From Magnetococcales bacterium DCbin4 (GTDB lineage: Bacteria; Pseudomonadota; Magnetococcia; Magnetococcales; UBA8363): a stretch of DNA of 36,648 nucleotides. The stretch is taken from NCBI GenBank assembly GCA_002753735.1, contig PEAN01000037.1, positions 1-36,648 on the forward strand. The letters run 5' to 3'. This document shows, piece after piece, positions 1 to 36,648 of the stretch. Positions within the stretch are counted from its first letter, which is position 1. Every line of letters begins with the position of its first letter. The position numbers and the translations under genes were made by a program. A model generated the notes under the pieces. The model was not told the origin of the DNA, did no database searches, and worked only from the letters and a program-made list of their open reading frames with translations.

Positions 1-41
1 AAAAACCACGCGGGAAGATCGCTTCGGGTGAAATGGCGCGT

Positions 42-150
42 AAAAAACAAAATCAAAATCAAAGTCAAAGTCCTGGGGGCAATCCCTTAAGCCCCCTTTT
101 TTCTTTCAATAATTTTTCGAGTGTCAACAATCCCTGATTAATGAATGTGA
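42..150 (+). repeat. Dispersed modular repeat, copy A (hexamer tract plus terminator-like hairpin)
   Basis: An A-rich tract of AAAATC/AAAGTC-type hexamers (about 46-72) is followed by a hairpin with arms GGGGGC (75-80) and GCCCCC (91-96), a 10-nt loop, and T6 (97-102). The tail starting CTTTCAATAAT and the later TGTCAACA are also found in the copy next to secD. The hairpin and T-run have the form of a rho-independent terminator on the plus strand, probably ending a gene that lies left of the window. Related copies are at 11828-12160 and 31899-32095. Confidence 0.75.
75..102 (+). terminator. Intrinsic terminator-like hairpin within repeat copy A
   Basis: A perfect 6-bp GC stem (75-80 with 91-96) closes a 10-nt loop and is followed by six T. 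It lies 70 bp before the msrQ start, so msrQ probably has its own promoter between 103 and 172 or depends on read-through. Confidence 0.7.
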
Positions 151-172
151 CAAAGTAGAAATAAGGTAGGCC

Positions 173-808
173 ATGCGTATTCTGACCGGGATATGGGTGC
201 TGATGGGACTCCTCCCCTTGGGGTGGATGCTGCACGGGGCCTGGACAGAAACTCTGGGGGCCAATCCGATTGAACGCATCCTCCGTGTCAGTGGCGATTG
301 GACCCTGTGGCTGTTGCTGTTCACCTTGAGTCTGGCGTTACTGCGCCAGGTGCCAGGATGTGCCGGTATCCTGCGCTGGCGGCGCATGGCGGGGTTGTTC
401 ACCTTCTTTTATGCCGCGTTGCATCTGTCAAGCTATGTGGTGCTGGACAAATTTTTTGCTTGGCAGGACATCCTGCTGGATCTACGTAAACGACCCTATA
501 TCACCTTGGGAATGACTGCATTTGTTCTGTTACTCCCTTTGGCCATGACCTCCACGCGGGGGTGGATGAAACGCCTGGGAAAATACTGGAAACGGTTACA
601 TCGTTTGGTTTATATCGCAGCCATTCTGGGAGTGGGCCACTTCTTTCTGATGGTCAAGGCTGATTGGCGTTCGCCAGCCCTGCATGGTGGCGTGCTGCTG
701 TTGCTGTTGGGTTGGAGGGTGTGGACCAGAAGATCGGTAGCCCCATCGCACATGTTCACGCCAGGAAATGTGCGACAGAACCAAACTATTGGTAGTCAAA
801 TTCATTGA
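173..808 (+). CDS. msrQ: MsrQ, haem-binding membrane subunit of the MsrPQ methionine sulfoxide reductase
   Basis: MsrQ is the inner-membrane b-type cytochrome that passes electrons to periplasmic MsrP for repair of oxidised methionines. The 211-residue product has about six membrane segments and the ferric-reductase-like pattern. Candidate haem ligands are His84 (in ALHLSSYVV), His143 and His156 (in GVGHFF), spaced as in the YedZ/MsrQ family. Length fits the family. The ATG follows AAGGTAGGCC. msrP usually precedes msrQ, but here the upstream side is a terminator-like repeat, so msrP is not directly coupled on that side; it may be elsewhere. The 3' end overlaps the convergent downstream gene by 23 bp. 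Family assignment is firm; its partner is not visible. Confidence 0.9.
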   Translation: MRILTGIWVLMGLLPLGWMLHGAWTETLGANPIERILRVSGDWTLWLLLFTLSLALLRQVPGCAGILRWRRMAGLFTFFYAALHLSSYVVLDKFFAWQDILLDLRKRPYITLGMTAFVLLLPLAMTSTRGWMKRLGKYWKRLHRLVYIAAILGVGHFFLMVKADWRSPALHGGVLLLLLGWRVWTRRSVAPSHMFTPGNVRQNQTIGSQIH

Positions 809-1928
809 CCCGCCATTGATCCATGTTTTGCACAATTTCCTGCAAAATTTCCATTCTGAATACCCTGAAGATCACCTTGGGATCGATTCCGGCATCCAAA
901 ATTCCAATCTGTTGCAAAAATTTCAACTTCCTTGCAATCGATCCATCGGGTTGCAAACTTTCCGGAGGGATCATGGTCATGGGAAGGGGATCCAACAGGT
1001 CACGGTTGAGAATCACCTGGCATTGACTCACGCTGAGAGGATAGGATTCCTTGAGAAACGCTTCCGCCAGGGCAATATGCCATTGGCAGGCTTGGTAGGA
1101 ATGTTCCTGGCTTCGGCCCATCCAACGAACCGCACGAAGATTGGCGGCGGTCAGAAGCTTGACAATCTCCGGATGGCCATCAAAGATGGACTTTGAGAAA
1201 TAAAGATAACTATAGGTCAACGCACGGTACAGTACCGTTAGATCCTCGATCTGATCCGTCGCCAGCGTGACGGTCGGTTCCCAGATGGCAAAAGCGTCGA
1301 TGGTCCCCTTTTTCATGGCATCGATCATCTGATTCACTGGCATCTTGACCAGTTGAACATCTTTTTCGACGAGGTTATTCAATGCCAAACCATGAAGCAA
1401 AACCTGGTGGGCCGAAGACCCGGGGGCAACACCGATGCGCCGCCCCTTGAGCTGATCCATCGAAAACAGATGACGCGCGACTACCGAAGCAAATGCAGTC
1501 TTGACCTGAGCCGTGATGACAATTGGAATGTTTGCGGCTGCCTTGATGACCGGCATGTCGCCGGCCCACATGAACTCCAATGCCCCGGAAAAAAGAAAGG
1601 TATTGATGTCCCCCCCCTCCAGAAACGGATGAAACTTCAGACTTTTCCCGAGTTCATCCAACTGCCGTAGAAGGATGCGATCCCGCATCATGACCGCAGG
1701 AATGGTTCCTGAGGGAATGGAGATCGGCTGATAACCGACATCGATCAAAGGGCCTTCCGGTGTTCCGAAGACATAGCTCGCGTATCGATTGTTTTTTCCC
1801 CCGTCATCAGGTTGGGATACAACGCTGCCTCCTGTTCGGAATTGCATCGTATGGCCAGCGAACAGCCACAGGCATGCTCCGACCACCAACAAACCAAACA
1901 GGACCAGCATACCTTTGCGTACAAACAT
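786..1928 (-). CDS. ABC-type substrate-binding protein, NMT1/SsuA/THI5-like
   Basis: This is a 380-residue periplasmic-binding-protein-like product. It has an N-terminal hydrophobic signal or anchor (about residues 5-25), then an SsuA/NMT1 fold with characteristic stretches such as LKGRRIGVAPGSSAHQVL and GTIDAFAIWEP. The family binds small solutes such as sulfonates, taurine, nitrate or thiamine precursors; the ligand cannot be told here. The frame stays open to 2153, but I chose the ATG at 1928 because AGGGGGGAG lies 4-6 nt upstream and the signal sequence follows directly. No permease or ATPase gene is adjacent, so it is an orphan that may pair with a distant transporter or a sensor. It converges on msrQ with a short overlap. 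Confidence 0.8.
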   Translation of the reverse strand: MFVRKGMLVLFGLLVVGACLWLFAGHTMQFRTGGSVVSQPDDGGKNNRYASYVFGTPEGPLIDVGYQPISIPSGTIPAVMMRDRILLRQLDELGKSLKFHPFLEGGDINTFLFSGALEFMWAGDMPVIKAAANIPIVITAQVKTAFASVVARHLFSMDQLKGRRIGVAPGSSAHQVLLHGLALNNLVEKDVQLVKMPVNQMIDAMKKGTIDAFAIWEPTVTLATDQIEDLTVLYRALTYSYLYFSKSIFDGHPEIVKLLTAANLRAVRWMGRSQEHSYQACQWHIALAEAFLKESYPLSVSQCQVILNRDLLDPLPMTMIPPESLQPDGSIARKLKFLQQIGILDAGIDPKVIFRVFRMEILQEIVQNMDQWRVNEFDYQ

Positions 1929-2153
1929 GATCTCCCCCCTTTGGGCTTCCATGTTGACCAGGCATGAGTCGCATGTGAACGGTTCCGTAAACGGACCATT
2001 TCTATTAATTATAATTGTCCGTCCATTGTAGCCGAACCAGACGGACATGCCAAATATTTTTTTATTTTTCCAGAAGATGAGGAGGATATGTTCAAGGTGG
2101 GCAAGATCGATCCGATCCGATTCCATCATCATCAATCTTAACATTGATAACAA

Positions 2154-2181
2154 TTGACATGATAATTATTTATTTTATCAT
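2154..2181. promoter_or_regulatory. AT-rich palindrome with overlapping promoter-like boxes
   Basis: Arms ATGATAA (2159-2165) and TTATCAT (2175-2181) form an inverted repeat with a 9-nt centre. TTGACA (2154-2159) and TATCAT (2176-2181) are separated by 16 nt, a good sigma-70-like match reading plus. No plus-strand gene follows, so it may drive an antisense or small transcript, or the palindrome may be an operator (loosely Fur-like) for the minus-strand binding-protein gene, whose start is about 230 bp away. Otherwise 1929-2230 holds no gene that I can support. Confidence 0.35.
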
Positions 2182-2230
2182 GAGCTGCCAGTAAAGCCAT
2201 TCCAAATGCCCGTTACGGGTTCCCACCCGA

Positions 2231-2262
2231 AAAAAATACCGGGAGGAGATGACCTCCCCCCG
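2231..2262 (-). terminator. Intrinsic terminator of the rhodanese gene
   Basis: On the minus strand, arms GGGAGG and CCTCCC (2253-2258 with 2241-2246) enclose a 6-nt loop, and a T-rich run follows (complement of 2231-2237). It lies about 30 bp beyond the rhodanese stop codon. Confidence 0.75.
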
Positions 2263-2292
2263 GACTCTTGGCCCCCACCCCACCATGATCGG

Positions 2293-2925
2293 TTATTTCA
2301 CCAGCGGCAAACCTGCGTCCACCCAGTCCTGGTTACCACCACGGAACCAATAGATTTTACCCGGGTATTGGATTTCCTGAAGTGCCTTGATCCCCTGAGG
2401 GCTTTGACCACACCACCAGCCATTGCAGAAGACGATGATGTCCTTGTCTTCCAACTTTTTCACCTTGGCCTTCGCCTTGGTGGCACTGGAGGTCAAATCG
2501 CTGTAGGGAAGGTTGACGGATCCCGGAATCGTCCCCTTTTCAAACCAGTCAGGCGTTCTCATATCGACAATCAGTATTTTGCCACTGTTGATATCAGCCG
2601 CCATTTTGACAAAATCTTCCATCTTGAACAGGGTTGCGCCCGCGACCTCCTCTGGCTGAACACAGAAAGGTTTGCATTTGCGAACCGAGGGATCCTTGAA
2701 ATCGTCGGGAACGGGTGTTGCCCGATCCTGCTTCATCTCATGACCATTCAAGGTAAACGGAGCCAGCGTAACCCCCTTGGCATAGGATTGCTCTTTGTCA
2801 GCCACCTCCTTTCCCAGAGGAACCCCATCGGTTGCAGCCCCCTCAGCCGCCAGGACCGATGAGCTCCAACCCAACATGGCCGCAAAAATCGCACCCACCA
2901 TCCACAAACCTTTTTTGTATATCAT
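2293..2925 (-). CDS. Periplasmic rhodanese-domain protein
   Basis: The product has 210 residues. A signal peptide (about 1-27, ending SSVLAA) is followed by a short region with a Cys pair at 84 and 88 (CKPFC), then a rhodanese domain (about 100-208). The substrate loop begins at Cys167 in VFCNGWWCG, so a second Cys (172) sits in the catalytic loop. Rhodanese domains carry persulfide sulfur on the loop Cys, or act as redox or binding modules; the true substrate is unknown. DMRTPDWFEKGTIPGSVNLPY is the usual first-half rhodanese signature. The ATG is preceded by GGGAGAG. A terminator follows the gene, so it looks monocistronic. Confidence 0.85.
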   Translation of the reverse strand: MIYKKGLWMVGAIFAAMLGWSSSVLAAEGAATDGVPLGKEVADKEQSYAKGVTLAPFTLNGHEMKQDRATPVPDDFKDPSVRKCKPFCVQPEEVAGATLFKMEDFVKMAADINSGKILIVDMRTPDWFEKGTIPGSVNLPYSDLTSSATKAKAKVKKLEDKDIIVFCNGWWCGQSPQGIKALQEIQYPGKIYWFRGGNQDWVDAGLPLVK

Positions 2926-3304
2926 GTTCCACTCTCCCGTCGGATTAACTGCGTTCTAGCACATGAAACTTGCTCACCCCCCTTACGGACACCACCTTTT
3001 TTTCCTGCTTCATGATTGGTTCTAAGCCCAAATTATGGGCAAATGCTAGAAGATTCCATCCTTATACCTCATTAAAAAATTTTAATTTACTAAGTTCATA
3101 CAGGGTGAGAATATGTAAATAAGGTTCAATTTCAAAGATTATCATGGAAAAAATCGCCCAAAGCGGCACTATTTCTTTCATTCCCAACAGTGCAGTCACC
3201 CGTTAAAGCACAAATATTCAACGTTATTTTCTTGTGCCCTTTGCATCACATTCAATACGGAACAACAGGCACTGGACAAACAGAGAAGAGTTTCTTCATG
3301 ATCA
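2926..3304. other. Intergenic region between divergent rhodanese and histidine kinase genes
   Basis: This 379-bp AT-rich stretch separates two divergent genes and must hold both promoters. The most noticeable element is the inverted repeat GCCCA-AATTA-TGGGC (3026-3040), a candidate operator. I see no convincing sigma-54 promoter (TGGCAC-N5-TTGC) and no RNA gene. Confidence 0.4.
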
Positions 3305-6190
3305 TTGATCGTGTGCTTCATCCCCCTGTGCAAAGATAAGGCTCCTGCCGTGCCATCTCCCGCTCCTTCCAGCATTACCACACGATTCATCGTAACCTTC
3401 AGTCTGTTGTTCATTATCATATTTGCCATCTCCACCTGGATATTCATGCATGGATTTCCAGGAAGCACCTTTTTGGGATGGAGTGGAGATGAAAGAAATC
3501 AAGCCATTCATACGATCAACATCCTAGCCGACATGCAAAAAACAAGAATACTGCATATGTTCAAGGAGTTACGTACGGATGCCGGGTTCCTTGCCCAGGA
3601 CCGGTTCATGAAGGAGACCCTGAACGAAGAACTCCTGCCCAAACCTTCTGATCCACCCGAAGCCATCTCCTCATCGACGTTTCATGATGCCCATGGCCCT
3701 TACCTGGAGACCTGGTTGCGGGAATTTCAATCCGACGCCCCGTTCTACCAGGACATTCACATTCTGCATATGCAAACGGGTCAGATCATCGCCTCCACCA
3801 ACCCGAGAATGCTCCACCAGGTTTTGCTCACACCCGAATTCATTGAGCGGGTCAAGACGACACGGCAGGATTACATTGGCGGTTTCACCCCGATCCCCGC
3901 CCCCAAGACCTTTTTTGTAGGGTGTCCCATGTTTCTGACCCGGGAAGACCCCTTGGCGTTGGTCGTGCTGGAAATTTCGCTGCAATCCTTTCTCCAGCCC
4001 ATTCATGCCTTCACCAAGGGTCCGTGGCGCACATCGGTGGAGACCATCCTTGTCGATGAACGCGGTTTGAATCTATTCCATCCAGATGAAACCAGGAACG
4101 TCAACGAGCAGGATTTCCTGGACAACGACAACATCAGCTTGTTGCCCTCAAAAATCGCCGCCAATGGTCAAGAAGGATTCATCGAGACCCAGGATCAACA
4201 CAACATCTCCGTGCTGGCCGGCTACCGCCACATCCGCCTGTTTTCCGAATGGAGCTGGGGATTGGTCATCCAGATGGGACGTGATGACCTGATGCAACCG
4301 ATGTCCACCGCCTTCGGCTTTGCCTGGTTTATCGGCTGCATGGCGACCGGAGCCTTTATCCTCGTCGCCTTCATCCTGACCCGCCGGCTGACCCGTCCCT
4401 TGCGTCAACTCACCGAAGCAGCCCATCAATTGACGGCGGGTCATCGACATGTCCGCAGTCAGCACAGCGGCACGGATGAAGTCGGCGTTCTGGCCAAAGC
4501 GTTCGACACCATGGCCGAGGAAGTAACCAGAACCCTGGATCATCTGGAACGGACCGTCGCCCATCGTACCATTGCCCTGGCCAGGGAACTGGACATCAGA
4601 AAGCAGCAACAACAAGCGCAACAGGTCATCGAAACATCGCTCAAGGAAAGTGAACATCGATACCGCTCCCTGGTCGATACCATGACCGCCGGTGTCGCCG
4701 TCTACGAAGCGGTGGAAGGAGGAAATGATTTCGTCATCCGGGACATCAACCGGATGGGAGAACATCTGACCCGGCTCGAAAAACAAGCGATCATCGGCAG
4801 CAGAGTCACAGAAGTCTTTCCAGGGATCTTCGAATTCGGCCTGCTCACGGTATTCCAACACGTCTACAGGACTTCACTTCCTGCCAGCCATCCTGTCGCG
4901 CTCTACAGCGATCAACGACTGGAACAATGGTTTGAAAATCGTGTTTACAAGCTCCCTTCCGGCGAAATTGTTGCCATTTTCGATGACATCTCCGAACGCA
5001 AGCTGGCTGAAGATGCATTAAAACTGGTCCAATTCTCAGTCGACAACACCCATGATGCCATGCTGTGGTTCACTCAGACAGGCCGTATCCTCCGAACCAA
5101 CCGGGCCGCTTCAGAGATGCTTGGATATTCCCAGGAAGAATTGCTCACCTTGTCGGCGAGCGATCTCCACGAAGAGATGACCCGGGAGGCATGGAATCAA
5201 TCCTGGAGGGAAATTCAGCAAACAGGAACCCGGATCTACATGGCCAACCTGCGTCGCCGGGATCGTTCCCAATTCCCGGTGGAAATCAGCGCCAGCTACC
5301 TGCAAGGAGAACACACCAAGCCCGACCATTTGTTCATCAGTGTCCGCGACATCACCGAACGCATACGCGGCGAAAAAGAAAAACAAACCCTGGAACAAAT
5401 GGCGTTCCACCGTGAACGTCTTGCCACCATCGGCACTCTGGCGGCAGGGGTGGCCCATGAAATCAACAATCCCAATAATGCCATCCTGTTCAACGCAGTC
5501 ATGCTCCAGGGGTTTTGGCCCGATCTCGAACTGCTGCTGCGCCAGGCCATGGACGAACATGGCGATTTTCTGCTGGCCGATTTACCCGCTTCCGAAAGTT
5601 TAATCACCCTTCCCCGACTGTTTGAAGGGATTCGAAAAAGTTCCGAACGGATCCAGAGCATCATCGGCAATCTCAAACATCTTTCCCGGCAAAATCCCAC
5701 CCCCATCAGCAAACCTGTTGAAATCAATACTGTTCTTCGAGAAACCACGGTCATTCTTCAAGGACAGATCACTCGCCATACCGATCATTTTCACATGCAG
5801 CTCCTGGATCAACCCGTCATGGTTCCGGGAAACAGCCAGCAGTTGGAACAGGTATTCATCAACCTGGTATTAAATGCCCTGCAATCCCTCCCCAATCGCA
5901 ACCATGCCGTCCGCGTTTCCATGGTACGGGAACCCGATTCCAGCAAGGTTCAAGTGATCATCTCCGATGAAGGGATCGGGATTCCCGAGGAACACATGGG
6001 ACAGCTGACCAACCCCTTTTTCACCACCAAATTGGAACAGGATGGCACCGGACTGGGTTTATCCATTGCCAATTCCATCATTGTCAATCATAGCGGTCAA
6101 CTGTCCTTTGAATCCCGGGAACAACGTGGAACCATCGTCACAGTCACTTTGCCCACCATTGTCATGCAAAAACGGGGAGACCACCCATGA
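3305..6190 (+). CDS. Membrane sensor histidine kinase, Cache-HAMP-PAS-PAS-HisKA-HATPase
   Basis: The product is about 961 residues. TM1 is at about 27-47, a Cache-type periplasmic sensor at about 50-330, TM2 at 335-358, HAMP at 359-411, PAS at about 450-565 and PAS/PAC at about 570-690. The kinase core has an H-box with phosphorylatable His718 (GVAHEINNP), an N-box at 851-860 (FINLVLNALQ), G1 (DEGIGIP, 888-894) and G2 (GTGLGLS, 914-920). It is an NtrB/DctB-style kinase expected to phosphorylate the next gene's product, whose ATG overlaps this stop by 4 nt. The start is uncertain: TTG at 3305 is the longest, while GTG at 3350 has AAGG about 8 nt upstream and keeps TM1. The ATG at 3298 is out of frame. 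The ligand is unknown. Confidence 0.9.
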   Translation: MIVCFIPLCKDKAPAVPSPAPSSITTRFIVTFSLLFIIIFAISTWIFMHGFPGSTFLGWSGDERNQAIHTINILADMQKTRILHMFKELRTDAGFLAQDRFMKETLNEELLPKPSDPPEAISSSTFHDAHGPYLETWLREFQSDAPFYQDIHILHMQTGQIIASTNPRMLHQVLLTPEFIERVKTTRQDYIGGFTPIPAPKTFFVGCPMFLTREDPLALVVLEISLQSFLQPIHAFTKGPWRTSVETILVDERGLNLFHPDETRNVNEQDFLDNDNISLLPSKIAANGQEGFIETQDQHNISVLAGYRHIRLFSEWSWGLVIQMGRDDLMQPMSTAFGFAWFIGCMATGAFILVAFILTRRLTRPLRQLTEAAHQLTAGHRHVRSQHSGTDEVGVLAKAFDTMAEEVTRTLDHLERTVAHRTIALARELDIRKQQQQAQQVIETSLKESEHRYRSLVDTMTAGVAVYEAVEGGNDFVIRDINRMGEHLTRLEKQAIIGSRVTEVFPGIFEFGLLTVFQHVYRTSLPASHPVALYSDQRLEQWFENRVYKLPSGEIVAIFDDISERKLAEDALKLVQFSVDNTHDAMLWFTQTGRILRTNRAASEMLGYSQEELLTLSASDLHEEMTREAWNQSWREIQQTGTRIYMANLRRRDRSQFPVEISASYLQGEHTKPDHLFISVRDITERIRGEKEKQTLEQMAFHRERLATIGTLAAGVAHEINNPNNAILFNAVMLQGFWPDLELLLRQAMDEHGDFLLADLPASESLITLPRLFEGIRKSSERIQSIIGNLKHLSRQNPTPISKPVEINTVLRETTVILQGQITRHTDHFHMQLLDQPVMVPGNSQQLEQVFINLVLNALQSLPNRNHAVRVSMVREPDSSKVQVIISDEGIGIPEEHMGQLTNPFFTTKLEQDGTGLGLSIANSIIVNHSGQLSFESREQRGTIVTVTLPTIVMQKRGDHP

Positions 6191-7617
6191 AAGGCACCGA
6201 CAACCGGAACCCTCCCATCATTCTGGTGGACGACGAGGAGGAAATCCTGTTCAGTTCCAAAACCCAGTTACGGCTGGCCGGAATCGATCCGGTCGTCACC
6301 ATGAACGATGGTCGCGAATTGATCAGCTTCATCGATACCCATGGTGCGGCCCTGGTGGTTCTTGACCTGATGATGCCCCATTGTTCGGGTGAAGAACTGC
6401 TCAAGGAGTTGATGCAACGATTTCCCGCGATTCAAGTCATCATCATGACCGCCAACCAGGATATCGAACGCGCCGTCGCCTGCATCAAGGAGGGGGCCTC
6501 CGATTATCTGGTCAAACCCGTCGAAAACAATCGTTTCGTCGCCGCAATCAGACAATTGATGGAAGTCCGCCGGTTGCGCCAGGAAGTTGGAACCCTCAAG
6601 GAAGCATTGTTTTCAGAAAAACAGACCCATCACAAGGCATTTGCCACCATGCTCACCCAGAGCAAGACGATGCATCGCATTTTTCAATATGCCGAAGCCA
6701 TCGCCCCCTCTCAGGAACCGGTCCTGGTCATGGGAGAAACCGGAGTGGGAAAGGAACTGATGATCCAGGCCATTCACACGTTGAGCGGTCGTATGGGACC
6801 GTTGATCCCGGTCAATGTTGCCGGCCTCGATGACACCATGTTTTCCGATACCCTGTTCGGCCACCGGAAAGGGGCCTATTCAGGTGCCACGGAACATCGC
6901 AAAGGACTGATCAGCCAAGCCCAGGGAGGATCACTGTTCCTCGATGAGATTGGCGACCTGACCCCGACCTCGCAGGTCAAACTATTGCGCCTGATCCAGG
7001 ACCGGCGCTATTACCCCCTGGGATCCGATCTGGCCCAACAAACCGATGCCAGAATCCTGTGCGCCACCCACCGGGATCTGAGCACCCGCATGAAAAACAA
7101 TTTATTTCGTTCCGATCTTTATTTCCGCCTGTCAGCGCATCAACTCACCCTGCCCCCGTTGCGGGATCGCAAAGAGGATCTCCCCCTCTTGACGCGACAT
7201 TTTCTCCAGGAAGCATCGGAAAACCTGAAAAAACCGGTTCCCGGTCTACCTCATGAACTGTTCAATCTTCTCTACGCCCATGATTTCCCGGGAAATATTC
7301 GTGAACTGCGGGCCATGATTCATGACGCCTTGGCCCGGCATGGTACGGGCACTCTGTCCTTGACCAGCCTGAAGGCAACCATCGCAAATCGGAATGCGAA
7401 CCCGCTGAACCACACGACATTGGATGCCCTGCCTCCAAGAATCAGTTTTCATGGCCGTCTCCCCACCATTCAGGAAGCAGAAGAATTTCTCATTCAGGCA
7501 GCCTTGGAGCTCGCGCATGGCAACAAAAGCCTCGCAGCCACCCTGTTGGGGATCACCCGGCAAACCCTGAACAACAAACTCCGTCGGCAGGAAGAGGAAG
7601 AATCATCGCGATTTTGA
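6187..7617 (+). CDS. Sigma-54-dependent response regulator, NtrC family
   Basis: The product has 476 residues. The receiver domain (about 10-125) carries the acidic pocket at 15-17 and phospho-acceptor Asp60 (VVLDLMMP), with Lys110 in LVKPV. The AAA+ domain (about 155-390) has Walker A GETGVGKE (183-190) and Walker B GSLFLDE (248-254). The sigma-54 contact loop reads GAYSGA (229-234) instead of the usual GAFTGA. A Fis-type helix-turn-helix closes the protein (about 444-467, NKSLAATLLGITRQTLNNK). It activates RNA polymerase-sigma-54 at promoters that cannot be seen here. The ATGA overlap with the kinase marks them as a cognate pair. Targets are unknown; the TAXI lipoprotein and the pilus genes are neighbours, not demonstrated targets. 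Confidence 0.93.
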   Translation: MKGTDNRNPPIILVDDEEEILFSSKTQLRLAGIDPVVTMNDGRELISFIDTHGAALVVLDLMMPHCSGEELLKELMQRFPAIQVIIMTANQDIERAVACIKEGASDYLVKPVENNRFVAAIRQLMEVRRLRQEVGTLKEALFSEKQTHHKAFATMLTQSKTMHRIFQYAEAIAPSQEPVLVMGETGVGKELMIQAIHTLSGRMGPLIPVNVAGLDDTMFSDTLFGHRKGAYSGATEHRKGLISQAQGGSLFLDEIGDLTPTSQVKLLRLIQDRRYYPLGSDLAQQTDARILCATHRDLSTRMKNNLFRSDLYFRLSAHQLTLPPLRDRKEDLPLLTRHFLQEASENLKKPVPGLPHELFNLLYAHDFPGNIRELRAMIHDALARHGTGTLSLTSLKATIANRNANPLNHTTLDALPPRISFHGRLPTIQEAEEFLIQAALELAHGNKSLAATLLGITRQTLNNKLRRQEEEESSRF

Positions 7618-7621
7618 GCGT

Positions 7622-8638
7622 TCAGGGACCCTGTTTCCCCTCGATGGAAAACCACCCCTTTTCCGCATAATACTTCAAGGCACCATTGTGGTAGGGGACA
7701 CTGAACTGTGGCAGCATCTCTTTGGGTGACAGGTGATGGAAGGCGGGGTGATTTTGACGAAGTTCATCCAGATGCTCAAACACCCCCTCAGCGATCAGAT
7801 GAGCCGCCTTCTCAGACACATCAATGGTCGTCAGAACCCACAGACGCACCCCAAACGAGGGAACCGACGTACTGACCCCGGGATAGATCGCCCCTGGAAT
7901 GACCGCCCTGTCATAGTAGGAGCGTTCATCCACCATTTTTTCGATGCAGCTTTCCGTCAAGGGAAGAACCCCCAAAGGGTGCGCCCGTGCCACAATCGTC
8001 AAGGCGTCGTCAGGGTGGCTCAACAGGGAAAAAAACGAATCGCTGGCACGACGGCTCAACCCCTGAGAAAGCCGCTCCATTTTCTTGTCATCGACAAGCG
8101 TCAAATCGGAGGTGGAAATCTTACAGGTTTTGAGCAGTTCCAGGACCACCCGTTCATTATCCGGTTCTGAAATATCGACATGAATCTTCCTGCCGGAAAC
8201 CGATCTGAAGGTGGTTACATCAGCATCCTTGGGAACGACCAGGGTCACGACCTCCTGGTTCAACGCAAACAAGACTCTAAGCTTGGTAAACCGCTCCTTG
8301 AACGGAGCCTGACCGTACCAGGCGCGATACACCGTATCCGCCCGGGCAATACCAAACTCAACCTTTCCCTCCTGCAGCGCCAGAAGATTATGGGTTGATC
8401 CATCACTGACCAACGATTCACAGGGAATCTTTCCCGTTTCCTTGCCCTTGGCCAAGGTCTGACAAATGGCATTCCCAGCGATGTAGAAAAGACTGGCCTG
8501 ACTGCCCGACCCCAGACTGATTCGCTCGATGATCTGTTCATCAGCAGTCTCGACTTTGTCTTCCCCGTGAAAACAGGCGGAAAGAAAAACCTGACTGGCA
8601 ACGACCAAAACTCTGACCAGGATTCCGATCATTCCCAT
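7622..8638 (-). CDS. TAXI-family TRAP transporter solute-binding lipoprotein
   Basis: The product is about 338 residues. The signal peptide ends in a lipobox (LSAC), so it is predicted to be a lipoprotein. The body matches the TAXI solute-binding family: SLGSGSQASLFYIAGNAICQTL near the N-terminus and then a QEGKVEFGIARADTVYRAW-type segment. Relatives feed TRAP transporters with carboxylates or amino acids such as glutamate. I chose ATG 8638 because TGAGG lies 6 nt upstream; a TTG at 8650 is possible. No TRAP membrane subunit is nearby. It is convergent with the sigma-54 regulator with a gap of only 4 bp, so it may serve as a periplasmic binding partner of the adjacent Cache kinase (inference). 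Confidence 0.85.
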   Translation of the reverse strand: MGMIGILVRVLVVASQVFLSACFHGEDKVETADEQIIERISLGSGSQASLFYIAGNAICQTLAKGKETGKIPCESLVSDGSTHNLLALQEGKVEFGIARADTVYRAWYGQAPFKERFTKLRVLFALNQEVVTLVVPKDADVTTFRSVSGRKIHVDISEPDNERVVLELLKTCKISTSDLTLVDDKKMERLSQGLSRRASDSFFSLLSHPDDALTIVARAHPLGVLPLTESCIEKMVDERSYYDRAVIPGAIYPGVSTSVPSFGVRLWVLTTIDVSEKAAHLIAEGVFEHLDELRQNHPAFHHLSPKEMLPQFSVPYHNGALKYYAEKGWFSIEGKQGP

Positions 8639-8835
8639 TCCATGCCTCAATCATTTGCATCCAGAACTACAACGCCCAACCAATTTTTGCCACAAGGCTA
8701 CCATGCCCCCCCGCAGGTTGTCCAAGTACACAATGTCCCATGCACCGCACGATCCTGTTGACAAAGCTTGCGCACGGCATGAACTCATGGGTATGCTTCA
8801 TCATTCGTCGATTCACCCCATCGAGCAGGCATGGC

Positions 8836-9945
8836 ATGAACGCAAACAACGTCACCGCCCCATCCTCCGAACCTCAATCCTTGTTTTTGCGTGCCTGCCT
8901 GGGCCTTGATGTCGCCCAGACCCCTGTCTGGCTGATGCGCCAGGCGGGACGCTATCTACCCGAATACCGGGAGGTCCGACGTCAAGCGGGCAGTTTTCTC
9001 GCTTTGTGTAAAAACCCCGAACTGGCGGCGCGTGTCACCCTGCAACCCATCGAACGGTTCGGCTTGGATGCCGCCATTTTGTTTTCTGATATTCTGGTCA
9101 TTCCCGAAGCGATGGGGATGGAGCTGCATTTTCTCGAAGGAGAAGGCCCCCACTTTCCCCATCCCCTGACCCGTCTGGCCGATCTGGATCGGCTGAACCT
9201 GCCCGACCCTGAAGTCCAACTGGGCTATGTCATGGGCGCCATCGATGAAATTCGTCGCCAACTCCCTTCTTCCACCCCTTTGATCGGTTTTTCCGGTTCG
9301 CCCTGGACCCTCGCCACCTACATGATTGAAGGGGGATCCAGCAAAAAATTCGCCCAGATCAAAACCGCTCTTTATGACGACCCCCCCTTCCTGGAAGGAT
9401 TGCTGGAACGACTGGTCACCGCCGTGGTCCATTACCTCAATGCCCAGATCGATCATGGGGTACAGGCAGTGCAAATCTTTGACACCTGGGGTGGCATTCT
9501 GGGACCGGATGAGTATCGCCGGTTTTCTTTGGAACCGATGACACGCATCATCGCCGGTCTCAAACGACGCCGCCCCGATGGTACCCGGGTACCCGTCATT
9601 CTGTTTTCCAAAGGATGCGGTGGTTATCTGGAAACCATAGCCACTTCAGGATGCGATGTCGTGGGACTGGACTGGACGACCCCACTGGGTCAGGCACGCG
9701 CTCGCCTGGGCCCCAAATTCGCCCTTCAGGGCAATCTTGATCCGGCAGTGCTTTATGCCTCACCCAAACGGATTCACGCCGAAGTTCGCCGGGTGCTGGA
9801 ATCACTGGGCAACCAGAATGGACATATCTTCAATCTGGGACATGGCATGGAACCCAATCTCGATCCTGAAAAGGTTCCCATACTCATCGCTGCGGTGCGT
9901 GAGGAAAGCAAACGGATCCGCGGGCAATCGTCAACGCACGTATGA
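8836..9945 (+). CDS. hemE: Uroporphyrinogen decarboxylase
   Basis: HemE decarboxylates the four acetate side chains of uroporphyrinogen III to give coproporphyrinogen III in cytoplasmic haem synthesis. The 369-residue product shows the family signatures PVWLMRQAGRYLPEYR near the N-terminus, then GFSGSPWTLATYMIEG, FDTWGG, LQGNLDP and FNLGHG. The upstream frame is open to 8740, but the ATG at 8836 gives the normal family length and has AGG about 6 nt upstream. It stands alone, divergent from the TAXI gene and convergent with the receiver gene. No other haem gene is in the window. Assignment is secure. Confidence 0.96.
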   Translation: MNANNVTAPSSEPQSLFLRACLGLDVAQTPVWLMRQAGRYLPEYREVRRQAGSFLALCKNPELAARVTLQPIERFGLDAAILFSDILVIPEAMGMELHFLEGEGPHFPHPLTRLADLDRLNLPDPEVQLGYVMGAIDEIRRQLPSSTPLIGFSGSPWTLATYMIEGGSSKKFAQIKTALYDDPPFLEGLLERLVTAVVHYLNAQIDHGVQAVQIFDTWGGILGPDEYRRFSLEPMTRIIAGLKRRRPDGTRVPVILFSKGCGGYLETIATSGCDVVGLDWTTPLGQARARLGPKFALQGNLDPAVLYASPKRIHAEVRRVLESLGNQNGHIFNLGHGMEPNLDPEKVPILIAAVREESKRIRGQSSTHV

Positions 9946-10019
9946 TCCCTTTGTCATCTTTGGGGAACAGGAACATTCAAAACAACACTTCACGACACGA
10001 AGTCCAACGCAATGGCGGC

Positions 10020-10394
10020 TCAATGGGCAAGCAGATCAGCAACCGCACTGCGAAGATCCTCTGCTGAGAACGGTTTCGTCAACACCCGCATTGCCCCGAA
10101 ATCCTTTGCCATGTCCAGATTGAACGTCGCATCCAGGCCACGTCCCCCACCCGACATGGCAATGATGCGCACATTGGAAAAGCTTTCCGTCATCTCCAAA
10201 ATCAATTCAACCCCATCCTTGACCGGCATCAAAATATCGGTGATCACCAGATCGAAGGGGTGTTTGCGATAGAGCTGGATCCCTTCATCCCCATTCTGGG
10301 CCTCTTGAAGCCGGTGCCCATCCTCACCTTCAAGAACAGCCCGCAAATAGGCACGAATAATCGGATCGTCATCGATGATCAGTATGTGTGCCAA
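10020..10394 (-). CDS. CheY-like single-domain response regulator
   Basis: The 124-residue product is just one receiver domain: an acidic pocket at residues 8-10 (IIDDDP), phospho-acceptor Asp53 (VITDILMP), the switch Ser/Thr in IAMSGG, and Lys in LTKPF. It has no output domain, so it probably works by protein-protein contact in a phosphorelay or motility/pilus control. The start is a TTG (10394) giving the usual MAHILIIDDD N-terminus, with only a weak AGGGG about 12 nt upstream. No kinase gene is adjacent. It lies 64 bp after the small gene that follows secF and may be cotranscribed. Confidence 0.85.
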   Translation of the reverse strand: MAHILIIDDDPIIRAYLRAVLEGEDGHRLQEAQNGDEGIQLYRKHPFDLVITDILMPVKDGVELILEMTESFSNVRIIAMSGGGRGLDATFNLDMAKDFGAMRVLTKPFSAEDLRSAVADLLAH

Positions 10395-10458
10395 AAAAAG
10401 AACCCCTGCAAAAAGAAAGAATAACGAACCTCCACAACGCTACGGCCAACCATACACA

Positions 10459-10848
10459 TCAGTGCGATTTGGTATCGCCTTCACCACCCTGGGTCAAATG
10501 ATAGGCGGCCACCGAAGCTTCTTCGACTTCGCGAATCATCTCCTGTTTGGATCGGACCAACAGATCCATGGGAATGCCTGTGGCCTTGGCGATGTTCTTC
10601 AACCCTTCAGAATTTTGAAAATGACGGGTCGCCAAGGTAATCTTGACATAATCATCAAGAATGACGTTTCGAAATCCTTCATCCGCCACCATGGTCAAAC
10701 CATCGACCACCTTGTTCCAGGCAGTTTTCGCTGCAATCGCCTTTTCAATTGCCGCCATCGCCTGATCATAGATGCGATTGTCCTCTTCGGAATAGCCGGG
10801 ATCGGCCACACGAAACCGCAATTGATAATCATCCGTGCCACCACTCAT
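10459..10848 (-). CDS. Uncharacterised small protein coupled to secF
   Basis: I do not recognise this 129-residue protein. It is soluble, with no signal peptide or membrane segment, and rich in Asp, Glu and Ala with predicted helices (for example DQAMAAIEKAIAAKTAWNK). The ATG overlaps the secF stop by 4 nt, so it is translationally coupled to secF. Codon use resembles that of its neighbours. Position suggests a role tied to membrane protein export or simple cotranscription; sequence alone does not say which. Confidence 0.75.
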   Translation of the reverse strand: MSGGTDDYQLRFRVADPGYSEEDNRIYDQAMAAIEKAIAAKTAWNKVVDGLTMVADEGFRNVILDDYVKITLATRHFQNSEGLKNIAKATGIPMDLLVRSKQEMIREVEEASVAAYHLTQGGEGDTKSH

Positions 10849-11786
10849 GACCCACCTCCCTGGGATTTCGATGCGCCGGCCGTCCCGCCAGACCGTTTTT
10901 TCTCGAAGAACAACACAATGGGACTGGCAACGAAAATGGAGGAATAGGTCCCCACGATGATGCCAAAGAGCAACGTCAGGGAAAAGTCGTGAATCACCTC
11001 GCCCCCAAAGAAAAACAACGCCACCAACACCAACAATACCGTCCCCGAGGTGATGATGGTACGCGACAAGGTTTGATTGATGGCGATGTTGATGACTTCG
11101 GCCAGATCCATTTTTTTGCGCCGCTTCATCTCTTCGCGAATACGGTCATACACGACGATGGTATCGTTGATGGAATATCCCACCAAGGTCAAAATGGCAG
11201 CGACGATCACCAGGGTGAATTCCTTTTGCAACATCGATAACAGACCCACGGTGACAAAAGCGTCGTGGATCAGGGCGATGATGGCGCCATAGGAGAAACG
11301 CAGTTCGAATCGCCACGCCACATAGATGAGGATGGCGACCATGGAATAGAGCATCGCCATGAACCCCTGTCGCACCAATTCCTGCCCCACCTGGGGTCCA
11401 ACGAATTCGACCCGGCGCAACTCCACCGACCTGTTGCTGGCCAACGGTTCCAGAATGCTGACGATTCGTTGCGCCAATTCACTGGGCTTGCCCCCGACTT
11501 CGGACTGTTTTTCCACTCGGATGATAATTTCCTCGCGCGCGCCGAATTCCTGGATCACCACATCTCCCAAACCAAGTTCAGCCAAGGCAGCACGGATTTC
11601 AGGCAAGGGAGGTGGCGCCTGAAAGCGGACCTGAACCAGGGTCCCTCCCGAAAAATCGATGCCGGGATTCAACCCTTGTGTCGCCAGAGAAATGGCGCCG
11701 GCGACGATCATCAGGCCGGAAAGAATATAGGCGACCCAGCTGAAACGAACGAAGTCGAGATGGATTTTGGTCGAGATCAGTTCCAT
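10845..11786 (-). CDS. secF: Protein translocase subunit SecF
   Basis: SecF works with SecD and YajC in the inner membrane to complete Sec-dependent export using the proton gradient. The 313-residue product has the N-terminal membrane segment, the GLNPGIDFSGGTLVQVRF signature before the periplasmic domain, and five further membrane segments containing SINDTIVVYDRIREEM. Length is normal. It follows secD in the same orientation, but 376 bp of repeats separate the two genes, where adjacency is usual. The downstream gene overlaps its stop by 4 nt. Confidence 0.97.
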   Translation of the reverse strand: MELISTKIHLDFVRFSWVAYILSGLMIVAGAISLATQGLNPGIDFSGGTLVQVRFQAPPPLPEIRAALAELGLGDVVIQEFGAREEIIIRVEKQSEVGGKPSELAQRIVSILEPLASNRSVELRRVEFVGPQVGQELVRQGFMAMLYSMVAILIYVAWRFELRFSYGAIIALIHDAFVTVGLLSMLQKEFTLVIVAAILTLVGYSINDTIVVYDRIREEMKRRKKMDLAEVINIAINQTLSRTIITSGTVLLVLVALFFFGGEVIHDFSLTLLFGIIVGTYSSIFVASPIVLFFEKKRSGGTAGASKSQGGGS

Positions 11787-12162
11787 GATTCAATCAGGAT
11801 TCCCTGTCAGATCATCAATCAACGATTAAGAAAAAAGGAGGTCTCAAGGGATTGCCCCAAGGTTTTTACTTTGGTGACCGATCAAAATCAATCAAGAAGA
11901 ACCTTGGGGGACTTCGTCCCAATCCCCCTGTGGAGGATGAAAAATAAAATCAAAGTCAAAGTCAAAATCCAAATCAAAACCCTGGGGGCAATCCCTTGAG
12001 ACCCCTTTTTAAAAGAAAAACCTTAATTTTTGTCGTCCCCCAAACCCCCTGTGGGGGATGTAAAAACAAAGTCAAAATCCAAATCAAAATCAAAACCCTG
12101 GGGGCAATCCCTTGAGACCCCTTTTTTCTTTCAATAATAATTATTTTGAATGTCAACATCCC
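11787..12162. repeat. Repeat cluster between secD and secF (three copies, two orientations)
   Basis: This stretch contains no gene. Two units of the dispersed repeat read plus (about 11894-12010 and 12018-12160), and a partial unit reads minus (about 11828-11873). Modules in order are an ACCTTGGGGGACTTCGTCCC hairpin, CCCCCTGTGGGGG-type hairpin, an AAAATC/AAAGTC/AAATCC hexamer tract, and a GGGG...CCCC hairpin plus T-run. The tail CTTTCAATAAT...TGTCAACA beside secD matches copy A at the left edge. The minus-reading copy would put a weak terminator-like hairpin (complement of 11832-11865) ahead of secF in the direction of transcription. Confidence 0.8.
12100..12127 (+). terminator. Terminator-like hairpin of the repeat next to secD
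   Basis: G5 (12100-12104) can pair with CCCC (12118-12121) ahead of T6 (12122-12127) on the plus strand, opposite to secD transcription. A second such hairpin is at 11984-12010. They are more likely parts of the repeat than terminators of secD. Confidence 0.45.
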
Positions 12163-13755
12163 CTAGATACTCAATGATTTGAGCCGCCTGTTTTTAACAA
12201 TCATGGCCAATACCACCCGGGTGACGAAGATGGCGGTAAACATGGAGGCGATCAAACCAATTGACAAGGTTACGGCAAACCCCTTCACCGGTCCAGTGCC
12301 GAACTGAAACAACACGACAGCGGTGATCAGGGTGGTCAGATTGGAGTCGAGAATGGTAACAAACGCCGTATCGTAACCATGATCGATGGCAGCCAGAGGG
12401 GTACGACCGAGATGCAACTCTTCCCGGATACGTTCAAAGATCAAAACGTTGGCATCGACCGACATCCCCATGAGCAATACCATGCCGGCAATACCCGGAA
12501 GGGTCAGCGTGGCCTGGATCCAAGCCAGGATGGCCATCAGGACGATGATGTTCAAGACCACCGCCACGTTGGCCAACCAACCAAACGCTTTGTAGTAGAT
12601 GCCCATGAAAACGATCACCAGAGCGCCACCGATCAAGACCGACATCATCCCCTGGGCGATGGAATCGCTGCCCAGAGTGGGACCGACGGTACGCTCCTCC
12701 AGGATGGTCACCGGGGCGGGCAAGGCACCGGCACGCAGAATGATGGCCAGATCGTGGGCCTCTTCGGTACTGAAACTGCCGCTGATCTGCGCCCGGCCAC
12801 CATCGATCCGTTCGCGAATCACCGGGGCGGAATAGACCGTGCCATCCAGGACGATGGCCATCCGTTCCCCCACATGTTCGCCGGTCAACTGACCGAATTT
12901 GCGCCCCCCCTGACTGTTGAAATTAATGGATACGTAGGGTTCGTTGAACTGGGTGTCGAAATTGACCCGGGCATCGGTCAGGAGATCACCGGATAGAACA
13001 GTCCGTTTTTTCAGGAGATAGGGTTGTCGGGTTTTTTGGCCCGTGGCCCGGTCAACCTGTTCGCCGTAAAGTAGGATATCCCCGGGGGGGATACGTCCTT
13101 CGATGGCACCGGCGAGATCCCCTTTTTCATCGACCATTTTGAATTCAAGCCGCGCGGTGCGCCCGATCAACGCCTTGGCCCGGGTCGGATCCTTCAATCC
13201 GGGGAGTTGGACCAGAATGCGGTCCTCACCCTGTTTTTGAATGGTCGGTTCCGCCACCCCGAACTGATCGATGCGGGAGCGGATGGTCTGTATGGACTGT
13301 TCCACCGCAAACCCACGGATTTCCTTTTGGTTTGTTTCGGAAATGCTCAACCGCAAGGTCGTACCGTCATCCTCGGTGGAGAAATCGACGTTCATGATTT
13401 CCGCCGCCAGGGCCTTCTGGACCTGCGCGACTTCGGATGCCTGGGACAATTTGACGATGACCGAATCGGTCCCCGCATGCTCCACCCCCTTGTAGCGCAG
13501 TTTTTCCTTGCGCATGACCCCACGGACATCATCCACCATGTTTTCGGCGGCCTGTTCCACCGCTTTTCCCGACTCCACATGGAGCAGGAGATAAAGCCCG
13601 CCCTGGAGATCCAATCCCCGGGCAATGACCTGTTGCGGCAGCCAGGAAGGCCACCAGGGGGGAACCCCGCCCAACAGGCTGGGGGCAGCATACAACAAGG
13701 AAATCAGCGTCACGAGCACCACAGTCGCCGGTTTCCACCAGGGAAGTTGTTTCAT
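12163..13755 (-). CDS. secD: Protein translocase subunit SecD
   Basis: SecD is the large subunit of the SecDF-YajC complex. The 530-residue product has an N-terminal membrane segment, the signature GLDLQGGLYLLLHV, the P1 periplasmic domain, and a C-terminal block of membrane helices with SVDANVLIFERIREEL. Length is typical of shorter proteobacterial SecD proteins. It lies 29 bp downstream of yajC. The expected next gene, secF, is displaced by the repeat cluster. Confidence 0.97.
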   Translation of the reverse strand: MKQLPWWKPATVVLVTLISLLYAAPSLLGGVPPWWPSWLPQQVIARGLDLQGGLYLLLHVESGKAVEQAAENMVDDVRGVMRKEKLRYKGVEHAGTDSVIVKLSQASEVAQVQKALAAEIMNVDFSTEDDGTTLRLSISETNQKEIRGFAVEQSIQTIRSRIDQFGVAEPTIQKQGEDRILVQLPGLKDPTRAKALIGRTARLEFKMVDEKGDLAGAIEGRIPPGDILLYGEQVDRATGQKTRQPYLLKKRTVLSGDLLTDARVNFDTQFNEPYVSINFNSQGGRKFGQLTGEHVGERMAIVLDGTVYSAPVIRERIDGGRAQISGSFSTEEAHDLAIILRAGALPAPVTILEERTVGPTLGSDSIAQGMMSVLIGGALVIVFMGIYYKAFGWLANVAVVLNIIVLMAILAWIQATLTLPGIAGMVLLMGMSVDANVLIFERIREELHLGRTPLAAIDHGYDTAFVTILDSNLTTLITAVVLFQFGTGPVKGFAVTLSIGLIASMFTAIFVTRVVLAMIVKNRRLKSLSI

Positions 13756-13784
13756 GATCGACCAACCCGTGTTTCGAGGTAAAG

Positions 13785-14180
13785 TTACTTGGGTTTATCC
13801 TCGGACTTTTCTTCCTTGCTGTCCGAAACGGGTTGCGTCCCAGCCTTGGCGGTCACCAGGGAGATGGTACTGCGGCGAACCTTGACCCGGAGGGGACGAA
13901 AGCTTTTGTCACCTACTTCCACCTCCCCGAGTTCCACCATGACGGTATCATCCTCGACCCGATGCACCTTGCCGAGCAATCCCCCACCCGTCATGATCGA
14001 ATCGCCACGCTGAAGGTTTTGCAGCATTTCCTTGTGGACTTTTTGCTGTTTTTGTTGCGGACGGATCAGGAGAAAGTAGAAAATGGCAAACAGGAGCACC
14101 ATGAAAATGATGTTGCCAATGGCCGCCTGGGTCCCGGAGGCACCCGATTGTGCATGCGCCGTGCTGATCAAATCAAACAT
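13785..14180 (-). CDS. yajC: Preprotein translocase accessory subunit YajC
   Basis: YajC is a small inner-membrane partner of SecDF. The 131-residue product has one membrane segment (IIFMVLLFAIFYFLLIRP) followed by the family motif RPQQKQQKVHKEM and a small cytoplasmic domain with GDSIMTGGGLLGKV. It opens the yajC-secD-secF cluster, as is common in bacteria. The C-terminus is extended with Lys, Glu and Ser. An intrinsic terminator-like hairpin lies about 80 bp upstream in the same orientation. Confidence 0.95.
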   Translation of the reverse strand: MFDLISTAHAQSGASGTQAAIGNIIFMVLLFAIFYFLLIRPQQKQQKVHKEMLQNLQRGDSIMTGGGLLGKVHRVEDDTVMVELGEVEVGDKSFRPLRVKVRRSTISLVTAKAGTQPVSDSKEEKSEDKPK

Positions 14181-14525
14181 CCAAGCACCTCGATGATCAT
14201 TTGGAAAGAATCAACCAAGTAGATAAGAATGGCCCTGTTATTGCATTCCACTTAAAGACAAAAAACAGTCGGCCTCCTCATGCCGACAACGACAATAGGA
14301 AGCTTGGTTGAACTTTTCAAGGTATGATCGCCATCCCGGGTTGGGAAATGATCGGAAATCACTTCAATAAGGAGGAGCGTCCCTGTTCCCATGCTTCACT
14401 CAGACCGGCGCCTATTGAAAACTTACGGGATATATGCCATCATGGCCTGAGTAGCGTTTTGAATGCATTGATTCCTTTCTGCCTCAACGGCCCCTTGCCT
14501 GAAAAAACGTCCCGGCGGATCTCCC
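14181..14525. other. Intergenic region between divergent yajC and HDOD genes
   Basis: This 345-bp region must hold the promoters of both divergent genes. Apart from the hairpin at 14258-14287 I see no gene. I looked for tRNA, SRP RNA and 6S-like features and did not find them. Confidence 0.4.
14258..14287 (-). terminator. Intrinsic terminator-like hairpin upstream of yajC
   Basis: GTCGGC (14268-14273) pairs with GCCGAC (14282-14287) over an 8-nt loop, and on the minus strand a T-rich run follows (complement of 14258-14265). No minus-strand gene ends here, so it is either a leader attenuator of yajC-secD or the end of a small RNA started further right. Confidence 0.55.
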
Positions 14526-15416
14526 ATGGCCTACTCTGAAACAGAATTGTTCTCCTTGATGGAAGGGATCCCCGCCTTTCCGCACAGTGGCTATCGTATT
14601 CTGCAACTGACCAACGATATCAACTGCCCGCCGAAAAAACTGGTTGAAGTGATCGAGCAGGATCCCATTTTGACGATGCATCTGCTGAAACTGGTCAATT
14701 CGAACTATTTCGGCCTGGCCAGGAAAATCACCTCCATCAAACAAGCAGTGGTTTTTCTTGGCCTCAACACCATGAAAAACCTGGCGCTGGCCATCGCCCC
14801 CATCGAACTCCTCACCGCCTCCAAGTCCCCAGCGGGCCCCCTGACCGGTGTGTTGCGCCACAGCCTGACCACCGCCATCATTGCCCGTAAACTGGCACGA
14901 AATCTGGGTTTTGCAGAGTCTGAAGCGACGGATGGTTATGTCGCAGGTCTCCTGCATGATTTTGGCAAGGTCGCCTTGTACAGGTTATTCCCTGGACAAT
15001 ACACCACCATTCTCGAACGAAGAGATCTCACCGAAACCGCCTTCATTGACCTGGAGTTGCGGGAAGTTTCGACCACCCATGCCGCCATCGGCGAACTCAT
15101 GGGGCGCCGATGGTCCCTGCCCGACCTGATCATTCAAAGCATGGGCGGGCATCACGATGCCGACCGATGCGCTGCTTCGCCCTTGCTCGCGTGTGTATTC
15201 GTCGCCAACCTGATTGCCCAAAAGATGGATCGTGGCCATTCCGGCAGGTCAACCCGGGGACTGTCCCTCCCCTCCTCCATGATCCATCATTTCGGCAAGG
15301 ATCTGGATGCTCTGACCGCTTCATTGGGTTTGATCGCCGACGAAATCGATCATGCATTGTTCTTGACCACCCTTCAGGAGGAAGGTCCAATGGCTCCATC
15401 CATGAGGCAACCATGA
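14526..15416 (+). CDS. HDOD-domain signalling protein
   Basis: The product has 296 residues, mostly a single HDOD domain (about 10-210). Recognisable segments are SLMEGIPAFPHSGYRILQL, VIEQDPILTMHLLKLVNSNYFG and TDGYVAGLLHDFGKVALY, followed by a C-terminal tail. HDOD is an HD-related fold that usually lacks nucleotide hydrolase activity and works in chemotaxis, c-di-GMP or stress regulation. The HD pair in LLHDFGK is present here, but the other metal-binding histidines of catalytic HD-GYP proteins are not obvious. The ATG of the MBL hydrolase overlaps its stop by 4 nt, indicating cotranslation. Confidence 0.88.
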   Translation: MAYSETELFSLMEGIPAFPHSGYRILQLTNDINCPPKKLVEVIEQDPILTMHLLKLVNSNYFGLARKITSIKQAVVFLGLNTMKNLALAIAPIELLTASKSPAGPLTGVLRHSLTTAIIARKLARNLGFAESEATDGYVAGLLHDFGKVALYRLFPGQYTTILERRDLTETAFIDLELREVSTTHAAIGELMGRRWSLPDLIIQSMGGHHDADRCAASPLLACVFVANLIAQKMDRGHSGRSTRGLSLPSSMIHHFGKDLDALTASLGLIADEIDHALFLTTLQEEGPMAPSMRQP

Positions 15417-16300
15417 AACTGATCTTTCGCGGCGTCCGCGGTTCCATTGCCGTCCCGGGTCCAAAAACCCTTCGCTATGGCGGCAATACCACCTGTATTG
15501 AAATACGTGGTGATCAAGGTGAATTGATCATCCTCGATGCCGGTACCGGCCTGTATCAACTGGCCCTGACCCTGTTTGGCGAACTGCCCATCGAGGCGCA
15601 TCTGTTCATTACCCATACCCATTGGGACCACATCCAGGGATTGCCTTTTTTCATCCCCACCTTCATCCCGGGCAATACCATCAACATTTATGGCGCCTTC
15701 GACCCGGTCGATCAAAAAAATATTCGTCAAATTTTATCAAGACAGCTTGAATATTGCTATTTCCCGGTACGCGAATCGGAATTGAAGGCGACGATGCGTT
15801 ATACCACCCTGAAGGAACGGCAAACCATTCAGGTGGGAAGCGTTACCGTCAGCAACATTCTCATGAACCATCCCGTCCTCAATTTCGGCTATCGGATCGA
15901 ATGCAACGGCAAAAGCATTTTTTTCACCGGTGATCACGAGCAACTCTACAACATCTACACGCCCGAGGAGGAGGGGTGGGCCGAATATCAGCAATATGTG
16001 ACCGAAAAGAACAAGGCGATCACCGATTTCATGCGAGGCGTCGATCTGCTCGTCGCCGATACCTCCTACACCATCCAAGACTATCCGCAGAAAAAAGGAT
16101 GGGGCCATTCCACCTTCGATGCCAACATCGAAATGGGCCGCATGGCCGAAGTCAAATCAATCTACTTCACCCATCATGAACCGATCCGTTCCGATGATGA
16201 CCTGGAACGGGTCTTTCAGGAAGCGATTGAACGGAAAAATGTCCCCACCCTGGGACCCACCTGTCACCTGGCCCGGGAAGGGTTGTGCGTTGAACTGTGA
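15413..16300 (+). CDS. MBL-fold metallo-hydrolase (phosphodiesterase-like)
   Basis: The 295-residue product is a metallo-beta-lactamase-fold enzyme. The metal-binding motif HTHWDH is at 68-73, with further candidate ligands in FTGDHEQ and in FTHHEP near the C-terminus. The N-terminal GVRGSIAVPGPKTLRYGGN is typical of a subgroup related to cyclic-nucleotide and phosphoribosyl cyclic phosphate phosphodiesterases; the substrate is not known. The start is the ATG at 15413, which overlaps the HDOD stop (ATGA) and has GAGG about 8 nt upstream. The same frame is open further left inside the HDOD gene, but that part is a shadow. A signalling role with the HDOD protein is inferred from the coupling. 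Confidence 0.88.
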   Translation: MKLIFRGVRGSIAVPGPKTLRYGGNTTCIEIRGDQGELIILDAGTGLYQLALTLFGELPIEAHLFITHTHWDHIQGLPFFIPTFIPGNTINIYGAFDPVDQKNIRQILSRQLEYCYFPVRESELKATMRYTTLKERQTIQVGSVTVSNILMNHPVLNFGYRIECNGKSIFFTGDHEQLYNIYTPEEEGWAEYQQYVTEKNKAITDFMRGVDLLVADTSYTIQDYPQKKGWGHSTFDANIEMGRMAEVKSIYFTHHEPIRSDDDLERVFQEAIERKNVPTLGPTCHLAREGLCVEL

Positions 16301-16342
16301 TCCATGGGAACATGATCCTCAACCAGCGCTGCGATCATTCCC

Positions 16343-17353
16343 TCATACCGGATCCGAAAAAATATCGTCCAGGGATTGCGCATCAAAAATGCGAAGACTC
16401 CAGTTTTCCAAGGCAGGGGGTTCGGCCTTTGCAATTTTTTCACTGGCCCAATCAGGTATGGCACCAAAACGCCGTCGCAGTAGACCCGTCAACATCAACG
16501 CCCCCTCCTGCTGTCGGCCTTCCTGTATCCCTTTCTGTAAACCTTTCTGTAAACCTTTCTGTAAACCTTTCTGTATCCCTTTTTCCATACCTTTTTCCAT
16601 ACCAAATCTTTCCACACTAGAGATATAGGGCATTTTTTGACGCTCCTCAAAGTCAACGATTTCTTTCCACAACCGCCGGTCCGCCTCATCTGGCAGGTGA
16701 AGTACCCAATCGATGAAATGGAACAGGTCAATCACCTGTTGGCGGCTGAAACCAGTTTGATATAATCTCCGAATCAAACGCCGCTTTTCCTGATAGCGAA
16801 CCTCAGTTTGGTGCTTGGTCCGCTTGCCCTGTACGTGTGCCAAGGTGACGATTGCAAATGGATTCCTGGAGTGTTCCAGATTTGTTTCCTCATAGTCCAA
16901 CAGTTTGACCGCCGTAAACCGATAAGTCTGTTCCGTTCCCCAAAGGCTGTAACTGAATTCCGATGGTCGCCAGCCGATTTCCTCGTCTGCCAGAATCGCC
17001 AGGCCGACCACCGGCACCTGGTACAAATCATACGCCCGATAATGATAGATATACATCCCCTCGGCAAAATTTGCCTTACGATCTCCCTGAATTTCAATAT
17101 GAATCAACACCCAGAGTTCAACACCATCGCGTCGCCACACCTTGACCAGCTTGTCCATGCGCCGGTCACCGATCCGGGACTCACGGGTAATGCGGGATAA
17201 CTCTTTGTCGAGAAATTCAAATCCTCGTTCCCAATCGATGCCATCATAGGCAACGGGGAGAAAAAAAGACAAAAACTCAGGAAAATATCCTTCCAGAATC
17301 TCTTTCCATGGGACATCAAACTCATCGTTGGGAGGTTTTTCGGTGTTTTCCAT
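16343..17353 (-). CDS. Rpn-family recombination-promoting nuclease / putative transposase
   Basis: The 336-residue product resembles Rpn/YhgA-type PD-(D/E)XK proteins. It has an N-terminal DEFDVPWKEILEGYFPEFLSFF, a candidate catalytic Asp67 and HIEIQG (Glu87, Gln89; an ExQ form of the ExK motif), then helical regions. Near the C-terminus comes a run of MEKG/QKGL tetrapeptides encoded by 12-bp tandem repeats, and a final DUF4351-like segment (LTGLLRRRFG). Relatives have DNA nuclease activity and promote RecA-independent recombination. I chose ATG 17353; a GTG at 17389 is possible. It follows the second prepilin by 51 bp without a visible terminator, so it may share its transcript. Confidence 0.8.
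   Translation of the reverse strand: MENTEKPPNDEFDVPWKEILEGYFPEFLSFFLPVAYDGIDWERGFEFLDKELSRITRESRIGDRRMDKLVKVWRRDGVELWVLIHIEIQGDRKANFAEGMYIYHYRAYDLYQVPVVGLAILADEEIGWRPSEFSYSLWGTEQTYRFTAVKLLDYEETNLEHSRNPFAIVTLAHVQGKRTKHQTEVRYQEKRRLIRRLYQTGFSRQQVIDLFHFIDWVLHLPDEADRRLWKEIVDFEERQKMPYISSVERFGMEKGMEKGIQKGLQKGLQKGLQKGIQEGRQQEGALMLTGLLRRRFGAIPDWASEKIAKAEPPALENWSLRIFDAQSLDDIFSDPV
16523..16603. repeat. 12-bp tandem repeats within the Rpn gene
   Basis: About six to seven units of a 12-mer (CTGTAAACCTTT and the variants CTGTATCCCTTT and TTCCATACCTTT) encode tandem tetrapeptides of the KGLQ/KGIQ/KGME kind. Three adjacent units at 16535-16570 are identical. Copy-number change would keep the reading frame. 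Confidence 0.9.
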
Positions 17354-17404
17354 CACGACCCGATCCGGTCCCAAAGGATGTACGCCCACTTCATCGCATC
17401 AACC

Positions 17405-18064
17405 TCACAACCAGTTGGAATCCACCGCCTGCAGAAAGATCACATTGGAAGGAATCCACAGCAGCAGATCATCGCCCGCCTGATAAAAAACCGTGGGATC
17501 ATCGTTATCAGGATTGGGGTCGGTCACATCATTCTTGATGTTGTCCAACTCGAACTCCAAAGGACCCAGTGTACCCAGCCCCATCCGGCTGCCATCACCG
17601 TACAAGCGAAAGGAACCCCGACCATTGGCACCGTGCGAAACCACCATCACCGGAAGGTTGTTCGCCCATAAATTTCCGTTCCCATCATTGACCGTCATGT
17701 CACCGACATCAGTGAGGGTGATCGTATCGGTAAATGCCAGTGTAACCCGGTAGGAGTACAGATGCCCCCACACATCAACCGGGTCCACCCCCAGGCTTCT
17801 CCAAGGTAACCGACCAAACTGGTTGGGATCGGGACAGGGACGGTCCTCATTGCCATCATTATTGATGTCGGGACAAGGCAGATAACCATTGATCGTGACG
17901 AATCCCAACAGATTCTGTTCGATCTCCTGCATGGCCGATTGCATTTTTTCAATTTTGCTTTTGTTGGCCTGCGCCCGGATGGCGGTAATGGCACCCAACA
18001 TCAGGGTTCCCACCACCGCCAGCAGAATGGCCATTTCGATCAGGGTGAATCCCCTTTTGCCCAT
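17405..18064 (-). CDS. Type IV prepilin-like minor pilin (GYLPCP/LPW family)
   Basis: The 219-residue product has a short leader MGKRG and a type III signal, cut before Phe6, with FTLIEMAILLAVVG and Glu at mature position 5. After the hydrophobic helix comes a periplasmic domain with GYLPCPD (about 60-66), LPWRSLG (about 86-92), DVWGHLYSY, LPVMVVSHGANG and AGDDLLLWIPS. The same motif series occurs in the next upstream pilin, so they are paralogues. An ATG at 18088 abuts the previous stop; I prefer 18064 because GGGGTG lies upstream and the leader is of normal length. It is the last pilin gene of the minus unit, probably a minor or priming subunit. Confidence 0.85.
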   Translation of the reverse strand: MGKRGFTLIEMAILLAVVGTLMLGAITAIRAQANKSKIEKMQSAMQEIEQNLLGFVTINGYLPCPDINNDGNEDRPCPDPNQFGRLPWRSLGVDPVDVWGHLYSYRVTLAFTDTITLTDVGDMTVNDGNGNLWANNLPVMVVSHGANGRGSFRLYGDGSRMGLGTLGPLEFELDNIKNDVTDPNPDNDDPTVFYQAGDDLLLWIPSNVIFLQAVDSNWL

Positions 18065-18088
18065 GCCAACACCCCGAAATGAATCCAT

Positions 18089-19717
18089 CTATGGACTGCA
18101 CGCGCTGAACGAATGGTTGACGGTAAAGACCTGAGCACTGTCCTCGGCAAAGTAGCGGATATCCAGACCACTATTTGGAAGGCTGTTGACATCATACGCC
18201 CCCAAACGGATGACAACTGTCCTCGTTGTCCTGTTGTAATCGGCAGCCCCACCGCACGTCCCGGTCTTGCTGGTATCAAGGAACTGGATGTTACAGGTCA
18301 ATGAATAGGGTGCGCCACCCACATAATTTCCCACGAGACTGAAATTGAGATATTCCTCATCCAGTTTGACGGTGGTAGTCCAATTGATGGTGGCGTTGTA
18401 ACACAATGAGGGACCCGCTGCCGGTAACGCCAAACAACCCGTGCCTGAATTGCTGAGGAAACCGGAACGACGACCATAAACCGTATTGTTCCCGGAAATG
18501 GAGACCATCGACCCCAAACTCCAACAACCCGAGTTGGCGCCACTCACCAGGGTGGCGGGAACGGTCGTCGTCGTCGTCGAAGTCGTTGACGAGGTCGAGG
18601 TTGTCGAACTCGTAGATGTGGTCGTCGAGGTCGTCGGAGCCGATGTCGTCGTCGTCGGAGCCGATGTCGTCGTCGTCGAAACCGAGGTCGTCGGAGCCGA
18701 TGTCGTCGTTGTCGGAACAGAAGTCGTCGTCGTCGAAACCGATGTCGTCGTTGTCGGAACAGAAGTCGTCGTTGTCGAAACCGAGGTCGTCGACGTCGAA
18801 ACCGAGGTCGTCGACGTCGAAACCGAGGTCGTAGTCGTCGGAACCGAGGTCGTGGTCGTCGAGACGGAGGTCGTGGTCGTCGAGACGGAGGTCGTGGTCG
18901 TCGGAACCGAGGTCGTGGTCGTCGCAACCGAGGTCGTGGTCGTCGCAACCGAGGTCGTGGTCGGAACTGAAGTCGTGATGGTGGTCGTTGTCAGGCAATA
19001 TTGCGATTGTGCCGCCAACATGCGGCTTTTCAACTTCATGGGTGTGAGATACAGGAGGATATCGTCACCCGCAACCGTTACAAAGGTTGCATCATCATCG
19101 GCATTTTCATTTTCGCCAGAATCTGCAATACCCAGATTATCGCGTTGGATATAACCCGTCGGTCCCTGGGGAGCAGGAGTGATCCGTCCGTCCTGATTAT
19201 GGCCATGAGAGACCACAATGGCAGGCAAGCCGGACCCCATGACGGCTCCAGAGGGATCCTGCACCGTCAAATTAAGGTTGTCAGTCGTACTGCAGTTGAC
19301 GGTGGCATTGGTAAAATTGGGATCGGCATGATAGCTGAAATAATGGGTCCAGGGATCTTTGTAGGGAGATGGAGTCAGGCCCAGGTCGCTCCAAGGGAGA
19401 ACCCCATAGGGAGAACGACATGATCCCCCTCCATCCCGATCCTCGAAACCGTCATAGTCGGCCTGGGGGTTGTCGCTCGCATCCACCCCCACATCGGGAC
19501 ACGGAAGCCGACCATTGATAATGGCATGAGAAATCAACGCCTCCTCAATCGCAACCAGGGAGAAGTTGGATTTTTCCCGCTGCTGTTTTTCGCGCACATG
19601 CGTCATGGTCAGCGTGGCACTGCCCAAAACCACGCCGAGGATGACCAGGACAATGGAAATTTCCACGAGGGAAAACCCATGGCCACCCCGCTTCCCGGTT
19701 GCCGGGTCGGGGTCCAT
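18089..19717 (-). CDS. Prepilin with Thr/Ser-rich mucin-like linker and Cys-rich C-terminal domain
   Basis: The product is about 542 residues. A prepilin leader of 14 residues ends in GGHG before FSLVEISIVLVILG (Glu at mature position 5). The pilin-like domain carries GRLPCPD (69-75), LPWSDLGL (107-114), DPWTHYFSY, LPAIVVSHGHN and AGDDILLYL. Residues about 242-388 are almost only Thr, Ser, Val, Pro and Ala in heptads such as TTTTSVS. The C-terminal domain of about 150 residues has six Cys and several NxS/T sites. I chose ATG 19717 because AAGGA lies 7-8 nt upstream; ATG 19753 is possible. This architecture suggests a pilus-borne display or adhesin subunit with a long flexible, possibly glycosylated stalk (inference). 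Confidence 0.85.
   Translation of the reverse strand: MDPDPATGKRGGHGFSLVEISIVLVILGVVLGSATLTMTHVREKQQREKSNFSLVAIEEALISHAIINGRLPCPDVGVDASDNPQADYDGFEDRDGGGSCRSPYGVLPWSDLGLTPSPYKDPWTHYFSYHADPNFTNATVNCSTTDNLNLTVQDPSGAVMGSGLPAIVVSHGHNQDGRITPAPQGPTGYIQRDNLGIADSGENENADDDATFVTVAGDDILLYLTPMKLKSRMLAAQSQYCLTTTTITTSVPTTTSVATTTTSVATTTTSVPTTTTSVSTTTTSVSTTTTSVPTTTTSVSTSTTSVSTSTTSVSTTTTSVPTTTTSVSTTTTSVPTTTTSAPTTSVSTTTTSAPTTTTSAPTTSTTTSTSSTTSTSSTTSTTTTTVPATLVSGANSGCWSLGSMVSISGNNTVYGRRSGFLSNSGTGCLALPAAGPSLCYNATINWTTTVKLDEEYLNFSLVGNYVGGAPYSLTCNIQFLDTSKTGTCGGAADYNRTTRTVVIRLGAYDVNSLPNSGLDIRYFAEDSAQVFTVNHSFSACSP
18554..18994. repeat. 21-bp-based tandem repeat array encoding the Thr/Ser linker
   Basis: About 440 bp are built of degenerate 21-mers (for example GAGGTCGTGGTCGTCGAGACG on the plus strand in parts) with GTC/GTN triplets that encode Thr, Ser and Val on the minus strand. 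The period of three codons times seven keeps long frames open on both strands. There are no unique spacers, so it is not a CRISPR array. Confidence 0.92.
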
Positions 19718-19821
19718 CGGACGGTCCTTCTCCGAATGAGGACGATGGATCATGGATTCACTTTCCGCCGTTTACAGTGAACGGCATTGTCGATGAATCA
19801 TTCCTGTTTTGCAAGTGGATC

Positions 19822-20571
19822 TCAAGGCGACGCATACCGACTGATGACCCCCATGATTTCGCTACAGCGAATTCCCAGAAGACGATCATTGAACAAAGGA
19901 CTGATCGCAATCCTGGAGGGATCCTCCTGAATGGTTTTGATCACAAAGTTCGTGGTTGCCGTGACATTTTCCTCCTCGAAAAAATGATCCCGAAGGTTTG
20001 TCGGCGTCTGGGTCGGGTCACGCACCTGACGCGTGGGGGAAAACGTCAGCGGGTCGCCCGGTGCAATCAGAATCGCCGCATAATCGCCACTGCCGTTGAG
20101 GGTCAGGTTGTTGCCGTCGCATGCATAGCCATTGGCCGTGGCCGAACCCGATTTGAAGATTCCGGAAACCACATACCAGATGGGGGCGTTGGAGCCGTCG
20201 GTGAATGGCGGCAGGCCCAGGTCGAACCATGGGAGAAAACCAATCGCCATTTGACCATCTGCACCGCCACACGGCCCCGACGCCGCAGCATTGGTTCGAT
20301 AACCGCCCAGGGTCACATTGGCGGGACAGGGAAGCCGTCCAAACTGGCCCGCCGCCCCCGCATTGACCACGGCAGAACCGATCAACGCCTTTTTCGCCCG
20401 GGCCAACAACGCCGCTGAGGAGGTATCGTTACGCATCCGTTTGCTTTTGATCTTCAATCCTTCCAGGGCCATGGAGATCCCACCGATCAGCACCACCGAC
20501 AACAGCAGCAAAAGTGCCGCCCCCTGTTGCCGGGTTCCCGGACCCCCTTTCCGCTCGGATCCTTGGCTCAT
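19822..20571 (-). CDS. GspK/PilX-like minor pilin with the GRLPCP/LPW domain
   Basis: The 249-residue product begins with a charged leader ending RQQG and a hydrophobic helix AALLLLLSVVLIGG that lacks the Glu5 of ordinary prepilins, as GspK-type tip subunits do. The periplasmic part repeats the motif series of the two other pilins: FGRLPCPA, GFLPWFDLGLPPF, an aromatic IWYVVSG and DYAAILIAPGDPL. The ATG overlaps the upstream accessory-protein stop by 4 nt. A role as pilus tip or initiation subunit is inferred from the GspK-like N-terminus. It is one of three apparent paralogues in a row. Confidence 0.8.
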   Translation of the reverse strand: MSQGSERKGGPGTRQQGAALLLLLSVVLIGGISMALEGLKIKSKRMRNDTSSAALLARAKKALIGSAVVNAGAAGQFGRLPCPANVTLGGYRTNAAASGPCGGADGQMAIGFLPWFDLGLPPFTDGSNAPIWYVVSGIFKSGSATANGYACDGNNLTLNGSGDYAAILIAPGDPLTFSPTRQVRDPTQTPTNLRDHFFEEENVTATTNFVIKTIQEDPSRIAISPLFNDRLLGIRCSEIMGVISRYASP

Positions 20572-21446
20572 GGCTCTGGCTCCACAGGTGTCGGAATCGC
20601 GGCACCCATACCCGAATACAACGATTGCAGGGAACCCAGAAATTTCATGACATCGGCGGGATTGACCGTCCCCGGGGGCAGCGATGGAACCTGAAACAGG
20701 GCCTCCGGGTTGGATGCAACCTGGTCGGACTTCTTGCCCGCTGTGGATCCCGCCGCCACGGGCAACACTTCTTTCGCGGCCGTTTTTGCGGATTGCCCCT
20801 CCGGTTGATCTTCAGTTGCCCCCTCCCCCTCCGGTGGCGGTTCCCGCCGGGCCGATGCCCGTTGTCCGGCAGGAACATCCCAGATCCTGACCACCCGTTT
20901 ATCCACGAAATCGAGCGTTTGACCTGGTTTGACCATGAACACCTCCGGTGAATCCACCGAGGAGACCGGCAATCCCGCAGGGGTTGCCGATGTCAGAAAG
21001 GCGGTAAACCCCTCCCCTTGATAATCCTTGCCCCGAGGCAGGGATTTGCCATCCAGCCAGATCTCCCAGGTGCCATTTTCCTTGAAGACCATACCGGTTA
21101 CTGAGACATACCTTGGTCCTTTGACCACCGGGGCTTGTTGTTTGCCCTCTTCCTGCCCGACGACCTTTTCAAGCCCGGCAACCGTCCCACCCTCCCGGCG
21201 CAACCGGTCCAATAGAATCCGCTGCTCAGGGGCATTGAACAACCGCCCCAACATCGACTTTCCCGCCGAATCGCCAACGGACAACGGCACCTCCGCCCCC
21301 ACCGGAACCGGACCCATCCACACCATCCCTCCGGCCAGAAGGAAAAGACACACCGCACCACCGGTCACAACCGGATCTCCTTTCTCCACTTCGGGAACCT
21401 CCATGCCTTCGATGATACCTTGCGCCCCATGGGGATGACAATCCAT
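20568..21446 (-). CDS. Membrane-anchored pilus accessory protein (MshK/PilP-like position)
   Basis: The product is about 292 residues. A short cytoplasmic N-terminus is followed by one membrane segment (about 25-50) and a periplasmic part with LFNAPEQRILLDRLRR and then VSVTGMVFKENGTWEIWLDGK. These two motifs recall MshK, GspB and similar secretin-side proteins, which have LD..R and a small beta domain. A Pro/Glu-rich tail follows. Its place after the assembly ATPase and before the pilins fits an alignment or secretin-coupling role. The start is uncertain: ATG 21446 without a clear ribosome site, or ATG 21404. The stop overlaps the next gene's ATG. Confidence 0.6.
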   Translation of the reverse strand: MDCHPHGAQGIIEGMEVPEVEKGDPVVTGGAVCLFLLAGGMVWMGPVPVGAEVPLSVGDSAGKSMLGRLFNAPEQRILLDRLRREGGTVAGLEKVVGQEEGKQQAPVVKGPRYVSVTGMVFKENGTWEIWLDGKSLPRGKDYQGEGFTAFLTSATPAGLPVSSVDSPEVFMVKPGQTLDFVDKRVVRIWDVPAGQRASARREPPPEGEGATEDQPEGQSAKTAAKEVLPVAAGSTAGKKSDQVASNPEALFQVPSLPPGTVNPADVMKFLGSLQSLYSGMGAAIPTPVEPEP

Positions 21447-21493
21447 CAATCATCAAGATCGCCCGGATGGCATCACCACCCCGGGGATCCAGT

Positions 21494-23263
21494 TCATGGA
21501 TGGGTCTGCAGACGCGAAGAGAGGTCCAATACCCGGCTGATTTCATCCAGGCTGACGATCCCTTTCAATACCAATCGCACCCCATTATCCGCCATGGTCT
21601 GCAATCCTTTTTCATGGGCCAGGCGGGAAAACTCCGTCTTCGTCGCCCGATGCGAAATCAGATTGTCAAAGGCATCATCAATCGGAACGGCCTCCATGAC
21701 CGTAATCCGTCCCTTGTAACCGATGTCATAACAGGCACTGCAACCCGACGCATGATAGATGACGACCGGTTCATCCGCATCGACACCCAGGATCGACCGT
21801 TCCAATGCGTTCGGCGCACTCGGCAATTTGCAATGTGGGCATAATTTTCGCACCAACCTTTGCGCCAGGATACCGACAACATTCCCCGAAAGGGTATCGG
21901 GGGTGATTCCCAGATCGAACAACCTGGGAAAGGCACCCAGGGCGGAATTGGTATGCAACGTGGAGAACACCTTGTGACCGGTCATCGCCGCCCGCAACGC
22001 CATGGTCGCCGTATCCAGATCCCGGATTTCACCCACCAGGATCACATCCGGATCCTGCCGCAACATTGAACGGATCCCCTCCGAGAATCCCAGGTTGGCC
22101 GCGGTATTCACCGAAGTCTGCCGGATCATCTGAATGGGATATTCGACCGGATCCTCCAGGGTCATGATATTGATTTCCGGGGTATTCAAAAAATTCAACA
22201 TCGAATACAACGTCGTCGTCTTGCCACTGCCCGTGGGACCCGTCACCAGGATGATCCCCACCGGGTGTGCCATCATCATCTTCAACGTGAACATGGTCTC
22301 GGAATCCAGCCCCAGATATTCCAGACGCAAAATCCCTTTGTTGCGATCCAGAATGCGCAGGACGATGTTTTCGCCATGCGTCGTGGGTTGCGAGGCCACC
22401 CTGAAATCGATCTCGCGTTTTGATACTTTCAAGGTGAACCGTCCATCCTGGGGGGATCGGGTTTCGGCAATGTTCATCTTGCTCAACACCTTGATCCGGA
22501 CCACCAATCCCGACAGATAATCCCGATGCAGGCTGCGCGTTTCCATCATCACGCCATCGATCCGATAACGGATCCGCACAAAACCCGCCTCCGGCTCGAT
22601 GTGAATGTCGGAGGCATCACGGCGCACGGCATCGGCCAAAAGCGAATCAACCAACCGTACCATGGGATGGCTGAACTCCCCCGCCTCCGCCGAGGCCAGG
22701 CTGTCCAAATCCACGACCCCGGTTTCGATTTCCCGCATGATCCCTTCGAGCGATAGTTCGAAGCCATAATATTTGTCAATCGCCTGGCCAATTTCCGACT
22801 CCCCGGCCAAGACCGATTTGATGGTTGTTCCCGGTTTCAATCGCGCCTGAATCTTGTCCAGGATCCCCACATCCAGGGTATTGGGCATTGCCACCGTCAG
22901 CAATAATTTTTGCTCATCCCAGTCCACCGGCATGATCCGAAAACGTTCCACCAACTTTTTCGGAATCATTTTCACCGCTTCGGGATTGATGTTGGACTGG
23001 CTCAGGTCGATACTCCCCTCCCCCAGTGCAGCCCCCAACAGATCACGCATCACCGCTTCCGGTACCAGATCAAGTTTGACCAGAATGCGCCCCAATTGCT
23101 CCTTTGTTTTTTTCTGTTCGTGCAGGGCGATGCGCAATTGATCCTGCGTAATGATCATCCCCGCCAGCAGCAACTCACCCAGACGGCGGGGTTTGCGTTC
23201 GGGCGCCGGGGGGGACTCAGGTTTGACCGGGGGCGTTCCGGGTGGAGCGGAAGGGGGAATCAT
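21494..23263 (-). CDS. mshE: Type IV pilus assembly ATPase, MshE/PilB/GspE family
   Basis: The 589-residue product is a cytoplasmic motor for pilus extension. The N-terminal MshEN-like part has a well kept first motif (Arg27-Leu28-Gly29, Gly35, Leu43, Leu47, Gln50) and a degenerate second one from Leu57. Known MshEN domains bind c-di-GMP by this double motif. The ATPase core has Walker A GPTGSGKTT (342-350), an Asp box, a Walker B-type motif (QDPDVILVGEIRD) and a His box. A zinc tetracysteine (CPHC at 475-478 and the Cys pair of GCSAC) sits near the C-terminus. The ATG overlaps the MshN-like stop by 4 nt. A second, fused assembly ATPase lies in the plus-strand unit. Confidence 0.93.
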   Translation of the reverse strand: MIPPSAPPGTPPVKPESPPAPERKPRRLGELLLAGMIITQDQLRIALHEQKKTKEQLGRILVKLDLVPEAVMRDLLGAALGEGSIDLSQSNINPEAVKMIPKKLVERFRIMPVDWDEQKLLLTVAMPNTLDVGILDKIQARLKPGTTIKSVLAGESEIGQAIDKYYGFELSLEGIMREIETGVVDLDSLASAEAGEFSHPMVRLVDSLLADAVRRDASDIHIEPEAGFVRIRYRIDGVMMETRSLHRDYLSGLVVRIKVLSKMNIAETRSPQDGRFTLKVSKREIDFRVASQPTTHGENIVLRILDRNKGILRLEYLGLDSETMFTLKMMMAHPVGIILVTGPTGSGKTTTLYSMLNFLNTPEINIMTLEDPVEYPIQMIRQTSVNTAANLGFSEGIRSMLRQDPDVILVGEIRDLDTATMALRAAMTGHKVFSTLHTNSALGAFPRLFDLGITPDTLSGNVVGILAQRLVRKLCPHCKLPSAPNALERSILGVDADEPVVIYHASGCSACYDIGYKGRITVMEAVPIDDAFDNLISHRATKTEFSRLAHEKGLQTMADNGVRLVLKGIVSLDEISRVLDLSSRLQTHP

Positions 23264-25875
23264 GGCACCGACCGGTCAACGGATTCCATGTGCAACACCG
23301 CAATGCGATGACGTACCGCATCGATGTCGAAGTTGACCTTCCTGAACCGTGTGGCCACCTCCAGTGCCTGTTGATAATGATCGATCGCCTCGGGCACACG
23401 CCGAAGGTGATCCAATGCGACCCCCAGGTTGAACATGATTTCCGGATTGTCCCGTTCCAGACGATTGGCATTTCTGAACGCGATCAATGCCTCCGGCCAA
23501 CGTTTTTGCGCAGCCAACAGGTTGCCCAGGAAAAAATGGAGATGCGCCGCCTCCGGGGTATCCCGCAATTGCTGGCGCAAACGACTCTCTTCACCCTCCA
23601 CCACCGCATTGCCCTGAATGCCTGCCAAACCCGCCAGGGCGACGGAATGCCTGGGATCGACACTCAAAATTTTCCGATAATAGAATTCGGCATTACGGAC
23701 ATCTCCCCGCCGCGACGCCACCGACGCCAATCCGAGCATGGCCCCGGGGTCACGCTTGTCTGCGTTGTAGACCCGCTGGAACAACCGCTCCGCCGCCTCC
23801 AAATCCCCCCTTCTGAATGCCTCCGACGCCCGGGCGATTTCTCCGTCACGATGCTCCCGGTTCACCCGCTTCGTTTGCACCGAACCCTCATCCGACACGA
23901 CAGGTTTTCCCTTGTCCGTTGCCGTTCCATGACTTGCACGCAGCGCCGGAGCGACACGGTTGGGATCCGGCAGCGGTTCGAAAACTTCCCGGGCGTTCAA
24001 TGAACTGCCATGGACCGATGAAACCCCCATGGAATCGCTCTTTCCCGGCAAAGAAAATCCACGGCCCTCAACCGGAGGAATTCCCACGGGGTCCTGCTTT
24101 CCCGTGGTGGGAACTCCACGGTCCTGAACTGGAGAAACGTCAGAAATATCACTCTTTACCGGGAAAGGATCATTTTTTGGCACAGACACCACAACGGGTG
24201 GTTTTTCATCAGGAGGGCTTGCCGGCTGTGGTGACTTCACCTCAGGTCGCCCTTTCCCTTCCGCAGTCTGCTGATTTTTTTCCGCATCAGGTTTCCCGGT
24301 CTTTTCCGGAACCGGAGTCGAGCCACCCCCGGATCCAGCCTGGTTCATGGGACCCTGATCACTGCGATGGGCCGGACGCCCCCCCCTGGCAGGTGAAATT
24401 TCATCATCAAAGGGGGCCAAGGCTTCATTGATGAAATAACCTGCAATCCCCACGATACACGTCAACCCTGTCGCACCGATGGCATGAATCCATCGGCGGC
24501 GTTTGACATGCGCTTCGTACTTTTTGCGGGAGGTCATCATCCGCGAGGCTTTCGCCCAGACATCTCCTGTCGCCTTTGGTCCTTCCGACGACCGACCCGC
24601 CGCACTCGCCGTTGCCGGACTGGAGACCTCACCGGCCCCCTCATCCGACCTGATCGGGGAGCGTTGATCGCTGCGTTGCGTCTTTTTCAGGGGCAACCCC
24701 TTGACCACTGAAAGGAAACGATCCGACAAACCGGCCTTCTTTCCTTTGATGGCAGACACTTCACCAGGAGATCCTTGCGCAGCGGACGATCCCTTGGAAT
24801 CTCCAGACAACTCGAATACGGGTTCCAAGGGCGGCGCCACCAACGGCTTCGCAACCGGCGCTACCGTCAGCTCTGGAATCGGCTCTGGGACCGGCGCCAC
24901 CGTCAGCTCTGAAATCGGCTCTGGGACCGGCGCTGCAACCGGAGCCACAACCGAGAGCGTCTCAGGTTCCGGAGCGGAAATCGCACCGTTTTCCGAACCA
25001 CCGGCGACAGTGGGATCCTCTTCAATGGCGACGAATCCCTTCCATTCTTTCTTCGGGGGTTCATCGTCCAACAATTGCAACCCTTCCTCGCGTTCACGCC
25101 CGGAAACGGAAGGCGCGTCCACCACCATCACCGAAAGGTCTTCCTCCTGACCCAAACCGATCTCCATATCAGGCTTGCGGGCCTTGAAGGAAACCTCCTC
25201 ATCCGGAATGACTTCCACGGGGATTTCAGGATTGGAACCGTGGTTGGCACCCGAAGATTCCTCGAAAAAGACCAGCATCTCCAAATCATCCGGAGACGAA
25301 TCCACATTTTCCTTGGGAGTCGCCTTGGGGCCCCCAAGATTTTCGGGCAACGTTTCTTCAATCAGATCATCGACATCCCAGGAGGAAGGGAAATCCCATG
25401 CTTCGGACCACGACTGATCCTGCTTTTGCGCAACGGTTCCGCCTTGGTTCACTGATGATGACGAGGAAGGGGTTACCGGAGCATGGGATGCTTTGTCGAC
25501 CGGTTCCGGTTCAAACGCGATTTCCAAAACCGCTTGATCATGCGACGATTCAGGGACAGGTTCGGCTGCGGGTTTCAAAACCGCTTGACCATGGGACGAT
25601 CCCGGGACCGGTTCCGGTTCGAGCGTGAGTTCCAGAACCGCCTGCCCACGTGACGATTCAGGGACCGATTCCGGTTCAAGCGTGAGATCCAGAACCGCCT
25701 GCCCACGTGACGATTCAGGAACCGGTTCCGGTTTGAGGGCTGTTTTCTGACCGACGGGTACCCCTGTCCCACCGCCCGGGCCACCTGTCACCGGGGCTGC
25801 GTTGGACGGGGAAGGGGAACGTTTTGCGCGCCGAGCATTTTCGGCATTCTTCAGGGTTTCAAGCAACAGACTCAT
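23260..25875 (-). CDS. MshN-like TPR protein, very long
   Basis: The 871-residue product starts MSLLLETLKNAENARRAK, like the cytoplasmic N-termini of MshN/GspB-type proteins. A long disordered acidic and Pro-rich part follows, then one membrane segment (about 462-485), a Pro/Lys/Ser-rich periplasmic linker, and at least four TPR-like repeats (about 690-850). MSHA MshN proteins are usually around half this length; the excess comes from repeats at residues about 50-127 and elsewhere. It overlaps mshL upstream and mshE downstream by 4 nt each. It probably links the inner-membrane machinery to the secretin; the symbol is withheld because similarity is mainly architectural. Confidence 0.72.
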   Translation of the reverse strand: MSLLLETLKNAENARRAKRSPSPSNAAPVTGGPGGGTGVPVGQKTALKPEPVPESSRGQAVLDLTLEPESVPESSRGQAVLELTLEPEPVPGSSHGQAVLKPAAEPVPESSHDQAVLEIAFEPEPVDKASHAPVTPSSSSSVNQGGTVAQKQDQSWSEAWDFPSSWDVDDLIEETLPENLGGPKATPKENVDSSPDDLEMLVFFEESSGANHGSNPEIPVEVIPDEEVSFKARKPDMEIGLGQEEDLSVMVVDAPSVSGREREEGLQLLDDEPPKKEWKGFVAIEEDPTVAGGSENGAISAPEPETLSVVAPVAAPVPEPISELTVAPVPEPIPELTVAPVAKPLVAPPLEPVFELSGDSKGSSAAQGSPGEVSAIKGKKAGLSDRFLSVVKGLPLKKTQRSDQRSPIRSDEGAGEVSSPATASAAGRSSEGPKATGDVWAKASRMMTSRKKYEAHVKRRRWIHAIGATGLTCIVGIAGYFINEALAPFDDEISPARGGRPAHRSDQGPMNQAGSGGGSTPVPEKTGKPDAEKNQQTAEGKGRPEVKSPQPASPPDEKPPVVVSVPKNDPFPVKSDISDVSPVQDRGVPTTGKQDPVGIPPVEGRGFSLPGKSDSMGVSSVHGSSLNAREVFEPLPDPNRVAPALRASHGTATDKGKPVVSDEGSVQTKRVNREHRDGEIARASEAFRRGDLEAAERLFQRVYNADKRDPGAMLGLASVASRRGDVRNAEFYYRKILSVDPRHSVALAGLAGIQGNAVVEGEESRLRQQLRDTPEAAHLHFFLGNLLAAQKRWPEALIAFRNANRLERDNPEIMFNLGVALDHLRRVPEAIDHYQQALEVATRFRKVNFDIDAVRHRIAVLHMESVDRSVP
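25495..25728. repeat. 57-bp-period repeats in the MshN-like gene
   Basis: Four imperfect units of about 19 residues contain PVPESSRGQAVL or SSHGQAVL followed by acidic Pro-rich residues. Nearby, about 24850-24950, a shorter repeat encodes VAPVPEPISEL-type units. Both lie in the predicted disordered cytoplasmic part. Confidence 0.8.
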
Positions 25876-27578
25876 GGACGACCAACACCGAGTTCACCCC
25901 AATCCTTGTCGATCCCTTTCTCCCGGGACAGGTACAGATTCTTGCTCGCCGCCCGGTCCATATCGTTGGCATCATGAAGGGTCACGGGTCTGAGAAAAAT
26001 GACCAGCTCTTTTTTCTCCTGTTTGTTATCCCGGTAACTGAACAACGGCCCGATCAGCGGAAGTTGACCCAGGAGGGGTACGGAATCCATTTTTTTGGCA
26101 AAATTGTTTTCCATCAACCCGCCCATCACCGCCAGCTGGCCACTGACCACCCGCAACGTCGAATCCATCTCCTGCACCTTGACCACCGGTACCTTGGGGG
26201 GGGTGAAGGAGCCGGTGGTAAGATTATCAGGACGCATGTTCGGATCGGGATTGTCAACCCATTCGGAGATCCGTTGGATGGTGGGATGGACATTGAGCGA
26301 GATGACATCCCCTTCGCTGATCTGCGGCGTCACCTGCATGATGATCCCGATGGGGGCGATCCGCATTTTTGTTTCTTTTCTTGACAAGATGGACATGAGC
26401 TCCGTCGCCATGGAAGTGATGTTCGTCCCCTCAAGTTTGGTAATGGCGGGAGGAGATACTTCCACTTCGAAATAGACCACGTTTTCGGTCACTCTCAGGA
26501 CGGCGGTCTGGTTGTTCATGACGGTGAGCCGTGGATTGGACAACACCTTGGAGTCACCGAACCGTGACAACATGCGGACGGTCGAAGTGATATCGGCATT
26601 TTTCATCACTCCGGTCAGGAACGGAACCTCCCCCTGATGCATGGTCAGCGAGAGGGCGGGACCACCTGCGAGTTCCTGATTGAGCATGTTCTGCCGGTTG
26701 CCATGATCGGCTTGGTTATTACTCATCAACAGATTCCAGTCAACACCGGCCTGGAATCGGTCGGAAAGATTGACCTCGACGATGGCGGCCTCGATGAAGA
26801 CCTGGCGTTGCGTATCACGCATGATCTGATCCAGGAACTCTTGAATTTCCTTGTGCTGCCGCTGGGTCGCCAGGATGCTGAAATTGCCGGTCGTGGTATT
26901 CAGGACGACCCGTTTGCCCTCTCCCGTTGCCGGCGGACCCACGATGGCCTCGATATTTTCAAGCATGTTGGCCCAAAAATCGACATCACTCTTCGTCGTC
27001 AGGTTGAGGGTTGAATTGTTGCCCTTCACCTTGTCTTTTGAAGAGGCCATATTGGTCGTGACCTCCATAATGGATTCAAACTTCCGGTTGTTCAGGAGGT
27101 AGTCCACCTTGTAATGACGCCGAAAAGGGGTATCGGGGGCAATGGTGATGAATTCACGGGTGATCTGATATTTCAAGCCGGCATACTCGGCAATGCGGTC
27201 GAGGATGACTGGAAGGGTTTGATTGACGGCGTTGATGGTAATCTTTCCTTCGATCCCGGGATAGATATCGATATCAAGATCGGCGTCACGCGCCAGGGAA
27301 AAAAGGACCTCGCGCAGAGGGGCATCGGTCACGGCGACCGAATATAAGGCAAGCGGAACGGAATGGGTGTTCGACATGAGGAAGGTCGTCGAAGGAGCAA
27401 ACTCGGGGATACGTTCCTCCGCCCCTGGCGTCAACAGGGCGACCCGGGGATCGGAAGATTCATGGCCTGGATCCGCAAAACCATGGGCGGGAACCGACGC
27501 AACCATCCATGCCACCAGACCGAGAAGCAGAAGAGGCTTTCGCGGCACATGAGCCAAAGTGATGCAATCCGCGCGCAT
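25872..27578 (-). CDS. mshL: MSHA-type pilus secretin, MshL/PilQ/GspD family
   Basis: The 568-residue product forms the outer-membrane pore for the pilus. A hydrophobic signal sequence (about 14-35) precedes an STN-like segment (PLREVLFSLARDADLDIDIYPGIEGKI), then N-domains and the secretin core with IEAAIVEVNLSDRFQAGVDW, DSKVLSNPRLTVMNNQ and the C-terminal LGQLPLIGPLFSYRD signature ending in ELVIFLRP. No lipobox is obvious, so piloting may need another protein. The ATG at 27578 overlaps the mshM stop by 1 nt (TGATG), which decides it over the preceding TTG. The stop overlaps the MshN-like start by 4 nt. Confidence 0.92.
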   Translation of the reverse strand: MRADCITLAHVPRKPLLLLGLVAWMVASVPAHGFADPGHESSDPRVALLTPGAEERIPEFAPSTTFLMSNTHSVPLALYSVAVTDAPLREVLFSLARDADLDIDIYPGIEGKITINAVNQTLPVILDRIAEYAGLKYQITREFITIAPDTPFRRHYKVDYLLNNRKFESIMEVTTNMASSKDKVKGNNSTLNLTTKSDVDFWANMLENIEAIVGPPATGEGKRVVLNTTTGNFSILATQRQHKEIQEFLDQIMRDTQRQVFIEAAIVEVNLSDRFQAGVDWNLLMSNNQADHGNRQNMLNQELAGGPALSLTMHQGEVPFLTGVMKNADITSTVRMLSRFGDSKVLSNPRLTVMNNQTAVLRVTENVVYFEVEVSPPAITKLEGTNITSMATELMSILSRKETKMRIAPIGIIMQVTPQISEGDVISLNVHPTIQRISEWVDNPDPNMRPDNLTTGSFTPPKVPVVKVQEMDSTLRVVSGQLAVMGGLMENNFAKKMDSVPLLGQLPLIGPLFSYRDNKQEKKELVIFLRPVTLHDANDMDRAASKNLYLSREKGIDKDWGELGVGRP

Positions 27579-28903
27579 CAACAGGAAACCCCGGCTGTGG
27601 ACGAAGCGCTGCCTTGACAGGCTTTCGGAACCTCTGAAGAGGCCGGGTGCAACGCCGTTCGCGACGTCAACTTCAAAACAGGGATGATGAGGCTTCCATG
27701 TTCATACTGCAACGTGCCCCCCCTTTTCTCCAGGACGGGGTTCACCCTGGTGGGGTGTGGCATCGAAGAGGGCGGGATCGTCGCGGTCGTCTGGCCACCG
27801 GCGGCTGTGGTCTGGCCGGCGATCATCAGACCATCGGCACTGGCGGTCTGGCCTCTGGCGCCGATGGCCTGACCTCCGGCATTTGATGGGACATCCGCCA
27901 TCAATAAGGGAAGCATCCCCGACAGCAGCGTCATCCCAACGCCACCAAACACCATGGTGGACGGTTTGGGACAATGAACGCGGACGATACCGGATCCAAG
28001 ATTGGAGAAACGACGGGTCAGGTTGTCAATCCATCGTCCGGGCCATCTTCCGGGCCATCTTCCGGGCCATCTTCCGGGCCATCGTCCGAGCCGGGGCACC
28101 CAACGTTGATTCCGCGACGGGGGTAGATGTCTTTTTTCCACCACCCGCACCCCTTCCTGAAAGGCTTGGATCAGGCCATGGTGGGCCAACACGTTGAGCT
28201 GCCGCAGACTCCCATGGGCCGCACCATGGAGTTCCGCCACCGCTGCGGAAGAAAATTCAACCGAGGCCGTCCCTTGGCTGGCCCGATCAATACGGACCTG
28301 AAGGTAGTGCGCAGTATCCCCCGGGGAGAACTCGGGCAGGATCAGATGCCGCGTCACACGGTCACCGATGGGATGGAGGTTTGGGTGCCGCAACACCTGG
28401 TCCAATTCCGGTCGGCCAAAAAGAACGATTTGCAGCAATTTATGACGACCGGTTTCAATATTGCTGAAAAACAGCAATTCCTCATAAAGTTCCGGCAGGA
28501 CCGATTGCGCCTCGTCCAGCAGCAACAATGCCTGGTGCCCCTCCCTGAACAGATCGATCAAATAATCCTGTAACCGTTGACGACTGCCATGCATCCCCTG
28601 TCCCGCATCTGTAGACTGCCCGAACTCCCGCAACAGCACGTCACACAGGGTTCCCGGGGCGATTCTGGGATCGATGATCAGGGCGGTATGAACCCGAGAT
28701 GACAACTGTTGCCCCAGAATGCGGCACAGCGTGGTCTTGCCCGTCCCAACCGCGCCCACCACCTTGATGATCCCCTCCCCGTTCAAAACCGCCAGTTCCA
28801 TGGCATCGAGGAGCCATTGCCGTTGACAACCAGAATAGAAAAAATCCTCATCGGGGGTGATGGCAAACGGCAGCAAGTCGAATCCGAAAAATGCTTTGTA
28901 CAT
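27578..28903 (-). CDS. mshM: MshM/ExeA-like AAA ATPase with membrane and low-complexity C-terminal extension
   Basis: The 441-residue product begins MYKAFFGFDLLPFAITPD, the usual ExeA/MshM start. An AAA domain follows with Walker A GAVGTGKTT and Walker B LLLLDEAQ. Family members use ATP in cell-wall passage or assembly of the secretin. Plain MshM proteins end near residue 280. Here the ATPase is followed by a tandem GRWP repeat, a predicted membrane segment (about 305-328) and a Gly/Ala/Thr/Pro-rich periplasmic tail, making it closer in layout to ExeA. I chose ATG 28903 because AGGT lies 6 nt upstream; ATG 28909 and TTG 28921 are alternatives. It opens the minus-strand pilus unit. Confidence 0.88.
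   Translation of the reverse strand: MYKAFFGFDLLPFAITPDEDFFYSGCQRQWLLDAMELAVLNGEGIIKVVGAVGTGKTTLCRILGQQLSSRVHTALIIDPRIAPGTLCDVLLREFGQSTDAGQGMHGSRQRLQDYLIDLFREGHQALLLLDEAQSVLPELYEELLFFSNIETGRHKLLQIVLFGRPELDQVLRHPNLHPIGDRVTRHLILPEFSPGDTAHYLQVRIDRASQGTASVEFSSAAVAELHGAAHGSLRQLNVLAHHGLIQAFQEGVRVVEKRHLPPSRNQRWVPRLGRWPGRWPGRWPGRWPGRWIDNLTRRFSNLGSGIVRVHCPKPSTMVFGGVGMTLLSGMLPLLMADVPSNAGGQAIGARGQTASADGLMIAGQTTAAGGQTTATIPPSSMPHPTRVNPVLEKRGGTLQYEHGSLIIPVLKLTSRTALHPASSEVPKACQGSASSTAGVSC
28031..28092. repeat. 12-bp tandem repeats within mshM
   Basis: About five copies of CCATCTTCCGGG and variants encode four to five GRWP tetrapeptides between the ATPase domain and the membrane segment. The inner three copies are identical, pointing to recent slippage. 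Confidence 0.9.
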
Positions 28904-29179
28904 GTCCATACCTGTGAACAATGGGGATCCGGTGGTATCAACTCATCGAAAAGACTTGAAAATCTCTTGATTTGTTCCGCCTGGACAGGACGTTCCCGCC
29001 TGCACGCATTGCGGATTGCCCAAGACAGACAAGCAAATTCAACGCCAGGATCAACGGTCGGATCCCGTATCGACGATGAAACATCCTCAATCAGACACTT
29101 GTGAACGGATGACCCCTCTGCAACACCATGGTATGGTGACGATTGCAGCGAACGCTTGCTTTTCACCAATCATCCGTTG
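28904..29179. other. Divergent promoter region of the two pilus units
   Basis: These 276 bp separate the minus-strand mshM unit from the plus-strand fused ATPase unit and should carry promoters for both. I see no clear sigma-54 motif and no strong inverted repeat. Confidence 0.4.
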
Positions 29180-31888
29180 ATGGAACCGGCTGGCATGAAC
29201 ACCCGTTTTTTAGAATCGTTGATCCGCTCCCGGGTCATGTACCCCACCCGGCTGGCGGGACCGTTATGGCTCCTTCTGCTTCAGGATCGTGAAGTGCGCC
29301 TGCTCCGTGGCCGCCCCTACCACCAGGAGACCGAGGAAGTATTCAACCAATCGGTCGAAGGTCAACAAAAACTGCGCGCACGTCTCCAACAGGGAGACAT
29401 GATCGAAGGCCGTTTCCTGCTCGTGGCCGATCTGATCGACGACGCCCTGCACCATCAGATCATTCCCGGCCTGCACTTCCACAATCGACGCGGGGCCATG
29501 GAAAAACGTCTTGACCGGCTGTTCCGTCAGACCCCCTATCGCCGCGCCTCCCCCCAGGGACGCCGCTCTTCGGGGAAGGAACAGGTCCTCTTTTCCGGTC
29601 TCACCGAACCCCGGATGGTCCAACCCTGGATCACCCTTTTGAAAGAAGAAGGCAGGAAGATCGCCGGTCTGTGGTCGATTCCACTTCTGAGTGAGGATGC
29701 CTTTCCCGAACTGATGCAGGGACATGCGCAAAACACGCTCCTCATCAGTTTCGGGGCTGCGGGGCAACGGCACAGCCTGTTTCTGGATGGTCGCCTGATC
29801 ATCAGCCGTCTGGCCCCCCGCCAGCCGACCCGGGATCAGGAACTCGCCCGTACCGTCATGGCGGAAATCGAACGGACCCGGCGCTATCTCATCGGTTTAC
29901 GCCTCATCCCCGGCCAGGACGCCCCCCTGGATGTGTGTGTTCCCCTGCGGCAGGAGATGTTCCAACCCTCCTCCGTGCAACAATGGTCGGAGCACAAAAA
30001 CATCCGGATTCTTTTCCATCCCGTGGAGACCTGGGCACGGAATCTCGGATTGTCGGGATCCTTCTCCCCCCAGCGGATGGATCTGCTGTTCGCCCAATTC
30101 CTTCTGCGCACCCTTCCCGCCAGCCACTACCCGCCCATCCCCTCGGCGACAGGGGTCAGAAGTGCCCCGGAAGTCGCCACCGCACCCGAGGGGAAACCGG
30201 CTGCCCCGCCGCGAATGCACCGGGTGGGCGACGCCCTGGTGGAAATGAAGGTGATCTCCGAACAACAACTCGATATCGCACTCGCAGAACAAAAGCGTTT
30301 GGGCTACCCCATCGGCAAGGTTCTGGTGACGCTGGGATTCATTTCCGAAGAACGGATGCGTGATCTCCTCGGCGCGACCCTGGAACAGGAAATCGTCAAC
30401 CTGAACATGGGTGCCTTCGACACCCGGGCATTGAATTACCTGCCCAAACAGTTTGCCAAACGGCATCACATCCTTCCCCTGGACTTCGATCCCGCCACCC
30501 AGACCCTGACCGTTGCCACCGCCAATACCTTCAACATGGCAGCGCTCGACAAACTGCAATCGCTCCTCCCCGAAGGGGTCCATGTCCGACCCAAACTCGC
30601 CGGTGAAAGCGAGCTGACCGCCGCCATCGACAGTGCCTATGGCATTGAACTGTCGTTGGATGGCATCCTCAACGAGTTGGAAACCGGTGAGGTTGACAGC
30701 GAAAGTCTCCTGGAGGATGAAGGCAATTTCAGCAATCCCGTATTGCGTCTGGTCAACGCCCTGCTGACGGATGCCGTCAAACGGTCCGCATCCGACCTGC
30801 ACATCAATCCCATGGCCAGCCTCATCCGGATTCGTTATCGCATCGATGGCGTCTTGCGCGAGGCCCGGCTGCTCAACCGCAAATATCTTCCCGCGTTGGT
30901 GGTACGGATCAAGGTGATGGCGGGGATCGACATTTCCGAAACCCGTGCCCCGCAGGATGGTCATTTCAGCCTGGAAATCGCCAATTCCCACATCGACTTC
31001 AGGGTTTCGGTCCAACCCACGAACTACGGTGAAAACATCGTATTGCGAATCCTGGATCGCAACCGCAGGCTCGTCGGTCTGGAGCAGCTCGGTTTGGCTG
31101 ACCACGATGTCGGGGTCATCAAAACCCTCATGCATCGCCCTGAGGGGATCATCCTGGTCACAGGTCCCACGGGTTGCGGCAAGACGACCACCCTGTATGC
31201 CATGTTGTCCACCCTCAACACCCTGGAAAAAAATGTGATGACCCTGGAAGATCCTTTGGAAATCCCATTGGACGCCATCCTCCAGACCTCGGTCAACAAG
31301 GCGGTGGATCTGGATTTCGCCTCCGGGGTCCGTTCCATGTTGCGCCAGGACCCCGACATCATCATGGTGGGTGAAATTCGCGATCTGGAAACGGCGGAAA
31401 TGGCCTTGCGTGCCGCCATGACGGGCCATCAGGTCTATTCCACCCTCCATGCCAATTCGGCCATGGCGGCCATTTTCCGCCTGCTCAACATTGGTTTGCG
31501 CTCCGACATGCTGGCGGGTAACATCATTGGCATCATGGCGCAACGCCTGGTCCGCAAACTGTGTACCCAGTGCCGCATCCCGATGGCTCCGGATCCCTTT
31601 GTCGGATCCTTTTTCCAGCACCCTCCCGGTGTGTCCACGATCTACCATGCGGGTGGATGCCGGGTATGTGACGATACGGGGTACAGTGGCCGGACGTGCA
31701 TCATGGAACAATTGGTGATTGATGATGAATTCAACGACCTGATTTCCCTCAACGCCCCCCAGGCGGAATTCCGCAGGCTCGCCCGGGAAAAAAACGTGCG
31801 GATCATGGCCGATTCGGGGAAAAAATTGGTTCTGGATGGGGTGACCAGTGTCGATGAGGTTGCCCGGGTACTGGGATTGAGGTTTTAA
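29180..31888 (+). CDS. PilB/MshE-type assembly ATPase fused to an N-terminal PilM/MshI-like domain
   Basis: The product is about 902 residues. Residues about 26-315 match the N-terminal domain of the MshI-like protein encoded at 33317: compare RLFRQTPYRRA, LFSGLTEP and IAGLWSIPLL here with RIFRNTPFVHA, LFVGLTDP and IAGIWSLPLL there. Residues about 348-400 form an MshEN-like segment (RVGDALVEMKVI then a second unit). The motor core has Walker A GPTGCGKTT (about 662-670), QDPDIIMVGEIRD and Cys pairs CTQC and CRVC. It is an intact ATPase by motif and a paralogue of the 589-residue one. The start is uncertain: ATG 29180, ATG 29195 or TTG 29156. It leads the plus-strand unit. Confidence 0.88.
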   Translation: MEPAGMNTRFLESLIRSRVMYPTRLAGPLWLLLLQDREVRLLRGRPYHQETEEVFNQSVEGQQKLRARLQQGDMIEGRFLLVADLIDDALHHQIIPGLHFHNRRGAMEKRLDRLFRQTPYRRASPQGRRSSGKEQVLFSGLTEPRMVQPWITLLKEEGRKIAGLWSIPLLSEDAFPELMQGHAQNTLLISFGAAGQRHSLFLDGRLIISRLAPRQPTRDQELARTVMAEIERTRRYLIGLRLIPGQDAPLDVCVPLRQEMFQPSSVQQWSEHKNIRILFHPVETWARNLGLSGSFSPQRMDLLFAQFLLRTLPASHYPPIPSATGVRSAPEVATAPEGKPAAPPRMHRVGDALVEMKVISEQQLDIALAEQKRLGYPIGKVLVTLGFISEERMRDLLGATLEQEIVNLNMGAFDTRALNYLPKQFAKRHHILPLDFDPATQTLTVATANTFNMAALDKLQSLLPEGVHVRPKLAGESELTAAIDSAYGIELSLDGILNELETGEVDSESLLEDEGNFSNPVLRLVNALLTDAVKRSASDLHINPMASLIRIRYRIDGVLREARLLNRKYLPALVVRIKVMAGIDISETRAPQDGHFSLEIANSHIDFRVSVQPTNYGENIVLRILDRNRRLVGLEQLGLADHDVGVIKTLMHRPEGIILVTGPTGCGKTTTLYAMLSTLNTLEKNVMTLEDPLEIPLDAILQTSVNKAVDLDFASGVRSMLRQDPDIIMVGEIRDLETAEMALRAAMTGHQVYSTLHANSAMAAIFRLLNIGLRSDMLAGNIIGIMAQRLVRKLCTQCRIPMAPDPFVGSFFQHPPGVSTIYHAGGCRVCDDTGYSGRTCIMEQLVIDDEFNDLISLNAPQAEFRRLAREKNVRIMADSGKKLVLDGVTSVDEVARVLGLRF

Positions 31889-31898
31889 TCATTAATAG

Positions 31899-32095
31899 AA
31901 AAAAGGGGTCTGGGGGACTGCCCCCAGGGTGTTGGTTTTGATTTGGACTTTGACTTTGTTTTTACATCCCCCACAGGGGGTTTGGGGGACGAAGTCCCCC
32001 AAGGTTCTTCTTTATGATTTTAACCGCACACCAGAATCAAAACCCTGGGAGCAATCCCTTAAGCCCCCTTTTTTCTTTTAATCATTTTTTCATGG
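31899..32095. repeat. Dispersed modular repeat, copy D (inverted plus direct unit)
   Basis: A nearly whole unit reads minus (about 31899-32012), containing hairpins CTGGGGG/CCCCCAG and TTGGGGGAC/GTCCCCCAA (31982-32002) and the hexamer tract. A shortened unit then reads plus (about 32032-32082) with arms GGGAGC (32047-32052) and GCCCCC (32063-32068) and T6 (32069-32074). The gap 31889-32109 between the fused ATPase and pilC genes holds no gene. Confidence 0.8.
32047..32074 (+). terminator. Terminator-like hairpin inside the pilus unit
   Basis: A GC stem (32047-32052 with 32063-32068, one mismatch), a 10-nt loop and T6 lie 36 bp before the pilC start, reading in the same direction. It could uncouple pilC and later genes from the fused ATPase gene. 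Confidence 0.55.
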
Positions 32096-32109
32096 GAGAT
32101 TAAACGGCC

Positions 32110-33306
32110 GTGCCCAAATATCTTTACAAGGCGACCGACGACGATGGCAATCTCCGTGAAGGATCGATGGATGCCGCCAACGTCGATGAGTTGGAGATGC
32201 GTCTTGACCAGATGGGACTCATGCTCATCAGCCTCAAGGGCAACCGTCACAAGCTGTTTTCCCGCCGCCGCGGCATCGGACGCCGCAACCTGATCCTGTT
32301 CTGCTTCAACATGGAACAAATGGCCATCTCCGGCGTCCCCCTGCTCGAAGGGATGTCCGACCTGCGCTCCGGGGTCGAGGATGCCACATTCAGGGAATTG
32401 CTGACCTCACTGGTCGAAGATGTCAGCGCCGGACGGTTTCTGTCCCAGGCCATGGAATCCCACCCGGAAACCTTCAACCCGGTTTTCATCCGGCTGATTC
32501 ACGTCGGGGAACAGACCGGCAGCCTGGGTGAAATATTTCACAACCTCACCGAAAACCTCAAATGGGAAGACGAACTCGTAAGCCAAGCCAAAAAGGTCGT
32601 CACCTATCCCGCCATCGTGGGCAGCACCGTCGTCCTCCTGGTCTTTTTCCTGATGATCTATCTGGTCCCCCAACTCATGCAGTTCATTTTGGAGATGGGT
32701 GGCGAAATTCCCCTGCATACCCGCGCCTTGATCGCCTCCTCCGACTTCATCTCCAACTGGTGGCACCTGCTGCTCCCGTTCCCGTTCGTCATCTTTGCCG
32801 CCATCCGAGTGACCACCCGGATCAGTATCGATGCCCGCCGCAGGTTCGACCGGCTCAAGCTCAAGTTGTGGCTGTTCGGACCCTTGATCCACAAAATCAT
32901 CCTGGTCCGTTTCGCCCGTACCTTCGCACTGATGTACAAAGCCGGGATCCCCATCCTGGAAAGCCTGGGGATCAGTGAAGGGTTGAGTGACAACCTGGTC
33001 ATCCGTGAAGCCCTGGAAAAGGCACGCAGAATGGTGTCGGAAGGCAAGGGGATCACCGAAAGCTTCCGAACCGTGGGTTTTTTCCCCCCCCTCGTGCTCA
33101 ACATGCTCCAGGTCGGGGAATCCCTGGGCAAACTGGACCACTCCCTGCTCAATGTGAGTTATTTCTATGATCGGGATGTCAAGGAAAACATCGCCAAACT
33201 GGAAACCGCCATCGAACCCATCCTGACCGTCATTCTCGGTGGCATCATCGGTTGGGTGATCCTGTCGGTTTTGGGACCGATCTATCAACTCATCGAAAAA
33301 CTTTGA
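32110..33306 (+). CDS. mshG: Pilus inner-membrane platform protein, PilC/MshG/GspF family
   Basis: The 398-residue product has two GspF domains: cytoplasmic helices at about 65-165 and 270-375. Membrane segments lie at about 172-195, 220-240 and 375-395. It starts with KYLYKATDDDGNLREG and has the family motifs RLIHVGEQTGSLGEIF and MLQVGESLGKLDHSL. It is the inner-membrane rotor that couples assembly ATPases to pilin polymerisation. The start is a GTG at 32110 with GGGAG about 14 nt upstream, so initiation may be weak. It is the only platform gene here and must serve one or both ATPases. Confidence 0.93.
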   Translation: MPKYLYKATDDDGNLREGSMDAANVDELEMRLDQMGLMLISLKGNRHKLFSRRRGIGRRNLILFCFNMEQMAISGVPLLEGMSDLRSGVEDATFRELLTSLVEDVSAGRFLSQAMESHPETFNPVFIRLIHVGEQTGSLGEIFHNLTENLKWEDELVSQAKKVVTYPAIVGSTVVLLVFFLMIYLVPQLMQFILEMGGEIPLHTRALIASSDFISNWWHLLLPFPFVIFAAIRVTTRISIDARRRFDRLKLKLWLFGPLIHKIILVRFARTFALMYKAGIPILESLGISEGLSDNLVIREALEKARRMVSEGKGITESFRTVGFFPPLVLNMLQVGESLGKLDHSLLNVSYFYDRDVKENIAKLETAIEPILTVILGGIIGWVILSVLGPIYQLIEKL

Positions 33307-33316
33307 TCCGCCGATC

Positions 33317-34966
33317 ATGGTTCGCAAATTTTTTCTCTTCCTTTCGGACCATGTCATCACCGTCCATGAATGGCGCGGAGGTCATTTCTTCGAAGGGATC
33401 CGGCTGGAACTCAACGAGGAGGGTCTGAAAAAATTTGAAGAATACCTCGACTCGATTCAGTTGGATGGACCCGTCTACCTGCTCATCGATGTCACCGAAG
33501 AAGAAATGCATGAAGAACTTGTTCCCAAACTCATGGGCAACAACCGAAAGAAGGTCCTCCGCCAACGTGCCAACCGAATTTTTCGCAATACCCCATTTGT
33601 TCATGCCCGTTTTCAGGGACCCGTCAAGGAGGACCGTAAAAAGGAACATGCCCTGTTCGTAGGATTGACCGACCCGGAAAACGCAGCCCCCTGGATCGAT
33701 ATTCTGACCAAACGCCAGGCGGAAATCGCCGGCATCTGGTCCCTGCCGTTGTTGGCGCTCCAGGTGTTCAACCGTTACATCCCCAAAGAGGCGTCGGTCC
33801 TGTTGATCAGTCCCAATTCTGGAGGACTGCGACAGATATTCGTCAAGAATGGCAAAATCAAGGTCAGCCGCCTCTCCCATCTCCCCTCCCGGGATCCTGA
33901 AACCGTCATGCTGTTCATCCATGGGGAAATTGCGCGCCTCCTGGGATATCTGAATACCCTGCGGCTGGTCAATAATGATGATAAACTTGACATTTTCGTC
34001 CTGTGCCCAAAAAAATTGCTGCGATATCTGACCGAACACAACAAACCGATCAAATCGCATGAAATTCATCCGGTCGATGCCGAAGCATTGGCCCGCAACT
34101 ACCACATCAAGGGCGGTTTGGAGGAAGAACATGTCGATGTCCTGTTCGGTCAATGTCTCCTCAAACGCCGTGAACCGAACCATTACGCCCAACCGGAGGT
34201 CATCCATCGCCACCGTGTCACCGTCATGTGCCATTGGCTCAAGATGCTGGCGATTTTATTGTTGATCTGCGGCGTGGGCACGGGATTGACAACCGCAATC
34301 GAAGGTTATCTGGCGTTGACCGAACTGCCTCAACTGGCACAACAGGTCGATGAAGCCCAATTGACCGTGCGTAAACTCACCCGGGATGAGTCCATCAAGG
34401 ATGGCGCAGGCATGGATTGGGTCACGCCCGCCAAAATCCTTGATAAAGTCGACGCCATCAAAACCACGCCCCGGGATGCCCTGGTGTTCGTCAGTCAGGC
34501 GCTGGTCAACTTCGACGACCTTTGGATCGACCGCATCGATTGGGAATCTCCCAGCAAAGATGCGCCTCCGCCAACGCAGGCCCCGGGTCAGAAGAATAAC
34601 ATCCCCACCAAACCCCAGCGCAATGCGGCACCCAACAAACCCGCCATGGCTGGTAAACAGGCGGCATCCATCAAACCGGCCATGGATGGTTATAAGCTCA
34701 CGCATCAATCGATCCGCATTTCAGGGCTACTCCAGCCCTTCCAAGGATCCCCCAGTGATGCCCAACGCCGGATCGAACAATGGATCAGCACCCTGAGATC
34801 GATGCCGGAGGTGTTGGCCGTGGAGACTCAATCCATGCCCATGGACAGCCATCAAAACACCATCCTGGACAATACCCGTCAGGCACAGACTTCCAAGCAA
34901 TCGTCATTCAAAATTTCCGTAACCCTGTCCCATCACAGTCATGACGCTCATCAAGAACGCCCCTGA
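33317..34966 (+). CDS. MshI-like pilus alignment protein (PilM-like plus PilN-like)
   Basis: The product has 549 residues. Residues 1-300 are a cytoplasmic domain of PilM/MshI type (for example VLLISPNSGGLRQIFVKNG near 161-179). One membrane segment lies at about 308-328, a coiled coil at about 335-360, and a PilN-like periplasmic domain follows with a Pro/Ala/Lys-rich linker near 420-450. It joins the cytoplasmic motor to the periplasmic alignment complex. Its N-terminal domain is clearly paralogous to the front of the fused ATPase. It begins 10 bp after pilC and overlaps the PilO-like gene by 26 bp. Confidence 0.8.
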   Translation: MVRKFFLFLSDHVITVHEWRGGHFFEGIRLELNEEGLKKFEEYLDSIQLDGPVYLLIDVTEEEMHEELVPKLMGNNRKKVLRQRANRIFRNTPFVHARFQGPVKEDRKKEHALFVGLTDPENAAPWIDILTKRQAEIAGIWSLPLLALQVFNRYIPKEASVLLISPNSGGLRQIFVKNGKIKVSRLSHLPSRDPETVMLFIHGEIARLLGYLNTLRLVNNDDKLDIFVLCPKKLLRYLTEHNKPIKSHEIHPVDAEALARNYHIKGGLEEEHVDVLFGQCLLKRREPNHYAQPEVIHRHRVTVMCHWLKMLAILLLICGVGTGLTTAIEGYLALTELPQLAQQVDEAQLTVRKLTRDESIKDGAGMDWVTPAKILDKVDAIKTTPRDALVFVSQALVNFDDLWIDRIDWESPSKDAPPPTQAPGQKNNIPTKPQRNAAPNKPAMAGKQAASIKPAMDGYKLTHQSIRISGLLQPFQGSPSDAQRRIEQWISTLRSMPEVLAVETQSMPMDSHQNTILDNTRQAQTSKQSSFKISVTLSHHSHDAHQERP

Positions 34967-35570
34967 GACCCGTTTGTTATGGAAGGCATCGGCCCTGCTG
35001 GCACTCTCCATTCCGCTGGGCATTGCCGCGGCATGGGGCGGCATTCATTACCGCGATTCGGTCCAACAACAAATACGGCAGATACAAAACCAATTGGTTT
35101 CCATCCGCAACAAGAAGGCGACGTATGCCCAGGACCTGGATCTGATCAAAACCTTCAAACCCAGGTATGAAACCTTTGAAGCCAAGGGGGTGATCAACCA
35201 GGAACCACGGCTCACCTGGTTGGACACCATCGACCGGATTGGCAAGGAGTTGAACCTGCCCCAGCCCGTCCGTTACAAGCTGGATGTTCGCAAACCGTTC
35301 GATGCCCCCTTTACGCCGCCCCGCAGCAACTTCATCCTTCATGCCAGCACCATGACGTTGAACATCAGTCTCCTGCATGAAGGCGATCTGTTCGATTTTT
35401 TCACCGCTCTGGAGCAACGCGCTCAAGGAATGTTCAGCATCCCCTCCTGTGCCATCCGACGGACGGAAACACGCTACGATTTGAAAGGAAAAGACGAGTG
35501 GACCACCGCCCTGGAGGCGGACTGCGTGCTGAACTGGTTCACCCTCTGGAACAAGGAGGTCAAACCTTGA
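34941..35570 (+). CDS. PilO/MshJ-like pilus alignment protein
   Basis: The 209-residue product has a short cytoplasmic N-terminus, one membrane segment (about 15-36), a coiled coil with QIRQIQNQLVSIRNKKATY and a small periplasmic ferredoxin-like domain, the layout of PilO, GspM and MshJ proteins. Sequence similarity is weak, so the call rests on architecture and on its place after the PilN-containing protein. It overlaps that gene by 26 bp. Its last codons include the strong ribosome site of the next gene. Confidence 0.72.
   Translation: MTLIKNAPETRLLWKASALLALSIPLGIAAAWGGIHYRDSVQQQIRQIQNQLVSIRNKKATYAQDLDLIKTFKPRYETFEAKGVINQEPRLTWLDTIDRIGKELNLPQPVRYKLDVRKPFDAPFTPPRSNFILHASTMTLNISLLHEGDLFDFFTALEQRAQGMFSIPSCAIRRTETRYDLKGKDEWTTALEADCVLNWFTLWNKEVKP
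35552..35560 (+). promoter_or_regulatory. Strong ribosome-binding site that sets the permease start
   Basis: AAGGAGGT ends about 7 nt before TTG 35567, which overlaps the PilO-like stop (TTGA). The first ATG, 35576, is about 16 nt away, too far, so the TTG is preferred. Confidence 0.75.
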
Positions 35571-36340
35571 AGTGGATGCATCATGGCCAGGTCATGGGGA
35601 TCATCGCCCGCATGACGTTTCTGGAACAGGTGTCCAACCGCCTGCCGTGGGCGGTGGTGCTGGTCTGGGGAATCGGAACAGGGTTGGCCATCCTGGCCAC
35701 CACCGGAGCGGAGATGACGCAAGGGGCCATGATGGGTGCCCTCTTCCGGATCGGGGCGGTTTTTTCGTTGACGGCAGCGGTCATCACCAGCATGGCCAGG
35801 GAATTCAACGACCGCCGGGTGGAGGCCACCCTGGCGCTGGCGATCCCCCGCGCCGTCTATCTTGGCGGCAAACTGACCGGGTTCATCCTGACGGCGCTCC
35901 CCATGGCGCTCCTGTTCGGCCTCGGCCTGCTCCCCTTCGCCCCGTGGGAACAGACACTCCTGTGGGGAATCTCCCTGGGATACGAACTCATCCTGATGGC
36001 AGCGTTCAGCCTGCTCCTGGTGTTGACCCTGACCCACGTCACCCGCGCCCTGTTGATCGCCATGGCCCTCTGGATGCTGGCACGTTCGATCCATGCGATG
36101 ATCCTGATGGCCAGCACCCCACTCGCAGAACTCAATCCCCTGTCGGGAACATGGGTCACCCCCATCCTCAAGTTCATCTCCTGGCTGCTGCCCGATCTGG
36201 GTCGGTTCACCTCCGGGGAATGGTTGCTCCATCACACCGGTCGCTGGCAAGATTTGGGAACCCTCACCCTGGAAACCCTCTTCACCCTTTTCCTTCTTTG
36301 TGGAGCGGGACTCTATGATTTTTATAAAAAAGACCTGTAG
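35567..36340 (+). CDS. ABC-2-type permease-like membrane protein
   Basis: The 257-residue product has about six membrane helices. The segment MAREFNDRRVEATLALAIPRAVYLGGKLTGF matches the amphipathic stretch after helix 2 of ABC-2 export permeases (GldF/NosY style). No ATP-binding subunit gene is in the window. The start is a TTG at 35567, set by the strong upstream ribosome site. It is cotranscribed with the pilus genes. In Myxococcus an ABC transporter (PilGHI) is needed for pilus assembly, so a pilus-related role is plausible but inferred; it could also move a glycan or lipid. Confidence 0.75.
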   Translation: MKWMHHGQVMGIIARMTFLEQVSNRLPWAVVLVWGIGTGLAILATTGAEMTQGAMMGALFRIGAVFSLTAAVITSMAREFNDRRVEATLALAIPRAVYLGGKLTGFILTALPMALLFGLGLLPFAPWEQTLLWGISLGYELILMAAFSLLLVLTLTHVTRALLIAMALWMLARSIHAMILMASTPLAELNPLSGTWVTPILKFISWLLPDLGRFTSGEWLLHHTGRWQDLGTLTLETLFTLFLLCGAGLYDFYKKDL

Positions 36341-36574
36341 TCCAACCCCTGCCCCTTCCGATGGGTTCATCCGGCTGGATTTTGAACGCAATGGAGGCCA
36401 AACCTGACAGATTTCAATGGACTGGAAAGGTGAAATCCTGGACAATCTAAACTGTGGATGCGTTGTTTCACCGTAGCCCAACGCCTCGTCATCCAGTTTC
36501 GGACGCAAATATTCACGGATCATCTGGTGACGCGGGGAATGGGTGCCAGTGCCAACTTGGGGCCAACAAAAATC
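36341..36574. other. Intergenic region after the pilus unit
   Basis: No convincing gene or terminator is seen in these 234 bp. Short frames (for example 36315-36407 and 36418-36474) lack support. Confidence 0.35.
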
Positions 36575-36648
36575 ATGGGAGACCAGAAAGAAAAGAACCG
36601 ATCCCAGTACGATACCACCCTCAAGGATTTGTTTGAAAAGCCGCCGCA
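36575..36648 (+). CDS. N-terminus of a possible Rpn/DUF4351-type protein (cut by window end)
   Basis: Only 24 codons are visible. The frame has been open since 36434 and runs off the window. The product reads MGDQKEKNRSQYDTTLKDLF and then EKPP; QYDTTLKDLFE resembles the start of PD-(D/E)XK proteins of the Rpn/DUF4351 kind as I remember them. Starts at ATG 36458 and 36539 are in frame too; no good ribosome site decides. The opposite strand is also open here, so the call is tentative. Confidence 0.42.
   Translation, partial: MGDQKEKNRSQYDTTLKDLFEKPP

Follow-up and report, generated by a model that had tools for sequence, protein, structure and literature searches.

Several kinds of mobile repeat described in bacteria bear comparison with the elements analyzed here. 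The bacterial MITEs Correia/NEMIS, RUP, and ERIC, in the available portion of PMC2229807, are short and non-coding, have inverted ends and duplications, form a long RNA stem, lie between genes, and occur as length variants that differ by internal segments. REP and BIME sequences, with their RAYT transposases, are high-copy palindromes found near stop codons in convergent and co-directional spacers (PMC3733652, in extract). REPs are also targets of insertion sequences, so that mobile ends occur together with palindromic repeats (PMC1525189, in extract). TIMEs, which derive from Tn3, are mosaic and non-autonomous, and the IS701 family has ends with the consensus ---YACT-Y--YR and produces 4-bp repeats (PMC2266710, in extract).

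The Magnetococcales repeats described below resemble the MITEs, REPs, and TIMEs in the respects just listed, and with the IS701 family they share ends that fit the consensus, next to a 4-nt YTAR-like flank. The analogy is in no case exact. Unlike the MITEs in the available portion of PMC2229807, their ends are of several unrelated types that are mixed on single elements, and their core is common to much of an order. Unlike TIMEs, they show no Tn3-type ends; a single hairpin core is instead bounded by IS-type ends of several kinds. Compared with the REP/BIME systems in the extract of PMC3733652, they are longer, have transposon-type ends with duplications, and show no link to a RAYT. They differ from the IS701 members of PMC2266710, as far as that extract goes, in carrying no transposase inside, and searches with the profiles PF03050, PF01610, and PF01797 gave no autonomous partner. 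Finally, in contrast to the REPs in the part of PMC1525189 that treats them as IS targets, their ends lie at constant positions on either side of the core, a few nested copies excepted. The family is new, although mobile repeats of this broad kind are known, and in sharing a core but not ends its members blur the usual rule of one IS family per MITE. A search of one literature library returned no report of these repeats in Magnetococcales; the MC-1 genome paper may contain a mention.

Results

Three copies in the window

The window is the whole of contig C16 (36,648 nt) of a Magnetococcales genome of 4,521,331 bases in 148 contigs. An initial annotation described three copies of one modular repeat in it, and sequence reading together with a repeat search of the window finds the modules it named in all three (Table 1). 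The search returned a 71-nt unit in four direct copies (43-113, 11952-12022, 12068-12138, and 32015-32085) and a 94-nt inverted pair (88%) at 12033-12126 and 31899-31992. Copy 1 is not a gene end followed by a repeat. Repeat sequence fills all of 1-160, which is the right arm of an element that the start of the contig truncates; positions 1-41 therefore represent neither a gene end nor a transposase 3' end. Its outer, IS701-like end lies at 138-160 on the reverse strand and matches the end pattern with 0 mismatches; a complete relative (L076:1988-2496) has 509 nt and is inverted-symmetric with nested palindromes. Copies 2 and 3 sit inside conserved gene pairs. Copy 2 starts right after the stop codon of secD (12163-13755, minus strand) and is followed by secF (10845-11786, minus), and copy 3 separates a pilB-like T2SSE gene (29156-31888, plus) from a pilC-like T2SSF gene (32110-33306, plus).

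Table 1. Repeat features in the window, with the basis of each assignment
Feature	Position	Strand	Basis
Copy 1, long element of type C, right arm only, truncated by the contig start	1-160	+	Repeat coverage 1-166
Copy 1, AAAATC/AAAGTC hexamer tract	48-72	+	Sequence reading
Copy 1, terminal hairpin GGGGGC-N10-GCCCCC, then T6	75-102	+	Local fold -13.1 kcal/mol, z -2.0
Copy 2, secD-secF element, two tandem core units	~11828-12162	-	Repeat coverage 11815-12172; Pfam SecD/SecF
Copy 2, module A, first: GGGGGACTTCGTCCC / CCCCCTGTGGAGG	11900-11936	+	Sequence reading
Copy 2, hexamer tract, first	11944-11981	+	Sequence reading and repeat search
Copy 2, hairpin unit, first	11982-12014	+	Local fold -7.4 kcal/mol, no better than shuffles
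Copy 2, module A, second: CCCCC..CCCCCTGTGGGGG	12036-12060	+	Sequence reading
Copy 2, hexamer tract, second	12065-12097	+	Sequence reading and repeat search
Copy 2, hairpin unit, second, with T6	12098-12127	+	Local fold -7.4 kcal/mol, no better than shuffles
Copy 2, outer end, E1 type (TGTTGACATTC on minus strand)	12128-12162	+	Sequence reading, comparison of copies
Copy 3, element between pilB-like and pilC-like genes	31888-32086	+	Repeat coverage 31881-32092; Pfam
Copy 3, left hairpin CTGGGGG/CCCCCAG	31910-31927	-	Fold -13.8 on minus strand
Copy 3, module A inverted: CCCCCACAGGGGG and GGGGGACGAAGTCCCCC	31968-32000	+	Inverted repeat, 97%
Copy 3, right hairpin, decayed (GGGAGC..GCCCCC), T6	32047-32074	+	Fold -5.9, z -0.05

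A large family with a common core

The family is real and large in this genome of a magnetotactic-type bacterium. The 31-nt terminal hairpin, at no more than 3 mismatches, occurs 145 times (75 + 70), far more often than in the window alone. There are 137 occurrences (65 + 72) of the outer end TTCTACTTTGTNACATTCATTAA, and the reversed pattern of each gave 0. The 103-nt unit at 12033-12135 has 70 matches. Many contigs of assembly G000 start or end inside the long form of the element. Such breaks mean that the assembly undercounts the element, and they help to account for the fragmentation of these genomes.

The anatomy was drawn from the window and 80 stretches around copies in the same genome, taken from the matches listed and not from all 145 occurrences. 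The core consists of a hairpin, an AAAATC/AAAGTC tract, an optional inner module of which there are several kinds, a second tract, and the inverted hairpin. Element segments span about 60-560 nt, mostly 100-560 nt, and like MITEs they contain no transposase; at least three elements (L035, L060, and L076) are each represented by two segments. Terminal inverted repeats, a further MITE property, measure for example 44 nt at 100% in L059, and paired ends are present in L076, L107, and L200. Among complete forms with these ends, the shortest (mostly 168-172 nt) have one palindrome (L107, L201, L203, L214, and L215), which L207, of 72 nt, has lost. The hairpin beside T6 takes two forms, both also present in relatives: GGGGGC-N10-GCCCCC immediately before T6, as annotated initially, and CTGGGGG-CAAT-CCCCCAG, in which ACCCC separates stem from T6 and which is added here. 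The CTTTCAATAAT tail is present as described but is not the element terminus, since longer outer ends lie beyond it. Genome-wide copies, anatomy, and end pairs thus bear out the description of a modular, dispersed, MITE-like repeat. At the gathering score, Rfam gave 0 matches in the window and only a tRNA in six element loci, and plasmids and viral contigs had no match to the repeats.

Outer ends

The shared core is bounded by ends of several kinds, and differing ends can occur on one element (e.g. L028, L079, L082, and L200). The IS701-like end is TTCTACTTTGT(C/T)ACATTCATTAA, with two continuations, and 54 of 74 TTCTAC-type ends fit the IS701 consensus as it appears in the extract of PMC2266710. 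The IS66-like ends (GTAAC) are GTAACTGCCC (E2) and GTAACTATTCAG (E3). The ends GGCTCTTC(C/T)AGCGTT are classed as ISL3-like by what we take to be the ISL3 end motif. End sequences of the IS66/ISL3-like kinds include GTAACTGCCC and GGCTCTTCYAGCG; GTAACTGCCCGGGTACC and GTAACTATTCAGCACCCCC also occur as outer ends, and E1 (TGTTGACATTC) is a shorter type. The mixed ends suggest that the mosaic arises by recombination between copies that share the core. For some copies (L061 and L213), nested insertion is an alternative.

Empty sites and target duplications

The named relatives by SecF are Magnetococcales metagenome-assembled genomes (MAGs), the closest four being 72-78% identical. In the syntenic stretches of five of five relatives (G001 and G004-G007), the secD-secF spacer is element-free and 44-49 nt long, against 376 nt in the window. 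Similarly, the pilB-pilC spacer is element-free in four of four (G001, G004, G005, and G007), with 20-74 nt against 221 nt. The reverse case also occurs: an element in G004 adjoins the 10020-10394 ortholog, a position without an element in the window.

The flanks of many elements resemble duplications. Among eight elements with IS701-like (TTCTAC) ends on both sides, TTAA stands on both sides in three, the two flanks differ at one position in three more, and two show no match. A YTAR flank, presumably the target rule for IS701-like ends, is found at 39 of 66 free ends of this kind (TTAA at 31), compared with 0.48% (TTAA, 0.30%) of intergenic 4-mers; TTAA flanks could partly be element sequence. 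For the five E2 (GTAACTGCCC) pairs, the 8-nt flanks agree at 8/8, 7/8, 7/8, 7/8, and 2/8 positions, so that four of five reach at least 7/8, as expected of IS66-derived MITEs if, as we assume, IS66 duplicates 8 bp. The single E3 (GTAACTATTCAG) pair agrees at 6/8. This evidence, often imperfect, covers the IS701-like, E2, and E3 ends and none of the E1 ends. Empty sites and target-site duplications, several of them imperfect, are thus both present, as in MITEs.

Placement relative to genes

Genes were called with a home-made caller, and 16 weak segments were excluded before 100 elements of the same genome were counted. None of the 100 lies inside a called gene, although the coding fraction is 0.82. 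There are 39 in tandem, 29 in convergent, and 3 in divergent spacers, the remaining 29 being unclassed at stretch edges. Element-free spacers of at least 20 nt in the same stretches divide into 58 tandem, 5 convergent, and 27 divergent (all element-free spacers, 107, 14, and 27). Relative to the spacers of at least 20 nt, the convergent excess has p = 4e-8 and the divergent deficit p = 2e-5 (Fisher). In 31 stretches from relatives, 33 elements show the same pattern, with 6 at edges, 0 in genes, and 15/11/1 in tandem/convergent/divergent spacers versus 15/2/6 element-free spacers (p = 0.012, convergent; p = 0.039, divergent). Mapping copies against genes therefore reveals a strong 3' bias, as the initial annotation had suggested, and not random placement.

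At tandem sites in this genome, the median gap between element and upstream stop is 5 nt and that to the downstream start is 36 nt; the corresponding gaps in relatives are 45 and 130 nt. An open frame stops close to 34 of the 71 TTCTAC-type ends that have sufficient flank, and 9 of the 34 start right after the stop codon. YTAA occurs at 0.47 per kb in coding sequence; since it is rare in genes, target choice can explain part of the 3'-end bias. The rest would reflect selection against insertions in genes and promoters.

Distribution across genomes

A covariance model built from 20 sequences of the CTGGGGG/CCCCCAG hairpin, with two-sided changes in 2 of 6 pairs, has matches in 25 of the 48 genomes that represent the order. 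In a set of 249 genomes drawn from the phylum, it matches 25, all within the order. The family thus extends beyond the window and, among the genomes examined, is restricted to the order. A per-genome count is a lower bound once it reaches 122 in the order set or 23 in the phylum set. Seven genomes of the order hold at least 122 copies, and within one genus the number runs from 0 in G023, which is 100% complete, to at least 122 in G013. The 4.72-Mb single-contig genome G018 has weak DNA matches and none with the covariance model. In a genome from another family of the order, L018 (G019:C2:83073-86144) holds a tandem array of CCCCCAATCCCCCGGGGGGATGTAAAGAAAAGTC units, an apparent relative of the inner module.

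Discussion

We consider it probable that the repeats are non-autonomous, MITE-like, mosaic transposable elements of Magnetococcales with a shared core and exchangeable ends. A common core, made up of a strong hairpin and AAAATC/AAAGTC tracts with or without inner palindromic modules, would be carried between outer ends that resemble at least two, and perhaps three, IS families (IS701-like, IS66-like, and ISL3-like). Transposases in trans would act on those ends to insert the elements, and recombination between copies would swap ends and modules. Two causes would make copies pile up at the 3' ends of genes: insertions into coding sequence or promoters are not tolerated, and YTAA, the target of the IS701-like type, is scarce in genes and can coincide with stop codons. 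Transcribed copies would form one long RNA hairpin, and some have a terminator-like local hairpin as well; any termination or trimming of transcripts would then be a by-product at some sites and not a demonstrated function of the family.

The same placement could instead mean that elements are kept at gene ends as recruited intrinsic terminators, possibly acting in both directions and chiefly where genes converge, which we regard as unlikely. It is true that hairpins with T-runs stand at both ends of elements, that short forms are a single complete palindrome (L203, -20.4 kcal/mol), that 29 of 71 elements lie in convergent spacers versus 5 of 90 element-free spacers of at least 20 nt, and that elements often fill convergent spacers nearly stop to stop. 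However, if a terminator-like hairpin is taken to be a local fold that reaches -9 kcal/mol no more than 3 nt from a T-run, at least one is present in only 17 of the 39 elements at tandem sites and 14 of the 29 at convergent sites (31 of 68 combined). Moreover, strong hairpins at tandem sites are as frequent in the sense as in the antisense direction (11 versus 10 of 39), a comparison that gives no sign of decayed sense-strand terminators in operon-type copies. Copies occur inside secD-secF and pilB-pilC, whose spacers do without them in relatives. The local hairpins of the secD-secF cluster (-7.3, -7.4, and -7.4 kcal/mol) are all no better than shuffles. Copy 1 has a strong one, and so does copy 3 on its minus strand, but not in its sense direction (Table 1). 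A terminator scan of 1-20000 gave 30 matches, within about 1.3 sd of shuffles, with a single element site, at 11861-11843 in the secD-secF copy (7 pairs, 3 G-C). The initial claim that the family supplies terminators is therefore weakly supported: about half of the elements carry a suitable hairpin, but those of both operon copies are weak, and strength does not follow context. With local hairpins in about half and sense equal to antisense, we do not attribute the spread of the family to termination. A role in double-strand RNA processing seems distinctly improbable. In this view, co-transcribed copies would form one long stem, which would either be cleaved in the manner proposed for NEMIS or shield the message upstream of it, and copies would be retained in operons for that purpose. 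The operon positions and the whole-element RNA folds of copy 3 (-89.6 kcal/mol, z -6.24) and copy 2 (-131.2, z -6.27) would agree with it, but so strong a fold follows automatically from the inverted symmetry of the elements, and the sites are not conserved between species.

Spread by a RAYT (Y1 tyrosine) transposase, as for REPs, is largely refuted, and we give it hardly any credence. Placement between unidirectional and convergent genes does match that reported for REPs in the extract of PMC3733652. Against this, the ends of the elements are of DDE type, with flanks that resemble 4- or 8-nt duplications, and element length far exceeds 20-40 bp. The sole Y1 transposase-like match in the genome is to PF01797, weak at 22.4 bits, and its 3.2-kb locus has no family motif apart from a weak 12-nt match to GTAAC. 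The elements have no linked REP-type transposase, as the initial annotation had stated, and of its label "REP/MITE-like" the second half holds; length, transposon-type ends, and the missing RAYT link speak against REPs in the strict sense.

To return to MITE-like elements moved in trans, the mobilizing enzymes would be of other kinds, and searches with PF03050, PF01610, and PF01797 found no autonomous element with these ends. Two full PF03050 (IS66) genes in the same genome have other ends (GTAAGCG; GTACCCGTTCAGACTCCCC), which rules them out as cognates of the GTAAC ends. The ISL3 profile PF01610 matched nothing in this genome and 4 of 14 control genomes. The GTACCCGTTCAGACTCCCC ends, which belong to the IS66-family transposase at L120 (G000:C146:40124), resemble, but are not identical to, the GTAACTATTCAGCACCCCC ends. 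Degenerate transposase remnants without a Pfam match, which we take to be IS4-like, lie at L220:680-1000 (G000:C127) and L244 (G000:C77). The L220 remnant directly adjoins a TTCTAC-type element end; it was dropped as an autonomous partner because its other copies and relatives lack such ends and Pfam names no family.

More tentatively, and with the odds somewhat against it, one hairpin core may be a cassette mobilized by several unrelated DDE transposases (IS701-, IS66-, and ISL3-like), its ends swapped by recombination in the core. If so, end-swapping would let one passenger sequence spread through an order via different enzymes in turn. The family also offers hundreds of natural insertions for testing the effects of hairpin repeats on operons, two of them (secD-secF and pilB-pilC) with empty orthologous sites.

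Other repeats in the window lie in long reading frames. Sixteen 21-nt-spaced repeats at 18543-18979, within a 554-residue frame (18089-19753, minus), are probably a 7-residue protein repeat. Tandem repeats of 12 nt occupy 16499-16603 and 28031-28090 (CTGTAAACCTTT-type; CCATCTTCCGGG), and imperfect 51/57-nt repeats are found at 25479-25728 in an 871-residue frame (23260-25875, minus).

Follow-up and report, generated by a model that had tools for sequence, protein, structure and literature searches.

A PilM/MshI-type domain fused to an MshE-type pilus motor in Magnetococcales

The MSHA-type gene cluster and its fused motor gene

We analysed a stretch of 36,648 nucleotides (referred to here as the window) from Magnetococcales bacterium DCbin4 (assembly GCA_002753735.1, contig PEAN01000037.1), which contains an MSHA-type pilus gene cluster. 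Positions 29180 to 31888 of the forward strand encode a fused motor, in which an MshI/PilM-like domain is joined through a linker to an MshE-type extension ATPase. There are three candidate starts, i.e., TTG at 29156 (910 aa), ATG at 29180 (902 aa), and ATG at 29195 (897 aa), and we favour the last because its MNTRF start is conserved in a relative (L031). The PilM/GspL-type actin-like domain, delimited by BLASTP, AlphaFold2, and fold matches, covers positions 29225 to 30136 (about residues 24 to 327 of the protein starting at 29156). It is followed by a Pro/Ala-rich linker of about 28 residues (30137 to 30220), which varies from about 20 to 54 residues in relatives. The MshE-type half (residues ~355 to 908) comprises MshEN-type N-terminal motor domains with a c-di-GMP-binding motif (30221 to 30655; NF053729 and PF05157) and a T2SSE ATPase core (30656 to 31885; PF00437) with intact Walker A, Asp box, Walker B, His box, and tetracysteine. 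With its extra N-terminal region of about 330 residues, the protein departs from the layout of MshEN, N2, and ATPase alone (approximately 570 to 590 aa).

Downstream on the same strand lie genes for an MshG/PilC-type platform protein (32110 to 33306), assigned by PF00482 and GspF-family matches and an MshG tree, for MshI (33317 to 34966), and for an MshJ/PilO-like bitopic protein (34941 to 35570), assigned by gene position and conservation. MshI consists of a PilM-like cytoplasmic domain, a transmembrane helix, and a PilN-like periplasmic part; its model has a PilM/GspL-type domain, a long transmembrane helix from about residue 293, and then strands and helices in a PilN-like pattern, this C-terminal part being of low confidence. 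As the initial annotation had proposed, a PilM-type domain is encoded in trans as well, within a full MshI of the same cluster.

The divergent operon on the reverse strand begins with an MshM-like AAA ATPase (27578 to 28921; PF13401 and TIGR03015), followed by the MshL secretin (25872 to 27581; PF00263, with TIGR02519 at 236.6 bits, below the cut-off of 250.2), an MshN-like TPR protein matching TPR families (23260 to 25875), and the cluster's second motor, a plain MshE-type extension ATPase (21494 to 23263). The plain motor that had been placed across the divergent promoter is indeed a member of the cluster, but it is the fourth gene of this MshM-MshL-MshN-MshE operon and not the gene immediately across. 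Also on the reverse strand are a gene for an MshK-like protein (20568 to 21449), which lies beside MshJ in relatives and is named by position only, with no Pfam match, and three pilin-like genes (17405 to 20571). The N_methyl match is above the cut-off for the pilin-like gene at 18089 to 19753 and below it for that at 17405 to 18088, whereas the gene at 19822 to 20571 is called pilin-like by position and homology only.

The fusion and mshG are separated by a gap of 221 bp, in which G-rich palindromes are found (31981 to 32002). With exactly 18 genomic occurrences, in comparison with zero for a reversed-pattern control, TTTGGGGGACGAAGTCCCCCAA in this gap is a REP-like dispersed element; it also looks terminator-like. 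Besides, tandem repeats lie in the 554-aa pilin-like gene (18624 to 18963; 21-bp unit, 16.5 copies), the MshN-like gene (25498 to 25733; 57-bp unit, 4.2 copies), and mshM (28031 to 28092; 12-bp unit, 5.2 copies), the last encoding a GRWP tract.

Relationships of the two halves of the fused motor

The N-terminal 300 or so residues were initially said to align with the cytoplasmic domain of MshI, and this was confirmed by BLASTP: residues 68 to 325 of the fused motor match MshI residues 35 to 290 with 34% identity (125 bits, E=3e-34), much better than chance would give, and the motif pairs RLFRQTPY/RIFRNTPF, LFSGLTEP/LFVGLTDP, and IAGLWSIPLL/IAGIWSLPLL are present in the fused domain and MshI, respectively. 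An AlphaFold2 model of the domain, built from a 34-row alignment of relatives from the window and public contigs, reached a pLDDT of 84.3 and a pTM of 0.84. Foldseek against the PDB returned PilM first (5eoy, E=8e-11), with EpsL, GspL, and FtsA also among the matches. VIA-align gave a Z score of 14.5 for both PilM structures 2ych (rmsd 4.8, 275 aligned) and 5eou (rmsd 5.0, 276 aligned) and 13.9 for EpsL 1yf5 (rmsd 4.0, 226 aligned), which was tied with FtsA; generic actin-fold entries scored about 9, well below PilM and EpsL. Structural similarity is thus evident, PilM and EpsL ranking top with both methods, and the early assignment of the domain as PilM/GspL-like is upheld by the predicted structure and the relatedness to MshI. 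It was fold search alone that gave PDB matches, since a sequence search with the N-domain profile found no credible one. Pfam found nothing consistent in all 24 aligned N-domains, neither these nor the window protein matching PilM_2 (PF11104), and Pfam and NCBIfam found nothing significant in the first ~350 residues of the fused motor or in MshI.

Residues invariant in MshI are retained in the fused domain (P104, R111, R121, W158, G171, R205, R218, E237, and L245, numbered from the 29156 start). The junction falls shortly after a conserved HY that precedes the membrane helix of MshI, and the linker and motor occupy the place of the transmembrane and PilN parts. The single transmembrane segment and PilN-like periplasmic domain characteristic of MshI and GspL are lacking in the fused motor; its peak 19-residue hydropathy is 1.15 versus 2.18 in MshI, and no membrane-spanning hydrophobic stretch was predicted in any of the 27 fusions. 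Sequence and model together identify the fused domain as a PilM/GspL-type actin-like domain whose transmembrane and PilN parts have been swapped for a motor. Between related pairs, dN/dS of the fused domain is 0.11 to 0.18, and we regard the fused motors as being under purifying selection, with the domain evolving about 2 to 3 times faster than the motor half in most pairs. Identity between the fused domains and the neighbouring MshI has fallen to about 29% (the value for the window, against a background of 26%), so the binding specificity of the fused domains may differ.

In the C-terminal 570 residues (338 to 908), the fused motor is 53% identical to the plain motor at 21494 to 23263. PF00437 (T2SSE) scored 414.5 bits (cut-off, 24.9), PF05157 scored 47.7 bits (cut-off, 23.1), and the c-di-GMP motif NF053729 scored 57.1 bits (cut-off, 38), this motif being intact. 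The scores for the PilB equivalog TIGR02538 (488) and TfpB NF053534 (399.5) were below the cut-offs of 675.65 and 850, respectively. Elsewhere, the genome encodes three PilT-sized T2SSE proteins and a further motor (L007, 412 to 2694, on contig C35) with an N-terminal GAF domain ahead of MshEN and T2SSE, a second way in which a pilus-type ATPase is extended at its N terminus.

Distribution, phylogeny, and types of locus

Fused ORFs, mostly of 900 to 1,000 aa, were found in at least 27 of the 48 Magnetococcales genomes, with at least 31 copies; these 48 represent the order and are also all sampled genomes of the class, and nearly all source genomes are MAGs. No fusion was detected in the about 350 genomes outside Magnetococcales in a phylum sample of 398, eight of which encode stand-alone MshI ORFs of 430 to 610 aa, or in 369 Gammaproteobacteria genomes, 72 of which have stand-alone MshI. 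Thus, the fusion is not a routine architecture among the Pseudomonadota sampled. A profile search of contigs from 84,980 species, which provided the coverage of other phyla and reaches fairly close relatives, yielded 20 fusion loci, all in Magnetococcales, and five stand-alone MshI loci. An apparent 904-aa fusion in Thauera (L093) was rejected as an over-extended ORF overlapping MshL. As far as sampled, the fusion appears to be restricted to Magnetococcales. In openly accessible journal papers, we found no published description of a PilM-PilB or GspL-GspE fusion.

In the motor tree, all 27 fused motors form one clade (99/98) separate from plain MshE, and its sole other member is an "MshE" cut by a contig edge (L102), presumably the motor of a truncated fusion. 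In the N-domain tree, 26 of the 27 fused domains form a moderately supported group (80/85) that excludes the adjacent MshI proteins; the long-branched L044 (genome G013) falls outside with weak support, although the motor tree places it with the other fusions. The trees indicate that the fusion arose once and was kept across Magnetococcales. A recent duplication of the neighbouring mshI was rejected, as the fused domains group together and not with the adjacent MshI, and the 29% identity to the window's cognate MshI is little above background. Joining of two genes by assembly or gene calling is a reading we can practically dismiss; even though nearly all of the sources are MAGs, no fewer than 27 genomes have the same junction, where the frame is unbroken and the linker varies. 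The gene at 29180 to 31888 is a genuine, conserved fusion, neither a one-off nor an assembly error.

Wherever there is enough sequence, the fusion adjoins MshG, and two types of locus were distinguished. In type A, represented by the window, the order is fusion-MshG-MshI-MshJ, and plain MshE follows MshM, MshL, and MshN in the same cluster. In four loci (L039, L106, L108, and L109), the fusion directly follows plain MshE on the same strand, suggesting that a tandem MshE duplicate acquired an MshI domain. MshI is conserved in the A loci, and the fused domain is therefore no simple replacement of it there. In type B, represented by a second locus of the same genome (C133, 2442 to 5204), the fusion has its own second MshG near pilin-like genes, and a normal set of MshE, MshG, MshI, and MshJ lies elsewhere on the contig. 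The MshG proteins of B loci form their own clade in the MshG tree (10 of 11 rows, the exception being L044). Three incomplete MAGs, G013 (93% complete), G015 (99%), and G032 (96%), retain the fusion-MshG pair of type B, and plain MshE and MshI were not detected in them. Judged by size and score, the short MshL typical of other MSHA clusters also seems to be absent from these three genomes, which have other T2SSE motors and PilM_2-family matches. A supposed loss of plain MshE in G022 was rejected, because contig C97 ends just after MshL.

The window protein has an intact Walker A, Asp box, Walker B, and His box and both CxxC pairs, as do the other type A fusions wherever their sequence extends over these motifs, and the motor half is apparently competent on this evidence. 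In all 10 clustered type B fusions (L029 2442 to 5204, L032, L040 to L042, L045, L046, and L086 to L088), GE[IV]HD replaces GEIRD in the Walker B region, the others having GEIRD, and PQT or PQE stands in place of PQD in several of the type B proteins. Two MshE-like proteins beside MshM-like genes (L103, 8346 to 10079; L104, 8321 to 10192) are changed in Walker A, the Asp box, Walker B, and the His box, and are likely dead motors.

A multi-helix membrane protein accompanies both kinds of pilus locus (window, 35498 to 36340; L029, 15990 to 16814; L045, 12805 to 13590). Its sole match is to ABC2_membrane_3, below the threshold, and an ABC-type ATPase gene lies near it in L029 and L045; we take the two to recall the PilGHI transporter of Myxococcus.

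Possible roles of the fused motor

PilB docks in a stator socket formed by PilM (PMC11656802), and PilM and PilB homologues are in contact in several systems, with GspL-GspE and EpsL-EpsE complexes solved (PMC8389850). From these contacts, it follows that a motor with a covalent PilM domain should bring part of its own socket. We consider that the fused gene probably encodes a second MSHA-type extension motor of Magnetococcales with a built-in PilM-type stator or docking domain. Of the two roles put forward in the initial annotation, that of a self-coupled motor fits best. The other, in which one platform would choose between two motors, may apply to the A loci with their one MshG; it is not general, since the B loci have a second MshG and three genomes are without detected plain MshE and MshI.

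A hexamer of the fused motor would carry six PilM-type domains on flexible linkers, which may make the same contacts as the MshI cytoplasmic domain, although docking of MshE by MshI is itself putative in the little-studied MSHA system. The fused domain might bind the motor's own MshEN domain, as GspL binds GspE, or it might join a ring that the cytoplasmic domains of MshI would make beneath MshG; a twelve-fold PilM ring around the PilB hexamer has been discussed for Myxococcus xanthus (PMC8389850), and such a ring would leave room for six fused domains. Under either docking model, the motor would bring part of its own socket and would not need to wait or compete for a free one. In Acinetobacter baylyi, a single machine is served by two extension motors, PilB and TfpB, whose roles are distinct (PMC8213720). 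In much the same way, MshG and MshI of the A loci would be common to the fused motor and plain MshE, whereas in the B loci the fused motor would have its own MshG and could work without MshI. We infer both the docking partners and the division of labour with plain MshE.

The attached domain could instead be a regulatory decoy that competes with MshI for plain MshE or shuts the fused motor's own MshEN, in which case the protein would mainly inhibit or select the ordinary machine under c-di-GMP control and would be no extension motor. The retained MshI-invariant residues, the adjoining plain motor in several loci, and the c-di-GMP motif above the cut-off accord with this, but we find it unlikely, as the motor motifs are intact in the A fusions and nearly so in the B fusions, the fusion is always beside MshG, and B fusions with their own MshG are retained in genomes in which neither MshE nor MshI, the supposed targets of regulation, was detected. 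There is likewise a small chance that the fused ATPase is a specialised motor, driving the same MshG for initiation, priming, or retraction while plain MshE extends. The presence of two motors but a single MshG in A loci, the PilB and TfpB precedent (PMC8213720), and the GE[IV]HD sequence of B fusions would suit this role; nevertheless, with its MshEN domains and tetracysteine, the fused motor belongs to the MshE/extension type and is not PilT-like, and the three PilT-sized proteins are encoded elsewhere in the genome. The faster evolution of the fused domain might also be expected of a roleless leftover from an MshI-MshE gene fusion, a view that we consider very improbable given the low dN/dS, the conserved invariant residues, and the retention of the domain despite deep divergence among the 27 or more genomes that have it.

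The second extension motor that we favour resembles MshE in its MshEN c-di-GMP motif, T2SSE core, full set of catalytic motifs, and position beside MshG in an MSHA cluster, and differs in its added ~300-residue PilM/MshI-type N-terminal domain and its separate clade. It shares a homologous actin-like cytoplasmic domain with MshI and GspL (PulL and EpsL), but has no transmembrane and PilN-like part and has the domain joined to a motor. The fold and the presumed docking role are those of type IVa pilus PilM, which, however, is a separate subunit on the PilN N terminus and is not covalent with the motor. PilB and TfpB are likewise two phylogenetically distinct extension motors in one system, although the NCBIfam model of TfpB, 584 positions long, gives no sign of a PilM-type fusion. 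The GspE-GspL and EpsE-EpsL pairs (4PHT and 2BH1), each of two polypeptides, represent a noncovalent version of the proposed contact.

PilM-type proteins were initially described as separate subunits, which is not the case throughout: the PilM part is already fused to a PilN part in MSHA and type II secretion (MshI and GspL/PulL), PulL being such a fusion (PMC10191384), and hence what is new is the joining of PilM to the motor. The fusion is thus a new arrangement of known parts, a PilM-type stator domain and an MshE-type motor, and a third one for PilM, which is known free in type IVa pili or fused to PilN in GspL and MshI. The stoichiometry is thereby set, with one stator domain for every motor subunit, and structural studies could make use of a motor-stator complex that is covalent by nature. 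A question still to be answered for type IV pili is how extension motors dock on the platform and exchange with retraction motors, and the coexistence of plain and fused motors in one cluster is a natural test of whether pilus dynamics need stator exchange. We suggest, more tentatively, that the PilM-type socket is a covalent part of the hexamer and that the B motor with its own MshG may be a minimal assembly unit without MshI. If this is true, the PilM socket, elsewhere a separate ring contested by extension and retraction motors, becomes part of the motor hexamer itself.
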